Below, one piece after another: positions 1-64,000 of a stretch of 64,000 bases of DNA (the stretch's first letter is position 1; every line of letters begins with the position of its first letter). The notes under the pieces are model-generated. The model was not told the DNA's origin. It ran no database searches and saw only the letters and a program-made list of their open reading frames with translations. The stretch lies in NCBI RefSeq assembly GCF_007747995.1, contig NZ_CP036276.1, forward strand, positions 6,066,001-6,130,000, read 5' to 3'. Made by a program: the position numbers and the translations under genes. Source of the stretch: Symmachiella dynata (GTDB lineage: Bacteria; Planctomycetota; Planctomycetia; Planctomycetales; Planctomycetaceae).

Positions 1-60
1 GATACAATCCTTTGCCGGTGTCCCGTCATCCCACGGTTGTCACAAGATTCGAGCATTCCC

Positions 61-276
61 ATGGCCGACGATCCCAAGATCACTGCTGAAACCGTGAAAC
101 AGATGGCAGCTGAATTGCTCGCGCTGCCTCTAGACGAATCCGAACAGGAGATGGTTGCCGGACTGCTCAATTCGCTCCACAAGGACATGCGGGCGCTGCG
201 GCGGTTGGATATCACCACGGCCGAACCGGCAACGCTCTATCGACCGGGGGACGGGCCGGGAGAAGGGGACGCATGA
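61..276 (+). CDS. GatC/AtzG-like small amidase partner subunit
   Basis: This is a 71-residue protein. It has the look of the GatC/AtzG (DUF4089-type) helper subunits of amidase-signature enzymes: a short N-terminal helix with LLALPLDE, a second helix spanning the segment around LLNSLHKDM, then an extended tail ending in the LYRP element. Known members clamp the catalytic subunit in GatA-GatC or AtzE-AtzG complexes. The stop codon overlaps the start of the amidase gene as ATGA (273-276), so the two are translationally coupled, which supports a subunit role. The start is chosen at the ATG at 61; a TTG at 37 would add eight residues. Neither has a strong ribosome site. The family call rests on size, pattern and neighbour, not on a search. 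Confidence 0.7.
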   Translation: MADDPKITAETVKQMAAELLALPLDESEQEMVAGLLNSLHKDMRALRRLDITTAEPATLYRPGDGPGEGDA

Positions 277-1676
277 TCTTTCAGCCTCCCCATGTGATTG
301 AAATCGCAACCGCCGTACGCGAACGGCGGACACTGGCTCGCGAGATCATTGACGAAGCTCTCTCACGCATCTCCCGTTTTCAAGAACCGTTTCATCTGTT
401 TACGGCCATCTTGCCCGAGCTGGCGCGGCAACAAGCCAAAGCCGTCGATGCCCGCGTGCTCAAAGGGGACGACTTACCGTTGGCCGGCGTGCCGTTTGCT
501 GTCAAAGATTTGATCGACGTCGCCGGCGTGCCGACCACGTGTGGTTCGCAGGCGTTTGCGAATCACAAAGCGGCGGCCGATGCCACCGTTGTGAAGAAAC
601 TGGTCGACGCCGGAGCTGTGTTGTTGGGCAAGTTGAACATGCACGAATGCGCGTTCGGCTTTACGGGCGAAAATGCGATCTACGGCAATTGCCCCAACCC
701 GTGGAACACCGAGCGGATTGCCGGTGGATCGAGCAGCGGGTCGGCGGTCGCGGTTTCACTGGGAATTTGCGGATTCACGTTGGGGTCCGATACCGGCGGT
801 TCGATCCGCATGCCGGCGGCGCTGTGCAATCTGGTGGGCCTTAAACCGACTTACGGCCGCGTCAGCCGCGCGGGGGTGATCCCGCTGTCGTGGTCGATGG
901 ATCATATCGGCCCACTCGCACGCACAGCAGAGGAAACCGCGGTTGTGTTGGGGGCGATGGCCGGGGCGGATGGTCTCGATGAATCGAGCAGTTCCAGCGG
1001 TGTGCCGGATTACTCGGCCGAGTTAGGCCAAGAAATTCGCGGCCTAAAAATCGGCGTCCCCCGCAATTGGTTTTTCGATTCGCTGCAACCGCAGGTCGCC
1101 CAAGCGGTCACAACGGCGATTGATCGGATGACGGCGCTGGGAGCGAAGCGGGTGAAAGCCACCTTGCCGCACCTACCAGAAGTCCTCGGTGCGCATCGGG
1201 CCATTATCCTTTCCGAAGCGGCCAGTGCTTTTGAACCGTATCTGCGCGACCGGCCGGAAGATTTCTCGGTCGATATTCGCACGCTGCTGCAAGGGGGGCA
1301 ATTCATTCCGGCGGTCGATTACCTCAAAGCCCAGCGGGTGCGGCGGATTGTGCGACGGGACTGGGCCAAGGAGTTTGCACGCTTTGATTGCCTAGCCACC
1401 CCCACATCGGCGACGGTGGCGACAAGTTACGGGCAATCGAAGGTCAAACTTCCCGGCGGCGACACGCCGTTGTTGAACGCCTATCTGGACATGACGATGC
1501 CGTTTAACCTCAGCGGCCAACCAGCGCTGACGGTCCCCTGCGGATTTTCCGACGACGATTTGCCGATCGGCCTACAACTGGTCGGCGCTCCCTTCCGCGA
1601 AGCCATGCTACTGCGCGTCGCACACCAATACCAACAAGAAACCGCCTGGCACCACCGCCAACCTCCACTGGGCTAA
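273..1676 (+). CDS. Amidase signature family hydrolase (AtzE/GatA-like)
   Basis: This 467-residue enzyme has the complete amidase-signature Ser-cisSer-Lys triad. The lysine is K78 in the FAVKDLIDV segment, the cis-serine is S153 in GGSSSGSA and the nucleophile is S177 in GSDTGGSIRMP. The C-terminal FNLSGQPALTVPCG segment is also typical. The family hydrolyses amides such as Gln-tRNA amidation intermediates, carboxybiuret, allophanate or indoleacetamide. It is coupled to the preceding GatC/AtzG-like gene and no gatB lies in the window, so a small-molecule amidase such as 1-carboxybiuret hydrolase is as likely as GatA. The substrate cannot be read from the sequence. The length is normal for the family. 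Confidence 0.88.
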   Translation: MIFQPPHVIEIATAVRERRTLAREIIDEALSRISRFQEPFHLFTAILPELARQQAKAVDARVLKGDDLPLAGVPFAVKDLIDVAGVPTTCGSQAFANHKAAADATVVKKLVDAGAVLLGKLNMHECAFGFTGENAIYGNCPNPWNTERIAGGSSSGSAVAVSLGICGFTLGSDTGGSIRMPAALCNLVGLKPTYGRVSRAGVIPLSWSMDHIGPLARTAEETAVVLGAMAGADGLDESSSSSGVPDYSAELGQEIRGLKIGVPRNWFFDSLQPQVAQAVTTAIDRMTALGAKRVKATLPHLPEVLGAHRAIILSEAASAFEPYLRDRPEDFSVDIRTLLQGGQFIPAVDYLKAQRVRRIVRRDWAKEFARFDCLATPTSATVATSYGQSKVKLPGGDTPLLNAYLDMTMPFNLSGQPALTVPCGFSDDDLPIGLQLVGAPFREAMLLRVAHQYQQETAWHHRQPPLG

Positions 1677-1716
1677 TCGAATCCCAATCCCACGGCTCCG
1701 CCGACGTGCGCGGCGC

Positions 1717-2421
1717 TCATTCGTCCAATTTGAACCGGCTGGACAAACGGCGTTGCAATCGCCATTCGGCCTGTGAGGTCACGTTTGTATCGTACAACGA
1801 AACCACCTTTAGGTTTTCCAGCCAATACAAATGCTGCAAGCCTTCGTCAGATATCGAAGTTCCGGAAAGGAAAAGCTTCTGCAAATTGAACGACATGGAG
1901 AAATGCCCCAGTGCCTCGTCGTCGAACGCTTTGTCGCTCAACGACAAGACTTCTAAATGTTCGAATTGCGCAAGTTCTTTAAAGCTCCGGTGCGTTAGAT
2001 TGCTTCGGTCAATCACAACGGTCCTGATTCCGTGGAGATCGTCCAGCGGAACAACGTAACGAATAAACACGGCGTCGGTTAGTTTCTCTTTTGGTGGGCC
2101 AGACCCCACACCCGAGATACTTGGCAACGTCCAAGCCCCCGATGTTCGAGGTTTTTTCCAACTCACTTGCTCCGGAGCATCAAACGGTTTCATCCACTCA
2201 TCACCCACGACATCTCGCAACCATTGCGGGCCACCCTGATTGAATCCAACTCTCCCGCCATGCGCTTCAATCCCCGCCACCAACTGCCACGTGCGATAAT
2301 ACCTCCAACCAAAAGGCACCAACACCGCCGAGAGCAACAAACAAACCGCCAGCGCAATCAACCACCCCGGCCGGTGGAGCAGCCGCTTCCACAATCGCGT
2401 TTTCGGAGTTTCGTCGTTCAT
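1717..2421 (-). CDS. Membrane-anchored leucine-rich-repeat protein, paralogue 1
   Basis: This 234-residue protein is the last of three tandem paralogues in transcription order. A basic N-terminus is followed by one membrane helix (about residues 16-37), then a conserved juxtamembrane block (YYRT, VAGIEAHGG) and a GGPQWLRDVVGDEWMKPFD motif. The C-terminal half carries variant leucine-rich repeats (LEVLSLSDKAFDDEALGHF, LQKLFLSGTSISDEGLQHL, LKVVSLYDTNV). Such proteins are abundant in planctomycetes; their function is not established. The topology suggests a short cytoplasmic tail with the repeats outside or in the periplasm. The ATG at 2421 directly abuts GGAGGAG, unusually close for a ribosome site. 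It is more diverged at its C-terminus than the next copy. Confidence 0.82.
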   Translation of the reverse strand: MNDETPKTRLWKRLLHRPGWLIALAVCLLLSAVLVPFGWRYYRTWQLVAGIEAHGGRVGFNQGGPQWLRDVVGDEWMKPFDAPEQVSWKKPRTSGAWTLPSISGVGSGPPKEKLTDAVFIRYVVPLDDLHGIRTVVIDRSNLTHRSFKELAQFEHLEVLSLSDKAFDDEALGHFSMSFNLQKLFLSGTSISDEGLQHLYWLENLKVVSLYDTNVTSQAEWRLQRRLSSRFKLDE

Positions 2422-2455
2422 CTCCTCCGCCCCTCACCGCCGTGGCCGGCAGCTA

Positions 2456-3154
2456 TTAATCGTCGGAAACATCCAACCCCGGCAAATGCCGCTGCAATTC
2501 CGAGACCCCTTCGTCGGTGACATCGGTGTTGGACAGCGACAGATCCGTGAGGTCCTTCAATCCCGACAAGTGCCGCAGGCCTTCGTCAGTGACGGATGTG
2601 CCTGAGAGATCGAGCGAACGCAGTTTGTAGGATTTTGAAAAATGTGACAAGGCGTCGTCGTCGAACGCCTTGTCCCACAAAACCAGAACTTCCAGTTGCT
2701 CGAATTGTCCCAGTTTTTCAAAACTCAGCTGTGTGAGATCGTTTTCCGTAAGCTCTAAAGACTTTATTCCAACAAGGTCGTTCAGGGGGAGGATATAGTC
2801 GAGAAACTGATCGTCACCAAGGGTTTCCCTTGGAGTCCAGGAGGAATTACGAGATTGAGAAGGGGTAGAAGCATCAAAAACAAGTCGAAACGAAGAGACG
2901 TGGTTGGGGGCATCGAAAGGTTTCATCCACTCATCTCCAACGATATTCCTCAACCAAGTCGGACCGCCCAGTTCAAAATTCACCGCCCCTCCACATGCTT
3001 CAATCCCCGCAACCAACTGCTGTGTGCGATAGTACCGCCAACCAAACGGCACCAACACCGCCGTGAGCAGTAAACAGACCGCCAACGCAATCAGCCAGCC
3101 GGGCCGGTGGAGGAGTCGCGTCCACCAGCGTGGTTTTGGTGATTGAGTATCCAT
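2456..3154 (-). CDS. Membrane-anchored leucine-rich-repeat protein, paralogue 2
   Basis: This 232-residue protein is the middle copy of the triplet. It has the same order of parts: basic N-terminus, single membrane helix, YYRTQQLVAGIEACGG block, GGPTWLRNIVGDEWMKPFD motif and then LRRs (LEVLVLWDKAFDDDALSHF, LRSLDLSGTSVTDEGLRHL, LTDLSLSNTDVTDEGVSEL). It has the most regular repeat set of the three, with the TDEGL signature seen in planctomycete LRR proteins. The ATG at 3154 is preceded by AAAGG at good spacing. The DNA of the GDEWMKPFD region (about 2920-2970) is almost identical to the third copy (about 3562-3612), showing recent duplication or gene conversion. The function is unknown. Confidence 0.83.
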   Translation of the reverse strand: MDTQSPKPRWWTRLLHRPGWLIALAVCLLLTAVLVPFGWRYYRTQQLVAGIEACGGAVNFELGGPTWLRNIVGDEWMKPFDAPNHVSSFRLVFDASTPSQSRNSSWTPRETLGDDQFLDYILPLNDLVGIKSLELTENDLTQLSFEKLGQFEQLEVLVLWDKAFDDDALSHFSKSYKLRSLDLSGTSVTDEGLRHLSGLKDLTDLSLSNTDVTDEGVSELQRHLPGLDVSDD

Positions 3155-3189
3155 TTGATTAGCCTTTTCGCCGCCGTTACCAACAGCGT

Positions 3190-3798
3190 TTAGTGGTTTG
3201 AAACCTTCAATGCTGGCAACCGCCTCTGTAATCCCAAGACTTCCTTGTCGGTGACGGATGTACCACCGAGGGAGAGACTACGCAGCTTTGATGCTGGGGA
3301 AAGATACCCCAACGCCTCGTCGTCAAAGGATTTTCCTGTAATTAAAAGAGCTTCCAAATCCTCGAATTGCAAGAATGCTTTAAAACTTCGGTGCGTCATT
3401 TGCTGCCTGCAAAGGGCAACACGTTTGAGGCCGTAGAGGTTGTTGAGGGGCACGACGTTCGTAAGGAAACCAGCATCATCAAAAACCCCTACCTTGTGGA
3501 ATGGTCCCCCCGCAGATATCGGCGACGGCAATTGGCAATAGAGTTCGTTGGGAATATCCAACGGTTTCATCCACTCATCTCCAACAATATTCCTCAACCA
3601 AGTCGGACCACCTGGCTCAAATCCCACTCCCCCACCACATGCCTCAATCCCCGCCACCAACTGCTGCGTTCGATAGTACCGCCAACCAAACGGCACCAAC
3701 ACCGCAGCCAACAGTAAACTAACTGCCAGCACTGCCAACCAGCCCGGCCGGTGGAGGAGTCGCGTCCACCAGCGCGGTTTTGGGGTTTCGTCGTTCAT
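3190..3798 (-). CDS. Membrane-anchored leucine-rich-repeat protein, paralogue 3 (shortened repeat region)
   Basis: This 202-residue protein is the first of the triplet in transcription order. The start is taken at the ATG at 3798 because this gives the MNDETPKPRW N-terminus shared with paralogue 1; an upstream ATG at 3858 would add 20 unrelated residues. It has the membrane helix and the GGPTWLRNIVGDEWMKP motif. Its repeat region is short: LRSLSLGGTSVTDKEVLGL runs straight into the terminal QRRLPALKVS segment. Aligned by eye with paralogue 2, about one 24-residue repeat unit (LRHLSGLKDL to TNTDV region) is missing in frame. This is the expected product of unequal recombination between repeats. 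The function is unknown. Confidence 0.8.
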   Translation of the reverse strand: MNDETPKPRWWTRLLHRPGWLAVLAVSLLLAAVLVPFGWRYYRTQQLVAGIEACGGGVGFEPGGPTWLRNIVGDEWMKPLDIPNELYCQLPSPISAGGPFHKVGVFDDAGFLTNVVPLNNLYGLKRVALCRQQMTHRSFKAFLQFEDLEALLITGKSFDDEALGYLSPASKLRSLSLGGTSVTDKEVLGLQRRLPALKVSNH

Positions 3799-4173
3799 CA
3801 AATCATTGTCCAGCCGAGTAAGTCGGATCGTTGAAAAACACTTCGATGTTTGAACCATCCGCCCGTGCGGTGCAGGCGCTGAAACGATCTTGCGTCATAC
3901 CGCACCAAAGTATGCTGGTGGATCATATCGTACGGGGTGGAACAAACGCAAAAGTATTTCAGACTCCACCCGTTTCTTGACCAGCCGTGACGCCCATATT
4001 GCACTGTTAAAAAACTGCGGCGATTCCCATTTGTTTTCAGCGCAATTTCCCCCGATCTTGGTTATCATTCGCAGAGAACAATGGAGCGACTTATGTCGCG
4101 AACCAATGGAGAGCCTGCCAATCAGAAGTTGCCCAGTCCAGGGCCAATAAGTGAGATCTATGGAGTCCCAACC
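3799..4173. other. Intergenic region between divergent LRR and HAD genes
   Basis: This is about 375 bases between the LRR triplet (minus) and the HAD phosphatase (plus), so it must hold both promoters. I see no convincing -35/-10 pair, no structured RNA and no credible gene. The short open frames here have no start context. Confidence 0.5.
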
Positions 4174-5184
4174 ATGAAGTCGCTACTCGCTACCATCACC
4201 TCTGTAACTTTGGCCCTCATTACTTTCACAAGCGCTCAGGCACAGGATCCGTTGCCGTCTTGGAATGACGGTCCGGCTAAGCAAGCGATTCTTAACTTCG
4301 TGCAGGTCACCACCGACAAGTCCAGTCCGCAGTACGTGCCGATCGAACAACGGATCGCCACCTTCGACCAGGATGGCACGCTCTGGACCGAACACCCCAT
4401 GTATACGCAGGTGGTCTATTGCTTGCAGCGCGTCCCGGCGGTCGTGAAGGCCAAGCCGGAATTAAAAAATGTCGAACCATTTAAAACGGTCCTTTCCGGC
4501 GACCGAGCCGCCATTGCCAAATTGCAGTTGAAGGACCTGGAGGCCATTCTTTTAGCAACGCTGTCGGGCATGACGACCGAGCAGTTTCAAAGCGAAGTGC
4601 AAGCGTGGCTTAAGACGGCCCGTCACCCGCAGTTTGATCGGCCATATACCGAGCTGGTCTTTCAACCGATGCTCGAAGTACTGAAGTATCTGCGGGCGCA
4701 CGGGTACAAGACCTACATCGTCACCGGCGGCGGCCAGGATTTCGTCCGCGTCTACGCCGAACAGGTGTACGGGATTCCGCCCGAACAAGTGGTCGGCACA
4801 GTGGGGGAAACCAAGTACGGCTATGGCAAAGAGGGCCAGCCAATTCTGACCAAAGAGCCCAAGCTGATCCTCAATGACGACAAAGGGGGCAAACCGGAAG
4901 GCATCCACATGATGATCGGTCGTCGCCCGTTTGCCTCATTCGGCAATACTCCGGGCGATCAAGAGATGCTGGAATACACCACCGCCGGCGAGGGTGCTCG
5001 GCTGGGAATGCTGGTCCTGCACGACGATGCTAAGCGCGAGTATGCCTACGGTCCCGCCCAGGGACTGCCCGCAACAAAAGTCGGTACCTTCCCGCAAGCC
5101 CTGTACGACAAAGCGCATAAACGAGGATGGTTTGTGATCAGCATGAAAAACGACTGGAATCGCATTTACCCGTTTGACAAGTAG
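4174..5184 (+). CDS. Secreted HAD-superfamily phosphatase
   Basis: This is a 336-residue protein with a Sec signal peptide (MKSLLATITSVTLALITF, cleaved after AQAQ). HAD motif I is FDQDGTLW, with the nucleophile Asp and the general-acid Asp two residues later. Motif II is IVTGGGQDF, the lysine may come from the KLILNDDKGGKP region, and motif IV is FGNTPGDQEM. The C2-like cap lies between motifs I and II. This matches exported HAD hydrolases that act as nonspecific phosphomonoesterases. The ATG at 4174 is chosen because it begins the signal peptide; the open frame extends 31 residues upstream but that segment is not signal-like. It stands alone as a transcription unit. The true substrate is unknown. 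Confidence 0.85.
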   Translation: MKSLLATITSVTLALITFTSAQAQDPLPSWNDGPAKQAILNFVQVTTDKSSPQYVPIEQRIATFDQDGTLWTEHPMYTQVVYCLQRVPAVVKAKPELKNVEPFKTVLSGDRAAIAKLQLKDLEAILLATLSGMTTEQFQSEVQAWLKTARHPQFDRPYTELVFQPMLEVLKYLRAHGYKTYIVTGGGQDFVRVYAEQVYGIPPEQVVGTVGETKYGYGKEGQPILTKEPKLILNDDKGGKPEGIHMMIGRRPFASFGNTPGDQEMLEYTTAGEGARLGMLVLHDDAKREYAYGPAQGLPATKVGTFPQALYDKAHKRGWFVISMKNDWNRIYPFDK

Positions 5185-5547
5185 CCCCAAACAGACAACA
5201 ACATCGATTCTAGCGCCGTAATGCGGCCGTTCTCTTTGGCCTGATCGAATACGTATGTTGTCATTCGGCTGGTTCTGTGGGGATGATTTGAGCCTGCCAA
5301 GCTGAGCGTTCAGCGACCATCTGGTCTCAAAACCCAAATTTCCGTGGGGAGAGTCTGCCCGCTGTTTTTACTGAGTCACTAGCCGCAAGCCGTTTGAATG
5401 AAACGGTTTGCGCTCTCGGGTTATTTTCTTTGCAGCTTACGGTACACAACTTGCGAGTGGTGTTGATTCCTAATGAGCCAGCCCTTCTTTAGATGTCCAA
5501 CTTGTGGAATCGGGGCGGCAGGTTTTTGCCAATCAAAGGGGATCACC
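5185..5547. other. Intergenic region with a stem-loop at 5384-5412
   Basis: It contains one clear stem-loop: CGCAAGCCGTTT at 5384-5395 pairs with AAACGGTTTGCG at 5401-5412 (11 Watson-Crick pairs and one G-T, 5-nt loop GAATG). The following bases are pyrimidine-rich but have no clean T-run, so it could be a weak terminator for the HAD gene, about 200 bases away, or a structure in the leader of the DUF1571 gene. No gene is supported in the rest. Confidence 0.5.
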
Positions 5548-6387
5548 ATGTTTTACCGTATCGCACTTTCAAGCGGCCTGGGGCTCGTTCTAACCGCGTT
5601 GGCTATTAGCTACAACAGCGACCACTCCGAACTTGCGGGCGCTGACGTGCCAGAAATGGCCGACGAAAATAATCGCTTGTCGCAGTCACTCGACACAGCG
5701 GATTCGAAACAGTCACAAGAAAATCAAAAAGCATTGCTCGCCGACCTCAAACAGGCACGCGCGGTTGTGCGTAAAATGCATGGATATGAGGCGCGTTTCA
5801 TTCGCCAAATTCGTAAAGACGATGAACTGCGTGACCCGGAGGAGATTCACTTAAAACTGCGTCACCAACCCATGAGCGTTTATCTGCGTTGGGAAACGAC
5901 CGGCAAAGAAGTGTTGTACGTCCAAGGTCAAAACGACGACAAACTGCTCGTCAAGCTTGATGAAGGTTTGCTGAGCTTTGCCGGAACGCTGGCGCTGCAA
6001 CCCGACGAGAAAAAAGCGATGAGAGACTCGCGGTATCCAATTACAAAAATTGGTCTCCTGAAACTGGTGGAGCGCATGCTCCAAGAAAACAAAGGTTTGG
6101 AATTAGAAAAGACCACGTGTAAAATACACGATGAGCTTGTCGATGACATGGAGTGCGTTTGTTACACGATCGAATTCTCCGGACCTGAGGTGCACCCGGA
6201 ATACTCCAAGACCGTGCTGCACATCTGTGAGGACTCAAAGCTGCCGGTCTGTATCGCCAGCTATGGATGGAATGACCGCAAACCAGGTGAACTCGTTGAA
6301 CGGTATGAATACCGCGACCTCAAGCCTAGCCAGAACCTCACCGACAAGGACTTTGATCCAGCGAATGATGCTTATAACTTTGAATAG
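5548..6387 (+). CDS. DUF1571 family exported protein
   Basis: This is a 279-residue protein with a signal or anchor sequence (MFYRIALSSGLGLVLTALAI), a Gln/Ser/Asp-rich linker and then the DUF1571 core. Typical features of the core are the KMHGYEARFIRQIRKDDEL strand pair, HLKLRHQPMSVYLRWE, VLYVQGQND and the FSGPEVHPEYSKTVLHICEDSKLPVCIASY segment. This fold resembles LolA/LolB-like outer-membrane lipoprotein factors, and the family is common in planctomycetes, but no activity is established. The start at 5548 is chosen because AAGGGGA lies about 7 bases upstream and the signal peptide begins there; the frame is open 25 codons further upstream. It appears monocistronic. Confidence 0.8.
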   Translation: MFYRIALSSGLGLVLTALAISYNSDHSELAGADVPEMADENNRLSQSLDTADSKQSQENQKALLADLKQARAVVRKMHGYEARFIRQIRKDDELRDPEEIHLKLRHQPMSVYLRWETTGKEVLYVQGQNDDKLLVKLDEGLLSFAGTLALQPDEKKAMRDSRYPITKIGLLKLVERMLQENKGLELEKTTCKIHDELVDDMECVCYTIEFSGPEVHPEYSKTVLHICEDSKLPVCIASYGWNDRKPGELVERYEYRDLKPSQNLTDKDFDPANDAYNFE

Positions 6388-6490
6388 GCTGGAATGAACC
6401 AGATTGCGTAATCGTTTCATCTAACATTTGCAATTTGGTGATAGACTCACGAATTCCAAAATCAACATCGATATGGATTTGAGGTGCCCG

Positions 6491-6955
6491 ATGGAAACTG
6501 CGAAACCGCAAGACAACGAATTGTTGGAACACCTGGAATCGTTAGAACGCAGCCTGGACGTGCCGCTCGTTCCAGGGGAATTGGGGCAATGGTTGGAAAC
6601 GGTGCAAAGTGAATTGGAAAGTACAGTGCGTGTATTGCGCACGTGCATTGAGTCCAAACATTCCAAAGAATTCCAACAAATCGGCAGCGAAGACCCGGGA
6701 CTTTTCGGGCGTGTCCGGGAAATGCAACAAACCGATCAAGAAAACCTCCAGCGATCCGCCGTCCTCCTCGCAAAACTGGCCAAACTCAAACCGCTTGCGG
6801 ATGCAGTCGGGGCCGACGAAAAACAGCTCGAGAAACCGATTGAAAATGTCGTCAAGCACGGCTTGGAATTCGTGACGGAAGTCCGCAAGCAAGAAACGGT
6901 AATCGATACTTGGCTGTTGGAAGCGTATGATCGCGATCGTGGTGTCGGCGATTAA
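6491..6955 (+). CDS. Hypothetical helical protein
   Basis: This is a 154-residue, Glu/Leu/Lys-rich soluble protein that I do not recognise. The pattern is all-helical: LLEHLESLERSLDV, LGQWLETVQSELESTV, then VREMQQTDQENLQRSAVLLAKLAKL and a C-terminal helix KHGLEFVTEVRKQETV. This suggests a helical bundle or coiled coil. The ATG at 6491 is chosen because GAGGTG sits 4-5 bases upstream; an ATG at 6473 is possible. It lacks a signal peptide and has no cysteines apart from one near residue 53. It follows the DUF1571 gene by about 100 bases on the same strand and might share its transcript. Confidence 0.6.
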   Translation: METAKPQDNELLEHLESLERSLDVPLVPGELGQWLETVQSELESTVRVLRTCIESKHSKEFQQIGSEDPGLFGRVREMQQTDQENLQRSAVLLAKLAKLKPLADAVGADEKQLEKPIENVVKHGLEFVTEVRKQETVIDTWLLEAYDRDRGVGD

Positions 6956-7476
6956 TTGTCGGCACGATTGGCTCATTCGTAGCCTAAACCGCAGTGCATC
7001 ATGCACCGCCTGCGCTTCGTCACAACTCAAAGATTCCTAATTCGTTTTACCATTCTCGCCTTGCGTAACAACAGGCTGGTGACATCGGTCTGCAATACGC
7101 CCTCTCCCCTTGCGCTCCCACCGGCTTCATCGCAGACCTCGACTTTTTGTTTGGCAGTCTCTCTGCCAGGGGTTAGACGATCTCCTCGTCGTGGCTGGGA
7201 GCGGTGCATTCTCACTTGCGGGTAAACAAGCCGCTCCCACCGTGCGCTGCCATACATAACGCCGCCTCGCCCGTGGATGCCGGTCGACCACATCGTACGC
7301 CGAACGATCAGCCGAACCATCGAATTGGCATGGTTTTGGGGGAATCGGGACTTTAATTCCGTTCGGCATCAATTGTGCAGAATTCATTGGCATCGAACGT
7401 CGCTGAGGGCAAGACGGTGACGAGAATTACCGGCCCACGCGACGGAATTTTAAATGTCTTAGCAATAGGTGAAAAC
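6956..7476. other. Intergenic region, no gene seen
   Basis: This is about 520 bases without a supportable gene. The only structure I find is a 9-bp inverted repeat, TGGGAGCGG at 7196-7204 with CCGCTCCCA at 7231-7239, around a 26-base loop. Open frames on both strands here have no ribosome sites and low-complexity Arg/Pro translations. The promoter of the stress module that starts at 7477 should lie here. Confidence 0.5.
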
Positions 7477-7998
7477 ATGTCGACTTCAATCAACCACGAG
7501 CCGATCCGCGCGGGAATATTTACAACCGTCGAAAACGCAGACCGCGCCGTCACCAAGTTGCTGGACGCCGGTTTTGAAAAAGAAGAAATCACGGTGATCT
7601 GTTCCGATGAAAGCAAGGAACAGCACTTCGGCTCAATGCGCCAAAGCGAGGGAATTTCCAAAACCGACCAACAGGGTGTGGGCAAGTCCGGAGTCATTGG
7701 CGGCGCGCTGGGGGCACTGGTCTCACTGGCCGGTGTGGCAACGACGGGGGGAATGGGAATCGTCGCCGTAGGCCCGATTTTCGCCGGCGGGCTAACGGGA
7801 ACCTTGTTGGGGATTTTTGTGGGAAGTGGCGTCGAGAACGAACTGGCCCGCTTCTACGACCAGGAAGTGACCCAGGGGAATATTCTCGTCGCCGTCGACC
7901 TTCCAGACGACGACCCTCAAAAAGCGGGCCGTCTGAAACAGGCTGGCCAAATACTTGAAGAAAGTGGCGCCTCATCTTTGCCGTTGAGTGAAGGTTGA
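7477..7998 (+). CDS. General stress protein 17M/YflT-like protein
   Basis: This 173-residue protein has an N-terminal YflT/17M-like domain (residues about 7-50: AGIFTTVENADRAVTKLLDAGFEKEEITVIC). A central glycine-rich hydrophobic stretch follows (about 70-128: GVIGGALGALVSLAG, GGMGIVAVGPIFAGGLTGTLLGIFVG) that may form a helical hairpin in the membrane. A C-terminal ferredoxin-like half (NILVAVDLPDDDPQKA) completes it. In Bacillus, proteins with this N-domain belong to the general stress regulon; the biochemical role is not known. The start at 7477 has AGGTGA upstream; the frame is open further up without a better site. It heads a run of plus-strand genes with stress-type domains. Confidence 0.75.
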   Translation: MSTSINHEPIRAGIFTTVENADRAVTKLLDAGFEKEEITVICSDESKEQHFGSMRQSEGISKTDQQGVGKSGVIGGALGALVSLAGVATTGGMGIVAVGPIFAGGLTGTLLGIFVGSGVENELARFYDQEVTQGNILVAVDLPDDDPQKAGRLKQAGQILEESGASSLPLSEG

Positions 7999-8065
7999 GC
8001 GAATCAGCGCACTCGATCGGGCAGTTCGACAATTTCACCCTTCTCGCACTTTGAGTTGAAATATC

Positions 8066-9220
8066 ATGGATTCATTCACACATCACAACCTGTTGCAACT
8101 CGTCACTCACAGCGATGGCGTTAAGGCTTCGTTGTACATGCCCACCGTCCGCTCTGGCCGCGAGGTGCAACAAAACGCCGTCCGCTTCAAAAACCTGATC
8201 AAACAGGTCAAGCACAAACTCGATGAGCAAGCTGTGAACATAACGCAGATCGACGCACGCGTTGACGAGGCGTTGAAGTTGGCGGCAAATGATCAATGGT
8301 GGCAGCATCAAGGTGACGGTCTCGCCATGTTTTTTGCTGATGACTTGATGGAAACTTATCGCCTGTCTGCTGAGATGCCCGAATTGGTCCTGGTGGGTCA
8401 GCGGTTTCAGATCACGCCCTTGGTGCGGTTGTTGCAAGGGGATGGACAATTCCATGTCTTGGCAGTCAGTCAAAACAGTGTCCGTCTTTTTCGGTGTACG
8501 CGTTATGACATCACTGAATTGCAACCGGCCGAACTCCCCTCGGACCTACGTTCGGCTCTGAATATCGACGAATACACCAGCACTTTGCAGCACCATACCG
8601 CGGGTGCCTCGCGGGCGTCTGGGGGAACGATCTTCCATGGGCAAGGAGCGGCTGACCTGGATGTCCAAAAGAACAACGAAATCTCGCAATACTTCCAGGT
8701 CATCAACCGAGCGCTGAGTAACTATTTCAACGACGATCGCGTACCGCTCGTGTTTGCCGGCGTCGAATATCTGTTTCCGATATTTCGTGAGACGTGTAAG
8801 CACAAAGGCATCTTCGACGAGCCGGTCGCAGGCAATCCCGATGATGTCTCCGCTAAGCAATTGCATACGGCAGCGTGGCGACTCGTTGAACCGATGTTTT
8901 TACGCGATCGTGAATCTGCGCTGACGCAGTTCAATAAGTTTGTCGCCAATGAAAAAACAACGACCAAGCTGAACCAGATTGTGAGTGCGGCACAAGAGGG
9001 GGCGATCGAGACCTTATTGCTGGCCGAAGATGAGCAGTTGTGGGGCCTGCCGGGCGACTCCGGAGCAGTTGCCAGTCAAGTGGAAATAAAAAAGGAAGAA
9101 CTTCTAAACTACTCGGCCGTGCTAACACTCGCCACCGGCGGGACGGTTTATACGTTGCCCAAACATCGGATGCCTCAAGAACAACGGTTAGCGGCAATAT
9201 TACGTTTTCTGTCCAGATAG
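8066..9220 (+). CDS. baeRF-type (bacterial archaeo-eukaryotic release-factor-like) protein
   Basis: This is a 384-residue protein resembling the bacterial aRF1/eRF1/Pelota-related baeRF families (family 3/7 type). It begins with LLQLVTHSDGVKASLYMPT, followed by a helical RFKNLIKQVKHKLDE region. The GDGLAMFFADD block and the QFHVLAVSQNSVRLFRCTRYD strand set mark the eRF1 middle-like domain, and the RVPLVFAGVEYLFPIFRET block the third domain. These proteins are predicted to act on ribosomes, possibly in stalled-ribosome rescue under stress, but this is inference from the domain family. There is no GGQ motif. It lies about 70 bases after the 17M-like gene and upstream of the CBS gene, consistent with a stress module. 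Confidence 0.75.
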   Translation: MDSFTHHNLLQLVTHSDGVKASLYMPTVRSGREVQQNAVRFKNLIKQVKHKLDEQAVNITQIDARVDEALKLAANDQWWQHQGDGLAMFFADDLMETYRLSAEMPELVLVGQRFQITPLVRLLQGDGQFHVLAVSQNSVRLFRCTRYDITELQPAELPSDLRSALNIDEYTSTLQHHTAGASRASGGTIFHGQGAADLDVQKNNEISQYFQVINRALSNYFNDDRVPLVFAGVEYLFPIFRETCKHKGIFDEPVAGNPDDVSAKQLHTAAWRLVEPMFLRDRESALTQFNKFVANEKTTTKLNQIVSAAQEGAIETLLLAEDEQLWGLPGDSGAVASQVEIKKEELLNYSAVLTLATGGTVYTLPKHRMPQEQRLAAILRFLSR

Positions 9221-9261
9221 CCACGGCCATCTCTATCCCGAATTCTCAATAGATCCAAAAC

Positions 9262-9358
9262 GCTAGACCCAGTTTCAAAACCCGGTTGCGCCTGTTCGAG
9301 ATCCTAGAATACAAGTGCGTGCCTGACGCGTCAGAGGGTTTTGAAACCAGTTGCAAGG
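9262..9358. repeat. Interspersed inverted-repeat element, family A, copy 1
   Basis: The left arm GTTTCAAAACCC (9272-9283) and the right arm GGGTTTTGAAAC (9336-9347) are perfect inverted copies about 52 bases apart. The internal sequence is related to copy 2 (19611-19700), including CCTGTTC, AATACAAG and the palindrome TGACGCGTCA just before the right arm. It ends only about 15-20 bases before the CBS gene start, so it is in that gene's leader and may fold in its mRNA. Confidence 0.8.
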
Positions 9359-9366
9359 AGCACGAG

Positions 9367-9798
9367 ATGAAACTCATAGACATCATGACCAAGAACGTCG
9401 AAGCCGTTTCGGTGGAAACCACAATATCAGCAGCCGCAAACGTCATGGCGCGGCACGACATTGGTTTTCTACCAGTCATCGAAGGGGACAAATTGGTCGG
9501 AACCATTACTGATCGCGACATCGTTGTCCGGGGTCTGGCCGAGAACAATAATCCGACTACAACCCCAGTCAACGAAATCATGACGAAGTGCCTAGAGACA
9601 TTGTCACCCGATGAGGATGTCGAACAGGCGGCGGCACTGATGCAAGAAAAGCAGATTCGCCGTTTGGTACTGCAAGATCGCGATGGCCGCTACGTGGGCG
9701 TCGTGTCGTTGGGCGACATCGCTCAACACGCACACGATTGGAAAATGTCCGGTGAGTCGCTCGATAAAATTTGCGAGCCGGTGGCAACTGGTCCGTGA
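9367..9798 (+). CDS. Two-CBS-domain protein
   Basis: This 143-residue protein is made of a pair of CBS domains (Bateman module) and nothing else. CBS1 runs from IMTKNVEAVSVETT to GTITDRDIVVRGLAE, and CBS2 from IMTKCLETLSPDEDVEQAAALM to YVGVVSLGDIA. The GT-TDRDI and GVVSLGDI motifs are the usual adenosyl-ligand contacts, so it probably senses an adenine nucleotide or similar ligand. The start at 9367 has AAGGAG 8 bases upstream; the repeat element occupies the bases just before this. Related stand-alone Bateman proteins often accompany stress genes. Two further CBS proteins lie at 28982-29944. Confidence 0.88.
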   Translation: MKLIDIMTKNVEAVSVETTISAAANVMARHDIGFLPVIEGDKLVGTITDRDIVVRGLAENNNPTTTPVNEIMTKCLETLSPDEDVEQAAALMQEKQIRRLVLQDRDGRYVGVVSLGDIAQHAHDWKMSGESLDKICEPVATGP

Positions 9799-9881
9799 CG
9801 ATGGGCAGCAGACGAATCGGCATATCTCGGGTTCCGTTCACCCGAGTCTCGTTCACCAAGCAGTCAATGGAGTTAATAATC

Positions 9882-10403
9882 ATGGGTATTTATGTCATTG
9901 CGAAAAAAAATGTTACTGAGCTTCAGACAGCGGTTTTCTACGCTGACGACGATGGTCAAGAAGAAGCGGTTGCTGTGTTCACAAACGACGATCGGGCACA
10001 CGTCTACATCACCGATTCCGATTGGGACCAAACAGAAACCATTGCCGAGTTGACACCCATTGATTTCCTGCAATGGCTCACCTCGATTCACAGCAAAGGG
10101 ACCCACTATTTAGCTGTCAATCCTGTCCGCGACGATCAGGAACAAGGGATTGCCCAACCGGTGCTGAACATCGAAGAACTGTTGTCGGAGTTGGCGGCCG
10201 CTTTAGAAGGCAAACTCAAAGCCCCCGCCCCGCCCCCACAAATGCAAACCCACGAAGTCGAGATCTACCATTGCGAAAAATGTGGCGAGGTCCTGCGGCA
10301 GCCGTCAGGTCGCGCAGTCCCAGCCTGTTGTGATCAGGAAATGCAAAAGCCAGCCGTTGACAAAGTAACAACGCCCCGTAGCGGGAAGGTCCCCAGCGCC
10401 TGA
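9882..10403 (+). CDS. Hypothetical protein with C-terminal zinc-knuckle
   Basis: This is a 173-residue protein. The N-terminal part (about 1-75) is a mixed alpha/beta segment (YVIAKKNVTELQTAVFYADD, AVAVFTNDDRAHVYITDSD), and the middle is acidic and helical. The C-terminus carries a CxxC...CC knuckle (CEKCGEVLRQ then PACCDQEM), like a rubredoxin/desulforedoxin-type zinc ribbon, followed by a basic tail. I do not recognise the whole family. The ATG at 9882 follows a GGAG about 12 bases upstream; the frame is open 37 codons further up over the end of the CBS gene region. Its place in the stress-type run suggests a regulatory or protective protein, but this is a guess. Confidence 0.62.
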   Translation: MGIYVIAKKNVTELQTAVFYADDDGQEEAVAVFTNDDRAHVYITDSDWDQTETIAELTPIDFLQWLTSIHSKGTHYLAVNPVRDDQEQGIAQPVLNIEELLSELAAALEGKLKAPAPPPQMQTHEVEIYHCEKCGEVLRQPSGRAVPACCDQEMQKPAVDKVTTPRSGKVPSA

Positions 10404-10513
10404 GTTTTCAAAATCACCGCTGTCCACTTACCGGCTTTAGGGTGTGCTCTCAGACCACCAACCGTTGGTCGGCAACTATCAAAAACTGAGAGACGTCCAC
10501 AAAGGAGGACCTG

Positions 10514-11527
10514 ATGAACCATCTGAAACATCGACATCCCAAGAGTCGGTCATTTTTTCCCCACTTCCGCTTCTCCAATTGGCACGAAACGATTGTTTTC
10601 GCGGTAGGACTCGCCATCTTAGGCACGCCGTTTCTGCTGGGAGATGAGTTGCGAGAGGCAGACACTGCTGCCAACACTCCGAGGCGTGGATTGGCTGACA
10701 GTGAAGTCACCGTCGACAACGACGGAAAAGGTCTCCATGAGGGGCCAGTGAAATTTGACTCCGAGAAGGACTCATCCAAAACCGCCTGGATTTTTCGCAC
10801 CAGTGCTATTGTTAACACCCCCGTCGTTGGCGAGTCGGGGCAGGCTTTGGGGCATGTTGATGAACTGGTGATAAACGCTCGTAACGGCGACGTGCGCTAT
10901 GCAGCTGTGGAATTGCCCAAGCTGCTCGGTCGTGAAAAACTGCTGGCGATCCCCTGGAACTCGCTTGTGCTGCATAGAAACGAAGATGGTCGCCTGCACT
11001 TCGTCGTCAATATCCCCCTCGAAAAACTAAAGAAGGCGCCAGGATTCGACCGGGAGCATTGGCCAAACGTGGGCAATCGCAAGTGGGCCGATGAGATCGC
11101 CGTTTACTACGGGGTTATCATCAAAGAAGGAGATTTGAAGTCGAATTTCGGGACAGACGTTAAACCGCTCGATCAGGTCCCCTACTTAATCCGTTCAAAA
11201 CAGATGCTCGACATGCCGATCAACGATTCCCAGTGTGAGACGGTCGGCCATGTTCGCGATCTGTTGGTGGATTTCGCGACTGGCTCAGCCCGTTATGCCA
11301 TTTGCTCCCGCGAAGAGAAAAACAAACAGCACAAGTTGTTTGCCATCCCGTTATTCGTTTTAAAGTTTCAAAACGGCTCGCAGTCGCCGCATTTTGTTCT
11401 AACCATGGAACGCGAACGCCTTGCGGAAGCGCCTAGCTTTGAAAAATCAGCATGGCCCAACATCCGCGAACCAATGTGGTCTCAATATATCGATGCATTT
11501 TATCAAGCCAATCTCAAAGCCAATTAA
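10514..11527 (+). CDS. Double PRC-barrel protein
   Basis: This 337-residue protein has an N-terminal hydrophobic segment (about 17-37: ETIVFAVGLAILGTPFLLG) that acts as a signal or anchor. A charged linker leads to two PRC-barrel domains. The first (about 97-170) starts NTPVVGESGQALGHVDELVIN and contains DVRYAAVELP and KLLAIPWNSLVL. The second (about 228-300) starts DMPINDSQCETVGHVRDLLVD with ARYAICS and KLFAIPLFVLKF. PRC barrels are small beta modules found in RNA metabolism and in photosynthetic reaction centre H subunits. Repeats of this type occur in exported stress proteins. An excellent ribosome site, AGGAGGA, ends 4-5 bases before the ATG. The downstream MscS gene follows closely. Confidence 0.8.
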   Translation: MNHLKHRHPKSRSFFPHFRFSNWHETIVFAVGLAILGTPFLLGDELREADTAANTPRRGLADSEVTVDNDGKGLHEGPVKFDSEKDSSKTAWIFRTSAIVNTPVVGESGQALGHVDELVINARNGDVRYAAVELPKLLGREKLLAIPWNSLVLHRNEDGRLHFVVNIPLEKLKKAPGFDREHWPNVGNRKWADEIAVYYGVIIKEGDLKSNFGTDVKPLDQVPYLIRSKQMLDMPINDSQCETVGHVRDLLVDFATGSARYAICSREEKNKQHKLFAIPLFVLKFQNGSQSPHFVLTMERERLAEAPSFEKSAWPNIREPMWSQYIDAFYQANLKAN

Positions 11528-11671
11528 CGGTTGCTGCGCAAGCAGAGCCAACGGGAGGGTCACGAGTTGTTCTATCGGTGTCACTTTAGTCCACAATCAT
11601 CCCCAAGACTGTTGCCCGCGGTTTTTCAGCGGAGCATTGCAATCGACACCCACCGGTACGCCTACCGCTGC

Positions 11672-13144
11672 ATGGTAAACGTTCTGGCATGTGTGGTCGC
11701 TATGATTGCATTGTCCACACACGGTCTTTCGGCACAGGAAACCGAGGCAATCGACCAAGCACAGCCCGCCGACCCACAGCCACCGGTCGAAGAACCCCAG
11801 ACCGACGAGGCGACACTCGCCACGCCTGACAAAGTCAATGTGGAGCAAATCGTAGGTGACGACGCGATTGAAGCGAGACTGCAACGGATCCTCGAAGCGA
11901 CGGAATGGTTTGAAAACCCGCAAGTCCAAGTCGAAGATGGAATTGTCTTTCTCGCCGGATCGACGCAAAACGAGAAGTATCGCGAATGGGCTGGGAAGGT
12001 CGCCGGCAACACGCAAGACGTCGTTGCTGTCGTCAATCGCGTCAATGTTGTGACTCCCTCAATCTGGGATATGTCTCCCATGTGGGTGGTTTTAAAGGAT
12101 CTCACCCGCACCACTGTGCAATCCATACCGTTGCTCATCATTGCTGTGCTCATTCTCGGCATCACATGGATACTTCTGAAACTCACAGTGCTTATCGCCG
12201 ACAAATCTGTGCTGAAACGTGTGGACAACAATCTCTTGCGCGAGGTCGCGCGCAAGGCGTTGGCCATCCCGGTTGCTTTGGTGGGTCTGTATCTGGTGTT
12301 AAAGGTTTCCGGCATGACCCGCCTAGCAATGACGGTTCTTGGCGGGACCGGCCTGGTTGGACTTGTAATTGGCTTTGCATTTCGGGATATCGCCGAAAAC
12401 TTTTTGGCCAGCATTTTGTTGAGCGTGCAAAACCCGTTTCGCTATGGCGATCTCATCGAAGTGGCCGGCTATCTGGGATATGTCCAACGCGTTAACACCC
12501 GGGGAACGTTGTTGATGACCATGGAAGGCAATCATGTACAAATTCCGAACTCGACAATCTACAAGGAAACCATCAAGAATTATTCAGCGAACCCCAATTG
12601 CCGTTTCGATTTCGGCATTGGAATTGGATACGACGTACCGATTACGCGCGCTCAAGAAGCTGCAATGAATATCCTCGCCGACCATCCCGCTGTCTTGAAG
12701 GACCCCGAGCCGCAGGTACTCGTGGAAAAACTCGGTGCTGCGACTGTGAACTTGCGAGTATTTGCTTGGGTGAATGCGCAGAAGCATAGCTGGATTAAAG
12801 TCAGGTCGTCTCTGATCCGCTTAGTCAAAAGCGGCTTTGAAAGTCAGGGATTTGAAATGCCCGATGAACAGCGCGAAGTCATCTTTCCCAATGGTGTCCC
12901 GATTCTTGGAGCGGTAACAGCCTCCCAAGATGACGATCCGCACAAATTGCCAGAATCCCGTGGCAATGGTCAGCCTCAGCGGCTAGTCGCAACTGAATCC
13001 GAACAACTGACAAACTCAGCCGAGGGCGCGTTGGCCAGTGAAGAAGAAACAGTCAGGCAACAGGCGCGTCAGTCACGTGACCCAGAAGATGGAAGCACTG
13101 ACCTCCTCGAAACCCAAGCCAAAGTATCGCCGCAAAATCCATAA
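11672..13144 (+). CDS. MscS-family mechanosensitive channel with N-terminal BON domain
   Basis: This is a 490-residue protein. A signal peptide (MVNVLACVVAMIALSTHGLSA) leads to an acidic linker. A BON domain follows (about 65-128: EARLQRILEATEWFENPQVQVEDGIV to VVAVVNRVNV), predicted to be periplasmic. Three membrane helices come next (about 147-168, 190-210 and 220-240). The pore helix region is GGTGLVGLVIGFAFRDIAENFLASILL, followed by the beta domain (FRYGDLIEVAGYLGYVQRVNTRGTLL, VQIPNSTIYKETIKNYS) and a disordered Gln/Glu tail. MscS channels release solutes on hypo-osmotic shock. The start at 11672 is chosen for the signal peptide; a TTG at 11531 is in frame but unsupported. It fits the stress module. 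Confidence 0.87.
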   Translation: MVNVLACVVAMIALSTHGLSAQETEAIDQAQPADPQPPVEEPQTDEATLATPDKVNVEQIVGDDAIEARLQRILEATEWFENPQVQVEDGIVFLAGSTQNEKYREWAGKVAGNTQDVVAVVNRVNVVTPSIWDMSPMWVVLKDLTRTTVQSIPLLIIAVLILGITWILLKLTVLIADKSVLKRVDNNLLREVARKALAIPVALVGLYLVLKVSGMTRLAMTVLGGTGLVGLVIGFAFRDIAENFLASILLSVQNPFRYGDLIEVAGYLGYVQRVNTRGTLLMTMEGNHVQIPNSTIYKETIKNYSANPNCRFDFGIGIGYDVPITRAQEAAMNILADHPAVLKDPEPQVLVEKLGAATVNLRVFAWVNAQKHSWIKVRSSLIRLVKSGFESQGFEMPDEQREVIFPNGVPILGAVTASQDDDPHKLPESRGNGQPQRLVATESEQLTNSAEGALASEEETVRQQARQSRDPEDGSTDLLETQAKVSPQNP

Positions 13145-13395
13145 TCTGGCCAATCCGCAGCCCAGGTGGTCATGGCCCTTCCCCTCAATGAAAGCTGGTC
13201 TATAACCATCCCAGCAGCTATTGAATCCCCTGTATTAATGATGCTGACGATCGCTTAGCGGGAACCGACTAGTCCGCCTTGATGTATTCCTCGATTTACC
13301 TTTGATTGTTGCTGGCAAAAAAGTTGCATAAAATGAGTATGCCCGATTAAGAACCGGCCGGTCGCCGTCAGGAGAATTGAATACAAAGGGTTCGC

Positions 13396-14058
13396 ATGTC
13401 TGAATTGCACACAAACAAAGCGTCGTGGCCGGCGGATTGGCTGCGATTTGTACGTGGGTTTCTTGCCAATCCCAATAAGGTGGCCTCCATCGTGCCGAGC
13501 TCACAATATCTGCAGCACCGGATTAGTTTGCTGCCGTGCGTTCAATCAGCAGAATTTGTTATCGAACTCGGCCCGGGCACGGGCGAAACTACGTTGGCCT
13601 TGCTCCGCCGGATGCCGCCAACGAGTCAGTTGTTGTGCATCGAGATCGTTCCTGAATTTGTCGAACATTTACAGCAGATCCGCGATCCGCGACTGAATGT
13701 CGTTCAGGGGAATGCTTTAGACCTTGCCGAGATTTTGGCCGAGCGGAATTTACCGATGCCCAATACCGTTGTTTCCGGGATTCCCTTTTCTCACCTTTCG
13801 CTGACAGAAGGCCGGGAATTGGTACGGATCATCCATTCTGTTCTTGCTCCGCAAGGCACGTTTCTCGCCTACCAATTTCGCGACCGAATCAGTGAACTGG
13901 CCGACGAAGTCTTCGGCGAACCCCAGACTTCGTTCGTTTTCTGGAACATTCCACCACTGCGCATCTGGCAATGGGAAAAGTCCAGTCAAAGCCCCCCAAT
14001 TGCAGCTCCCAAATATCATGAATCCGTTCCCATGGCTAGCATCAATGATCTGACCTAA
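13396..14058 (+). CDS. PmtA-like phospholipid N-methyltransferase (class I SAM)
   Basis: This 220-residue methyltransferase has SAM motif I as VIELGPGTGETTLALL (about 55-70), the acidic post-II residue in LCIEIVPEF, NVVQGNALDLAE and the VVSGIPFSHLS motif. The overall pattern, with an N-terminal WLRFVRGFLANPNKVASIVPSS segment, matches PmtA-like phosphatidylethanolamine N-methyltransferases, which are close relatives of the KsgA dimethyltransferases. It probably modifies membrane lipids, but the substrate is inferred. The ATG is preceded by AAAGGG. The gene is independent, about 250 bases after the channel gene. It could also be annotated as an rRNA adenine methyltransferase-like protein. Confidence 0.75.
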   Translation: MSELHTNKASWPADWLRFVRGFLANPNKVASIVPSSQYLQHRISLLPCVQSAEFVIELGPGTGETTLALLRRMPPTSQLLCIEIVPEFVEHLQQIRDPRLNVVQGNALDLAEILAERNLPMPNTVVSGIPFSHLSLTEGRELVRIIHSVLAPQGTFLAYQFRDRISELADEVFGEPQTSFVFWNIPPLRIWQWEKSSQSPPIAAPKYHESVPMASINDLT

Positions 14059-14399
14059 AGCGAGCGGCGACAGTGTCATCTATTCGCTTACACCACCTAT
14101 ATGAGAACAAACTGATTCCTCCAACCAGCTTGCCATGAGTTATTGCATGACCGGAACGATACCGTTTGGTGAAGTTTTGGATGTCCAAAAAGTGGACATC
14201 CAGAATTCAATGGCGTTCGGCCAGAATCAGATTTTCCCTTGGGATGTGTGGTCTGTTTTGTCAGACAGTTGTACTTGAATTACCCCGTTTTCAATCAGCA
14301 GCAGTCTTTCCAGCACTGCACTCGAATCGGACGTGAGTATTTTATGAATTCGTTGGAATCGATTTCTCAGGAGCGATAGAATTAGGGGAGTGGGCCCTC
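14059..14399. other. Leader/promoter region of the hybrid kinase
   Basis: This is about 340 bases between the methyltransferase and the kinase, with no gene. It contains the inverted repeat at 14178-14202 and, at 14384-14390, the AGGGGAG ribosome site used by the kinase TTG start. Confidence 0.6.
14178..14202. promoter_or_regulatory. Operator-like perfect inverted repeat upstream of the hybrid kinase
   Basis: TGGATGTCCA (14178-14187) and TGGACATCCA (14193-14202) form a perfect 10-bp inverted repeat with a 5-base AAAAG spacer. It lies about 200 bases before the kinase start. The size and spacing are those of a dimeric repressor site. It could also be a small hairpin, but there is no T-run for termination. 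Confidence 0.5.
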
Positions 14400-17300
14400 T
14401 TGAATATGTGGGATCTCTTTGCTGAAAATGCGCCGCCAATGAAAATCAAACCACGGTCCACCTTCGCCAGCTACGGTTTGGCGGTAGTCTTCACAGGACT
14501 GGCCACGGGACTACAACTTCTGGCTCATCCCTATTTTGGTGGTGCTGTCCCATACATTCCCTTTTGTCTAGCGGTTTTTGCTACTGCCTTAATAGCCAAA
14601 GCGGGCCCCACGTTACTTGCTATTCTCTTGAGCGACCTGGCAGTCCTTGCTTGGTTTCTTCCGCCGCCAGATTCGCTTCTTCCGGCCGACACAGCTGGTT
14701 GGCTGGGATTGATGCTCTTCAGTCTCTTCGGAATCTGTGTGGCGATTTTGAGTGACGGAAGAAGACACAAAACGGAGCAATTCCAAGGTGAACGCGAACG
14801 TTTCTTGGCCACGCTCTCGAGCATTGAAGATGGCGTGATCGTCACGGACAGCAACGGGCAGGTCACATTCCTCAACACCGTGGCGGAAGGCATCACAGGC
14901 ACAGGCAACGCTGCTGCACAGGGAAAGCCGCTGGATGTCATTTTTCGCTTGATCAACGAATCATCTCGACAGCCAATTGAGAATCTCGTCGACAGGGCAG
15001 ACAGGGAGGGGCACGATATCGGTCTGTCCGATCAGAGTCTGTTGATCGCGGACGATGGCACGGAAAAAGCGATTGAAGGGACTGTCGCCCCCATCCGCAC
15101 TCAAGTCGGAAAATTTGCTGGGTGCGTGATTGTGTATCGGGACGTGACCGAGCGGCGACGACTGGAACGGGAAGGCGCAACAAGCGTAGAGACCTCCCGG
15201 CTCTTGGCAGCCATCATCACATCTTCAAATGATGCGATCATCAGCAAGTCACTGGATGGCATGATTCAGAGTTGGAACACCGCCGCCGAGCGAATCTTTG
15301 GTTTTACTGCAGAGCAGGCAATCGGTCACCACATTTCCATTTTAATCCCCGCCGAACGAGCCGAAGAAGAAAACCGGATTATTGCCCAATTGCGAAAAGG
15401 GCAGCGTGTCGAGCATTTCGATACGGTACGGCTCAGGAGCGACGGCCAAAGGGTTTTCGTTTCGCTGACAATATCTCCGGTCAGAAATGCAGAAGGGCAA
15501 ATTATCGGGGCCTCTAAGATCGCCAGAGACATCACCAAACAGAAGAAGGCTGAGGAGCGACTGCGAGAAAGCGAAGAACGATTTATCCAGCTGGGGAATG
15601 CCATCCCTCAGATGGCGTGGATGGCCCAGCCGGATGGACACATCGATTGGTATAACGACCGCTGGTACGAATATACCGGCACGACGTTTCAGGAGATGGA
15701 AGGTTGGGGTTGGCAAAGTGTGCCTGCCCCTAACGTGTTGCCAGAAGTCATGCAGCGCTGGCAGAAGGCTTTAGAATCTGGCGAACCGTTTAACATGGTC
15801 TTTCCCTTACGGGGAGCAGATGGCGAGTTCCGGCCGTTTCTCACTCAGGTTCTGCCGTTTCGCAATGGCGAAGGCAAGATCACCCGTTGGTTTGGGACGA
15901 ACACAGACATCAGTGCGATCAAGCGGACCGAAGACGAACTGCGCGAAGCGCGCTCGCGTCTCGAATCCACCTTAGCGGCAGCTGAGATTGGAACCTGGGA
16001 GTTTGACGCGGTCAAGAACACTGTTCGAGCCGACCCCAACCTGGCACGCATGTTTGACGTGAGTCTTGAAGACGAGGCCAGCAATGCGCTTGAAAGTTAT
16101 CTCAAGGCAATCCATCCCGATGATCAGAAACGGGTCACAGAAGGAATCGAACAGGCAATAAAAGCAGGATCAACTTACGAAAACGAATTTCGGATCGTTG
16201 GCAGTGGTAATGAAGTTCGCTGGGTTGTCGCTCGTGGTCGAGTGGAACGTGACAACACCGGGCAGGCGATCCGCCTCCCTGGTGTCGCGATGGATATTTC
16301 AGAGCGCAAGCAGGTTGAAAAAGCACTCCAAGAAAGCAAAGAACAATTTCGCTTAGCACTCGATTCCGCTGAACTTGGCACTTGGAGTGTCAATCCAGCC
16401 ACCTATCATCTCACCTGTGACGAGCGGTTCCGTATCATTTTTCACGGCTGCGCCGATCCCATTACTTACGACCAGGCAATTGCCGCCATCCATCCCGACG
16501 ATCAACAGCGGATCCGCGATGCTGTGGCAAAGGCAATTCGTCCCGATAACCCGGCTCGTTACGCTCAAGAATACCGGATTGTACAACCAAACGGGACCAA
16601 TCGCTGGGTGTTTGCTAAAGGACGTGCAAACTTTGAGCCAACCGACGCGGGGCAGCGACTCGTCAGCTTCGACGGTACATTGATGGACATCACTCAGCAG
16701 CGGAAAATGCAGGAGGAACTCCGTGAGCTTGCGTCCCGTTTGGCCGAAACCGACCGTCGTAAAGATGAGTTTTTGGCGACGTTGGCCCATGAACTTCGTA
16801 ATCCGCTGGCCCCGATTCGTACTGGGCTGGAGATCATGAAGTCCGTGATGGACGACCCCGAAACCATGGAAGACATTCGCTGCACGATGGAACGGCAGAC
16901 GCAGCAGTTGATCATGTTGGTCGACGATCTCCTTGACGTGTCACGTATCAGCAAAGGTAAGCTCAAACTTCGCAAGTGCCGGGTCAAACTGGCCGATGTC
17001 ATCCAGAGTGCGGTCGAAGCTTCGAATTCTTTCATTGACGAGTCCAACCACAAACTGATTACGGACATTCCCTCAGAGCCAATCTACTTGAATGCCGACC
17101 CAAATCGTTTGGCGCAGGTCGTGTCCAATCTGCTCAACAACAGTATCAAATATACTCCCGAAGGCGGACGCATTCGATTGTCCGCAGAGCGGCAAGAAAA
17201 TGATGTCGTTGTTTCGGTTGAGGACAACGGCCTCGGTATTCCTGCCGAGATGCTCGACCGCATTTTCGAGATGTTCGCCCAGATCGACCGTCCACAAGAG

Positions 17301-17870
17301 AAAGGCTACACGGGGCTCGGCATTGGTCTTTCCCTCGTCAAATCACTGGTCGAGTTGCACCAGGGCCAGATCGAAGTTCACAGCGAAGGCATTGGCAAAG
17401 GCAGTCTCTTCAGTGTTCGACTACCTATCCACATCGAAACGCATGCCGAAGAACCAACCTTGTCTCGGATCGACCAGACCGCCACGGAAAGCACCAACCG
17501 AAAAGTGCTGGTCGTGGACGACAACAAAGCAGGTGCGAAGATGTTGAGTATGATCGTTAAAATGCTCGGCAACGACGTCCGCAAGGCCTACGATGGACAA
17601 GAAGGGATTGAAGTCGCCGAAGACTTTCTGCCGGATGTCATCCTGATGGACATTGGTATGCCCAAAATGAACGGCTACGAAGCTGCCCGCTACATACGCC
17701 AACAACCGTGGGGCAATAAGATCATGTTGGTTGCCCTAACGGGGTGGGGTCAGGATGAAGACAAACAGAAAACGAAAGCAGCAGGTTTTGACCACCACTT
17801 GGTCAAACCCGCCGAGCCAGCTGCCATTCAGGAATTGCTTGAAAACGTCAACTCGAATCCCAAACCATGA
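14400..17870 (+). CDS. Hybrid sensor histidine kinase (DUF4118-like, five PAS, HisKA, HATPase, REC)
   Basis: This is a 1156-residue kinase. The N-terminus has three to four membrane helices resembling a DUF4118 sensor (about 22-115). Five PAS/PAC units follow, beginning near residues 134, 263, 397, 519 and 648. The HisKA box has its phospho-acceptor at H797 (LAHELRNPLAP). The ATPase domain shows the N box (NLLNNSIKYTPEGG), G1 (VEDNGLGIP) and G2 (GLGIGLSLVKSLVE). The C-terminal receiver has DD near its start (VLVVDDN) and the phospho-acceptor D1084 (VILMDIGMP), with the usual T/K residues (ALTGWG, VKPAEP). The start is a TTG at 14400 with AGGGGAG 9 bases upstream; an ATG at 14406 is the alternative. 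It has no output regulator beside it, only the small HisKA-like gene downstream. Confidence 0.9.
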   Translation: MNMWDLFAENAPPMKIKPRSTFASYGLAVVFTGLATGLQLLAHPYFGGAVPYIPFCLAVFATALIAKAGPTLLAILLSDLAVLAWFLPPPDSLLPADTAGWLGLMLFSLFGICVAILSDGRRHKTEQFQGERERFLATLSSIEDGVIVTDSNGQVTFLNTVAEGITGTGNAAAQGKPLDVIFRLINESSRQPIENLVDRADREGHDIGLSDQSLLIADDGTEKAIEGTVAPIRTQVGKFAGCVIVYRDVTERRRLEREGATSVETSRLLAAIITSSNDAIISKSLDGMIQSWNTAAERIFGFTAEQAIGHHISILIPAERAEEENRIIAQLRKGQRVEHFDTVRLRSDGQRVFVSLTISPVRNAEGQIIGASKIARDITKQKKAEERLRESEERFIQLGNAIPQMAWMAQPDGHIDWYNDRWYEYTGTTFQEMEGWGWQSVPAPNVLPEVMQRWQKALESGEPFNMVFPLRGADGEFRPFLTQVLPFRNGEGKITRWFGTNTDISAIKRTEDELREARSRLESTLAAAEIGTWEFDAVKNTVRADPNLARMFDVSLEDEASNALESYLKAIHPDDQKRVTEGIEQAIKAGSTYENEFRIVGSGNEVRWVVARGRVERDNTGQAIRLPGVAMDISERKQVEKALQESKEQFRLALDSAELGTWSVNPATYHLTCDERFRIIFHGCADPITYDQAIAAIHPDDQQRIRDAVAKAIRPDNPARYAQEYRIVQPNGTNRWVFAKGRANFEPTDAGQRLVSFDGTLMDITQQRKMQEELRELASRLAETDRRKDEFLATLAHELRNPLAPIRTGLEIMKSVMDDPETMEDIRCTMERQTQQLIMLVDDLLDVSRISKGKLKLRKCRVKLADVIQSAVEASNSFIDESNHKLITDIPSEPIYLNADPNRLAQVVSNLLNNSIKYTPEGGRIRLSAERQENDVVVSVEDNGLGIPAEMLDRIFEMFAQIDRPQEKGYTGLGIGLSLVKSLVELHQGQIEVHSEGIGKGSLFSVRLPIHIETHAEEPTLSRIDQTATESTNRKVLVVDDNKAGAKMLSMIVKMLGNDVRKAYDGQEGIEVAEDFLPDVILMDIGMPKMNGYEAARYIRQQPWGNKIMLVALTGWGQDEDKQKTKAAGFDHHLVKPAEPAAIQELLENVNSNPKP

Positions 17871-17894
17871 AAATATTGCAGCGGAGAGAATTGC

Positions 17895-18140
17895 ATGAGT
17901 TTAGAACAAGATTTGCCACCCTCATCCGATGAAGAACGCCCAGAAACACTTCGGCGACTCGCACACGACATCAAATCCTATCTCGGCGTCGTGACGATGG
18001 GGATGCAAGCCTTGGAATTAGTACGGGAGGACCCCGAAGAATTTGCGGAGATACACAAATCGATTGAGGAGGAGGGAGTTGAACCCTTGAAGGCGATCGT
18101 GGCTCAGATTGTCGATCTTGCTCTTTCGGAAACAGGCTGA
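17895..18140 (+). CDS. Stand-alone HisKA-like small protein
   Basis: This is an 81-residue protein, complete with start (ATG at 17895 after GGAGAG) and stop. Its only clear feature is an H-box-like helix, RRLAHDIKSYLGVVTMGMQAL, with H24 in the place of a phospho-acceptor. A second helix, EPLKAIVAQIVDLAL, follows, so it could form a two-helix dimerisation and phosphotransfer domain. There is no ATPase domain. It begins 24 bases after the hybrid kinase stop and is very probably co-transcribed with it. It may act as a phosphotransfer partner of the kinase receiver domain, or it may be a regulator that dimerises with the kinase. This is inference from the motif. Confidence 0.65.
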   Translation: MSLEQDLPPSSDEERPETLRRLAHDIKSYLGVVTMGMQALELVREDPEEFAEIHKSIEEEGVEPLKAIVAQIVDLALSETG

Positions 18141-18178
18141 TTGCCTGCACAAGCTTATTGTCGACGATCACCGGCGAC

Positions 18179-19369
18179 TTACTCTTCTGGTTGGTCGGTC
18201 GCATGAGGTTGGTTCAGCGCCTCGACTGTTGCGGCTGCGTCCTTTTGGTCATCGGCATCAAGATCAGGTCCCGACTGCGTATTTTCAGCACTGGGTTCAT
18301 AACTCAAGACGACCGACAACGGCAGATGATCTGACCCGATTGTTGGCAATGTCTGTAACGAGACAACGCGAAAATCGTCGGAGTGGAACAAGTGATCCAA
18401 CGGATAACGCCAAATCCACGAATTCGCATTGAACGTCGGATACAGCCCGCGTCCTTTACGCGGATCGAGTAACCCGCTGACCTCTTGAAACAGGTCGGTC
18501 GTGCGTGACCAACCAACGTCGTTCATGTCCCCCAGGACGATTGCGCTCTCACCGTCACCAATTTCTCGCCCAACCAGCACCAATTCACCGTCTCGCTTAG
18601 TCGTATCCTCCCCCGGCCGCGGGGGATTGGGATGGATCACAAACAATCTGACCGGTTGCCCGGACGGGAGTTGGATCGTGGCATCGATCGAAGGGATCGA
18701 TTCCTTAACCATGGCTCGAATCTCAGACGAGACGATTTCGAGGTTCGAATACATGGCGAGACCGTATGTGTTTTCCATCGGTTTTTCGACATGAAATTTA
18801 AATTTTTCGCGCAGCGACACAATCTCATCGATCCAACGTTGGTTCACTTCACAGAGAACAACGAGATCCGGGGACTGCTCGTCAATCAAACGCAGCAGTG
18901 CGGCTGAGTCTTCATTTTCCTGAAGAACGTTTGACATCATGATCCGCAGCCGCACATCCTGGTCTTGCGACTCGGCCCACTCAACTTGATTCGGAGCAAC
19001 GGGCAGATACGGAAAGATCCAGTACAACTGAATGGCGATACTCGCCACCATCAATCCCGCCGCCGGCTTCGCGTAGGGCTGTTTGTACAGCACCCCCAAG
19101 ACCAGCAGCCAAACCAAATACGCGACGAGTAGCTGAACGCGCGGGAAGTCGCCAATCCGAACCCACCACCAATCGACTGGCAAAAGCGGAGCGAATGCTG
19201 TGACGGCCAATATTGCGGAGATAAACAGGACGAAATACATGAGCTTCCAGTTTCGTTTGTATGCAACCACTCCGTCAGTGGCTTTGCCTTCGTCAATAGA
19301 CGGCGTCTGATCACCGTGAGGGGACGTTGTCGAAAATGATTTCGGCTTCACCATCTGCAGAACTCTCAT
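18179..19369 (-). CDS. Membrane-anchored endonuclease/exonuclease/phosphatase family protein
   Basis: This 396-residue protein has three membrane helices (about 38-58, 68-88 and 95-118), then an EEP domain. Recognisable motifs are RIMMSNVLQENEDS, DLVVLCEVNQRW (the metal Glu), RLFVIHPNPPRPGE, AIVLGDMNDVGWS (the GD-N motif) and IGSDHLPLSVVL (the SDH motif). EEP enzymes cleave phosphodiesters in nucleic acids, phosphoinositides or sphingomyelin. The three-helix form is known as a membrane EEP protein of unknown substrate. A second in-frame ATG at 19354 is a possible start. It is convergent with the HisKA-like gene, with only about 38 bases between. Confidence 0.82.
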   Translation of the reverse strand: MRVLQMVKPKSFSTTSPHGDQTPSIDEGKATDGVVAYKRNWKLMYFVLFISAILAVTAFAPLLPVDWWWVRIGDFPRVQLLVAYLVWLLVLGVLYKQPYAKPAAGLMVASIAIQLYWIFPYLPVAPNQVEWAESQDQDVRLRIMMSNVLQENEDSAALLRLIDEQSPDLVVLCEVNQRWIDEIVSLREKFKFHVEKPMENTYGLAMYSNLEIVSSEIRAMVKESIPSIDATIQLPSGQPVRLFVIHPNPPRPGEDTTKRDGELVLVGREIGDGESAIVLGDMNDVGWSRTTDLFQEVSGLLDPRKGRGLYPTFNANSWIWRYPLDHLFHSDDFRVVSLQTLPTIGSDHLPLSVVLSYEPSAENTQSGPDLDADDQKDAAATVEALNQPHATDQPEE

Positions 19370-19728
19370 TCAGGCAAGATTCGCGAACGGCGGTTTCCAT
19401 TTTCCCAATTCGGCAAGGTTTCATGGTTGCCATCCTTTCTCAATATCCATCCCGAGAACAAACAGCAACCCCCATGCCAAACTGCGGGATTATGGCCCGA
19501 CGGTGCCTTACCGCATAGAGTGTGACAAAAATCAATCAGCGCGGTCGACAACTAGACGGAGCAGAGAAGTCCTGGTAAGTACCAATGACACCTAAAAGAA
19601 ACGGCACTAGAACCAGTTTCAAAACCCGGTTGTGCCTGTTCAGGAATCTATAATACAAGAGATTACGTGACGCGTCAGAGGGTTTTGAAATTACTTGTAG
19701 TAATTCATGTGCCCCAGGACCGCAGCGA
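19370..19728. other. Intergenic region carrying repeat family A copy 2
   Basis: This is about 360 bases between the EEP gene (start side) and the PAP2 gene (stop side). Its main content is the repeat element at 19611-19700. No gene is supported. Confidence 0.5.
19611..19700. repeat. Interspersed inverted-repeat element, family A, copy 2
   Basis: The left arm is GTTTCAAAACCC (19616-19627) and the right arm is GGGTTTTGAAA (19680-19690). The interior is shared with copy 1: GGTTGTGCCTGTTC, TAATACAAG and the TGACGCGTCAGAG block. It lies about 30 bases beyond the PAP2 stop codon. Confidence 0.8.
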
Positions 19729-20472
19729 TTAGTCTGGCGTTGGCGATTCTGGTTGGGTCGATTCCACATTGCCGTGGCGTTGTAGATAGGCCGTAACCAT
19801 CCAACACAAGATCGCCCAGCATGCTCCCAACGTCCAACCCGCTAACACATCACTCGGCCAATGCACGCCGAGGTAAACGCGGCTAATGCCCACGCTGATC
19901 GACAGCAGAGCTGCCAGCAGTAGAAAATAAGCTTTGAGCCGTCGCCCGGTATGCACGCGCGCCAACAATGCCCCCAGTGTCAAATAGGTCGTTGCAGCCA
20001 TCATGGCATGACCGCTGGGAAAGCTGGCTGTGAGGACATGGGAACCATGCGGCACCAGATCCGGGCGTGGACGTGCAAACTGCCACTTTAATAAATAGCT
20101 CACAACAAGTCCTCCGACGACAGCAACCAGCACCAGCAGCGCCGCCGAATTGTTCCGCTGCAACAATAAATATCCGACGACGGCCAGAGTAATCAACGTG
20201 AGCACGCCAATGCCCCCCAAGGCCGTTATGTCGCGGACAAGTTCCTCGACCCACTGCGGTCCCCAGGGATCGGAGAGATCGCTTGGGTTACGCAATGAAA
20301 GCAATATGGCACGGTCGACCTGTTTGGTTTCCCCTTCACGAACCTCTTCGGCAAGCTCGACGAACAGCCAAAGTCCCGCGGTCAAGAGCACAAAACCGAC
20401 CAACGTCGAAAGCTCGTGACTTCCCAACCAGAACATAAACCGGCGAAATCCGCACGTGAACCTGTCGTACAT
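19729..20472 (-). CDS. PAP2-family phosphatase
   Basis: This 247-residue membrane protein has the three PAP2 motifs: KWQFARPRPDL, then FPSGHAMMA with the catalytic His, then SRVYLGVHWPSDVLAG. There are about five to six membrane helices. The family dephosphorylates lipid phosphates such as phosphatidic acid or undecaprenyl pyrophosphate, with the active site on the outer face of the membrane. A TTG at 20481 would add three residues but GGAAGGG lies too close to it, so the ATG at 20472 is preferred. A dgkA homologue at 57.3 kb would supply lipid phosphate. The gene appears monocistronic. Confidence 0.88.
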   Translation of the reverse strand: MYDRFTCGFRRFMFWLGSHELSTLVGFVLLTAGLWLFVELAEEVREGETKQVDRAILLSLRNPSDLSDPWGPQWVEELVRDITALGGIGVLTLITLAVVGYLLLQRNNSAALLVLVAVVGGLVVSYLLKWQFARPRPDLVPHGSHVLTASFPSGHAMMAATTYLTLGALLARVHTGRRLKAYFLLLAALLSISVGISRVYLGVHWPSDVLAGWTLGACWAILCWMVTAYLQRHGNVESTQPESPTPD

Positions 20473-20946
20473 CGTTTTCAAACCCTTCCCAAACTCCGCC
20501 TAAACAAATCGCAATATCGTGACGTAACCAGGCTCGCAGCAATGGACGTTCCGAACAGGTCGTTTCATTGCAAGTTCAGCCACAGGCATCAAACAACCAG
20601 AGGGAAACAGCGGCGTTCACAACCTTCAGTCACACCCAAGTTGCATCCGGTCGAGACCACAACAGGCAATTTGCGAGCCAAATCACCGGCAATCGCCACA
20701 AAGCGAAATTTTCGCAGCGAATTAGCAGCACTCCACCAACTGGCAGCCTGCCCTTCAACCAGAATGGTCGACGCGCGATCATCGAGTTCGGGAGCCACAG
20801 CATGACGATGAGTCAGCAAGCGACTCTTGCGATGTATAGCCGCGCGGGCTGATCGGATTTCCACCAAGACTCCGGCGGGGAGCGGATGACAAGCAGCCCA
20901 CCCCAAAGAACGCAATAAGCCCATGCAAGACATGGGCTTATGCAAA
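20473..20946. other. Intergenic region, no gene supported
   Basis: This is about 470 bases between the PAP2 gene and tRNA-Lys. Open frames of 94-129 codons exist on both strands but overlap one another, lack ribosome sites and do not resemble any family I know. It may be a decayed remnant; I see no repeat arms. Confidence 0.45.
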
Positions 20947-21019
<73 letters not shown>

Positions 21020-21250
21020 TGGGGTGATCGAATGCGCTTCGATCGGCGTCTGCTGACGCGATTTGGCGTCGTTTGGCGGGTTTTTTAATAATCCGCCAAA
21101 CGGGTCGCTAGCTTAGCAATCGAAAGACAATTCTAAAAGGGACCCGACGCCAGAAGTTGGTGGTTTGGGACACGATTTTTTTAACTCTGGTTCGCGTTTT
21201 TGATCAGAGGCACGATTCTCAGCCTACGGATAGGCTGATTGGGGCAGAAT

Positions 21251-22834
21251 TTAGATCTGAGGACCCGCATTCAGGATCTCTGAACTGGCTCCAGCGGCGT
21301 AATTTTCGAAATTGCGGGCGAACATCGTCGCCAACTTGGCGGCCGTCTCCTTGAAAGCGGTCGGGTCGTCCCAGGTCTTCCAGGGCAAGAGGATTTCGTC
21401 CGGCACATTCGGGCAGGTGGTGGGGATTTGAAACCCAAAAACGGGGTCTGCTTCGCACGGAACGTCGGACAACTCGCCGCTGTGGATGGCGTCGATGATG
21501 CCACGGGTATAGGCCAGTTGCATCCGCGCCCCGGTCCCGTAGGCTCCCCCGGACCAGCCGGTATTGACCAGCCAGGCGGAACTGCCGTGACGTTGCATCT
21601 TTTCGGCCAACAATTCGGCATATTTCGCCGGGTGCCAAACCAAAAAAGCCGCTCCGAAACAAGCTGAAAAGGTGGCTTGCGGCTCGGTGACTCCGACCTC
21701 GGTGCCAGCAACTTTGGCGGTGTAGCCGCTGATGAAATGGTACATCGCTTGCTCCGGCGTGAGTTTGCTGACCGGGGGCAAAACACCAAAAGCGTCGCAG
21801 GTGAGCAGGATGATGTTGCGAGGATGTCCGCCCACGCAAGGGGTCTTGGCGTTGGGGATAAACTCGATGGGGTAGGAGGTGCGTGTATTTTCCGTAATGG
21901 ACGAGTCGTGGTAATCGACCTCACGCGTGTGGGGATCCATGACGATGTTTTCCAACACCGCTCCGAAACGGATCGCGGAAAAGATGGCCGGTTCCTTTTC
22001 GGCGGACAGGTCGATCGTTTTGGCGTAACAGCCCCCTTCGATATTGAAGACGCCGTTGTCGGACCAACAATGTTCGTCGTCTCCGATCAAGGCTCGGTCG
22101 GGATCGGCGGACAGCGTGGTCTTGCCTGTCCCGGACAGCCCGAAGAACAGCGAAACGTCGCCCTCGGATCCTTCGTTGGCGCTACAGTGCATCGAAAGCA
22201 CGCCGATTTTGGGCATCAGATAGTTCATGACCGTGAAGACGCCCTTTTTCATCTCACCGGCGTACTGCGTGCCCAAGAGCACAAATTCGCGATCCTTGAA
22301 ACTGAGAGCGACACTCGTCTTGGAGGTCACGCCTTCGATGTCGGGATCGGCGTCGGTGGCGCCGCTGTTATAGATGACGAAATCGGGCTCGCCGAAGTCG
22401 GCCAATTGCTCCGCCGTGGGACGGATCAGCATGTTGTGCATAAACAGCGCATGATACGCCTGGCAACAGATCACCCGCACCTTCAACTGATGCTCCGGAT
22501 CCCAGCCGGCGTAACCATCGAGCACGTAGAGGTATTTGCGCGAGTTCAGATACTCGACTGCCACAGCGCGAAGTTTTGTAAAGCTGTCATGCTGGAGCTT
22601 GATGTTGACGTCGCCCCACCAAACATCTTCACTCGTCTCCGCATCCTCGACGACGCGTTTGTCCTTGGGACTGCGACCGGTCTTCTCGCCGGAGAGTGTT
22701 GCTAAGGCGCCGGTGGAGTTGATCTGTGCGCCCGCGCGGGTGATCGCTTTTTCATACAATTCAGCGGGGGCCAGGTTTCGATGAATGGTTTCAACAGTGA
22801 TACCGTACTGATTCAGATCGACGTCCATGACCAT
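21251..22834 (-). CDS. pckA: Phosphoenolpyruvate carboxykinase (ATP)
   Basis: This 527-residue enzyme converts oxaloacetate and ATP to PEP, ADP and CO2, the first step of gluconeogenesis. It has the ATP-type PEPCK signatures: [15 protein letters not shown] near the N-terminus, the [20 protein letters not shown] block, the kinase P-loop [13 protein letters not shown], the metal-binding [26 protein letters not shown] block and the [11 protein letters not shown] segment. The length is normal. The ATG at 22834 has AAGGA 5 bases upstream; ATG 22828 is in frame. It is transcribed alone, with a 485-base upstream region that contains a strong hairpin. Confidence 0.97.
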
Positions 22835-23320
22835 GATGATCCTTGTTGACTATGCTGTGTCGGGAGTTTCCAAAGAATGTGTGAACGTATTCCTATTCGT
22901 TGATATGGATGCAAGCCGACACATCCGCCGGGCGTCCGCCGATCGTCAGCGGCCCCTGAAGAGATTGTCCCAGTGCTAAGAGGGGACAGTGATTTTCACA
23001 TAATAGATACAAGGAGAGAGATGTCAAACCCCAACATTTGGGGATTCTGCACAAGCAATAATCAGAAACTGATGTGCGGCAAAACGCGCTAGAACGTCTG
23101 GGTCGCGCCCGCTTAATCCGACCATTCGGATTAAGCGGTGCCGGATAGTGTTGGACGGCGAATAGAATCGGGCGAATTCCGACACGGCGTGATTTTTGAG
23201 GCTACACTTTGACGCGTACCCCGAGGAGATTCCTTCCCCCAACCCTCTCCTCACCGCCTCCCGCCGCTTTTCGAAAGAACTCGGCGCGTCGGCAATTTCC
23301 CACCCCCGGGAGTCAGAGAC
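22835..23320. other. Divergent intergenic region between pckA and a small membrane protein gene
   Basis: This is about 485 bases. It holds the perfect 13-bp hairpin at 23109-23138 and otherwise no gene. The promoter of pckA should be within the first 200 bases, but I cannot place it with confidence. Confidence 0.5.
23109..23138. repeat. Perfect 13-bp hairpin
   Basis: CCGCTTAATCCGA (23109-23121) and TCGGATTAAGCGG (23126-23138) are perfect complements around a 4-base loop, CCAT. No T-run follows on either strand. It is about 275 bases upstream of pckA, on the far side from that gene, and about 180 bases before the small plus-strand gene, so it is more like an operator or REP-type hairpin than a terminator. 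Confidence 0.65.
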
Positions 23321-23692
23321 ATGCACCCAGCTCAATCCTCAAAGGCAAAGCCCTCTGCCAACGAACGTCCCTTAATCAGCCGCAGCACGATTGTCATTCT
23401 ACTCAGCTATCAAGCCGGCATGCTGATTGGGAACGGAATTCCGACGACGCTCTCGGCCATGATGTACTTGGCAGTCACGGTTGGCCTGATTTCCTACTTG
23501 GGCATTGCGCTCGTGCGTCAGGAAAGCGTGCGACGGCGCGAGGCGAACAAGCATCGTAAAATCGCTCAGCGAATCGACCGCCGCATTCAAGCCCACATCA
23601 TCGACCCGCCTGTCCAGTCGCCAAAGGCACCCATCCAACCCAAGCTGCGCGCGGATGCCGATTTCATTCCGGTGGTCAACAATTGGGCCTAA
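23321..23692 (+). CDS. Hypothetical small membrane protein
   Basis: This 123-residue protein is not recognised. There is one long hydrophobic region that could form two helices (about residues 23-39 STIVILLSYQAGMLIG and 46-66 AMMYLAVTVGLISYLGIAL), followed by a basic helix (RQESVRRREANKHRKIAQRIDRR) and a Pro-rich tail. The membrane segments and basic positive-inside tail favour a real protein, but the ribosome site is poor and the N-terminus is uncertain. It is convergent with the esterase gene, ending about 20 bases from its stop. Confidence 0.5.
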   Translation: MHPAQSSKAKPSANERPLISRSTIVILLSYQAGMLIGNGIPTTLSAMMYLAVTVGLISYLGIALVRQESVRRREANKHRKIAQRIDRRIQAHIIDPPVQSPKAPIQPKLRADADFIPVVNNWA

Positions 23693-23712
23693 GCCTGGAA
23701 TTGCGACGGCAA

Positions 23713-25260
23713 TTACGGTCCCCCGAGGGGATATTCTCGCAAGAAGGCGGCGACCATTTCGCCGCGAATACGGGCCATCAACTCAGGCGTCATCAAGCTG
23801 CTGTGATTTTTGCCGGGATAGATTTCGACAACGGCATCGCTGCCAAGTTTGCTCAGTGCTTCTTTGAGGAGCACAGTCGCCCCGTCGAGGTAGAACGTAT
23901 CCTCGTCTCCCATGAAGACGTGAATTTTTCCCGCCAGTTTGGGGCCGAGCGTTTGCCAATTCTGCTCAAGAATTAACCGGATGTCGTACTTCTCCCACGT
24001 TTTGGCCACCTCGGTATCGACCGCACCTGTTTCGCGATCCCAGACGGATAGTGGCTTCCCTGCTTTGTCGCGGGGACTGAAGACAGCTTCGAAACTGTGC
24101 AGTTGTCCGCCGTAATCCAGCGCCCATTCCATGTCGGCGAAATCCTGATACCACAACACCGGCTGATTATTGAGGCGGGCCAGCGGACGTTTTTGACCGT
24201 CCTGATCGACGTACATATTTTCGCCGGCGCGGTACAAGTCGATTTGCTGAAAGTCTCGGAAATCGACCGGGTCCGGAGCAGTGCTCCAGGTGCCGCCGAA
24301 AAAGTCGGGATAGGCCACCTGCAACCACAGGCTCGACCAACCTCCTGAGGAATGCCCGGTGAGGAACCGCGCGGCCGGTTGATCAATGGTGCGGAATTCG
24401 TCATCAATGTGGGGAATCAATTCATCAGTCAGCGCCTGCCCAACCGGCCCGTTGTTGGCCGAGTCGGCGAAGACGTGGTGTCCGCGTGGGCAGTTGGGAT
24501 CGAGCATCACGCGCATGAACTCCACCCCTTCCTCGTTCTTCTCCGCGACCGGTTTGCTTCGTCGACCGTGAAAGTGTGTGCCACCGAATCCGGGGATTTG
24601 ATAGATCACCGGGTAGCGCCGCTGCGGCTCGTCGTAGTAACTGGCCGGCAGAATCACGGCAGCCTTCATTTCGACATCGCGTCCGTAAAAATCGCTGAGC
24701 AACGGACTGCGCATGACGACTTCTTTGGACCACTTTGATTCCTTAAATTTCGGGGGCTCGGCCAATTGATCGACGCGCAGATGCAATGTTTTGGCCGGTG
24801 CCTTGGCATCGACTCGCACCACGTTGCTGAATCCATTCCCAGCGCCTTGGCCGACTTCGCGCTCATGGGGATTGAACCGCACGACCGCTTGGGCATACAG
24901 GCCATCCAGCGAGACTTCGGCAAATGATTTGGGGAATGTCCGCAATTCTTCCAGGTCGCCGGGGGCAATCCTGAGCGGTGTGCCGGGTTGCCAATCTTTG
25001 ACTTGCGTTGAAAGAAATGGCTCTGGGCGAAACCAGTTGGGACCAAAACGAGGGGCCGGGGTTTCGCGTTTGCTGAAAAACAGGTAGACGCGGCCCGTAA
25101 AAGGTTTGTCGTGGATGGCCTTATCGAAACTGACTTCAAACGAAAAATCCGAGGCCGCCGCCGGGGCGGGCCGATCTGAGAGATAAAAGAAAAGCAACCA
25201 GGCAAAAAAGAACAGCAGCGTCTTAGCCGACCGTCTAAGGAAACGACGTGAATTCGCCAT
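23713..25260 (-). CDS. Exported alpha/beta-hydrolase (esterase D-like)
   Basis: This is a 515-residue protein with a signal or anchor (RRSAKTLLFFFAWLLFFYL). An N-terminal beta domain (about 40-190) precedes a putative-esterase domain of the Esterase D/antigen 85 type. The nucleophile is S304 in TGHSSGG, the oxyanion strand is YPVIYQIPGFGGTHFHGRR, and the late catalytic His is likely in YPGKNHSSL. It probably hydrolyses an ester, such as a carbohydrate acyl ester, outside the cytoplasm. The start at 25260 is chosen because it begins the signal sequence; the frame continues 15 codons upstream. The length is greater than the single-domain family because of the N-terminal domain. Confidence 0.83.
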   Translation of the reverse strand: MANSRRFLRRSAKTLLFFFAWLLFFYLSDRPAPAAASDFSFEVSFDKAIHDKPFTGRVYLFFSKRETPAPRFGPNWFRPEPFLSTQVKDWQPGTPLRIAPGDLEELRTFPKSFAEVSLDGLYAQAVVRFNPHEREVGQGAGNGFSNVVRVDAKAPAKTLHLRVDQLAEPPKFKESKWSKEVVMRSPLLSDFYGRDVEMKAAVILPASYYDEPQRRYPVIYQIPGFGGTHFHGRRSKPVAEKNEEGVEFMRVMLDPNCPRGHHVFADSANNGPVGQALTDELIPHIDDEFRTIDQPAARFLTGHSSGGWSSLWLQVAYPDFFGGTWSTAPDPVDFRDFQQIDLYRAGENMYVDQDGQKRPLARLNNQPVLWYQDFADMEWALDYGGQLHSFEAVFSPRDKAGKPLSVWDRETGAVDTEVAKTWEKYDIRLILEQNWQTLGPKLAGKIHVFMGDEDTFYLDGATVLLKEALSKLGSDAVVEIYPGKNHSSLMTPELMARIRGEMVAAFLREYPLGGP

Positions 25261-25485
25261 AAGTTTGCTTTCAGTAGGGGCAGCAGGTGTGCTGATTGTG
25301 CGCATGCGGCCGAGAAGGGGCTATGCTTATAGAGCGACAAATATGATCTACCAAATAGTTTATGCCCCACGAAGAAGACTTTCCAGCCCGGTCAGCTCGG
25401 GGTGCTATTCGGCGCCTCGGTCGCCTATAATAACGAACCTGGTTGAATCGAACTTGTCTCCAGACTAGCAAATGTCATGCAAAAA

Positions 25486-25560
25486 CCCTCACCCCGGCCG
25501 TCTCCCAGAGGGAGAGGGAGTTTGAATTCAGGGTGCGTCGCGACGCACCTTTCTAGGTAG
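25486..25560. repeat. Two adjacent REP-like hairpins upstream of smpB
   Basis: The first (25486-25520) is a CCCTCACCCC...CTCCCAGAGGGAGAGGG element of a type seen in many bacterial genomes, with a CTCCC/GGGAG stem. The second (25532-25549) is an 18-bp perfect palindrome, GGTGCGTCGCGACGCACC, followed by TTTCT and TAGGAC. The same palindromic core with the same trailing bases recurs at 46656 (family B). The remainder of 25261-25672 holds nothing else I can support. Confidence 0.7.
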
Positions 25561-25672
25561 GACACCCGACGCAGATCACGAAAACAGCGAGAACCACTCA
25601 ACCTGAGTTCAACCTGTAATCGATCTGTGACAAAATAAGAACCCGCGGACGGCGCAACTTGGGAATATCAGC

Positions 25673-26173
25673 ATGGGTAAAAAGAGTAAAAAAAGCAAAA
25701 AGAAGAAATCGACCGAAGATCCGAATTTCAAAACGATCGCCCGCAACCGTAAAGCGCGGCATCAGTACGAAATCCTGGACGAAATGGAGTGCGGCATCGT
25801 TCTGCAAGGGAGCGAAGTCAAAAGCGCGCGGAGTGGCAAGGTCTCACTGGACGAGGCCTACGGCCGGGTACAGGGGAATGAGGTCTATCTGGTCGGCTGT
25901 GATATCGCGGAGTACCCGCAAGCCAACCTCATGAATCACGAGCCGAAGCGGACGCGCAAGCTATTGTTGCATCGCCGGGAGATCAGCAAATTCGCCGAAA
26001 CGGCTAGTCAAAATGGTCTGACGCTCGTGCCCACAGCGATGTACTTCAAAAAGGGCGTTGCCAAAGTCAAACTGGCCACCGCCCGTGGACGCAAACTGCA
26101 CGACAAGCGGGATAAGCTCAAAAAGGATACCGCCCAAATGGAAATCCGCCGGGCGATGACCCACCGCCGCTAG
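25673..26173 (+). CDS. smpB: SsrA-binding protein SmpB
   Basis: This 166-residue protein binds tmRNA and brings it to stalled ribosomes for trans-translation. The family core is clear: ARNRKARHQYEILDEMECGIVLQGSEVKSARSGKVSLDEAYGRV, DIAEYPQAN, NHEPKRTRKLLLHRREI and the C-terminal GLTLVPTAMYFKKGVAKVKLATARGRKLHDKRDKLKKD block. The last 20 residues form the basic tail that enters the decoding centre. An unusual Lys-rich extension (KKSKKSKKKKS) precedes the core; the normal length is about 155. No tmRNA gene lies in the window. Confidence 0.97.
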   Translation: MGKKSKKSKKKKSTEDPNFKTIARNRKARHQYEILDEMECGIVLQGSEVKSARSGKVSLDEAYGRVQGNEVYLVGCDIAEYPQANLMNHEPKRTRKLLLHRREISKFAETASQNGLTLVPTAMYFKKGVAKVKLATARGRKLHDKRDKLKKDTAQMEIRRAMTHRR

Positions 26174-26548
26174 GCGGCCCAAGAAATGTGGCTTGGTTGA
26201 CCATGCCTATCCCCCGAGACCTGCGTTGGAAACACAACTTTGGTGACGCGGAAAGCACGTCTGGCATCACCGTGGTGAAACCGACCAATTCTTTTGGTGG
26301 GATCGTAAAAAACCGGGCCGCCACCCGTTGTCAATGACATCCTCCGGCCTAGAAAGCCGTCGAGCGATGGGAGACAAGTGGTTGTGAGACAGCCGCTTGT
26401 TTTCAAAAGTCGCTGACATCACCTTCTGCTGAGTGCGCGATTCCGACAGCTGTACGGATTCAGCAAACCAGCCTCTGCGAAGTTTGGAACCGGGGCGAAA
26501 TCTGGGACCGACGTTCGCGAGTCCACATCACATTTCTTGGAGACCGTT
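26174..26548. other. Intergenic region between smpB and the fasciclin gene
   Basis: This is about 375 bases with no supportable gene and no strong hairpin. A promoter for the fasciclin gene is expected near its 3' end but I cannot define it. Confidence 0.45.
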
Positions 26549-27556
26549 ATGCGCACACTGCTATCACTTTCATTCGTCGGGCTGATCTGCACAACTGCCG
26601 TCGCTGGTAACTGCCCCAATAGCCGACCGGTTCAACACACCTCACCGCAGCGCGTGGCTTACTACCATCCCGCCCCACCGCCTGCTGCGAGCAAGAAGTC
26701 GACACAAGCTGACATTGTTGACACGGCAGTCAAGGCGGGTTCGTTCAAGACGCTGGTCGCCGCCGTCAAAGCGGCTGGACTTGTGGACGCACTCAAGAGC
26801 GACGGGCCTTTCACAGTATTCGCTCCCACCGACAAAGCCTTCGCTAACTTGCCCGAAGGGACTGTAGCGAATCTGCTCAAACCCGAGAACAAAAAAACAC
26901 TGCAAGCGATCCTGAAGTACCATGTGGTGGCCGGTCAGGTGGCTGCGAAGGATGTCGTCAAACTCTCCAAAGCCAAAACGTTACAAGGTGACGATGTGGC
27001 AATCGCTGTTGCGGACGGCAAGGTCAAAGTTAATAACGCGAACGTTGTGAAAACCGACATCGTTTGCAGCAACGGGATCATTCACGTCATCGATGCCGTG
27101 ATTCTGCCTCCGGAGAAGTCTCCGCAAGCATCGAATACGTCAAAAGCCAAAGCGGATGTCGTAGATACCGCTGTCGCTGCAGGTTCGTTTAAAACACTGG
27201 TTGCCGCTGTCCAAGCAGCAGGCTTAGTGGAGACGCTCAAAGGGGACGGGCCGTTTACAGTCTTCGCACCGACTGATGAAGCGTTCGCCAAACTCCCGAA
27301 GGGGACTGTCGAAGACTTGCTCAAGCCGGAAAACCGCGAGCAGTTGCAGGCGATTTTGACTTATCACGTTGTTCCCGGTCGTGTCATGGCTGCCGACGTT
27401 GTGAAGCTGAAGTCGGCCAAGACGGTCAATGGCGAATCGGTTTCGATCGCTGTCGATGATGGGAAGGTTCGCATCGATGAGGCCACAGTGGTCAAAGCCG
27501 ACATCGAGTGTGGCAATGGTGTGATCCATGTGATCGACGCAGTCATTCTGCCGTAA
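26549..27556 (+). CDS. Exported protein with two fasciclin (FAS1) domains
   Basis: This is a 335-residue protein with a signal peptide ([20 protein letters not shown]). A short linker is followed by two FAS1 domains of about 130 residues each. Both begin with the [19 protein letters not shown] type H1 segment, contain [11 protein letters not shown], and have the late H2 box ([14 protein letters not shown] and [13 protein letters not shown]). FAS1 domains mediate adhesion or matrix association. The two are closely similar ([25 protein letters not shown] against [25 protein letters not shown]), so they arose by internal duplication. The ATG at 26549 is preferred over 26537. A strong terminator follows. 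Confidence 0.92.
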
Positions 27557-27578
27557 GGGTTGGGTGGGGCAGAAGTGA

Positions 27579-27616
27579 ATAAGGGCGCCGGCGGCTACTC
27601 GCCTCGGCGCCCTTAT
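27579..27616. terminator. Bidirectional terminator between convergent genes
   Basis: ATAAGGGCGCCG (27579-27590) and CGGCGCCCTTAT (27605-27616) form a perfect 12-bp stem around a 14-base loop. It lies 22 bases after the fasciclin stop and about 30 bases from the stop of the opposite-strand membrane gene. The stem base is AT-rich on both sides but there is no long T-run. Confidence 0.7.
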
Positions 27617-27644
27617 GTTCGTTATCAACGAGCTATTCCGGCGT

Positions 27645-28388
27645 TCAATGGGCTGCGTTTTGGTCGCGGACCTGCACTTGCAACGCGCCTAGCATGCGGG
27701 TGAGTTGTTCTTCCTTACGATTGATGAAGAACACATTCTCCAGAATGATGGCTCGACTTTCACCGCGGGCCTGCAAGATCAGTCGTCCTGACCGCAGCAG
27801 CACATACTCGAAGACGTCGTTGATCTCCTTGTCAATCCGCAAGTTCGGAGCGGAGTAACGTTTCAAGTCGCTGAGAATACCGTGGTGATGCAACAGTTCG
27901 TTGGGACGGACTTCCCAGTAGTCGAACTGCACGTTGATCGCTACGGCGATGAAAATAATTCCGATCATCGTGGCAAAGAAGTAGAAAAAGTGGGAATTAG
28001 CAAAGGGGTGGAAGAGTTTGAGAAAATCTGTGATGGCCGGGACCAAGTCGGGGTAGGTGCGAAACAACAACACACCGCCGGTGATGATGGCCGCAACAAA
28101 GAAGAACAAGGTCAACGACGTGGTGCGGGGGAAGTCGAAACTGAGCACGATCATATTGACCGCCAAGACGCACAGAAACAAAGTCGTAATCACCGCCCCG
28201 CTGGGGTCGGCCGGCTCGGCGCCCGAAAAGGTCATGTACAGCCCGCAGAACAAGGCCGCCAAAAACGTTGGATAAAGAAAGACCACTTTCGGATACGAAA
28301 TCAAAAAGATGCTCTTAGGAATGCCGCTGCCCGCGGCTGGTGCGTCTTGGCTGATTTCCGGTGACGGTGATGTCGCTTCATCTGCCAT
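27645..28388 (-). CDS. Hypothetical four-helix membrane protein
   Basis: This is a 247-residue protein. The N-terminus (ADEATSPSPEISQDA) is polar, then four membrane helices follow (about 30-50, 63-83, 90-110 and 130-155). A soluble C-terminal domain (about 160-247) contains QFDYWEVRPNELLHHHGILSDL, FEYVLLRSGRLILQARG and VFFINRKEEQLTRMLGAL, which resembles a PH-like (bacterial PH) domain of membrane proteins. I do not recognise a named family. The start at 28388 has GGAAGGAC upstream and is preferred to 28448. It is convergent with the fasciclin gene across the shared terminator. Confidence 0.7.
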   Translation of the reverse strand: MADEATSPSPEISQDAPAAGSGIPKSIFLISYPKVVFLYPTFLAALFCGLYMTFSGAEPADPSGAVITTLFLCVLAVNMIVLSFDFPRTTSLTLFFFVAAIITGGVLLFRTYPDLVPAITDFLKLFHPFANSHFFYFFATMIGIIFIAVAINVQFDYWEVRPNELLHHHGILSDLKRYSAPNLRIDKEINDVFEYVLLRSGRLILQARGESRAIILENVFFINRKEEQLTRMLGALQVQVRDQNAAH

Positions 28389-28594
28389 GAGTATGTGTCC
28401 TTCCAATTGTAAGCAGAGGCTATGCAGGATATCCGCGGCAGTAGCCACGGCATTTTCAAACTTTAACCATCTTGCGGCAACGATGCCAGAGTCGACCGAG
28501 AATCTTCCGGTCTATGACATCCGCCCTCAGCAGGAACGCAATTTCGGTGCGGTTGGATCATTCGGTTTGACGACGACCGTTCAAAACAACAAGC

Positions 28595-28624
28595 TTGCCC
28601 TAAAACGCATTTGTGAGCTATAAT
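28595..28624 (+). promoter_or_regulatory. Candidate sigma70-type promoter
   Basis: TTGCCC (28595-28600), an 18-base spacer and a perfect TATAAT (28619-28624). It points at the CBS gene cluster but lies about 350 bases upstream of the first start codon. Confidence 0.5.
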
Positions 28625-28981
28625 CTGCATTGGTGGTCGAAGGGCTTGCTAGGCAAGTTTCCATTCTCTACCACAGGCTCCTCCTGGATCGCGATTTTGA
28701 TCGGTGATGGAGTTGGCCCATGATGGGCCGCACGCGTTGGCTCGCTGCTGAGCGCCGCATTGTGGAGCACGTTTGCTCCCGCTGAATTGTTTTGCCGCGA
28801 TGGCAAATTCGACCAATGGTCACGCCCCCGTCATGCGTTTTCAGCCCCTTGTGTTGGCCCGTCTGTTGCGTCTAACTTCGAGCTGGGCAACTGCGGGAAC
28901 TGCCGGAATCTTACAGTCGTCGGGGGTGGGGTGAACCAAAGTTGTTGGACTGACCGATCTGGGTTTAAAAAAGGAGCAATC
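28625..28981 (+). other. Long putative 5' leader of the CBS gene pair
   Basis: If the TATAAT promoter is used, about 350 bases precede the first coding sequence. The stretch has several short self-complementary segments (CTTGC-TAG-GCAAG, GGCCCAT-ATGGGCC region, TTTGCC-GGCAAA) and an in-frame upstream open reading frame without a good ribosome site. I can match no known riboswitch or RNA family. Confidence 0.35.
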
Positions 28982-29452
28982 ATGGGGCTTTTTGAAAACG
29001 TCAAAAACGAGACGGTCAGCCGCTTGGCGTTGCGACCGGTGGTGACTATCAAGACAGGGGCAACGGTCCGCGATGTTGTCCAGCAATTGCGCGCGGCCCA
29101 GTTGGGATGCGCCGTCGCTGTCGATGCTTCCGGAAAGCCGCAGGGCATGTTTACCGAAGCGATGCTCCGCGGTCTGCTGGCGCGGGACCCGGCGACGATC
29201 AACGATCCCATCGAGTCGCACTTGGCAAAGACCTTTCCCTGGGTAAAAACTAGTGACCCAATCGAAACCGTCTTAGCAGCGATGGAAACAAAAAATATTC
29301 GCTTCGTTGTGGTCGTGGATGAAGACGACGCGGTCGTCGGAATCACGGGCCAAAAAGGGCTGATGGAGTATGTCGCGGAACACTTTCCCGGCGAGGTGCT
29401 GGTGCAGCGCGTCGGATCCAAAGGCTATCCCGAACAACGAGAGGGGGCTTAG
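28982..29452 (+). CDS. CBS-domain protein (first of a pair)
   Basis: This 156-residue protein is a two-CBS module. The first domain (about 13-80) contains PVVTIKTGATVRDVVQQLRAAQLGCAVAVD, and the second (about 83-145) contains TSDPIETVLAAMETKNIRFVVVVDEDDAVVGITGQKGLMEYV. Instead of a clear TDRD motif it has VGITGQKGL, so ligand binding may differ. AAAGGAG precedes the ATG at 28982. It is followed after 3 bases by a second CBS gene, so the two probably form a heteromeric sensor. The paralogue at 9367 is more distant. Bateman modules often bind adenine nucleotides, but the ligand here is unknown. Confidence 0.85.
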   Translation: MGLFENVKNETVSRLALRPVVTIKTGATVRDVVQQLRAAQLGCAVAVDASGKPQGMFTEAMLRGLLARDPATINDPIESHLAKTFPWVKTSDPIETVLAAMETKNIRFVVVVDEDDAVVGITGQKGLMEYVAEHFPGEVLVQRVGSKGYPEQREGA

Positions 29453-29455
29453 ATC

Positions 29456-29944
29456 ATGGCCAACGAAAAACAAAACGAAACGCCCTTCCAAGATCCATTG
29501 GAAAACTACGATCCACCGACATTTGACGATCCCATCGAGCAGGCCTTGCATGAGGAAACCGTGATGGCGATCCAGTCGCGGCCCTATGCCTGCGTCCCTA
29601 TCGACACGACCGTTCAGGAAGTGCTACAAACGTTGGTCGGTGAGGGCATTGCCTGTGTATTGATTGAGAACCAAGGAAAACTGGTGGGGTTGGTCAGTGA
29701 CCGAGACATACTGGAAAAAGTGGCACTGGAGTACGCCGACGTGAAGGACAAATCGGTGCAAGAAGTGATGACGGCCAGTCCGGTCTATGTCGACGAATCG
29801 GATTCGGCCGCATCGGCACTGGCGGTAATGGCGGTTAGCGGTTATCGGCACGTGCCAGTGGTGGACGGGGATGAAAACATCGTCGGCATCGTCAGCCCGC
29901 AGCGGGTCACCAAGTTCCTGCGGAAATGCATGGACGACCAATAA
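29456..29944 (+). CDS. CBS-domain protein (second of a pair)
   Basis: This is a 162-residue protein. A non-conserved acidic N-terminus (about 1-40) precedes two CBS domains. The first is AIQSRPYACVPIDTTVQEVLQTLVG with GLVSDRDILEK, and the second is VMTASPVYVDESDSAASALAVM with VPVVDGDENIVGIVSPQRV. The SDRDIL element suggests nucleotide binding. It starts 3 bases after the stop of the preceding CBS gene with GAGAGGGGG as ribosome site. The ornithine cyclodeaminase homologue begins 60 bases downstream, so the three are probably one operon. Confidence 0.87.
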   Translation: MANEKQNETPFQDPLENYDPPTFDDPIEQALHEETVMAIQSRPYACVPIDTTVQEVLQTLVGEGIACVLIENQGKLVGLVSDRDILEKVALEYADVKDKSVQEVMTASPVYVDESDSAASALAVMAVSGYRHVPVVDGDENIVGIVSPQRVTKFLRKCMDDQ

Positions 29945-30004
29945 CACCCAATCGATTTACTGCGTCAGTTGCCAGCGGCCAATTCCTACAATGAAAGACA
30001 AATC

Positions 30005-31063
30005 ATGTTTTCTCATGAAATCCACTGCCAATACTACTCCCAAGAAGACCTTTTGGGAGCAGGGTGCCTGGACATTCGCATGGCCATGCAGGCCGCGGAG
30101 GAGGCGATCATTGCGTTTGATCAGGGGGACGTGATCTTTCCTGATAAAATCGTGCAGATATTCAACGACGACACCCAGGAGCGAATCAACTGCTTGCCGG
30201 CGACGTTCAAAACCCGCAAGATTTGCGGCGTGAAGTGGGTGTCGGTCTTCCCGCCCAACCCGGTCAAACATGGCATTCAAAACCTCTCGGCAGTGATTAT
30301 TCTCTCGGAAATCGAACACGGATTTCCGATCGCCTTCATGGAAGGGACCCTGTGCTCCAACGTCCGCGTGGGGAGTATGGGTGCCCTGGCTGCTAAACAT
30401 CTGGCGCGGCAGGATGCGGAAACGATTGGATTCATCGGTGCCGGCGAGCAGGCAAAAATGCATTTGATCGCCATGAAGACCGCCCTGCCCTCGCTGAAAC
30501 GCTGTTTTGTCGCTGCCAAGCTCCCGAGCGAAGAAGCACAATTTCTGAAAGAGATGTCGCCGATTTTGTCCGACATGGAGATCGTCGCGTGCGACTCCGA
30601 TCTGCGGCGGGCCGTCGTCGATGCCGATGTGATTGTGACCGCCACCAGCGCACAGGCCCCGCTGCTCAAAGCAGGCTGGATTAAGCCGGGAGCGTTCTAT
30701 AGCCACGTCGGGGGCTGGGAGGATGAATTCGCCGTGGCCAAACTGTGCGACAAAATTGTCTGCGATGATTGGGAAACCGTCAAACACCGCACACAGACCC
30801 TCAGCCGCATTTATCAAGCAGGGGAAATGACCGATGCGGATATCCATGCCGATCTGGTCGACATCTTAATGGGCCGCAAACCGGGACGCGAAAACAACGA
30901 AGAGCGGATCTATTTCAACGCGGTCGGATTGGCCTACGTCGACGTCGCCATCGCCGTCGCCATGTACGAGCGAGCCGCAGAAGCGGGTATGGGGCAGGAC
31001 CTCAAGATCCAACACGAGATGATTTTCGAGCACGCGCATTTGAAGGATTGGGTCCGCGTGTGA
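30005..31063 (+). CDS. Ornithine cyclodeaminase/mu-crystallin family protein
   Basis: This 352-residue protein has the Rossmann-type NAD(P)-binding core of the family (TIGFIGAGEQAKMHLIAMK, about 136-154), and the catalytic region KWVSVFPPNPVKHGIQNL and SAVIILSE. A segment such as EGTLCSNVRVGSMGALAAKHL is the usual family signature. Members include ornithine cyclodeaminase, alanine dehydrogenase and the ketimine reductase mu-crystallin, so the substrate cannot be assigned. The start at 30005 (MFSHEIHC) is preferred over 29969 because GAAAG precedes it. The gene follows two CBS genes with about 60 bases spacing. It lacks any other enzyme of arginine or proline metabolism nearby. Confidence 0.85.
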   Translation: MFSHEIHCQYYSQEDLLGAGCLDIRMAMQAAEEAIIAFDQGDVIFPDKIVQIFNDDTQERINCLPATFKTRKICGVKWVSVFPPNPVKHGIQNLSAVIILSEIEHGFPIAFMEGTLCSNVRVGSMGALAAKHLARQDAETIGFIGAGEQAKMHLIAMKTALPSLKRCFVAAKLPSEEAQFLKEMSPILSDMEIVACDSDLRRAVVDADVIVTATSAQAPLLKAGWIKPGAFYSHVGGWEDEFAVAKLCDKIVCDDWETVKHRTQTLSRIYQAGEMTDADIHADLVDILMGRKPGRENNEERIYFNAVGLAYVDVAIAVAMYERAAEAGMGQDLKIQHEMIFEHAHLKDWVRV

Positions 31064-31291
31064 AGACGCGCGGGCTTGAGCACAATTCCCCGCGGCGGCT
31101 CAGCAGGGGCTTCGGGGCGGGCGCAGTCCGCAAGAAGGTACAATTCTCGGGTACTGAACGATCAATGTCTCGTTGGCGGGGACGGTTGAAATTGCTGTCT
31201 CTTGTGCCTGCGGCCCACCGGTCGCCGTGGGCAATCGCTGCCACCCTGTCATTGATGCCAGACTTAAAAAGGTGCGTCGCCCTCACTCGGA
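31064..31291. other. Convergent intergenic region before carA
   Basis: This is about 230 bases between two stop codons. I see no clean terminator stem with T-run and no gene. Confidence 0.4.
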
Positions 31292-32422
31292 TTAACCGAC
31301 GAGCATCGATTGATAGAATTGCTCGAACAGGTACCGACTGTCGTGGGGGCCGGCGGAGGCTTCGGGGTGGTATTGGACGCCGAAGGCGGCGTGTGTTTTG
31401 TGGCGGATGCCTGAGACGGTGTCGTCGTTGAGATTCACATGTGTGACTTCGACGTCGTCGGGCATCGTCTTGGCATCCAGCGCGAATCCGTGGTTTTGCG
31501 ACGTGATTTCTACACAGCCGGACTGTTTGTTCATCACCGGTTGATTCGCGCCGCGATGACCGAACTTCAGTTTGTAAATCTCCATCCCGGTGGCCAGTCC
31601 GAGCAATTGCTGCCCCAAGCAAATCCCGAAGATTGGCTTTTTGCCAAGTAATTCCTGGATGGTACGAATCGCATAATCCAGCGGTCGTGGATCACCTGGG
31701 CCGTTGGAAAGAAACACGCCATCCGGTTCGAGTGCCAAAACCTCTGCACTGGTGGCTGTGCCCGGAACAACCGTGACGCGACAGTTCAGGTCCGCTAGAT
31801 GTCGCGGGATGTTCCATTTCATGCCGTAGTCGATAGCGACGACATGTGGTTGCGGTCCGCTTGCTGGTTGTTTTTCGATCGTCGAGGCAACGTTGGCCCA
31901 AGGGGAGAGTTTCTCGTCCCAGCTGTATGATTTTTCGGGAATGACTTCGTTGACCAAATCGCGACCGACGAGTCCCGGGCTAGCTTTGGCTTTGGCGACA
32001 AGCGAGGCGTCATCCAGATCCGTTGTGGACAACACGCCGGTCATGGCGCCGGCGGTGCGGATATGTTTGACCAAGGCCCGCGTATCGATGCCGGACATGC
32101 CAATCACGCCGGCTTCAGCCAGGTAATCTTCCAGCGCAGCGGAAGAGCGGAAATTGCTGCGGCGGCGGCTGAGTTCGCGAACGATGAATCCTGACAGCTT
32201 TAATCCGGAGCTTTCGACATCCTCGGGATTGACCCCGTAATTGCCGATCAGCGGATAGGTCATCGTGATGATCTGACCGCGGTAGGAGGGATCGGTGAGG
32301 ATTTCCTGGTAACCGGTCATACTGGTATTGAAAACGACTTCGCCGGAGATTTCCCCAACGGCACCGAAGTTTTCTCCAGTAAATACGGTCCCATCTTCCA
32401 GTGCAAGTTTAGCGGCGGGCAT
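31292..32422 (-). CDS. carA: Carbamoyl-phosphate synthase small subunit
   Basis: This 376-residue glutaminase subunit supplies ammonia for carbamoyl phosphate in arginine and pyrimidine biosynthesis. The N-terminal domain has LALEDGTVFTGENFGA, GEVVFNTSMTGYQEILTDPSY and the SGIDTRALVKHIR block. The class I glutamine amidotransferase domain has the nucleophile C268 in GICLGQQLLGLA and the His-Glu pair in QYHPEASAGPHDS. The length is normal. The ATG at 32422 is supported by the conserved start. carB is not in the window, which is common when these genes are split. An ArsR-type gene lies about 220 bases upstream on the same strand. Confidence 0.97.
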   Translation of the reverse strand: MPAAKLALEDGTVFTGENFGAVGEISGEVVFNTSMTGYQEILTDPSYRGQIITMTYPLIGNYGVNPEDVESSGLKLSGFIVRELSRRRSNFRSSAALEDYLAEAGVIGMSGIDTRALVKHIRTAGAMTGVLSTTDLDDASLVAKAKASPGLVGRDLVNEVIPEKSYSWDEKLSPWANVASTIEKQPASGPQPHVVAIDYGMKWNIPRHLADLNCRVTVVPGTATSAEVLALEPDGVFLSNGPGDPRPLDYAIRTIQELLGKKPIFGICLGQQLLGLATGMEIYKLKFGHRGANQPVMNKQSGCVEITSQNHGFALDAKTMPDDVEVTHVNLNDDTVSGIRHKTHAAFGVQYHPEASAGPHDSRYLFEQFYQSMLVG

Positions 32423-32639
32423 GGGCGGAGTCTGGCTCAGTTCATCATCCGGGCGGGTGTCGCTGACATCGGCATTTCTGCAGGTTTGGCGCGGACACCG
32501 GGCGATCTGCCAAACGCTTCCGTTTTAGCAGACCGCCGTGCGGATGAAAAGCGACTCCCACCTTAGAAATAGGCTCGGGGCTTGAGGGGACAGGCTTGAG
32601 GACGTTTGCCGTGCTCGTCCAGACCTGCCCCGTGCTGTG
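32423..32639. other. Intergenic region between carA and the ArsR-type gene
   Basis: About 217 bases; no gene and no recognisable pyrimidine attenuator or riboswitch. Confidence 0.4.
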
Positions 32640-33044
32640 TTAGCCTTCGGCGTGCGTGAGGACAAAATCCTCGAAGCGAATTTCACCGTCGCCCGACAGG
32701 CCGGCAAAGGCTTCGGACATTAGGCGATAGAAGTGTTGCCGACGGACATGATAGAAATTGTGCTTTCCATCGCGGCGAGCTTCGATCAATCCTGCGACGC
32801 GGAGCAGCGCCAAGTGATGGCTGACAGCCGGTTGGCTTTGGCCCAGGCGGTCGCACAACGCGGTGACGTGTAATTCGCCTTGCTGCGTGAGATACAGCAG
32901 AATCCGCAATCGCGTTTCGTCAGACAACAACTTGAAGACTTGAACCAAGTCTTTTTCGAGTTGCTCAGGAAGTTGCGGAGCGTCGGTGTCGGAGATCGAA
33001 TCATCGACAGCGGTTTCGTCGTGGGGGATGACGTTGGAGATCAT
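32640..33044 (-). CDS. ArsR-family winged-helix transcriptional regulator
   Basis: This is a 134-residue regulator. An acidic N-terminal tail precedes the ArsR/SmtB fold (about 30-105): FKLLSDETRLRILLYLTQQGELHVTALCDRLGQSQPAVSHHLALLRVAGLIEARRDGKHNFYHV. The recognition helix is SQPAVSHHLALLR. There is a single Cys in the TALCDRL helix and no ELCVCD-type metal box, so it is probably not a classic arsenic or zinc sensor. AGGAG lies 7 bases before the ATG. The target is unknown. Confidence 0.88.
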   Translation of the reverse strand: MISNVIPHDETAVDDSISDTDAPQLPEQLEKDLVQVFKLLSDETRLRILLYLTQQGELHVTALCDRLGQSQPAVSHHLALLRVAGLIEARRDGKHNFYHVRRQHFYRLMSEAFAGLSGDGEIRFEDFVLTHAEG

Positions 33045-33633
33045 AATCTCCTCTTAGCTTTCAGACTGTGAGAACATTTAACCAGCGATTCCGGCATGGT
33101 TCTCGAGTGAACGGTAAAAACGATGCGACGAGCACCAAAAGTTGGCCCGGAAATGCGCATCACAACGTTGAGCGTACAGACAAGGTGGACGCCCTGAGGG
33201 AATCTTTAGGATTGGTGAAAAACGATTAGACTGGCTTTTAAAAAAAGACGTGCCCATGGCGCAGCCCAAGAAAAGGGTGCCGCCACGAAATGCTCAGTAC
33301 GCGTTTTTCGCCGTTACGATAGAGAAGAATTCTCTCAAGATAGGGTGCTTAAATACGGCGCGACTTCGTACCTCGCTACTCAACTTTAAAGGACTCAAAT
33401 TAGCTCTTCATCTCGCATTATTACCGTCACATGTGCAAACGTCAATAAGATTCGCCCAATTTTGCATTTGAATGTCCTAGAACGACCTCCTGGCAGATCC
33501 CCAGAATTGAGCCGAAACCGTCGCTGCGCGAACTGTTGCGTGTTATGTTAGCGAACTGTACCGATGCCAAACTTATCGCCTAACGGAACACAACTGTGGC
33601 GCGGAGGTCGCACACATTAAGGAGACATCAACT
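33045..33633. other. Divergent intergenic region, no gene seen
   Basis: This is about 590 bases between the ArsR-type gene and the Kelch-like gene, both of whose promoters should be here. The only open frame of note (33250-33471, plus) has a weak start context and no recognisable features. I see no repeat element. Confidence 0.45.
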
Positions 33634-34644
33634 TTGAAATACATCCTACTCAGCCTCGTCGTCCTGTCCTGCAGCAGCGGTGTTGTACTCGCCCAAAGCG
33701 ATGTGCCGAATTGGACCCAGGTCACCGACCATGCGGCTTGGCAGCCGCGTGATTCGCAAGGGGAGGTCGTCTTCAAGGATCAACTCTGGGTCCTCGGAGG
33801 CTGGTTCGGTTCCTTTGAAGCGCCGCCCCGCGATGTTTGGAAATCTCCCGACGGAAAAAACTGGACGTTGGTCGACAAGCAGGCACCTTGGAAACATAGC
33901 GACTTGCCGATGACGGTGGTGTTTGACGACAAAATGTGGTTGATGGGAGGCTGGTACAACGGACGCCTGCCGGGCCACTCCGCCAGCAACGAAGTTTGGT
34001 CGACGAGCGACGGAGTAAAATGGGAACAGGTGACCGACAACGCCGGCTGGTCGCCGCGCCTGGCGGCCGGGCTTGTCGAATTCAAAGGGAAGATGTGGAT
34101 TCTGGGCGGCTCCGAAAACTATTACTTCGGTGACGAGAAGAGCCTGAAAAACGACGTCTGGTCATCGAGCGACGGCAAGACCTGGGAATTGGCCACGGAC
34201 AACGCACCCTGGTCGCCGCGTTCGTATCACGCCGCTGTCGTTCATGACGAAAAAATGTGGGTCCTGGGGGGTGGGAACTACGTGCCGGAGTATTCCGCGA
34301 ACAACGACGTCTGGTGTTCCGAAGATGGCAAGAATTGGACCGAGGTCACGGCAGAAGCGCCCTGGGGGCCGCGACTTTGGTTTTCCGCAGTCACCTATCG
34401 CGACCGCATCTGGGTACTGGGCGGGTGGTCCAACAATCCCTCGACTAATCTGGGGGACGTCTGGTATTCGCGCAACGGCCGGGATTGGACGGAATTGAAA
34501 TCAGAAATGATTTGGAAAGCACGGCACGAACATTCCGCCTACGTGTTTCAGGACAAACTGTGGATTGCGGGAGGACACGCGCGGCCGCTGAATAACGAAG
34601 TCTGGTCGTTGGATGTCAGCTCGAAGTGGCTCGACGACCATTGA
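33634..34644 (+). CDS. Secreted six-bladed Kelch-like beta-propeller protein
   Basis: This is a 336-residue protein with a signal peptide (KYILLSLVVLSCSSGVVLAQ). It is then built entirely of six repeats of about 50 residues. Each repeat has a W-x-x-V-x-x-x-A-x-W opening, a central W-V-L-G-G strand, and N-x-V-W-x-S-x-D-G-x-x-W closing. Six such units make one closed propeller. The function is unknown; such exported propellers commonly bind carbohydrates or proteins. The start is a TTG at 33634 chosen because GGAGA lies 8 bases upstream and the signal peptide begins there; no ATG is suitably placed. It is monocistronic. Confidence 0.83.
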   Translation: MKYILLSLVVLSCSSGVVLAQSDVPNWTQVTDHAAWQPRDSQGEVVFKDQLWVLGGWFGSFEAPPRDVWKSPDGKNWTLVDKQAPWKHSDLPMTVVFDDKMWLMGGWYNGRLPGHSASNEVWSTSDGVKWEQVTDNAGWSPRLAAGLVEFKGKMWILGGSENYYFGDEKSLKNDVWSSSDGKTWELATDNAPWSPRSYHAAVVHDEKMWVLGGGNYVPEYSANNDVWCSEDGKNWTEVTAEAPWGPRLWFSAVTYRDRIWVLGGWSNNPSTNLGDVWYSRNGRDWTELKSEMIWKARHEHSAYVFQDKLWIAGGHARPLNNEVWSLDVSSKWLDDH

Positions 34645-35082
34645 GAACGTGCGGTCGATTTCGGGCAATCGCCAGACGGCGTGAAAAAAATTTGACTGCG
34701 TGAAAAAGTTCGGTACGATGGCGTTCAGGTGTAAGCCTTTGCGTATTGGGGGGCGATGCGCCGGATCAATGCGTTCAGGAGTTCGCCACTCAACATCCCG
34801 TCCTTTCATGAGGTGCTCGTCATGATGTCCGTTCGGCTTGCTAACCGTTGCACTTCCAGCTCGGTCAGCGATCGATTTGTCAGCGCCTCGCCGCTTTGCG
34901 CTCGCATTCTCTCGGCCTGGCTTTCTCACAGACCGTTGCGCAATTGCCGCTAAACCTATGGTTTACCCTAAATCCGTCGAAGAAAGTTAGACAATTCGCG
35001 AACGACAAGAATCTTAGTTCTTGAGATATCAATTTCCGAATCCTTGAAACACCCCTCCTGTAATTTCTTATAGAGGCCGCTC
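34645..35082. other. Leader/promoter region of the MoxR operon
   Basis: This is about 440 bases with no gene. The candidate promoter at 34692-34719 lies here, about 360 bases before the operon start. The rest is unremarkable. Confidence 0.45.
34692..34719 (+). promoter_or_regulatory. Candidate promoter of the MoxR/BatA operon
   Basis: TTGACT (34692-34697), a 16-base spacer and TACGAT (34714-34719), a good -35 with a fair -10. It reads towards the MoxR gene. It is the best match in this region but is unconfirmed. Confidence 0.4.
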
Positions 35083-36150
35083 ATGACCGCAGCGAATGAA
35101 ACCCCGGATATTTCCGCGTCGCCGGAGGAAATCCAAGCCGTCGACCAATTGAATGCGCAGTACCAACACATCTGCGGACAAATGGGAGGCGTGATTGTTG
35201 GGTTGGAGGATGTGGTCGAGCAAACGATGATCGCGATCCTGTGTCGCAGTCATTGCATTTTGCAGGGCATGCCGGGCTTGGCGAAAACGATGTTGGTCTC
35301 GACGCTGTCGTCGCTGTTGCACCTGTCGTTTCGCCGCATTCAATTCACACCCGACCTGATGCCGGCCGACATCACCGGGACTGACGTGCTGGAGGAGGAT
35401 CACACGACCGGCAAACGGGTGTTTCGATTCATCAAGGGGCCGCTATTTGGCAATATCATTCTAGCCGACGAAATCAACCGCACCCCGCCCAAGACGCAAA
35501 GTGCCCTGTTGGAGGCGATGCAGGAACGGCAATTGACCATCGGCGGCGACACCTATCCGCTCCCCGACCCCTTCTTCGTATTGGCCACACAAAATCCCAT
35601 CGAACAAGAAGGGACCTACACGCTCCCAGAAGCACAGTTGGACCGCTTCATATTTAAGATTCAGTTGGGTTATCCCTCCTTCGAAAACGAAATCGAAATC
35701 TGCAAGCGAGCGACGACCGAATACGCCGCCGAGACCCAACCGGTGCTGACTGCCGAGCAATTGATTCAGATGCAAAACGTGGTCCGCAAAGTGCCGGTGG
35801 CAGATCATGTTTATAAGTTCGCCGTCACGTTGGCACGGATGACGCGGCCTGAGGAAGGGAAACTTCCGGGCGATCTGCAAGACATGGTGCAATGGGGCGC
35901 CGGTCCGCGGGCTAGTATTTTTCTTTTAATGGCAGCCAAAGCGCGGGCGATTCTGCACAAACGCTATCACGCGACCGCCTCGGATGTCGCCCACGTGGCA
36001 CTGCCAGTCTTGCGGCACCGGATCATTCCCACGTTTAACGCCGAAGCGGCAGGCGTTTCGACCGACGATATCATCCGCAAACTGATCGCCCAGTTGAAAC
36101 CGCCGCAGGGACGGCAAGAACGTCAAGGAGCCGCTGTGGCGGGGAGATAG
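35083..36150 (+). CDS. MoxR-family AAA ATPase
   Basis: This is a 355-residue MoxR ATPase. Walker A is GMPGLAKTMLV, Walker B with the adjacent motif is IILADEINRTPPKTQSALLEAMQERQLTIGG, and sensor 1 is FVLATQNPIEQEGTYTLPEAQLDRF. The C-terminal lid is the AAA_lid region (GPRASIFLLMAAKARAILHKRYHATASDVAHVALPVLRHRI). MoxR proteins act with VWA proteins as chaperones that mature or insert metal ions into target enzymes or envelope proteins. It heads the five-gene cluster with a DUF58 and two VWA membrane proteins. GAGG precedes the ATG. Confidence 0.95.
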   Translation: MTAANETPDISASPEEIQAVDQLNAQYQHICGQMGGVIVGLEDVVEQTMIAILCRSHCILQGMPGLAKTMLVSTLSSLLHLSFRRIQFTPDLMPADITGTDVLEEDHTTGKRVFRFIKGPLFGNIILADEINRTPPKTQSALLEAMQERQLTIGGDTYPLPDPFFVLATQNPIEQEGTYTLPEAQLDRFIFKIQLGYPSFENEIEICKRATTEYAAETQPVLTAEQLIQMQNVVRKVPVADHVYKFAVTLARMTRPEEGKLPGDLQDMVQWGAGPRASIFLLMAAKARAILHKRYHATASDVAHVALPVLRHRIIPTFNAEAAGVSTDDIIRKLIAQLKPPQGRQERQGAAVAGR

Positions 36151-36238
36151 TTACGAGAGTGGCCGGTGGCCAGAGTAAAAAGCGACGGTGACCATTTCAC
36201 CTACAGTCTAAAGCCTACAACCTAAAGCCTATTTCCCT

Positions 36239-37150
36239 ATGTCAACCGCGCCGAACGGTATTGAGCTTTTGGATTCCGAAGCCTTGGGCAAAGTCGGAAA
36301 CTTGGAATTGTTGTCGACGAACGTTGTCGATGGCGTCTTGTCCGGGTTGCATCGTTCGACGCTTAAAGGGGGGTGTTTCGAATTTGCCGAGCACCGCGCC
36401 TATTCCGCTGGCGATGAAATCCGTTTGATCGATTGGCGGGTCTATGCCAAGAGCGATCGCTATTACATTAAGCAGTTCGAAGAAGAGACGAACCTGCAGG
36501 CGGTGATGGTGGTCGACGCCAGCGGATCGATGCAATACGGGCACTCGACGGTCTCCAAACTGGACTACGCGCGCATGGCGTGCGCTTGTTTGTCGCGACT
36601 GATGTTACGGCAGCGCGACGCGGTTGGGATTGCGTTGATTGATCAAAAGATGCGGCAATACATTCCTCCACGAGCGCACGCCCATCATTTGCAAGCGATT
36701 CTCGATGCCCTGCGCAGGAACGAAGCGGGGGGCATGACCTCGTTGGCAAGCAACCTGCAGGAAGTCGCCCGCCGTATCAAACGCCGCGGCCTGATCGTGA
36801 TTTTCTCCGACTGTTTTGGGGAATTGGAGCCTTTGAAAAAGGCGATCCACCACCTGCGGCTGCGGGGGCATGAGGTGTTGATCTTTCATGTGCTAGCCCC
36901 TGAGGAACGGACGTTTCCGTTTGATCGTTTTTCGCAGTTTGAATGTTTCGAAGAAGACGGCCTGCGAATCGATCTCGATCCCCCCTCGGTACGGAAAGCC
37001 TATTTGGAGCGGATGCGGGTCTACTTAGAGGACCTGCAAGAAAGCTGCGCGCGGCTGGCGTGCGATTACGTGCCGCTTTCGACGGAAGATAATCTGGGAG
37101 ACACATTGGCGTATTACCTCAACCGCCGCGCCGCCCGGATCAAGAAATGA
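36239..37150 (+). CDS. DUF58 domain protein (MoxR partner)
   Basis: This 303-residue protein has the DUF58 signature EHRAYSAGDEIRLIDWRVYAKSD (about 52-75), followed by a VWA-type fold with a MIDAS-like DASGSM motif (VMVVDASGSMQYG) and the late DCFGELEPLK region. DUF58 proteins commonly accompany MoxR and bind it through the VWA domain. It starts 88 bases after the MoxR stop and has no strong ribosome site. It is cytoplasmic, with no membrane helix. The function in this species is unknown. Confidence 0.93.
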   Translation: MSTAPNGIELLDSEALGKVGNLELLSTNVVDGVLSGLHRSTLKGGCFEFAEHRAYSAGDEIRLIDWRVYAKSDRYYIKQFEEETNLQAVMVVDASGSMQYGHSTVSKLDYARMACACLSRLMLRQRDAVGIALIDQKMRQYIPPRAHAHHLQAILDALRRNEAGGMTSLASNLQEVARRIKRRGLIVIFSDCFGELEPLKKAIHHLRLRGHEVLIFHVLAPEERTFPFDRFSQFECFEEDGLRIDLDPPSVRKAYLERMRVYLEDLQESCARLACDYVPLSTEDNLGDTLAYYLNRRAARIKK

Positions 37151-37244
37151 TTTCCCTAATTTTTTGTGTGAGGCTAGCTAAGTGACACTTTGAGTACCGT
37201 TGGTTTTGCCTGTGCGAAATCAAATGTTGGCACTCCCTGCAAAA

Positions 37245-37320
37245 CACTGGCGGAGCCAGTGGCACCCAGTGGCACCCAGTGGCACCCAGTGAGATGCGTC
37301 AGTGGGTTTTGAAACGACTT
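37245..37320. repeat. Partial family A element with a decamer tandem array (copy 3)
   Basis: A CACTGGC/GCCAGTG hairpin (37245-37261) leads into three perfect copies of GGCACCCAGT (37261-37290), then GAGATGCGTCAGTGGGTTTTGAAAC. The right end (GCGTCAG plus GGGTTTTGAAA) is the same as in copies 1 and 2, but no left arm is visible. The element lies just before the start codon of the BatA-like gene at 37332, a location like copy 1. Confidence 0.7.
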
Positions 37321-37331
37321 GAAAGACGAAT

Positions 37332-39554
37332 ATGAGTTTTCTGAGTGGCATATTTCTGTGGGCGTTGCCGTTGGTCGCGGTTCCGTTGTTGATCCATCTG
37401 TTCAATCGCCGCCGCCGCGAAGTCGTGCAGTGGGGCGCCATGCAGTTTTTGTCCGACAGCCTTACTAAAAAACGGCGGATCATGCGGGTCGATGATTTGA
37501 TCCTGATGGTGTTGCGGGCGCTGGCGATCTTGATGATCGTGGCAGCCCTGGCCCAACCGATGGTGCAGTCGCAATGGTTCGGCAGCGCAGCGGGGCGGGA
37601 TGTGGTGATTGTCATCGACACGTCGCTCTCAATGTCGCGAGAACTCGACCAGGGGACAGTGTTCGACCGGGCGATTGAACGGGCAAATAATCTGTTGGCC
37701 GAGCTGGGCGAAGGAGATTCGGTGCGGGTGTTGCTTGCCGGAAATCGTCCGCGCTGGCTGACTTCCTCCGCCGCGGTGGTTGATTCCGGGACAACCGACC
37801 AACTCAGGCATGCACTCTCGGAATTGGAGCCGACGTTAGCCACGGCCGATCTGTTTTCAGCCGTTCAAATGGCGGCTGATGCTGTGCCGGCAAGCAGTGC
37901 GACATCACGCACCATCGCGGTCTTGACCGACGGCAGTCGGCATGGTTGGCAAAGCGACGCAACCGCTGCCTGGACCGGCGTGGAACGACTCATCGAGCAA
38001 ACCGCGATTCCCACAGTGGTGAATGTGTTGGAATTGGCGAACGTTGATACCGAATGGACGAACCTCTCGGTGGACCAGTTACAAACGTCGCGTAAGTTGG
38101 TCGGGGTCGATGACGAATTCACCGTACGGGCGGTGCTCACCAATCGTGGTCCGCAACCGACTGCGGCGATGTTATTGAAGTGGGAGTCCGACGGCGAACC
38201 TCTGGGCGTCTCCTCCATTGACCCGCTCGAGTCAGGGCAATCGGTCACGATTCCTTTTCAACACGAAATCGAAGAGGCCGGCGTCAGTTCGATTCAATGT
38301 CGCATCGACGGCAGCGACAACTTGAACGCCGACAACGTGGGGTCACTGGTCGTTGAGGCGGTCGAGCGGGTGCCGTTGTTGATTTTGCGACCAGAGGACG
38401 ACGAGATCAACGGCCGTAGCGAATCGAGTTATTTGCTGGCGGCTCTGGGACAAGTGCAATCAATTGACGATGACGAACAGCAGGCGATTTCCGTCTTTCA
38501 ACCAACCGTCGCCCGGTTCGACGAATTGGACACGCTGACATTGAGCGATTATTACGCGGTCGTACTGGCCGATGTCCCCAAGCTTTCCGAAGAGACCACC
38601 GAACAGTTGTCAGACTATGTGCGTAGCGGCGGTGGATTGTGGATTGCGCTCGGCGAGCAAGCTGATGCGGAGACCTACAATACGTTGCTGCATCAAGAGG
38701 GCCAAGGCATCGCGCCGTTACTGCTAGAAGAGCCGACAGGCGATGCGAACGATCGCGACAAATTCGACTTGGTCCATCCTCCCGAAGCCGAGCATGTGGC
38801 TACGGAATTGTTAGGCGATACCCAGCGATTGGATGTCGACGAAGTCAAAATCTATCGTCGCCACCAATTCCGTAATCCGGGATCCGATAGCGGGATCTCG
38901 GTGTTATTGCGTTCCGACCGTGGAGCGATTTTGGCGGCGGAAAAATACTCAGGCGCGGGGCGTGTGATCGCCCAGTGCATGCCGGTTGGGTTGAGTTGGA
39001 GCAATCTGCCGTTGTGCCAAGTCTATGTGCCGATGGTGCACGAATGGCTGTGGTATCTTTCCGAACCGGCAGTCGCCAAACGCAATCTGCAGCCGGGCGA
39101 ACCGCTCCTGTTTTCTCAGGACGTGGGACAAAAGGAATCGAAGGCGTTATTGCAGCCGCCAGTCGGTGAGCCAATCGAGTTATTACCGGAATTGACCGAC
39201 CGCCATGAAGTTTTCGAATATCACCGAGCCTTTTTGCCGGGCAACTATCTGCTGACGGTCAATCCCGGCGCGAATTCCGAAGTCCAGGTGCCGTTTCATG
39301 TTCAACGAGATGCCGCTGAATCGGATTTGACGCCGCTGGACGAACCGCAGCACGCACTCTTAGCCCAAGCGGGCGGACTGCGATTTACGGAGGAGTTATT
39401 GTCGGTACCGGCGGGGCAGACTGTGGAAATCCGCCGCGAGCCGATTTGGAGTCTGTTGTTGACGGCGTTTTTACTGTTCATCGTTGTGGAGATGTTGATT
39501 TCCGCTTGGTCGACCAACCGGCGGTACGCATACCGTGCGGCGCCGACCGTGTGA
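37332..39554 (+). CDS. BatA-like membrane protein with VWA domain
   Basis: This is a 740-residue protein. It has a BatA N-terminal membrane segment (SGIFLWALPLVAVPLLIHLFNRRRREVVQWGAMQFL, about 5-40) and a second helix (about 54-76). A VWA domain has a degenerate MIDAS, DTSLSMS (about 96). It is followed by a long periplasmic region with beta domains and a C-terminal membrane helix (SLLLTAFLLFIVVEMLI). BatA/Aer proteins form envelope complexes with MoxR. It is the third gene of the operon, preceded by a repeat that occupies its 5' leader. The ribosome site is weak. Confidence 0.9.
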   Translation: MSFLSGIFLWALPLVAVPLLIHLFNRRRREVVQWGAMQFLSDSLTKKRRIMRVDDLILMVLRALAILMIVAALAQPMVQSQWFGSAAGRDVVIVIDTSLSMSRELDQGTVFDRAIERANNLLAELGEGDSVRVLLAGNRPRWLTSSAAVVDSGTTDQLRHALSELEPTLATADLFSAVQMAADAVPASSATSRTIAVLTDGSRHGWQSDATAAWTGVERLIEQTAIPTVVNVLELANVDTEWTNLSVDQLQTSRKLVGVDDEFTVRAVLTNRGPQPTAAMLLKWESDGEPLGVSSIDPLESGQSVTIPFQHEIEEAGVSSIQCRIDGSDNLNADNVGSLVVEAVERVPLLILRPEDDEINGRSESSYLLAALGQVQSIDDDEQQAISVFQPTVARFDELDTLTLSDYYAVVLADVPKLSEETTEQLSDYVRSGGGLWIALGEQADAETYNTLLHQEGQGIAPLLLEEPTGDANDRDKFDLVHPPEAEHVATELLGDTQRLDVDEVKIYRRHQFRNPGSDSGISVLLRSDRGAILAAEKYSGAGRVIAQCMPVGLSWSNLPLCQVYVPMVHEWLWYLSEPAVAKRNLQPGEPLLFSQDVGQKESKALLQPPVGEPIELLPELTDRHEVFEYHRAFLPGNYLLTVNPGANSEVQVPFHVQRDAAESDLTPLDEPQHALLAQAGGLRFTEELLSVPAGQTVEIRREPIWSLLLTAFLLFIVVEMLISAWSTNRRYAYRAAPTV

Positions 39555-39619
39555 TAGAGACATAACCCGCAGCACGTCGGCAGACACGTTCACGATTTCT
39601 CTCAAGTTCAAAAAACATA

Positions 39620-42421
39620 ATGACAGCGCCGCAAACCGAAACGATTGAAAAATTTGCCTTCGAAGGCCCGATAACCGTCACACAAGCGGTGCTGTTGGCG
39701 GCTGTCTTGGCGGCGCTGTTTGGTTGGACAATATGGCGTGAAGGACGATTGACGCGGCGATGGTTGATCCCCCTGTTTTGGGTGTTGCGGGCGGCGATGT
39801 TGGGAGTCGTGTTGTGGATGTTGTTGGGGCCGACGCACGTGACAATCAAACAACATTCCACCCCCCGCACAATCGCCATCTTTGCCGACAATAGCGGCAG
39901 TATGGAAGTTGTGGATGCTCCGCGCGCCTTGGAGGATTGGCGGTGGGCCTTGGCCCGCCGCAAGAGCGCTGCTTTGCATCCGCTACAAGCGTGTGATCGG
40001 GCGCGGATCTCCGCCGTGGCCGCCGAACAACATTTTCGCAGTGCCACCGACGCTCTTGACCGAGGCGTCCAAGACAATTCCCTCGGTCGTGCGGTCGCTG
40101 CGTCCCATCGCTGTGCTCTGCGGCTGCAAGAATACCTGGAGACGGTCAAAGATCTTCCCGCCAGCTCTCGATTTACCGCAATCGTTCAGGATCAACTGAA
40201 AGACATCGGCGTGCTGATCCCCGAATTGGGCACGCTTTCGGAGGAGCTGCAATCGTCGCCCTTAGTGCCACAGGACGGCACGGCGAAGATGTATGCCATG
40301 CTGCCGCGACTAGAACGGGTCACGCGCGGTGTGGAGCGTTTATCGGTTATGGCCGATCAGGAGGGAGACGCGTTTTTTAATTCGCAATCCAATACCCCGC
40401 TACAAAGTGAATTGGCCTACAGTCGCCGTGACAAAGTCATGCAGCTGTTGAACTCGGCCGAAGAGACTTGGCTGAAAGAACTCTCCGAATCGGTACGGAT
40501 TCGGCGGTATCTGCTATCCGACGCGGCCAATGCGGTCGCCGACGCAACTTGGGAGATTCCTGAAGATCCCGCAACCGCTGAAGCGAACGACGATCCGGCG
40601 CAACGGATTACCAATCTCACCGCCGGTTTGGAGCAATTGAGCCGCGATGCCGCTGGCGAGGATGTTGCGGCGGCACTGATCTTTTCCGACGGACGGCACA
40701 ACGCCGTGGAAGGCCGGACTCCCCGCGACGTCGCAGCAGGTTTGGGAAAACTGCCGGTGCATGTTGTTCCCCTGGGCATGGCCGATATGTTACGGGACGT
40801 CATCGTGCACCATGTCGACGCGCCGCCGGCAGTCGCTAAGGACGACCTGATCTCCATCGAGGCCATCGTCACCACGTATAAGTGCGAAGGCGAAACGCTG
40901 GATATTGAACTGCTGCACCAGGATCGTGTCATCGATCAGCAACAAATCACCGTCTCTTCCGACCGGGCGGACCACCGCGTCTTGTTTTCAAAAGTCGCAG
41001 ATGAATATGGGCGGCATGCTTTTCAGTTGCGTGTGAAACCACTTGTCGACGAAACCAACAACGACAACAACTACGCTGCCTTCGAGGTGGAGACGATTGA
41101 GGATTCGATCCGCGTCTTATTGGCCGACAATCTGCCGCGCTGGGAATTTCGTTATCTGTCGAACCTGTTCACCCGCGACAAAAGTCTCGAATATGAACAA
41201 TTGCTGTTTGCACCAGAGATTGCCGGGACCGGGCGGCTACAGCGGTTGCCAGAATTTCCTCGCAAAGTGGAGGAGTGGAGCTACTACCGGATGGTGATTC
41301 TGGGGGATGTCACTCCCCGCCAACTCGACCAGGATAGCCAAGAGGCGCTGCGCGAATATGTGACTCGCCAAGGTGGGACGCTGGTCATCATCGCCGGGCA
41401 GGAAGCAATGCCGCACGCCTTTCGGGGAGACCCCTTGGAAGAATTGATTCCCGTCGAGGAGTCGTCGGAGATTGCGGATCGCAAAAACGGTTTCCACCTG
41501 CAATTGACGGCCGAAGGCAAATTGGCCGACGCTCTGCAAATTGGCGAAGATGCTTTTAGCGGGGACCGCATTTGGCAAGAGATGTCGCACTCACTTCCGG
41601 TCTATTCCATGTCGGACTACAGCCAGCCCAAGCCGACCAGTCATACTTTGATTCGCGCCGTAGCGGCGAGCGGGACGGAAAGTGGGGACTCGGGACGGGC
41701 CTTTTTATGTTGGCAAATGGTAGGCCGCGGACGGGTGGTTTATTTGTCGGCGCCGACGACCTATCAACTACGGATTCGCAATGGCGATCGATACCACCAC
41801 CAATTTTGGGGGCAACTCATTCGCTGGGCGATCGCTCGCGACCTGTCGACAGGTTCCAAAACGGTCCGCATTCAGACCGACAAATCGACCTACAACACCG
41901 GCGAGGGTGTTGAAGCGATTGTGCAATTGCGAACTCTGAATGGCGCGCCGTTCACCGGAGCACAGCTTGAGGCACGCGCACAACAAAATGGCAAAGTCGC
42001 AGCATCTGTGTCGCTGACCGAGGACACGAACATCCCTGGCCGCTACACAGGACGCTTTGACGGGTTGGCTGTCGGTTCTTATGCCGTGGCTGTCACCGGC
42101 GGTGAAGTCGAGGAGCTGTTGAGATCCGAAAAAGCCGAAGGCCCGATTGAGACACCGATTTCGATTGATCCCACATTGTCCATGGAAATGGGAGACACCC
42201 GCTCCAATCGCCCCTTGTTGGCACAAATCGCCGAATTGACCGGCGGGCAAGTGGTCCCACCAACCGCGGTCAGCGAAGTGTTGCAAACAATCAATCTCTC
42301 GCCGCACGTGACCGAAGAGACGTCGCGACAGGCGATGTGGGATAGTTGGTTCTGTATTTGGGTGATCTTTATTTGCTTGGCCGTGGAATGGACAATTCGC
42401 AAAATGACCGGCTTGGCCTAA
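39620..42421 (+). CDS. Large VWA-type membrane protein of the MoxR operon
   Basis: This is a 933-residue protein. Two membrane helices lie near the N-terminus (about 18-38 and 46-70), followed by a VWA-type region (TIAIFADNSGSMEVVD, about 90-105) with the DxSGS pattern. A helical part (residues about 120-330), a long beta-rich part and a putative glutamine-amidotransferase-like fold with RMVILGDVTPRQLD and GGTLVIIAGQEAM (about 555-605) come next. The C-terminus has a membrane helix (SWFCIWVIFICLAVEWTI). It follows the BatA-like gene after 65 bases. Such proteins are typical of planctomycete MoxR operons; the role is unknown. Confidence 0.85.
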   Translation: MTAPQTETIEKFAFEGPITVTQAVLLAAVLAALFGWTIWREGRLTRRWLIPLFWVLRAAMLGVVLWMLLGPTHVTIKQHSTPRTIAIFADNSGSMEVVDAPRALEDWRWALARRKSAALHPLQACDRARISAVAAEQHFRSATDALDRGVQDNSLGRAVAASHRCALRLQEYLETVKDLPASSRFTAIVQDQLKDIGVLIPELGTLSEELQSSPLVPQDGTAKMYAMLPRLERVTRGVERLSVMADQEGDAFFNSQSNTPLQSELAYSRRDKVMQLLNSAEETWLKELSESVRIRRYLLSDAANAVADATWEIPEDPATAEANDDPAQRITNLTAGLEQLSRDAAGEDVAAALIFSDGRHNAVEGRTPRDVAAGLGKLPVHVVPLGMADMLRDVIVHHVDAPPAVAKDDLISIEAIVTTYKCEGETLDIELLHQDRVIDQQQITVSSDRADHRVLFSKVADEYGRHAFQLRVKPLVDETNNDNNYAAFEVETIEDSIRVLLADNLPRWEFRYLSNLFTRDKSLEYEQLLFAPEIAGTGRLQRLPEFPRKVEEWSYYRMVILGDVTPRQLDQDSQEALREYVTRQGGTLVIIAGQEAMPHAFRGDPLEELIPVEESSEIADRKNGFHLQLTAEGKLADALQIGEDAFSGDRIWQEMSHSLPVYSMSDYSQPKPTSHTLIRAVAASGTESGDSGRAFLCWQMVGRGRVVYLSAPTTYQLRIRNGDRYHHQFWGQLIRWAIARDLSTGSKTVRIQTDKSTYNTGEGVEAIVQLRTLNGAPFTGAQLEARAQQNGKVAASVSLTEDTNIPGRYTGRFDGLAVGSYAVAVTGGEVEELLRSEKAEGPIETPISIDPTLSMEMGDTRSNRPLLAQIAELTGGQVVPPTAVSEVLQTINLSPHVTEETSRQAMWDSWFCIWVIFICLAVEWTIRKMTGLA

Positions 42422-42525
42422 CCTGACGTTCACGTTGTCCCGGCCTTAACTTGTTGTAGTTTCTGTCAGAAAAACAGTTAAGATGAATCGTCCCGCCCAA
42501 CGTATGTAGTTGAAGGAGTCGCACG

Positions 42526-45500
42526 ATGTCGACGACCACGCGCTCTGTTGAAGTTCCCGCTCCCGTCCGCCAAAAGTTGCGCGATGTCCGGGGCCGCAAT
42601 ACCAAGTTGCGTTTTCTGGCCGGCGCGATGACTGCGCTCGCGGGGTTCTTGGCGGTAATGATGGGCGCCATGTTAATCGACTGGCTGTTCACGCTGTTTA
42701 GCACCTCCATGCGTACGCTGTTGACGGTGATCTCGTTGTCTGTCGGTGGCGTGTTATTGCTCGCTTGGGGGCTGCGTCCACTGCTGGCGCGGTACCAACT
42801 GGGCGACGTGGCCCGCGAAGTCGATGAGGCCGTTCCGGAACTGGAAGAACGTTGGTCAACGGTCGCGGAGTATTCCGAAAATGACGACCCGCTGGAAATG
42901 CGGGGCGCAGAGGCGATGATCCAAAAAGTCGCGAGCGAAGCGGCCGATCTGGACTCTGTGGTCACAACAGATGCAGTCGCTAAAACCGACGGCGTGCGGC
43001 ACGGTGCTTATATTCTGGGCGGCATCTCCGCCATGTTGTTGTTGGCCATGGCCATGGATTGGCAGCAGACGTCGGTGTTGATCCGCCGCTTTTGGATGCC
43101 CGCGGCCAATATCAGTGTGACCCAAGTCACAGCCGTCACGGGCGACACGCTGGTCGGCCAAGGCGAACCGCTGCACTTACAGGCGACCGTGAAAAACCGA
43201 CCGCAAACCTCAGCGCTGTTGTTCATGCGCTATGCCAATGGAGACGCGCCCGAACCTGTCAAGTTGTTTCCTCCCGGAAAAGGGGACCAGACGACTTTCA
43301 CGCATGAAGTGCCGGCGGTCGAAGAATCGTTCGAATACCGCATCCGCAGCGGTGACGGCCAAACGGCGTGGCACAAGGTCACGGTGGTCGAACGTCCAAG
43401 AATTGCGGCGATTGATTTCCGTATCACTCCGCCCGCCTATAGTCAATTGGCGGCAGTGCACCAACAGGGCCTGCCTCGTAAAATCAAGGCCTTGGAAGGC
43501 AGCCGACTGGAGGTTTCCTTTCAAGCCAGTACAGCCTTATCGACGTTTGAAATGCTGCTGGGAGATGACCAGTCCGCCATGTTGTCGGCGAACGGCGATG
43601 GGAAGTATGTTTTTTCCACACTGCTGACCAAACCGCTGACTCTCTCGCCGCTATTGACCAGCGAGCATGGTTTGAAAAACGACAGCCCGCCGACCTGTCG
43701 CGTGATTGTGTATCGCGACCGCGCACCACGTGTGAAAGTCACCACCCCCGACAATGAAATCGCCGTCCGCCCCGATGACACGGTGACCGTGGAATTCGCC
43801 GCCAAAGATGATTTCGGCATCACGAAAGCCGAGCTAGTCGTCTATGACGGACATGGCCCCGATGCAAAAGAATTGAAGGTCATTGAAATCCCGCTCGACG
43901 ACCAAGAAGGAGCCGAAGCAATCGCCGGTGAAGTCGACTTGGAACTCAAGGAGTTCGACCTCAAGCACGGCACGGAAATCAGCTACGCCGTACGGGTCTT
44001 CGACACCAAACAAACCATGACCGACACACGACCGGACCAGGAAACGGCTGTCGCCGACACGCAATCTGACCAACAACCGAGCGACACCAAAGCGGCGTCC
44101 GATGCACAACCCGCGGACCAGAAACCGCACCCCCCGACAACCAATCCAGAAAACCAAGATCAAGTCGCCAGCAATGATCCAGCGGCAAACCCCAACGCCA
44201 CGAACACTGACAATCCTGCAGCCGATACTGAATCGGGATTGTCAAATGATCCCCCGGATGCTTCATCCCCACAGGATCAAGCATCGACAAAACCGAATAA
44301 CGAGACGCCCGACGAAAACGACGGTAAAAAAGCTGGTGAAAAAACAGGGAACACAACAACCGGGCAATCCAAGCCAGCACAAGACCCCACGGGGACAGAG
44401 CCCGGCGAATCCCAAGAGAAACAGCCAACCGATCCGTCCCAACCAGCTGCTCCGTCTCAACCGGGAGATTCCCAGCCCAATGCAGCGAAGAAACCTCCTC
44501 AGCCGGGCGAAGCGTCGTCAGCTGGCTCGCAGAATTCAAAAAGTCCCCCAGCAAAACCTGAGGAGAACGACCCGCAGAAACCAGGCGGCCAACTCGCCGG
44601 TGCCCCCAAACCGGGTGATGAGATGACCCGCCGAATGTTGGATGTCGGCCAACGCAGTTCCAGCAAACCGCTGCGGCTGATGATCGACGAATGGGCCGGT
44701 TCGTTCGCCGGGCAGGCTCGCGAAAAACTGCAACTGCAAATCGACCCGGTTTTAAAAGAATTAGACGAACAACTCGCCGCTGCCGAACAACGCGTCAACC
44801 CGTTGGTCTCCGGCAGCCCCGACACGAATTGGGACGCGGACAAAGCCGATTCGGCCGGTCAAGCTGACGGACATCTCGCCGCCGGTGAAGCGACGATTCT
44901 GAAATTGCGTGAGAAGTCGGTCGATACGCCGTATGCGTTTATTGGCCTGCAGTTGATCAACATCGGCCAGGAACACGTGGGCCCGGCCCGCGAACACTTG
45001 GCGGCAGTCACCGCCGAAACGGCGGAAACGCGCGGCAAAGATTTGCAGCGTGCCCAACACCATATCCGCCGCGCCCGCGAATTGCTGGAACAACTGACGC
45101 ATAAGTACGAGGTAGTAAAACTCAACGAAAAGCTCGATGAGACCATGGCGCAAATCAAGAAAATGCACCAGTTTTATGTCGAAGGAACGTTTGCGCTACT
45201 GCAGTCCAAAAAGCCGACACTGAATCCCAAGAGTCGCAAGTTTCTGGAATTCGAAATGGACGAAGAGTTTCGTAAGAAATTTCAAGAACTGTTGGAACGC
45301 AAACGAGACATTCAAGCCGAGCTGGCCAAGGCCTTGGCCAACGATCCCCGCTTGTTGAGGCGGTACATGGCGGCCACACGGTTACAGGCCGACACACTCA
45401 GAGATCAGTTGACGATCCTCGCGCGGCGGCAACAAGAATTGAACAAACAGGTCGCTGCGTGGGCCAAACTGCCCGAAGCCGAACGAACCGAATTGGCCAA

Positions 45501-46653
45501 ACAGGATATTCGATCGTGGCAACTACGTTCTTCCACCGAAATTGCCGCGGGGGCAGCGACGATGCTCGATAACTATGTCACTTGGATTCCGCTGGACTTG
45601 GATGTCAACGAAGGGGAATTGGCAAAAATGCAAGAAGCGGCAACGATGTTGGCCACCACGGCACGATCGTTGACCGATGCCGCCGCCGGCAATGACGCTG
45701 CGGACGCGCGGGAACAAGCAGAATCCTTGCACCGACAACTGAAGGAATTTCAAACGCGGTTGCCGGAAATCATGAACGACCATCCGGAACATAACCGTTT
45801 GGCGATACACGTCGCGAATCGCCTGGCGGAGGTGAAAAAACTCATCACACAAACCTCCGGATGGGTCTATCAGGCCAATACAGTCGCCGACGGCTTACAT
45901 CATCTGGCGGCCGATGTCGAGCAAAACCGCATCGCCATCGATACGGCGCATCTGGCTGTCAAACTGGAAAGCCTGGAATCGACGCTGGCCGGCATGCCGG
46001 ATCATCTGATTCAGCTAGCGCAAGATCTGTTTGTGACATTCGACGAATATCTGCTACCCGATCTGGTGGCAACACAATTGGCACTGCAACAAAACCAAAT
46101 GCCCAAAGCTGTCGAGCAACAGGTCACCGTCTCCCAAGATTTCGCCCGAGCCGAAGAGCAACTCGACGAGATCATGGACGGCATCATTAAAGTGCTGGAC
46201 GCCGCTCCGGCGAATGCCAAGCTCGAGGGAGGGGACAATTTACGGGCGCAGACTCTGGAAGAATTACTGGCCATGCTCGAAGATGAAAGATTGGCGGCAG
46301 AAAATCTAGGAATTCCGCCCCGCCCCAATAACATCAACATCGAAAAAGATTGGCTCGCTCCGAATAGCGGACAGGGCGGCGGCATGGCCGGCATGGCCCA
46401 GGGGCAAGAAGCCGCCAAGAATTTATCCAAATTGCAACAAGAACTGCGCAAAGCCAATCGGCGATTAAAACAAGTGGATCAGTCAAAGGCGAATCGCAAA
46501 AATCGCCGCGATCAAATTCGCTGGAATACGCTGGCCTCGGAACTGGAAGACAAACTCCGCCAAGGCCGCGGCCACACCCCCCCGGAACAATACCGCCGCG
46601 CCATCGAACGCTATTTCGAAACCATCACCAAAGAGGATACCGCCAACCCGTAG
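42526..46653 (+). CDS. Giant membrane and coiled-coil protein (DUF4175-like)
   Basis: This 1375-residue protein ends the MoxR operon. It has two N-terminal membrane helices (about 28-72), a third near 160-180, then a beta-rich extracytoplasmic part (about 190-490). A long disordered linker rich in Pro, Gln, Asn, Asp and Ser spans about 497-700. A highly charged, coiled-coil-like half covers about 715-1290 (KYEVVKLNEKLDETMAQI, FRKKFQELLERKRDIQ). The last part is basic (ANRRLKQVDQSKANRKNRRD). The N-terminal half is reminiscent of DUF4175 family membrane proteins. GAAGGAG precedes the ATG. The function is unknown; its place suggests an envelope complex built with the VWA proteins. Confidence 0.8.
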   Translation: MSTTTRSVEVPAPVRQKLRDVRGRNTKLRFLAGAMTALAGFLAVMMGAMLIDWLFTLFSTSMRTLLTVISLSVGGVLLLAWGLRPLLARYQLGDVAREVDEAVPELEERWSTVAEYSENDDPLEMRGAEAMIQKVASEAADLDSVVTTDAVAKTDGVRHGAYILGGISAMLLLAMAMDWQQTSVLIRRFWMPAANISVTQVTAVTGDTLVGQGEPLHLQATVKNRPQTSALLFMRYANGDAPEPVKLFPPGKGDQTTFTHEVPAVEESFEYRIRSGDGQTAWHKVTVVERPRIAAIDFRITPPAYSQLAAVHQQGLPRKIKALEGSRLEVSFQASTALSTFEMLLGDDQSAMLSANGDGKYVFSTLLTKPLTLSPLLTSEHGLKNDSPPTCRVIVYRDRAPRVKVTTPDNEIAVRPDDTVTVEFAAKDDFGITKAELVVYDGHGPDAKELKVIEIPLDDQEGAEAIAGEVDLELKEFDLKHGTEISYAVRVFDTKQTMTDTRPDQETAVADTQSDQQPSDTKAASDAQPADQKPHPPTTNPENQDQVASNDPAANPNATNTDNPAADTESGLSNDPPDASSPQDQASTKPNNETPDENDGKKAGEKTGNTTTGQSKPAQDPTGTEPGESQEKQPTDPSQPAAPSQPGDSQPNAAKKPPQPGEASSAGSQNSKSPPAKPEENDPQKPGGQLAGAPKPGDEMTRRMLDVGQRSSSKPLRLMIDEWAGSFAGQAREKLQLQIDPVLKELDEQLAAAEQRVNPLVSGSPDTNWDADKADSAGQADGHLAAGEATILKLREKSVDTPYAFIGLQLINIGQEHVGPAREHLAAVTAETAETRGKDLQRAQHHIRRARELLEQLTHKYEVVKLNEKLDETMAQIKKMHQFYVEGTFALLQSKKPTLNPKSRKFLEFEMDEEFRKKFQELLERKRDIQAELAKALANDPRLLRRYMAATRLQADTLRDQLTILARRQQELNKQVAAWAKLPEAERTELAKQDIRSWQLRSSTEIAAGAATMLDNYVTWIPLDLDVNEGELAKMQEAATMLATTARSLTDAAAGNDAADAREQAESLHRQLKEFQTRLPEIMNDHPEHNRLAIHVANRLAEVKKLITQTSGWVYQANTVADGLHHLAADVEQNRIAIDTAHLAVKLESLESTLAGMPDHLIQLAQDLFVTFDEYLLPDLVATQLALQQNQMPKAVEQQVTVSQDFARAEEQLDEIMDGIIKVLDAAPANAKLEGGDNLRAQTLEELLAMLEDERLAAENLGIPPRPNNINIEKDWLAPNSGQGGGMAGMAQGQEAAKNLSKLQQELRKANRRLKQVDQSKANRKNRRDQIRWNTLASELEDKLRQGRGHTPPEQYRRAIERYFETITKEDTANP

Positions 46654-46694
46654 GATGCGTCGCGACGCACCTTTCTCGCATAGGACGAACGACG
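46654..46694. repeat. Family B palindrome at the end of the MoxR operon
   Basis: It begins at the stop codon of the 1375-residue gene. The palindrome TGCGTCGCGACGCA (46656-46669) is followed by CCTTTCT and TAGGAC, the same order as at 25532-25565. It could act as terminator, REP site or both. Confidence 0.65.
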
Positions 46695-46868
46695 TACAAC
46701 GTCAGTGAACAGCTCTGGTCAAGGAATCCCCTCCAGGTAACCTCCCCGAATTTCCCAATTGAAAATCTCAACAACCGCGGGGAACAGAAATCCCGGTTCA
46801 CTCGGCGTCCCGTGCAGCGGTATTAGCCCCTGCGGGTGTCTCGGCCAATCTGACAATTTCACAAACCG

Positions 46869-47204
46869 ATGGACCAGCCGATGCGGAATTTGTTTGCGGG
46901 CATCCCCGCTGAATTGCCCGACGAACTCACTCAAACGGTGCTCGACGCCGCGAACGTTCGTATCGAACGGATTGTCTCCCACGGCCAAGCCAGCCCCGCC
47001 GGGTTTTGGTACGATCAATCCGAGCACGAATGGGTCCTGGTGTTGCAAGGGGCCGCCCGGCTGTTGTTCGAAGGGGACGCTGCACCGGTGGAAATGCACG
47101 CGGGCGACTACCTTGAGATCCCCGCGCACCGTCGGCATCGAGTGGAGTGGACGCCCCCCGACGAACAGACCGTCTGGCTGGCCGTTTTTTATTCCGTGGG
47201 ATAG
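46869..47204 (+). CDS. Small cupin-domain protein
   Basis: This 111-residue protein is a single cupin barrel. The two cupin motifs are weak but visible: EHEWVLVLQGAARLLFEGD with the HEW position for the first metal ligands, and GDYLEIPAHRRHRVEWTPPDE with the second His (RRHRVEW). Single-domain cupins of this type are often dioxygenase- or isomerase-like, or metal binding without known substrate. The start at 46869 has no good ribosome site; MRNLFAGIP at residue 5 is an alternative. It lies between the MoxR operon and the TrkA-N protein. Confidence 0.8.
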   Translation: MDQPMRNLFAGIPAELPDELTQTVLDAANVRIERIVSHGQASPAGFWYDQSEHEWVLVLQGAARLLFEGDAAPVEMHAGDYLEIPAHRRHRVEWTPPDEQTVWLAVFYSVG

Positions 47205-47318
47205 CACCGGCGGGTTTCCTAGCCATATTTGTGCTACGATACTCGGCTCCCGCGGGAATTCCATGGGGGCACCCGGTGATACACCGTCTGGCATTCTTTC
47301 AATTTCCGACGAGACATC

Positions 47319-48359
47319 ATGAAACCATTGATGCGTCGCGGTCTGGCAAATTTCTATTATCTGCGGCGGCCGCTGTTTCGCTTTTCGCTGTTACTGCTTG
47401 TGGCGGCGGGGCTGGTCGTGGTGGGGGGATTGTGCTTTCACGACTATTATCGCCACCAGCAAATGAGTTATAGCGAGGCGTTCTATACGACGTATTGCTT
47501 GATCTTCATGGAGCATATTTACGAGTATCCTGAGCATTGGCTGCTGCAGTTGTATTATTGGGTATTGCCGCCGCTGGGACTGGCGGTGATTCTCGACGGC
47601 ATTGTGCAATTCAGCTACCACCTTCTCCGGCGCGACGAAAACAGTAAGGAGTGGATGCAGGCCATGGCCAAGACCTACAACGATCACGTCATTTTATGCG
47701 GATTGGGACGCGTGGGATTTCGGATTCTGGAAGAACTTCAACATCTCGGCGAGCACGTGATCGTGTTGGAGAAAAACGCGGATTCAACCAACATTCCTTA
47801 TGCCAGAAAACGCGGCATTCCGCTGTTTGTAGGTAGCGGTCGCGAGGAAGGCATTCTGGAAGAATTGAATCTGGCCGCAGCCAAGTCGATTATTCTTGCC
47901 ACGGACGACGACTTAGCGAATCTGGAAATGGCCCTCGATGCCCGAAAGCTCAATCCCGATGTCCGCATTGTGATGCGGATGTTTGATCAGGATCTCGCCT
48001 CTAAAATTCGCGAAGCCTTTGGCATCGATCTGGTGTTTAGCACCTCGGCGGTGGCGGCGCCGCTGTTTGCCACCGCATCGACCGATCGTTCGATCACCAA
48101 CTCGTTTTACGTCGACGGCAAACTGCTGGTGGTGGCTGAAGTCGACGTGGCCGACAACTCGACCCTGGTCGGCCGCGACATCCGCACGCTCCGCCGCAAA
48201 CACGACATCTATGTGATCACCTGTAAACGCGCTGGCCGCTCAGATTTCTATCCCGAAGGCGATCTCAAACTGGCCGTCGCCGACCGCATCACCATTCAAA
48301 CCGAGCCGGCCATGCTGAAACAGATCCACCGTTGGAACGGCGGCGAAGTCGTGCATTGA
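47319..48359 (+). CDS. Membrane protein with TrkA-N (RCK) domain, channel-like
   Basis: This is a 346-residue protein. Two membrane helices (about 22-45 and 85-107) flank a pore-loop-like region (about 50-80: SYSEAFYTTYCLIFMEHIYEYPEH). A TrkA-N/RCK domain follows with a Rossmann motif (VILCGLGRVGFRILEEL, about 124-140) and ends in a TrkA-C-like part (SFYVDGKLLVVAEVDV). This is the architecture of a two-helix potassium channel with a ligand-binding gate. However, no TVGYG-type selectivity filter is visible in the pore region. The ion specificity, or channel function at all, is therefore uncertain. It is independent of its neighbours. Confidence 0.8.
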   Translation: MKPLMRRGLANFYYLRRPLFRFSLLLLVAAGLVVVGGLCFHDYYRHQQMSYSEAFYTTYCLIFMEHIYEYPEHWLLQLYYWVLPPLGLAVILDGIVQFSYHLLRRDENSKEWMQAMAKTYNDHVILCGLGRVGFRILEELQHLGEHVIVLEKNADSTNIPYARKRGIPLFVGSGREEGILEELNLAAAKSIILATDDDLANLEMALDARKLNPDVRIVMRMFDQDLASKIREAFGIDLVFSTSAVAAPLFATASTDRSITNSFYVDGKLLVVAEVDVADNSTLVGRDIRTLRRKHDIYVITCKRAGRSDFYPEGDLKLAVADRITIQTEPAMLKQIHRWNGGEVVH

Positions 48360-48413
48360 AGGGCATTCTGCTTTTGAAGTCCGCTCTCCCAGCTTTTTCC
48401 TTCAAACAGAAGC

Positions 48414-49106
48414 TTAAGTCCCAAACAACCGTTTTGCATCACTCGGCGACTGGCCACGGTGGGCACGATTTTCCAGATTGGTTCTCCAAGACTCTGAGAG
48501 TTCCGGACAACTCGCCAATCGCAGGTCGTCCTCATGCCGCCTTGGCTTGGCATACATGACCGAACTGGCCCAGGAGAGGGTTAACTCGGGGTGGAGACGT
48601 TCGACGAGATCAAACGGCATGTCGGCCGCGATCTCGCCTTCTTCCAGGACGCGGAGGTACCATCCGGTGCGACCTGTTTTTTGGACCAACACCGACAGAT
48701 TGGGGATGCCCCAGCGTTTCGAGAGTTTCCAACAAGGCTGACGCGGTTGCGAGACCTGCAATAAACATTGGCCCACACGGAATGTGTCGCCAATGCAACA
48801 GCACGATTCATCAATCCCCGAGACGGTCAAGTTTTCGCCGAAGCCGCCAGCGGGAAACTCAACGTCCTCGATCTCAGAATTCCACGTGGGATAATGACTC
48901 GCCGCATACGCCAGAACAGCTTTGTCGGGTCCACCGTGGTGTTTGGAGTCAGCCTGTTCGTCGCCGGCAAGATTGGTACGGCTTACAAAGACCGGACCCG
49001 GAACGGTCTGTTTGATAATAGCCGAGGTCCAGGGCTTAGCGGATTCGCCCTCGACATCGAACTGTTGAGGGCGGCCGATCTGAATAGATTCAATTCGTGG
49101 GGACAT
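48414..49106 (-). CDS. MOSC domain protein (YiiM-like)
   Basis: This 230-residue protein has the MOSC core (KHHGGPDKAVLAYAASHY, PAGGFGENLTVSGID, CIGDTFRVGQCLLQVSQPRQPCWKL). The conserved Cys of the QPRQPCWKL segment is the likely cofactor-linked residue. MOSC proteins use or deliver molybdenum cofactor. In YiiM-type proteins the domain reduces N-hydroxylated compounds. The C-terminal 60 residues extend beyond the core, as in YiiM. The ATG at 49106 lacks a clear ribosome site. It is convergent with the TrkA-N gene. Confidence 0.88.
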   Translation of the reverse strand: MSPRIESIQIGRPQQFDVEGESAKPWTSAIIKQTVPGPVFVSRTNLAGDEQADSKHHGGPDKAVLAYAASHYPTWNSEIEDVEFPAGGFGENLTVSGIDESCCCIGDTFRVGQCLLQVSQPRQPCWKLSKRWGIPNLSVLVQKTGRTGWYLRVLEEGEIAADMPFDLVERLHPELTLSWASSVMYAKPRRHEDDLRLASCPELSESWRTNLENRAHRGQSPSDAKRLFGT

Positions 49107-49153
49107 AGCGGATGATTTGAACTCCCAAAGGACCGCGAATTCGATTCAGTAAG

Positions 49154-50140
49154 CTACGATGGCTTGTCACCGGTGCCGAGCAAGCCCAAGACACCCAACG
49201 CATAAAAGGTATATTCCACGTCCGCTTGTTCATCCCAACCGGCGCCGCGAAAACCGCCGGCGGGAAACTCTAGCGCATTGATAAATCGCTCGACGGTGTG
49301 CGGTTTGACCACGTTGTCGATGCCCAAGTCCTGACAAGTCAGCAGTCCGGTAAAGGTCGACAGCGAATCGGAAAACGGGATGCGGGTGTTGGCCTGAAAA
49401 CCTCCCTCGTCGCCGCGGACTTCCCGTAAGAACGCGCGGACATCTTGGTGGAATTCATCATCAAAGGCGTTGTACATCCGCAAGACGGCCACGGCAGCGG
49501 CGGTCGGGTTGGTGCCGCTGCGTTTCATAGGACCGATTTCCACAAACCCGCCATCTTCCCGCTGCCGATCATAGATGAATTGCACCAACCGCTCAGGATG
49601 GGGAATCGTGCGGCCGATCAATTCATAACACAGGGCGATCAAAAACGTATGATAGGTACTCCCGGCAGCCCCTTCATGGGTTTTGGCGTACCCGCCGTCT
49701 TCGGTGCGAAAGCTCTCTAGAAATTCCGCCAAATGCACAGGCCAGTCTGAATCGTGCTCGGCCAGTACGTCGATGCCGGCGGTCGTTTGTACGATCAACG
49801 CGCAGTACAACCAACTGACAATATCGATCACCGACCCGCCAAACGGATCGATGCTTTTCAAATATCCGGCAATCGGCCGGCAGTCGTCAGCAGTGATCGC
49901 CCCCATCACTGCTAGGCTGCGCACCGCAAAGGCGGAGTAATAGAGGTCCGATTCACGGGGAGCGTCCTCGTCACCAGGATCGCGCAGTTCTTCGGGAGCC
50001 TCCCGCCCGCAAAACCCGCCATCGGCGGTTTGCTGCGCCAGAATAAATCGGCGATGCCGAGCGCGCCGCTGCGGATCCAGTCCTGCCAATCCAGCGCTGA
50101 GGCGATTGCCTAGTTCGAGGAGATAAGGTTCCGCGGGCAT
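49154..50140 (-). CDS. Prenyltransferase/squalene-cyclase-fold repeat protein
   Basis: This is a 328-residue alpha/alpha toroid protein with QW-like repeats: QTADGGFCG, EDGGYAKT, EDGGFVEI, DEGGFQAN and PAGGFRGAG. The pattern is closest to protein geranylgeranyltransferase beta subunits. The places where I expect the zinc ligands (D-x-C and the H in DPFHT) read NPT and DVEYT, so it may have no zinc and may not be an active protein prenyltransferase. It lacks the DxDDT of squalene-hopene cyclases. It lies 72 bases downstream of the DUF116/polyprenyl synthetase gene, in the same direction, and could act with it on a polyprenyl substrate. The exact function is unknown. Confidence 0.75.
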   Translation of the reverse strand: MPAEPYLLELGNRLSAGLAGLDPQRRARHRRFILAQQTADGGFCGREAPEELRDPGDEDAPRESDLYYSAFAVRSLAVMGAITADDCRPIAGYLKSIDPFGGSVIDIVSWLYCALIVQTTAGIDVLAEHDSDWPVHLAEFLESFRTEDGGYAKTHEGAAGSTYHTFLIALCYELIGRTIPHPERLVQFIYDRQREDGGFVEIGPMKRSGTNPTAAAVAVLRMYNAFDDEFHQDVRAFLREVRGDEGGFQANTRIPFSDSLSTFTGLLTCQDLGIDNVVKPHTVERFINALEFPAGGFRGAGWDEQADVEYTFYALGVLGLLGTGDKPS

Positions 50141-50212
50141 GGTGGAGAACGGCCGTTTTCAACCAGTTGAAAAACTGGAAATCGCTAGAGGGTCTGCATT
50201 TTCAACGGGCCG

Positions 50213-52075
50213 TTAGGCGCCGACGGTTCCCAGAATCGGCAGGGGAGCGAGGACCGTCGTGGCGGGGGATTGCTGTGTGGACTCTTCGGCGAGAACCGTG
50301 TCGACCATGAAATACAACAATTGCCGCAGCGCATCGGGTTGTACGTCGTCGGCCAGTGCCTCGGCGCGTGCGCGGGATTTTTCGACCAGGGCATGCGCTT
50401 TGTCGAATACGCCGCACTCGTCGTAAATCCGCCGCAAGCGGCCCAAACGAAATCCTCCGTCGCCCTCTCCGGTGAGGATTTCCTCCAGTTCGCTCCGCTG
50501 CTGGGCATCGGCCGCTTCGAGTGCCATGGCCAACAACAACGTCGGTCGTAGCGAGAGGGCGTCTTGACCGGCGATTAGTTTATTATCGTCGTCGCCCTGC
50601 CAGTCCTTCAGGTCGTTGAGAATCTGGAAACCCACCCCCAAGTGCCGGCAAAATGCGGGGATCATTTCGCGGTATTCGTCGATCGCTCCCCCCATCCGCA
50701 GGCCAGCAAATAGCGCTGCCTCGAATGCGGGGGATGTTTTGAGGGCATAGATTTTGAGAGCATCGATCGGCGTGAGATCGATTTCGCCATTGGCTTGCCA
50801 CCGCATCTCGGCGCCTTGGCCGTCGCACAATTTGATATGTGCTTTCGCCATGCTGTCCAACACATCAGCAACCACATCACCCCCCAATTCCGCAGCTCCA
50901 CGGCTCACCAACCGGTAACCCAGGCCGATCAAATAATCGCCCACATTGATCGCCATGCCTGTGCCGTAGCGGCGATGCAATGTCTCTTGGCCATAACGGT
51001 ACAGGTCGTCATCTTCGATGTCATCATGTGCCAATGACGCTTTGTGGAACGCTTCAATCGCAATCGCGCCGCGACGGACTGCGACTGGAATATCGATGTC
51101 ATCTTCGAATCCCGCCGCCAAACCGCTGCTGCCACTCACCGCATCATAGGCAGCCAGTGTGATGAAGGGCCGCAAGCGTTTTCCGCCGTGCGCCAGCCAG
51201 TCGTAGGAGATGGCTTCGGTCGAGGCCAATGGGGAATCGACATCGGTTGAGGCCCCCGTACTGCGAATCGGCGGAACCAACTCGTCGAACTGTTCCTCAA
51301 ACATGCGATTCGAAGCCCGCATCAACGGGATATATCCATTGGTCTGCGGTTCGGGAAGCGGTTCGTATTTTTCCAAACAGTCCCAAATCCACGATTCGTC
51401 CAGCGTGGTGTTTTTGCAATCTCCCGTATGCAGCGGCACCGCATACGAGGGGACGCCGGCGACCAGGACTTTGTCGATCGCCTTTTCCAACACGTTGAGA
51501 CAAGCGACTCCCAAGATACCGTCGACATGGCCCGAGACAATAATCTTCAGGACAATCGGCGACCCTTCAGCAACCAGGACTTTGTACCCCAGTTGCTCGG
51601 CGCGGACTTTATAATCAGCGATCGAGCAGGCGCCGCATTTTTCGCAATCGAGACCGAACTCGTCGTAGTCGGCTGGACAGCCTTCGGCATGTTTCAAACA
51701 GTGCGGCAGCAATAACAAACGGCGGTCGAATGGTAAGGCGAGGAATTGGCGCTTCCAGTAGAAATTGCCAATGAGCACCATGACAAAGCCGAGGAATTTT
51801 TCCGGCTGATTGATCTCTTTGAGCAGCTCGTGGCCGTAAGCTTCCAACTCGCCTTTATTGAACGGCTTGCTTTTGTCGAGACGCTCCACGAAGCGCTCGG
51901 CCTCGTCGCGCATCGATTCTCGCAGTTCGAGCGTTTCTGGAACCGCTTTCAGGTGGCTGGTACTGCGTCGTTTCGCCCGCTTGACCGGCTTTGCCGAGGG
52001 ACTGTTCGTTTCGCTGACCGTCGCAGTGGTCGCACCTTGATCTCGCCCGTGTGATTCGCTGGATGCGATCGTCAA
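50213..52075 (-). CDS. DUF116 domain fused to polyprenyl synthetase
   Basis: This 620-residue protein combines two domains rarely seen together. After a basic leader (about 1-60), residues about 60-240 form a DUF116 domain with a cysteine-rich core: [21 protein letters not shown], then [12 protein letters not shown] and HTGDCKNTT. This suggests a metal or Fe-S site. From about 280 the trans-isoprenyl diphosphate synthase fold begins ([11 protein letters not shown]), with the first Asp-rich motif DDIEDDDL (near 348) and the second as NDLKDWQGD (near 490). The enzyme part should extend allylic diphosphates with IPP. The start is TTG at 52075, with AAGGAGA 5 bases upstream. It begins 21 bases after the cyclase stop, so the two are co-transcribed. 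Confidence 0.87.
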
Positions 52076-52096
52076 GGAATTCTCCTTCTCTGTCGG

Positions 52097-53935
52097 TCAA
52101 TCTGAATGCGAACTATGTAACGGAGTTTTGGTAGGGAACGTCTCGTCGCGAGTCGTCTGGCTATATTTCGCCCGCGCGCAGCCCAGGGCGGCTACGGTGA
52201 AGATTATCGGATATAACCTCTCAAAATACCACAATTTGGCGAAATAAAAACCAATAGGGGTCGTGCGAGCGAACTCATTTCCATCCACACAGCTTACCAG
52301 CCAGCCCACCCCGCGACCAGCGGCAGGGGATATCTCCGTTTCCGCCAATATTGCTTCAACCGCCAGCGCTGTTTCCTCGACACTTGAGGAAATACCGGCA
52401 TTGCCGCCCCAACCCCCGTCGGAATTTTGCACCGATTTTATCCATTTCAGGCCTTGTTGCGCCTGCGGCGAGTCGTAACGCCCAGCCTCGGCGTAGGCTG
52501 CCAAGACCCGTGCCGTGCCGTAGACCGGGTTTTCATCATCCGGTGAAAACTGATTGCCAAACCACAGCGGCAGCCAGGAGCCGTCAGCCCGCTGGACTTT
52601 GCTCAAGTAGGCAAACCCCCGCTGGATGGCCTGAGCGGACCGTGACAACAACGCAGGCTCCGCCTCCGGTTGCCGTGACTTCCAGGCGAGCAATGCCCGA
52701 ATCGCGTGTGCTGTCAAATCCGCGGCGCTGCGGTCGAATGGCAAGGCGCCCCAACCGCGGCAAAACGTGGGCCAGCCGCCGTCGCGATTTTGCAAATCCA
52801 ACAACCAATTGACCGCAGCCGCGAGTGCCTCCGCTTCGTCGGCGGGAATCGTTTCCTCTGTGCGCAATTTGAGTAACGCTAAGATGGCCCCGGGCGTGTC
52901 GTCCGCATCCGGCACGCCGCCCGATAAATCGGTCCACGCCCATCCGCCCGGATCGGCATTGGTGTAGGGATGCACCTCGCGATATTGCTGCTGCAACAGC
53001 CAATCGCGAATTGCTGATTGGTCCTCGACGGAGAGATCGTCTTGCAAAGCGTTCACCGACAACGTCGTGGTCCATGTCGCAAGATTTGTATCGATCGGCC
53101 AACTTCCGTCTGGGCGAACCGAGTCGCGTAAAAACTTCACCCCTTGTCGCACCACCGGATGATCCGTCAACCCGCAGCCCGCCAAACTCATGGTGACGAA
53201 ACTCGTCAGCGGCGCTGCTTCGAGAAATCCGCCGCTGGTCGGTTGGATTTTCTTTAGCAATCGCAGACTCCGCCCAATCGCTGCCTGCCGCAACCAGCGC
53301 AACGGCAGAAACCACGGTTTGCGATGCTGAAACCGGACTTGTCCAATCGCAATCAACGCCGGCAAGGCATAGCTAACGACCGGCAGTCGTATGGTCTTAT
53401 AGAATTGGGGCGGGATGCAGGCCAATTCGAACGGCAGTGCGGAGACCTCGCTCCAATCGACCAAACCGGCCAGGGCGCAGTGCGTCAAAATTGGGACCGA
53501 AAATGTCTTGTCTTTTCCATAACGCGCAATGACCGCTGGGACTCCGCCTGCGGTGTCGATGTAATCGCGAGCAGCGGTTACGGTCGTGGAAAACGTATCT
53601 ACTGTGCCGGTTGCGTGAAACACCGCGTGGGCCAACATCGTGGTCGAAATGTTGCTGAGGCTTTTGACCGTATCGCCCCACCCGCCATCATCGTTTTGGT
53701 GATCCACCAACCACTGCAACCCGCCATCAATCAAATTTTGATCGTCCTGCGTCGCTGGTGTGCTGTGTTGCTGCACCATGTGTAGCGCCATGACCGCTGT
53801 TGCAGTCGAGAGCGCCGACGTCGACAGCTCTCCTTCCCAATGTCCGGCGGCATTGCGTTCGGACAACAGTCTCTCCGCTGCCGTTTGATAACAGCCTTCG
53901 ATGCGTTCGAGAGTCAGGGGGGATTGTGCAAACAC
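52097..53935 (-). CDS. Squalene-hopene-cyclase-like protein
   Basis: This is a 612-residue protein of the squalene/oxidosqualene cyclase family. The acid motif is DADDT (near 343; canonical DxDDT), with several QW motifs (DGGWGD, DGSWPI, DGGWPT, DGSWLP, DGGWGG) and the N-terminal GHWEGEL segment. The length is close to the 630 residues of the hopene synthase. These cyclases fold squalene into pentacyclic hopene at the membrane. No hpnC, hpnD or hpnE gene is visible in the window. Other triterpene or terpenoid cyclisation is possible. The start is taken as GTG at 53935 but has no good ribosome site. It is preceded by a ferredoxin gene. Confidence 0.9.
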
Positions 53936-53955
53936 GGGTGGGCCGCATGCAGACA

Positions 53956-54011
53956 GTAGGGTCCGCTGTGCGGACCGTGCAAGGAATTTCGGTCCGCATA
54001 GCGGACCCTAC
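53956..54011. repeat. Long imperfect hairpin between ferredoxin and cyclase genes
   Basis: Arms of 21 bases (53956-53976 and 53991-54011) with one G-T mismatch surround a 14-base loop. Each arm is itself built from GTCCGC/GCGGAC, so cruciform or paired hairpins are possible. It occupies the whole 82-base gap between the two minus-strand genes. Confidence 0.7.
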
Positions 54012-54017
54012 GACTAC

Positions 54018-55091
54018 TTAAAAATCGAGGTCATCAAGACCGTCAATCAGGTCGTCGAGTTGATCGCGCTTTTGCGGTTGGGAATCTTGACGTTTGGGAA
54101 TGCCGACGGTCATTCCCACCGCATCCCGTCCATCTGCAACCAATTCGGTATCGCGTTCCTGCGCCGCCAACTCCATGGCTGACGGGGCGCCAAACAGTTT
54201 GGAAAGATCGATCTTGAGATTTCCAATGCCCCCTTCTTCCGAACCGGCAATCGCGGGGGTTTTGTGACCGGGAAAGATGATGGCATTCTCGGGGCAAACA
54301 CGACTGCAGGCAGGGCAACCTTTTTTACAGTTGTCCTGTTGTTCGACCAAAATCCGTTCCGCTCCATCGACGCCATACACCCCAAACAGACAGAAGTCGA
54401 TGCACTCCATGCAATTGGTGCAACGGCTGTAGTCGATCACCGGATACCAGCGACGTTTGACCGGACCACCTTCGAGATCAATGGGACGGTGACCATTGCT
54501 GTCAGCGGGGCTGTGCCCATTCCCATTTCCATTGACCGGCTGTCCGTTGCCGTTTTCATTTTTTTGCGGATTCAAGTATTGCTGCATTTGGTCGGGGCGG
54601 GGCGTGCCGCCGATCCAGTCCAGCAACTCAACGGTTTGCACAGCAGCGCTGTTGGCGATCCGCTGGATCTCGCCCAGAAAATCGGCCGCTTGATCCCGGG
54701 CGCGGAGATCGATTGTATAGATTTTTCGGTTGGGAACATCTCGAGCGCCGATGGCATTGGCTGACGGTTGCAATTCTTCCTCGTCGACCTCTTCTTCCTC
54801 CTCGGACTTCAGCTCGCTTTTGCCCTCTTGTCCGCTGATGCCGTTGCGATCCAGAATCCAACGCGAGGCACGGGGGTATAGCCAGGAGAGCACGATCAGA
54901 TCGCCGGGGACCGATTTGAGGAACAGCATGCCGGGATGATCGGTGGTCAGATCATACAAGTGAGGAACCAGCGACACCTCCACTTTGCCGTCGAGCATGA
55001 GTTGCGTGGCGATATCTTCTTCCAAAGCCCGCAGTTGGGGATTTTTGCTTTGAGCCTGGGAGATAACCACCGTAATCCGCTGACCTGCCAT
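54018..55091 (-). CDS. Two-[4Fe-4S] ferredoxin with N-terminal alpha/beta domain
   Basis: This is a 357-residue protein. The N-terminal region (about 1-90) looks like a Rossmann-type fold (RITVVISQAQSKNPQLRALEEDI). Then come an acidic linker (SEEEEEVDEEE), a second alpha/beta part and an NG-rich linker (GNGQPVNGNGNGHSP). The ferredoxin part has two clusters: CTNCMECIDFC (CxxCxxCxxxC) and CKKGCPACSRVC (CxxxCxxCxxxC). The C-terminal tail is acidic (DLIDGLDDLDF). It should transfer low-potential electrons. The start is taken at the ATG at 55091; the frame extends 34 codons upstream. Its neighbours are the cyclase and a lipoyl-domain gene. Confidence 0.87.
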   Translation of the reverse strand: MAGQRITVVISQAQSKNPQLRALEEDIATQLMLDGKVEVSLVPHLYDLTTDHPGMLFLKSVPGDLIVLSWLYPRASRWILDRNGISGQEGKSELKSEEEEEVDEEELQPSANAIGARDVPNRKIYTIDLRARDQAADFLGEIQRIANSAAVQTVELLDWIGGTPRPDQMQQYLNPQKNENGNGQPVNGNGNGHSPADSNGHRPIDLEGGPVKRRWYPVIDYSRCTNCMECIDFCLFGVYGVDGAERILVEQQDNCKKGCPACSRVCPENAIIFPGHKTPAIAGSEEGGIGNLKIDLSKLFGAPSAMELAAQERDTELVADGRDAVGMTVGIPKRQDSQPQKRDQLDDLIDGLDDLDF

Positions 55092-55256
55092 AAGTCGCCG
55101 CCTCTGTCGTAAAAATTCCGCCTGCGGACATCGCAGCCGCCTGCCTCGATTATAAACAACCGTGAGCGTAACCTGTAGCCCGTGGTGCGACAAATGCTGT
55201 TACGGATGTCATTGTCCAAAAAAGAAACCGCATTCCCTGACCAGTTTTGGGGCCGA

Positions 55257-55709
55257 TTAGTCGTTCATTTGCCCCTTGATGATCCGCTGCGTCGCCTCCC
55301 ATCCCGCGTCGAGCAATTCGAGATACTCCGCTGGCGCCAGCGTGGGGGCTTCGGTCGCAAACTCGAATAACCACCCCGCGCCATAATTGTCGGTGTTGAT
55401 CAACGACGGATCATCCAACACCGCATCGTTGAACGCCACGAGACGTCCGTCGGCGGGGGCGTAGAGGGTGGAGAGCGCTTTGGAACTTTCGACCTCACCG
55501 ACTTCTTGCTTTTTGCGAACAGCCGTATCCGCATCGATCGTCCAATCCAAAAAATAAACGTCCTGCAACAGCCGTACGGAATAGGCGGTGAAGCCGACGC
55601 GGTACACCTCACCCTGGGGTTGAAACCACAGGTGGCTTTCCACGTAGTTGCGATCTTGGGGAAACCGAGCTTCGTAGCTTCCCATCATAAAAATCAAATC
55701 ATCGGACAT
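55257..55709 (-). CDS. Stand-alone GcvH-like lipoyl-domain protein
   Basis: This is a 150-residue protein with a GcvH/lipoyl-type barrel. The lipoyl-lysine is K77 in GEVESSKALSTLYAPADG, closely matching the glycine cleavage H-protein segment. Other H-protein features (VGFTAYSVRLLQDVYFLDW, DNYGAGWLFEF) are present. No glycine cleavage P or T gene is nearby; instead it lies 165 bases upstream of a two-cluster ferredoxin and a cyclase. Lipoyl-carrying proteins of this type could act in electron transfer or carrier chemistry outside glycine cleavage. Lipoylation is inferred from the lysine. Confidence 0.85.
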   Translation of the reverse strand: MSDDLIFMMGSYEARFPQDRNYVESHLWFQPQGEVYRVGFTAYSVRLLQDVYFLDWTIDADTAVRKKQEVGEVESSKALSTLYAPADGRLVAFNDAVLDDPSLINTDNYGAGWLFEFATEAPTLAPAEYLELLDAGWEATQRIIKGQMND

Positions 55710-55763
55710 GCATGTTCGCCGTGCGGAGTGGAGGATCGAATTGCGGATTGCGTACGGGGATGG

Positions 55764-57128
55764 TTAGCTGGGATTATCGACGTTCGGAGCGATCTCTTCA
55801 ACGTCGACCATAAAATTCGCAGCCGGTTCTCGAAGCGGAAGAATCCAAAACACCGTCAAAGCACGTCCCACAAACGAAATGAGAAACAACAATTGATAAG
55901 GATCCGCCGTGAATTCCCATCCCATCGCAAGAGTTCCCTGCTCTGCCAATCTGGCGAACAGAAATCCACCCAGAATTCCGCTCACACCGGCAATCAACCC
56001 CGCTACATGCCGGAACAGTGCGATGTTGGCGGCATTGTCGCTACGCGGCGAAAGTTTGAGCATCAAATTGGGCGCTGCGATATTCACCGCTCCCCATCCG
56101 CCCCACATCACATAGGCTCCAAAAACCCACCACCACTGCGCGATCCCCGCTAGACAGAAAAACAGCATCGCCGCAGCCGTTGCCAGCACGCCCAGGATCA
56201 GGGCCGTCTTGTTGCCAAACCGGTCGGCGACGATTCCCGTCTTCCAAGAAATCGGAATTTGCACCAACTTCATCACGCTGGAGAGCAGATAATAGGTGCC
56301 GAGCGAAATCGCCAACGGTCCATACAAAAATTTGAAGATCACCACCTGCGTCAGCCCGGACCAAAAGGCCAACCACCAACTATAAAAACATAGCCGACGA
56401 AACGGCTGATCCGCGAGCGCCCGGCCAATTCCCTTTAGCGTCACCGATCCGCCCGTGAAGCCCCGACGCTGGTACTCCAAGTCCGCTGAGGATTCCCGTA
56501 TGGGAATCGACCGGATGTGGAGCATGGGCCATAGCGACGCCAAGAGCAATCCGATGCCGAGGAGCATGGTCCCCATCAACGCCCACAGGGCTTGTTGATC
56601 GGAATAACTACTGCGCCAATATCCACGCGCATAACCAGCGGCGACCGGTACGACCAACAACACCACTAAGGTCGCAATTTGCCGCAACGCAAAAAACCGT
56701 CCCCAGCGACGACCGGGTACTAAATCGGACAACCACGAAAAGTAAGCGACGAATGCAACCGCCTGTGCCGCTTGAGCAATGGCCAAACAGCCGATCATAA
56801 TCCAGACAGGATCAATGCCAGCCGGCCTGAGCGTGGGGATGGCCAGCAAGGGAATTCCACACAGCGCCCCGCGCGAAATCAATGAACAGACAAACCACGT
56901 CCGTTTACGGTCACCCAACCAACGGATAATCGGCCGCCCAGCGAGCGCCATGATGCCAACCGTTTCGGGCGTTGCCATCAGCACTGATAAAATAAATGGG
57001 CTGGCATTTAATTCCGAGGCGAAGTAGCTCAAAAACCCGCCCGAAGTCAGCGCATTGCCGGCCGTCCACAACATCGAATTCCACAGCACCGCGCGAGTAA
57101 CGGCATCGAGGTGGTCGCTGGGCTTCAC
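55764..57128 (-). CDS. MFS transporter
   Basis: This is a protein of about 454 residues with around 12 membrane helices and the MFS motif-A-like loop (SDLVPGRRWGRFFALRQ) after helix 4. A second version follows helix 8 (GIVADRFGNKTALILG). The substrate is unknown. The start is taken as GTG at 57128 because GGAG lies 6-7 bases upstream; the frame is open to an ATG at 57239, adding 37 residues without transporter character. It is the first gene of the minus-strand cluster with the lipoyl, ferredoxin and cyclase genes, 54 bases before the lipoyl gene, so it could export a product of that locus. That link is a guess. Confidence 0.82.
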   Translation of the reverse strand: MKPSDHLDAVTRAVLWNSMLWTAGNALTSGGFLSYFASELNASPFILSVLMATPETVGIMALAGRPIIRWLGDRKRTWFVCSLISRGALCGIPLLAIPTLRPAGIDPVWIMIGCLAIAQAAQAVAFVAYFSWLSDLVPGRRWGRFFALRQIATLVVLLVVPVAAGYARGYWRSSYSDQQALWALMGTMLLGIGLLLASLWPMLHIRSIPIRESSADLEYQRRGFTGGSVTLKGIGRALADQPFRRLCFYSWWLAFWSGLTQVVIFKFLYGPLAISLGTYYLLSSVMKLVQIPISWKTGIVADRFGNKTALILGVLATAAAMLFFCLAGIAQWWWVFGAYVMWGGWGAVNIAAPNLMLKLSPRSDNAANIALFRHVAGLIAGVSGILGGFLFARLAEQGTLAMGWEFTADPYQLLFLISFVGRALTVFWILPLREPAANFMVDVEEIAPNVDNPS

Positions 57129-57297
57129 GAGGCGCTCCGTTGGCCGTATTGCGAACTTAGAAAGAAGAAGATCGGCAGTAATGCCACACCGATCATACCA
57201 CGTTGTGTCGCAAATTGCAGAGACGCTGCCTTGTGACATGGTGAATAATCATGGTCAATTTCACCCAACAGGTTGTCACGGATTATTCACGAATCTC

Positions 57298-57663
57298 TTA
57301 GGCAAATCGGCCATAAAGCGGCGGGCCGAGGATCAGCAGCCCGACAATCACCGCCGCAATCGCCAGGACGAGCACGGCCGCAGCGGCCACGTCCTTGGCG
57401 GTTTTTGCTAATTCGTGTCGCTCAGGCGAGACAAGATCGACGATTACTTCCAGCGACGTATTGAATAACTCGGCGGAAATCACTAGAGCAATTGTGAGTA
57501 CCAAGATGGCCCCATCCCGCGGCGGGATCTGTAACCAGCCCGCCAGTCCGCAGACGGTCACCGCAACTACGACATGAATCCGCAAGTTCCGCTCGTGACG
57601 CCACGCTTGCCACATTCCCGAAAAGGCGTGCACGAAACTTTGCCGCAGCGGCGTCCGTTTCAT
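57298..57663 (-). CDS. dgkA: Diacylglycerol/undecaprenol kinase
   Basis: This 121-residue trimeric membrane kinase has the family signature: [22 protein letters not shown], then [21 protein letters not shown] and [17 protein letters not shown]. Three membrane helices are seen. It phosphorylates diacylglycerol or undecaprenol on the cytoplasmic face. The start codon overlaps the trmL stop by 4 bases (57660-57663), so the two genes are coupled. In Gram-positive-type members the substrate is undecaprenol; here it is not certain. Confidence 0.93.
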
Positions 57664-58148
57664 TCTGCTGCCCCTTCCAAGCCTCCGAATTGCCGCACCG
57701 CTTCGTAGATCACCGCTGTTGCTGTGCTGGCCAAATTCAAGCTGCGGACCTCTTCACGCATTGGGTATTGCAGGCAATGCCCTTCGTTTTCCTGTAGTAG
57801 TCCGGCGGGAAGTCCGCGGGTTTCGCTGCCGAAGACGACGACATCGCCTTGCCCGAACTCGGCGTCCCACACCTGTCGGCGGCCGAATTTGGTGATGTAC
57901 CACCACGTGCGCTCAGGAAGCCGTGCGCGGATTTCCCGCAGATCATCGACCGCTTCCCAATCGACAAACTTCCAGTAATCCATCCCCGCCCGGCGAAGAT
58001 GTTTGGCGTCGAGATGAAATCCCAACGGCCGCACTAACCACAACTTGGCTCCCACCGCGGCGCAGGTGCGACCGATGTTGCCGGTGTTCTGCGGAATGTC
58101 CGGTTGATAGAGGACAATGTGTAACAGCGGTTCACTTTTCTCAGACAT
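57660..58148 (-). CDS. trmL: tRNA (cytidine(34)-2'-O)-methyltransferase
   Basis: This 162-residue SPOUT methyltransferase methylates the ribose of the wobble base of tRNA-Leu isoacceptors. The signatures are [44 protein letters not shown] and the C-terminal [13 protein letters not shown] knot. The length is normal. The start at MSEKSEP (58148) is preferred over 58157. It is translationally coupled to dgkA. Confidence 0.95.
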
Positions 58149-58204
58149 CGCCACCACACACTCAATAGGGAATCAATAAACCATCCAAATCACGCAGCGC
58201 CGCA

Positions 58205-61200
58205 TCACACCTTGGCAATCGCCAACGCGACATCCGCGGGGCCGACACTCACACTCTTAGCCCCCTCCGGCGATGTCTCGGTACGACTCAACGCGTCGGC
58301 GAGGGTTTCGCCGCAGACATAATCCTGCCACTGCTCGATCGCCGCCACAACTTCCGCATCGTCTGTGCAATATGTCACCGCGATGCGATTCTCGATATCC
58401 AAATCCGCATCCTTACGCAATTGTTGCACGTGCCGCACCACGTCGCGGGCCATCCCTTCGCCGATTAACTCCGGCGTCAGTACCGTGGATAGTGCAATCT
58501 GCACGCCATCCTGATCCGCCGCCGCCCAATCGGCCGCTTGCTCGGTGCCGACCATCACGTCGTCCGGTCCTAATTCGAGCTCTTCGCCACCCAGCGTAAC
58601 CGTCACCGACTCGCCACTGCGTAACGGCGCCAACAAGTGACCATCCAAATTCGGCAACTCCTTGCGAATCACACCCAACAGTTTCCCGTACCGCGGTCCA
58701 AGTGTTTTCAGGTTCGGCTTGTAGGTGTACGAAACCAATTCGTCCAGGTTTTCGCAACCGGTGATCTGTTTGATGTTCAATTCTTCCTTGATCACATCCG
58801 ACAGATTTTCAATCGCCGAGAGATGCGCCGGGTTCGCGCAGGCAAATCGCAATTCGGCCAACGGTTGCCGCACGCGGAGGCTCGTTTTTTCACGCAGCCC
58901 GTGGCCGAGATTCACGACCAGTTGCGCCAATGCCATCCGCTGGCTCAATTCCGGATCGAGCACCGCTGGATCGGCTTGGGGATAGTCGCACAAATGCACG
59001 CTTTCGGGGGCCGTCTTATCGACTGCACAAACCAGGTTTTGATACAGCCGTTCGCTGAGAAACGGAATCACCGGGGCGAGCAATTTCGTCAGCGTGACCA
59101 GCACGTCGTACAACGTTTGATAGGCGGCCAATTTGTCGCGATCGCCCGCATCCTTGGAACGCCAAAACCGGCGGCGGTTGCGGCGGATGTACCAGTTTGA
59201 CAGATCATCGATAAATCGTGCCGCCTCTTTCAAAAATCCGGCGACGTTGAAGTCTTGCATTTCTGTATTGGCCGTTTGGACCAAGGCATGCAGGTTGGCC
59301 AACACCCAACGGTCGATTTCCGGCCGCTCTGCCACCGGAACCGGCGCCGCAGCGGCGTCAAATTCATCGAGCCGGGCATAGTTGACGAAAAACGTATAGG
59401 TGTTCCACAACGTGATCAAAATCTGCCGCCGCGTTTCATCAGCGGGGCCGCTCACAACGGCGCAGGTGGGAACCCCTTCGGCCGTCTGATCCACCGGCCC
59501 ATTGGGCGTTTGCAGCGTGACTGGTTTGTCCGGGTTACGATGCCCAAACCGCAGGTCGGTCGCCGGGTTTTGTCCTAGGAACATCCACCGCATCGTATCG
59601 ACACCGACCTGCTCAGCCGCTTCCTCAAACCAGATAGCGGTGCCGTCGGATTTGTGCATCGGCTTGCCCTCTTCGTTCATCACCAGCCGGTGTCCCAGCA
59701 GCGTTTTGAACGGGGGCGTGTTGTCCATCATCGTGCCCATTGCCAGCAACGCATAAAACCAATTGCGGAACTGGCCGGGGAAACATTCGGTGACGAAATC
59801 GGCCGGATACCACTTCTGCCATTCCTCGCGATTGCTGTTGTAGTGCATCGTCGAGAACGGGACGATTCCCGCATCGAGCCAGGGATTACCGACGTCAGGA
59901 ATCCGTGACATCACGTTGCCGTTCTTCGGATTCGCGATTTTAACTTTGTCGATCCAAGGCCGGTGCGGCGTGTGCCCTTCGAATTCATCCCAGCCTTCGA
60001 CGGCGCGTTCTTTCAGCTCCGCCAATGACCCGATGACTTCAAAATCGCCGGTTTCCTCATCGACCCAAATCGGCAGCGCCAGTCCCCAAAAGCGTTTTTT
60101 GGAGATCATCCAGTCCCGCATGTTGGTCAGCCATTCGATTTCCCGCTCCTTACCGTCGATCGAATCGGGGAGCCAGCGGATTTGTTCGGTGACCGCTTTG
60201 ATTTCGTCCCGCCAATCCATATCGATGAACCATTCGTCGACGAGCCGAAACACTAACTCGTCGCCGGTCCGCCAACAGTGCGGATAGATGTGCGGATAAC
60301 TCTCGACCGCAACCAACAGATGTTTGGCCTTCAGTTTTTCGAAGACCAACTCAGCGGTCTCCGGATCGTTGGCGCGACGGCCGGCGAAATCTCCGAATTC
60401 CGACGTGAAGGTGCCATCCTCTTCCAACGGGGCAATGCCGACAATACCCTGCTCCGCGCCGAGCTTGTGATCGATGTCACCGCAACCGGGAGCGATATGC
60501 ACGATGCCCGTTCCCTCCCCAGCGACGACGTTCGGTTTCCCTTTGGAATCCCGTCCGCCATCGATGACGCGGTGGCAGCTGACACCAGATTTGTCGGCCA
60601 ACGATTCATCGGTCGGCACGCCACCTGACTGTTGTTGCGCAGCAAGATCATCGAATGGTCCGTCGTACTCCCAACCGACCATCTCCGCGCCGAGGATCGT
60701 CGCTTCGATTTCGAACCCGCCCTGCTCTTTGAAAATCTGCCCCAACGATTTCAGCTTGGGGACATCCTTGGGCCATTCCCATTCCGGGCGGCCGAAGCCT
60801 TCTTTGAATTCGCGTGACAGACGTTGAAAGTCGAGGTTTTCTTTGGCGAAATAATAGACGGCCCCGTCGCGTTTGGATTTGAGTTTGACGTATTCCAATT
60901 CGGGATTCACAGCGGCGGCAACGTTGCTGGTGAGCGTCCAGGGCGTCGTTGTCCATACGAGCAGGTATTCGTCCGTGCGGCCGCGTAAGGGAAAGCGGAC
61001 AAAGACCGATTTGTGCACCGACAGCTTCCGGCCGTCAGCGACTTCCATCTGGCTATAGGCCGACCCAGCGCGGCCCGACCAGGGCATCACGTCGTGCCCC
61101 TTCTTGATTTTGCCCCGCTCAAAACACTTCTTCAGAAACGTCCAGATTGTCTCGTTGTTTTCGGTCGAGAAGGTAAAGTAGCTTCCCCCCCATTCCGGAC

Positions 61201-61756
61201 AACCAAGCCGCCCCACAAGTTGATGCGCCGGACCGGTCGCGGTTTTGCCCGACGGTGTCGTGATCGTGACCGGCTCGTCCTTGCCAACATTTTCGGACAA
61301 CTTGCGCAGCTCTTCTGGACTGTCCCAATCCATCCAATAACCGAGACGAATCGACTGCTCGGTTTGCCGCGCGGCAAACTTAAGCACGCGTTGTTTGCAG
61401 GCATTTGAAAAGGTGTCGATGCCCATGGATTCGATGCTGGCTTTGGTGGTAAAACCAAGATCGCGTTCGACTTCGATCTCGACCCACAGGCCTTGGCAAT
61501 CAAACCCGTTTTGATAACGCAGTTCGTGGCCGTTCATGGCGAAAAAGCGTTGGTAGGCATCCTTATAGGTCCGCCCCCAGGCGTGGTGCACGCCCATTGG
61601 GTTGTTGGCGGTGATCGGTCCATCCAGGAAACTCCAAGGGGGCTTGCCCGCGTTTTTCGCGCGCAGCTTATCGAAAATCCCAGCGGACTCCCAAAACTTG
61701 AGAACCTGATGTTCTCCCCCCACAAACTCGGCGTCGGCCGAAACTTTTTCAAACAT
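58205..61756 (-). CDS. ileS: Isoleucyl-tRNA synthetase, variant class I type
   Basis: This is a 1183-residue class I synthetase. The N-terminal signature is [20 protein letters not shown] (the HIGH-equivalent has the two His near 57-58). The editing domain lies about 180-420 ([10 protein letters not shown] region). The C-terminal part has a tRNA-binding domain ([15 protein letters not shown] and [12 protein letters not shown]-like segment). The KMSKS-equivalent reads [10 protein letters not shown], with His in place of the first Ser and Asp-Gly in place of the usual Arg/Lys-Gly. The length and domain order fit isoleucyl-tRNA synthetases of the type seen in some planctomycetes and other phyla. 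A generic class I tRNA ligase call is the alternative. The ATG at 61756 is the start. It is convergent with none; the next gene upstream is pnp. Confidence 0.88.
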
Positions 61757-61812
61757 GACTCTTCAATTTTCCTGATGAATTAAAACACCGCGCCCAATTG
61801 ATTCTCATTACT

Positions 61813-61954
61813 CTCGTTCCCAAACTCCGTTTGGGAACGCATCCCTGCGAAGCTCCGCTTCGCTCACTCAAAGACAAAGCTGTCGTCCACAGGCCATCGG
61901 GTGCCGAAGCAGAGCTTCGGTTAAGTCCGTTCCCAAGCGGAGCTTGGGAACGAG
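61813..61954. repeat. Nested double-hairpin element between pnp and ileS
   Basis: Two long inverted segments, 61813-61840 and 61927-61954, share CTCGTTCCCAA...TTGGGAACG cores in opposite orientation, each also self-complementary. The interior contains further pairs (GAAGC-GCTTC and CCGAAGC-GCTTCGG). This is typical of a non-autonomous REP/MITE-like element. It lies in the leader of ileS and after pnp. Confidence 0.75.
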
Positions 61955-61988
61955 GTAAATATTGCTGGTAGAGCATGCACAGCATGAC

Positions 61989-62819
61989 CTACGCATCGGC
62001 CAATCGTGTGAGGACGTCGGGGATGACTTTTGCCAGACGTTCTCCCCCTTCGCCGGCGACTTTGATGATCGCAGCTATGTCGACCGGTTCCAAGGCATCG
62101 GGCAAGCAAACATCGGTCACAATCGAAATCGCCAACACCCGCAATCCGGCGTGAGCGGCGACGATGACTTCGGGAACGGTCGACATGCCCACCAAATCCG
62201 CCCCCCAACTCCGCAGCATACGATATTCGGCCCGCGTTTCTAAATTGGGCCCCGCCACAGCCACAAACACGCCCCGATGGGCGCGAATTCCCAATTCCAA
62301 GGCAGACGCTTCCGCCAAGTCGATCAATTCCCGGTCGTAGGGAGCACACATATCGGGAAACCGTGGGCCGAGACTCTCGTCGTTGCGGCCGATCAGCGGG
62401 TTGTCCCCCATGAAATTAATGTGGTCTTCGATCACCACCAAATCGCCGAGATTGTGCTGTGGATTCATCCCGCCCGCGGCATTGGTGACCAATAAAATCT
62501 CCACGCCGAGTTCCTGCATCACCCGCACGGGAAACGTCACTTCCCGCATGGAATACCCTTCGTAGAAATGAAACCGTCCCTCCATAGCCACGATCGGCAG
62601 GCCGCTCAGGGTGCCGCAGACCAGTTGCCCGGTGTGCGACTCGACCGTCGATTCGGGAAAGTGCGGAATTTCGTGATAAGGAATCGTGGCGTGCTCGTCG
62701 ATTTCCGCCGCCAATCCCCCCAGTCCCGTACCCAAAATCAATCCGACCCGCGGTTTGGTGGCGAATCGCTCACGCACAGCCTTGGTGGCCTGTTGAATCT
62801 GCTCCAGCTGCTCGCTCAC
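61989..62819 (-). CDS. Purine-nucleoside phosphorylase (trimeric type)
   Basis: This 276-residue enzyme cleaves purine (deoxy)nucleosides with phosphate to release base and ribose-1-phosphate. The signatures are [83 protein letters not shown] and the [10 protein letters not shown] block. The length and motifs are those of the trimeric family (punA type). The start is GTG at 62819 with AAGGGTGA 6 bases upstream. It lies upstream of ileS across the repeat element. Confidence 0.95.
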
Positions 62820-63051
62820 GATGGTTCACCCTTTGTTGCTCGTCTCTCCGAAATCGGCCAAACATCTGCGACCGGAATGCCCCGATTGTACAGTCCTCGG
62901 CAGGAGGCGAAAGGGACAGTCACTGCAGAAATCGTCACAATTCGGCAGAGAAAAGGGCAGCAGCAAACCCTGGCAGAGTTGCCCAGCGAACAGGATCGGG
63001 CAAAGATTGAAATCTTCCCGAAACGGATGGCAGCGAAGAGCGACTCTGCTC

Positions 63052-63498
63052 TCAATCCTCGAGAAGTTCAAAATCAAGATCCGACAGCAAATCTTGAAAC
63101 TCCGGGACGCTGTGCAGACCGGTCAAATCGGGGTCCATCAGCAGATGATCGATATCCCAATACCCGAGCTGAATCGCGCGGCGTAGCGCGTCGAGTGCTT
63201 CATGGGTCCGCCCCAACAACGAGTAACTGCACGCCAAATTGTAAGCGACTTGAGGCACCTGCGGCCGTAATTTGGCAAGTCGCCGATCAATATCCAGCGC
63301 CTCGTCATGCCGCCCCTTGAGCGTCAGCAATTGACCGAGCTGTACTAAAATATCAGCGTAGCACGGAGATTGAGCGGCAATGCGACTGAAAAAGTCCAAT
63401 TCAAAATCCGATTGCGAACGGCCAATGATATCCGCCAGAGACATTTCTGTCTGCGGTTCCTCTTGTCGCGTTGCCTTCGAGTTATGCATGTTGGACAT
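63052..63498 (-). CDS. TPR-repeat protein
   Basis: This is a 148-residue protein. A polar N-terminus (about 1-35) is followed by two to three TPR units: YADILVQLGQLLTLKGRHDEALDIDRRLAKLRP, VAYNLACSYSLLGRTHEALDALRRAIQLG, then a partial unit with DLTGLHSVPEFQDLL. TPR proteins mediate protein interactions. The ATG at 63498 has AGGAGG 9 bases upstream. It is about 230 bases upstream of pnp, in the same direction, but the gap carries no clear structure. The function is not known. Confidence 0.85.
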   Translation of the reverse strand: MSNMHNSKATRQEEPQTEMSLADIIGRSQSDFELDFFSRIAAQSPCYADILVQLGQLLTLKGRHDEALDIDRRLAKLRPQVPQVAYNLACSYSLLGRTHEALDALRRAIQLGYWDIDHLLMDPDLTGLHSVPEFQDLLSDLDFELLED

Positions 63499-63947
63499 GA
63501 TGAGCAGCCTCCTAGGCTTTATTTCAGTTGTCGGGTCCGCATCATTGCGCCGCGGAAAATAGCGAGCAGTCGCCTTGGATTGGTCTTAAAACCCAGAGAT
63601 GGCCAAGCGCTGATGCGTTATCGCCATCGATACATTTTGCCTCGCTGATTGAATTATAGCGCACCGCCGCAGCAGAGCAACGGGCGCAAACCGGTCCTCC
63701 CCCTGACCAATGACTTTTGGCGGCGTATCTGCATAAAGTCGGGGCAATATGGCCAATTGTCAGTTCGCGTACCGCGAACACAACTTGGCCATGCTCGCCT
63801 GCTGGCGAGCATTAGACACTTGGGCTGAGGGAAATGACTTGCTTGGGGGGGGGGAGGGAGTGACGTGAGCGACATTCCGACGGGTAGGTTACCCGCCGCA
63901 ATCGTCGCTTGATTGGCCAACGTCAAGAACGTGATCGGGCAACGGTA
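63499..63947. other. Intergenic region with hairpins and a G10 tract
   Basis: This is about 450 bases between the TPR gene and the partial gene at the window end. It contains GTTCGCG/CGCGAAC (63762-63778), a 9-bp stem ATGCTCGCC/GGCGAGCAT (63791-63812) and a run of ten G at 63845-63854. No T-run follows the stems. No gene is supported here. Confidence 0.5.
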
Positions 63948-64000
63948 TTAAAAGTCGTCGTCGAGATCGTCGCCGTAGTCGTCGAGATCATCGTCGTCCA
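63948..64000 (-). CDS. Partial CDS: acidic C-terminal tail of a gene entering from the right
   Basis: The minus strand has a stop codon at 63948-63950. The frame upstream of it is open to the window edge and reads only acidic residues with Leu, Gly and Tyr (DDDDLDDYGDDLDDDF). This periodic Asp tail with a clean stop looks like the end of a real protein, as seen on many planctomycete small or zinc-ribbon proteins. The function cannot be told from 17 residues. Confidence 0.6.
   Translation of the reverse strand, partial: DDDDLDDYGDDLDDDF

Follow-up and report, generated by a model that had tools for sequence, protein, structure and literature searches.

A conserved set of about nine genes around a DUF116-polyprenyl diphosphate synthase fusion probably builds a ring-containing isoprenoid lipid in planctomycetes and two other phyla

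The window analysed here, 64,000 nucleotides of the Symmachiella dynata genome (NZ_CP036276.1, positions 6,066,001 to 6,130,000), contains six neighbouring genes on the minus strand, all found as open reading frames at the places given in a first-pass annotation and all with Pfam backing for the family names assigned there. They encode an MFS transporter (55764-57239; PF07690 (MFS_1), 2e-23), a lipoyl-carrier protein of the GcvH family, GCVH (55257-55709; PF01597 (GCV_H), 5.9e-23), a two-cluster ferredoxin with an additional N-terminal domain, FDX (54018-55091; Fer4 models, eight cluster cysteines), an SHC-like class II terpene cyclase (52097-53935; PF13243/PF13249), a DUF116-polyprenyl diphosphate synthase fusion (50213-52075; PF01976 and PF00348 in one reading frame), and PT, a single alpha-alpha toroid with prenyltransferase fold (49154-50140; PF00432 (Prenyltrans), 6.6e-16). 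The gaps of 21 and 72 bases reported among cyclase, fusion and PT are exact; those upstream measure 54 (MFS-GCVH), 165 (GCVH-FDX) and 82 bases (FDX-SHC). Because a 22-nt inverted repeat (53956-54011; 95% complementary, 12 nt between the arms) sits in the FDX-SHC gap, a single transcript is not assured, and the genes on either side may be transcribed separately. The six genes had been regarded as one group, which holds for GCVH, FDX, SHC, the fusion and PT; the MFS transporter, proposed as a member, had no match in 134 related loci (54 planctomycete loci plus the best 80 of at least 401 further relatives). The conserved unit in the window comprises five genes, and the full set extends beyond the six originally noted. 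The MOSC, diacylglycerol kinase, SpoU methylase and IleRS genes of the flanks were also rejected as parts, being unmatched in the same 134 loci. The sole exception among the flank genes was one 23% IleRS-type match in L074.

The fusion matches both DUF116 (1.7e-37) and polyprenyl_synt (2.2e-40) of Pfam within one protein; its translation begins at a TTG after AGAAGGAG, and it carries the only DUF116 of this genome. Seven cysteines of the DUF116 domain are kept at 99-100% across 103 aligned sequences, and the Asp residues of the first DDxxD motif are invariant in 102 (sequences under 0.75 times the median length were left out of all motif alignments, and for FDX, the radical SAM enzyme and the desulfurase also those exceeding 1.6 times the median). 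In a structure model the protein shows the synthase fold, and the 50 fold matches listed were prenyl synthases or prenyltransferases that share it; motif and predicted fold thus identify the synthase half as a trans polyprenyl diphosphate synthase. Long-chain (>C20) trans synthases have no bulky residue at positions -5/-4 of the first DDxxD. All 102 fusion sequences have Ala/Ser at these positions, the GGPP synthase 1wy0 has Tyr at -5, and these two residues would suggest a product chain longer than C20. Makarova et al. 2015 (PMC5898192) reported the same fusion, with Psta_0175 of Pirellula staleyi as example, and described DUF116 as a flavodoxin-like fold with at least six conserved cysteines, for which they proposed a role in electron transfer. 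In the accessible part of that paper the fusion is not linked to any pathway, nor to a cyclase, a radical SAM enzyme or a GTPase.

The SHC-like cyclase scores 137.7 bits against SQHop_cyclase_C (6e-40) and 96.3 bits against SQHop_cyclase_N (2e-27), the Pfam gathering score being 26, and its DxDDT motif is conserved (all 73 aligned sequences have D343, D345 and D346, and 99% have T347). By both measures the window enzyme is assigned to the SHC family of class II terpene cyclases. Among solved structures, 1gsz, a squalene-hopene cyclase, is closest to it in sequence (E 1.2e-18); 7xq4 and 8zg1, which we take to be bacterial class II cyclases of the drimenyl diphosphate synthase type acting on a prenyl diphosphate, match more weakly (E 3e-9 and 4e-9). 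With 136.4 bits against a TIGR01507 cut-off of 431, it was rejected as a squalene-hopene cyclase equivalog. PT matches GGTase-II beta weakly in the PDB (E 0.006), and residues D258, D307, E309 and Y310 are kept in 99-100% of 71 aligned sequences. It belongs to the same Pfam family as the beta subunits of protein prenyltransferases, whose zinc ligands are Asp, Cys and His; compared by eye with farnesyltransferase beta, PT presumably retains the Asp and has Leu and Tyr at the Cys and His positions.

GCVH scores 80 bits, below the TIGR00527 (gcvH) cut-off of 115.85, which another gene of the same genome passes at 142.5; GCVH was therefore rejected as the GcvH of glycine cleavage and is a paralogue of the genuine protein. 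Its lipoyl lysine K77 is present in 86 of 86 aligned sequences, the window's included. The window protein contains no cysteine, and none occurs among the 90%-conserved columns of its family. Likewise outside glycine cleavage, the sHdr-LbpA sulfur-oxidation system encodes a GcvH-like lipoyl protein together with Fe-S electron carriers, and LbpA is described, in the accessible part of PMC6067878, as having a strictly conserved lipoyl lysine and two conserved cysteines near the N and C termini. GCVH keeps the lysine but lacks both cysteines, and was not accepted as an LbpA; no hdr gene stood out among the genes conserved next to the present unit. For FDX the start at ATG 55091 is preferred over TTG 55193 of the mechanical reading frame. 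FDX scores above the cut-off of Fer4_6 and below those of the dicluster models in Pfam, and all eight of its cluster cysteines occur without exception in the 115 sequences aligned.

Outside the window, and beyond the view of the first-pass annotation, the set includes further genes: in other lineages the unit also has genes for a GTPase of the CobW type, a radical SAM enzyme (rSAM), a protein with four cysteines that we name HdrN and, often, a cysteine desulfurase. We examined 54 planctomycete stretches (L061-L114; 48 with the fusion, two with the synthase part only and four with a standalone DUF116) and the best 80 of at least 401 relatives found through FDX (L115-L194), the FDX family alignment being the query of this cross-phylum scan. 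Several of the planctomycete stretches run to contig ends. Six of the 80 repeat other loci (five repeat planctomycete loci of the first group, and L146 equals L145), leaving 74 further loci from Planctomycetota, Verrucomicrobiota and Acidobacteriota and 128 distinct loci among the 134; the profile of each locus family drew on up to 60 of its sequences, taken from the same loci. All eight main families occur in one stretch at 13 of the 54 planctomycete loci and at 25 of the 74 drawn from the best 80 of at least 401. The stretches of at most 20 kb around the 48 planctomycete fusions also contain SHC (41), FDX (37), GCVH (32), PT (26), rSAM (21) and CobW (18), and in four of them (L074, L099, L101, L113) no SHC, PT, FDX or GCVH was found in the stretch examined. 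At the 74 FDX-found loci we counted HdrN 65 times, rSAM 55, CobW 52, the fusion 48, GCVH 47, PT 40, SHC 29 and the desulfurase 20. The grouping is beyond chance, for these gene families are found side by side again and again, in many taxonomic families and in three phyla. Conserved co-location, which had been suggested as the check on the original proposal, thus extends far beyond the genus for five of the six neighbours and fails for the MFS transporter.

Missing members were sought elsewhere in the genomes. For 20 of the 26 FDX-found loci without the fusion, it was present elsewhere in 18 of 20 genomes and absent in two, whose completeness is not given; for 19 of the 46 loci without SHC (18 genomes), a cluster-type SHC was present elsewhere in 15 of 18 and absent in three of likewise unstated completeness, and L150, which has an SHC and was searched along with them, found only itself. 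The fusion (here any reading frame of 480 aa or longer that matches DUF116, the synthase half not being checked each time) occurs in 47 of the 199 planctomycete genomes compared; all 41 with a strong rSAM match have it too, and so do 46 of the 49 with FDX, three FDX genomes being without it. Six of the 47 lack the usual rSAM, one of which (G125) also lacks FDX; in 12 genomes all rSAM matches were weaker (E 6e-76 to 2e-63), and we left these out of the count as members of another family. Across 40 relatives, absences of rSAM and CobW follow absence of the fusion (Fisher 3e-6 and 6e-7, uncorrected for kinship). A deep planctomycete unit is closer to acidobacterial units than to the planctomycete L111 in all seven families compared, so that the unit was probably transferred in one piece.

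In the window genome the genes for rSAM (7036025-7037212) and the CobW-type GTPase lie elsewhere, and in its lineage both are unlinked to the core. Twitch/SPASM radical SAM enzymes carry a CX3CX2C core and a CX9-15GX4C auxiliary motif; in rSAM, C57, C61 and C64, C268, G282 and C287, and C328 are present in 99-100% of 79 aligned sequences, and by these motifs it is classed as a Twitch/SPASM-type enzyme. The best solved relative of its profile is SkfB, an enzyme that makes C-S bonds. Identity with HpnH was rejected for the unit's rSAM (L096; 36.6 bits against a TIGR03470 cut-off of 225); the radical SAM protein of L061, by contrast, is HpnH and was excluded from the family before the genome searches. 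At L079, L100, L110 and L132 the usual rSAM is missing and a different radical SAM protein follows FDX; a B12-binding domain was considered for this substitute, in which Pfam matched a radical SAM domain only. The cysteine desulfurase, present at 27 of the 134 loci (54 plus the best 80 of at least 401), directly adjoins SHC or GCVH in 24 of the 27. Its class V aminotransferase domain (PF00266, 9e-81 in L097) and catalytic cysteine (C331, in 26 of 27) identify it as a cysteine desulfurase by sequence. The N-terminal domain of the window FDX resembles HdrN weakly (hhalign probability 14.8, E 0.0018), and in L110 a four-cysteine HdrN is fused to the ferredoxin. A PDB search for relatives of HdrN by sequence gave a sole, unrelated profile match (E 0.6), and a fold search placed HdrA 7bkd_A at rank 25 (E 0.07) amid generic Rossmann-like folds; because neither gives a clear relative, an electron-carrier role of HdrN is a guess. 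Its four-cysteine pattern may resemble that of the HdrA N-terminal domain.

Gene families, linkage, co-occurrence and catalytic motifs are computational observations; a joint function of the about nine genes is strongly supported, and the set probably builds a ring-containing isoprenoid lipid with the help of iron-sulfur, radical and lipoyl proteins. The original suggestion, a redox-assisted isoprenoid route outside the described systems, holds up well, with five of the six neighbours conserved together; the MFS transporter drops out, and since the set includes a radical SAM enzyme, the central chemistry to be explained is the step of this enzyme and not a plain redox reaction. Our main reading, to which we assign a probability of about 0.5, is that the five window genes form the core of a dedicated pathway to a cyclised polyprenyl lipid larger than C20 with a radical SAM step. 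We infer its product, chain length, step order and radical and carrier roles as follows. The synthase half of the fusion would make an all-trans polyprenyl diphosphate longer than C20, the far end of which the SHC-like enzyme would protonate through DxDDT, closing rings; the single-toroid PT might bind the cyclised chain or transfer the chain to an acceptor, and the twitch-type radical SAM enzyme would functionalise a C-H or C=C bond. Electrons, and possibly sulfur, may reach the radical SAM step by way of FDX, HdrN (as a protein or as a domain), the cysteine-bearing DUF116 domain and lipoylated GCVH; desulfurase and CobW-type GTPase could provide sulfur or iron-sulfur clusters and a metal. 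A bolder and rather unlikely version is a lipid assembly line in three phyla, in which the lipoylated carrier presents sulfur or the prenyl chain to the radical SAM enzyme, yielding a radical-modified, possibly sulfur-bearing terpenoid lipid new to chemistry.

The SHC family membership and DxDDT motif of the cyclase, and an hpnH gene adjoining PT in L061, would fit a hopanoid-type route, with the SHC-like enzyme cyclising squalene and the radical SAM enzyme acting like HpnH. Such a route would not need a dedicated polyprenyl synthase, and the unit's rSAM and the window cyclase fall below the HpnH and the hopene-cyclase cut-off respectively (36.6 against 225 and 136 against 431). The window genome has a separate canonical-type cyclase and an HpnH, its only HpnH match lying at 6191754; four genomes of at least 97% completeness (G026, G029, G035, G039) have the fusion and no HpnH, and HpnH is present in all eight relatives without the fusion. 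Computation thus separates the unit from the hopanoid genes, and we consider this route very unlikely. The hpn pathway shares with the unit a class II cyclase with DxDDT and a pathway radical SAM enzyme, whereas polyprenyl synthase, lipoyl protein and ferredoxin are particular to the unit. In the Bacillus sesquarterpenoid (sporulenol/tetraprenyl-curcumene) pathway a long-chain prenyl synthase likewise feeds an SHC-family cyclase; we know of no radical SAM, lipoyl or Fe-S set in that pathway.

That the unit makes or cyclises the prenyl tail of menaquinone is suggested by L170, where it is followed by chorismate-binding, MenD-like, MenB-like and UbiA-like genes, by a MenD relative 3 kb downstream in L176, and by a gene for a GGR-like flavoprotein upstream in L086, L087, L118 and L136 (L173 and L164 being the same DNA as L086 and L087). 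However, men gene relatives lie near the unit at only 2 of the 134 loci (54 plus the best 80 of at least 401), both from Verrucomicrobiota, and the window genome and its relatives have additional polyprenyl synthases (a comparison not covering L170 and L176), making a menaquinone role decidedly unlikely. Tethered chemistry, in which PT joins the (possibly cyclised) prenyl chain to a thiol, for example on the dihydrolipoyl arm of GCVH, or to a cysteine of a protein, before desulfurase and radical SAM enzyme make a sulfur lipid, would agree with the Pfam family of PT, the invariant lipoyl lysine of GCVH (86/86), the desulfurase cysteine (26/27) and the C-S bond chemistry of SkfB; on the other hand, the zinc ligands of farnesyltransferase beta seem, by eye, to be replaced in PT, and the desulfurase may supply iron-sulfur clusters only, so that we regard it as unlikely. 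Rearrangements and unlinked copies do exist, as would be expected of neighbours held together merely by shared ancestry or expression. Yet conservation across phyla with the gene order rearranged, absences that coincide, the recovery of unlinked members from most of the genomes searched and the substitute radical SAM gene within the unit leave a lack of joint function scarcely credible.

Among openly licensed PMC papers, titles and abstract openings revealed no publication on such a cluster, which is not proof of absence, and the cluster is unmentioned in the accessible part of PMC12078418; the listed papers that mention DUF116 dealt, to judge by title, almost entirely with other subjects. The conservation of about nine genes from planctomycetes to acidobacteria and verrucomicrobia, with apparent movement from phylum to phylum as a whole, points to an important overlooked lipid. 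Genetic tools reportedly exist for some planctomycetes, in which the pathway should be testable. If our main reading is true, the set would provide a setting for DUF116 and a role for a lipoyl protein beside those in oxo-acid and glycine metabolism and in sulfur oxidation, and its product would be an added terpenoid membrane component or cofactor and a candidate biomarker beside the hopanoids.

All six minus-strand genes named in the first-pass annotation are present in the window, which spans positions 6066001-6130000 of a planctomycete chromosome of 7.77 Mb, under names that Pfam supports, and the reported intergenic distances, 21 and 72 bases, are correct. Pfam also confirms that DUF116 and a polyprenyl synthase are joined in one protein, of 620 residues, which is the sole DUF116 protein of this genome. 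Such a fusion was already noted by Makarova et al. 2015 (PMC5898192), where electron transfer is proposed for the DUF116 family; a literature search limited to openly licensed PMC papers found no publication on the cluster. The NCBIfam model that scores highest for the synthase half of the fusion gene (50213-52075 of the window) describes a family 2 encapsulin cargo polyprenyl transferase, at 124 bits far below the cut-off of 450. The 82-base gap between the genes for the two-cluster ferredoxin (FDX) and the SHC-like cyclase (SHC) holds a 22-nt inverted repeat (53956-54011; arms 95% complementary and 12 nt apart), whose unit has no other site in the window (2 matches against 0.01 expected).

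The conserved unit is larger than the genes of the window, and the MFS gene lies outside it. Conserved co-location of the six families held in part: the order lipoyl protein (GCVH)-FDX-SHC-fusion, with or without a single-toroid protein of prenyltransferase fold (PT) after it, recurs in many of 54 stretches from related planctomycetes, whereas the MFS gene, like the outer neighbours, found no match in 134 loci save one IleRS-type hit at 23%. On deeper branches the genes usually run GCVH-CobW-HdrN-FDX-rSAM-fusion-PT-SHC, an order that includes a CobW-type GTPase, a four-cysteine protein (HdrN) and a radical SAM enzyme (rSAM). These eight families occur within one stretch in 13 of the 54 planctomycete stretches and in 25 of 74 further loci (the best 80 of at least 401 FDX relatives minus six repeats of other loci), and form a single run in Planctomycetales bacterium ZRK34 (L161), whose genome is complete. 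A cysteine desulfurase gene, present in 27 of the 134 loci, directly adjoins SHC or GCVH in 24 of them, in either orientation (exceptions: L090, L101, L184). Upstream of the unit in the acidobacterial locus L118 (243-4833) lie genes for a HemN-like radical SAM protein, a Trp-halogenase/GGR-like flavoprotein, a 4HBT thioesterase and an AMP-ligase; the HemN-like gene alone adjoins GCVH in three planctomycete loci (L075 17376-18746, L076 16341-17843, L077 18201-19511).

Dispersed genes of the set belong together with the unit. The window genome carries rSAM (7036025-7037212) and the gene for the CobW-type GTPase (3541393-3542487) away from the unit. Of 26 named loci without the fusion, 20 were searched, and in 18 a full-length fusion is encoded elsewhere in the genome; for 19 of 46 named loci without SHC, representing 18 genomes, the L150 cyclase as query found a cluster-type cyclase in 15 genomes and none in those of L141, L153 and L154. 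Among 40 relatives, 32 encode the fusion; rSAM occurs in 31 of these versus 1 of the 8 others, and CobW in 30 versus none (counts not corrected for kinship). Across 199 genomes of the phylum, likewise uncorrected, 47 have the fusion, all 41 with a strong rSAM match are among them, and 46 of 49 with FDX encode it; the other three are G049, G113 and G136. The fusion occurs without FDX or rSAM in G125 and without the usual rSAM in G074, G079, G145, G152 and G182. The four control loci with a standalone DUF116 (L106-L109) contain no partner genes except one SHC match in L107, at 23% identity and with the lowest score among all cyclases; it is probably a hopanoid cyclase, since HpnH is also present there. 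One genome, G017, has two fusion genes (contigs C69 and C196), the divergent copy being 39% identical and having a radical SAM gene and a CobW gene of its own close by.

Seven cysteines of DUF116 are kept in 99-100% of 103 sequences, and a structural model of the fusion places an alpha/beta domain of modest confidence ahead of a more confident synthase. The eight cluster cysteines of FDX are invariant (n=115), the lipoyl lysine of GCVH is found in 86 of 86 sequences (the window copy is Cys-free), the GTPase is of CobW type with GGCFCC, and the desulfurase retains its catalytic cysteine in 26 of 27. In 99-100% of 79 rSAM sequences a CX3CX2C core is accompanied by a CX13GX4C auxiliary-cluster motif and one more cysteine, a three-Cys twitch pattern; SkfB is the best solved relative. 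Where the usual rSAM gene is missing, in L079, L100, L110 and L132, a second type of radical SAM protein, of about 510 residues, follows FDX (13650-15176, 7948-9483, 1062-2927 and 1694-3295, respectively; mechanical ORF ends). In G079 and G145 such a protein comes after FDX and immediately ahead of the fusion; in G029 it likewise comes after FDX but precedes both SHC and the fusion, and in the verrucomicrobial L132 it separates FDX from DUF116. Such substitution within the unit argues that the pathway requires a radical step.

Among the terpenoid enzymes, the cyclase keeps the Asp residues of DxDDT in 73 of 73 aligned sequences, together with a D-x-T-A-H motif and the Tyr of a Y-G-T motif, which line up by eye with the His and Tyr that are catalytic in squalene-hopene cyclase. 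The synthase has DDI(E)D with Ala at -5 and Ser at -4 in 102 of 102 sequences, whereas its nearest solved relative, the GGPP synthase 1wy0, has Tyr at -5. Small residues at these positions usually mean a product longer than C20, as should be the case here. PT, of the toroid family, conserves D258, D307, E309 and Y310 in 99-100% of 71 sequences and, in a comparison by eye, apparently lacks the farnesyltransferase zinc ligands.

The unit is distinct from the hopanoid pathway: the window genome has a separate canonical-type cyclase (2413113-2414168) and HpnH (6191754). HpnH is missing in 6 of 40 relatives, two of them incomplete drafts (G007, G012) and four at least 97% complete and carrying the fusion (G026, G029, G035, G039); all 8 relatives without the fusion have HpnH. 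In L061, from the window's genus, hpnH (6881-7993) lies tail to tail with PT. The unit might be linked to menaquinone: in L170 genes for a chorismate-binding enzyme and MenD-like, MenB-like and UbiA-like proteins directly follow it (15634-20680), and in L176 a MenD relative (15841-17331) lies 3 kb past it. The product might also bear sulfur, or prenyl-lipoyl chemistry might be involved.

Beyond the gene linkage, co-occurrence and conserved active sites, which the analysis shows, we infer a chain length, an order of steps, an electron or sulfur relay and a product. In the favoured reading, the synthase, cyclase and PT would yield a cyclised polyprenyl lipid, which the radical SAM enzyme would then modify with electrons from FDX, HdrN, DUF116 and lipoyl GCVH.

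At least 401 relatives came out of the scan of named genomes with the FDX alignment. The best 80 are labelled as Planctomycetota, Verrucomicrobia, Acidobacteria or taxa within them, apart from one Hydrogenedentota MAG and a few otherwise-labelled MAGs. These 80 include cultured Brevifollis gellanilyticus (L192), whose locus comprises rSAM, HdrN and FDX, the fusion and the cyclase being encoded in other parts of its genome. The deep planctomycete locus L096 shares 56-75% identity with the acidobacterial L118 and L120 in all seven families compared, and 28-50% with the planctomycete L111 in seven families. Judging from these identities, either the unit may have moved whole between phyla or the planctomycete versions may have split anciently; a self-contained pathway would fit both.
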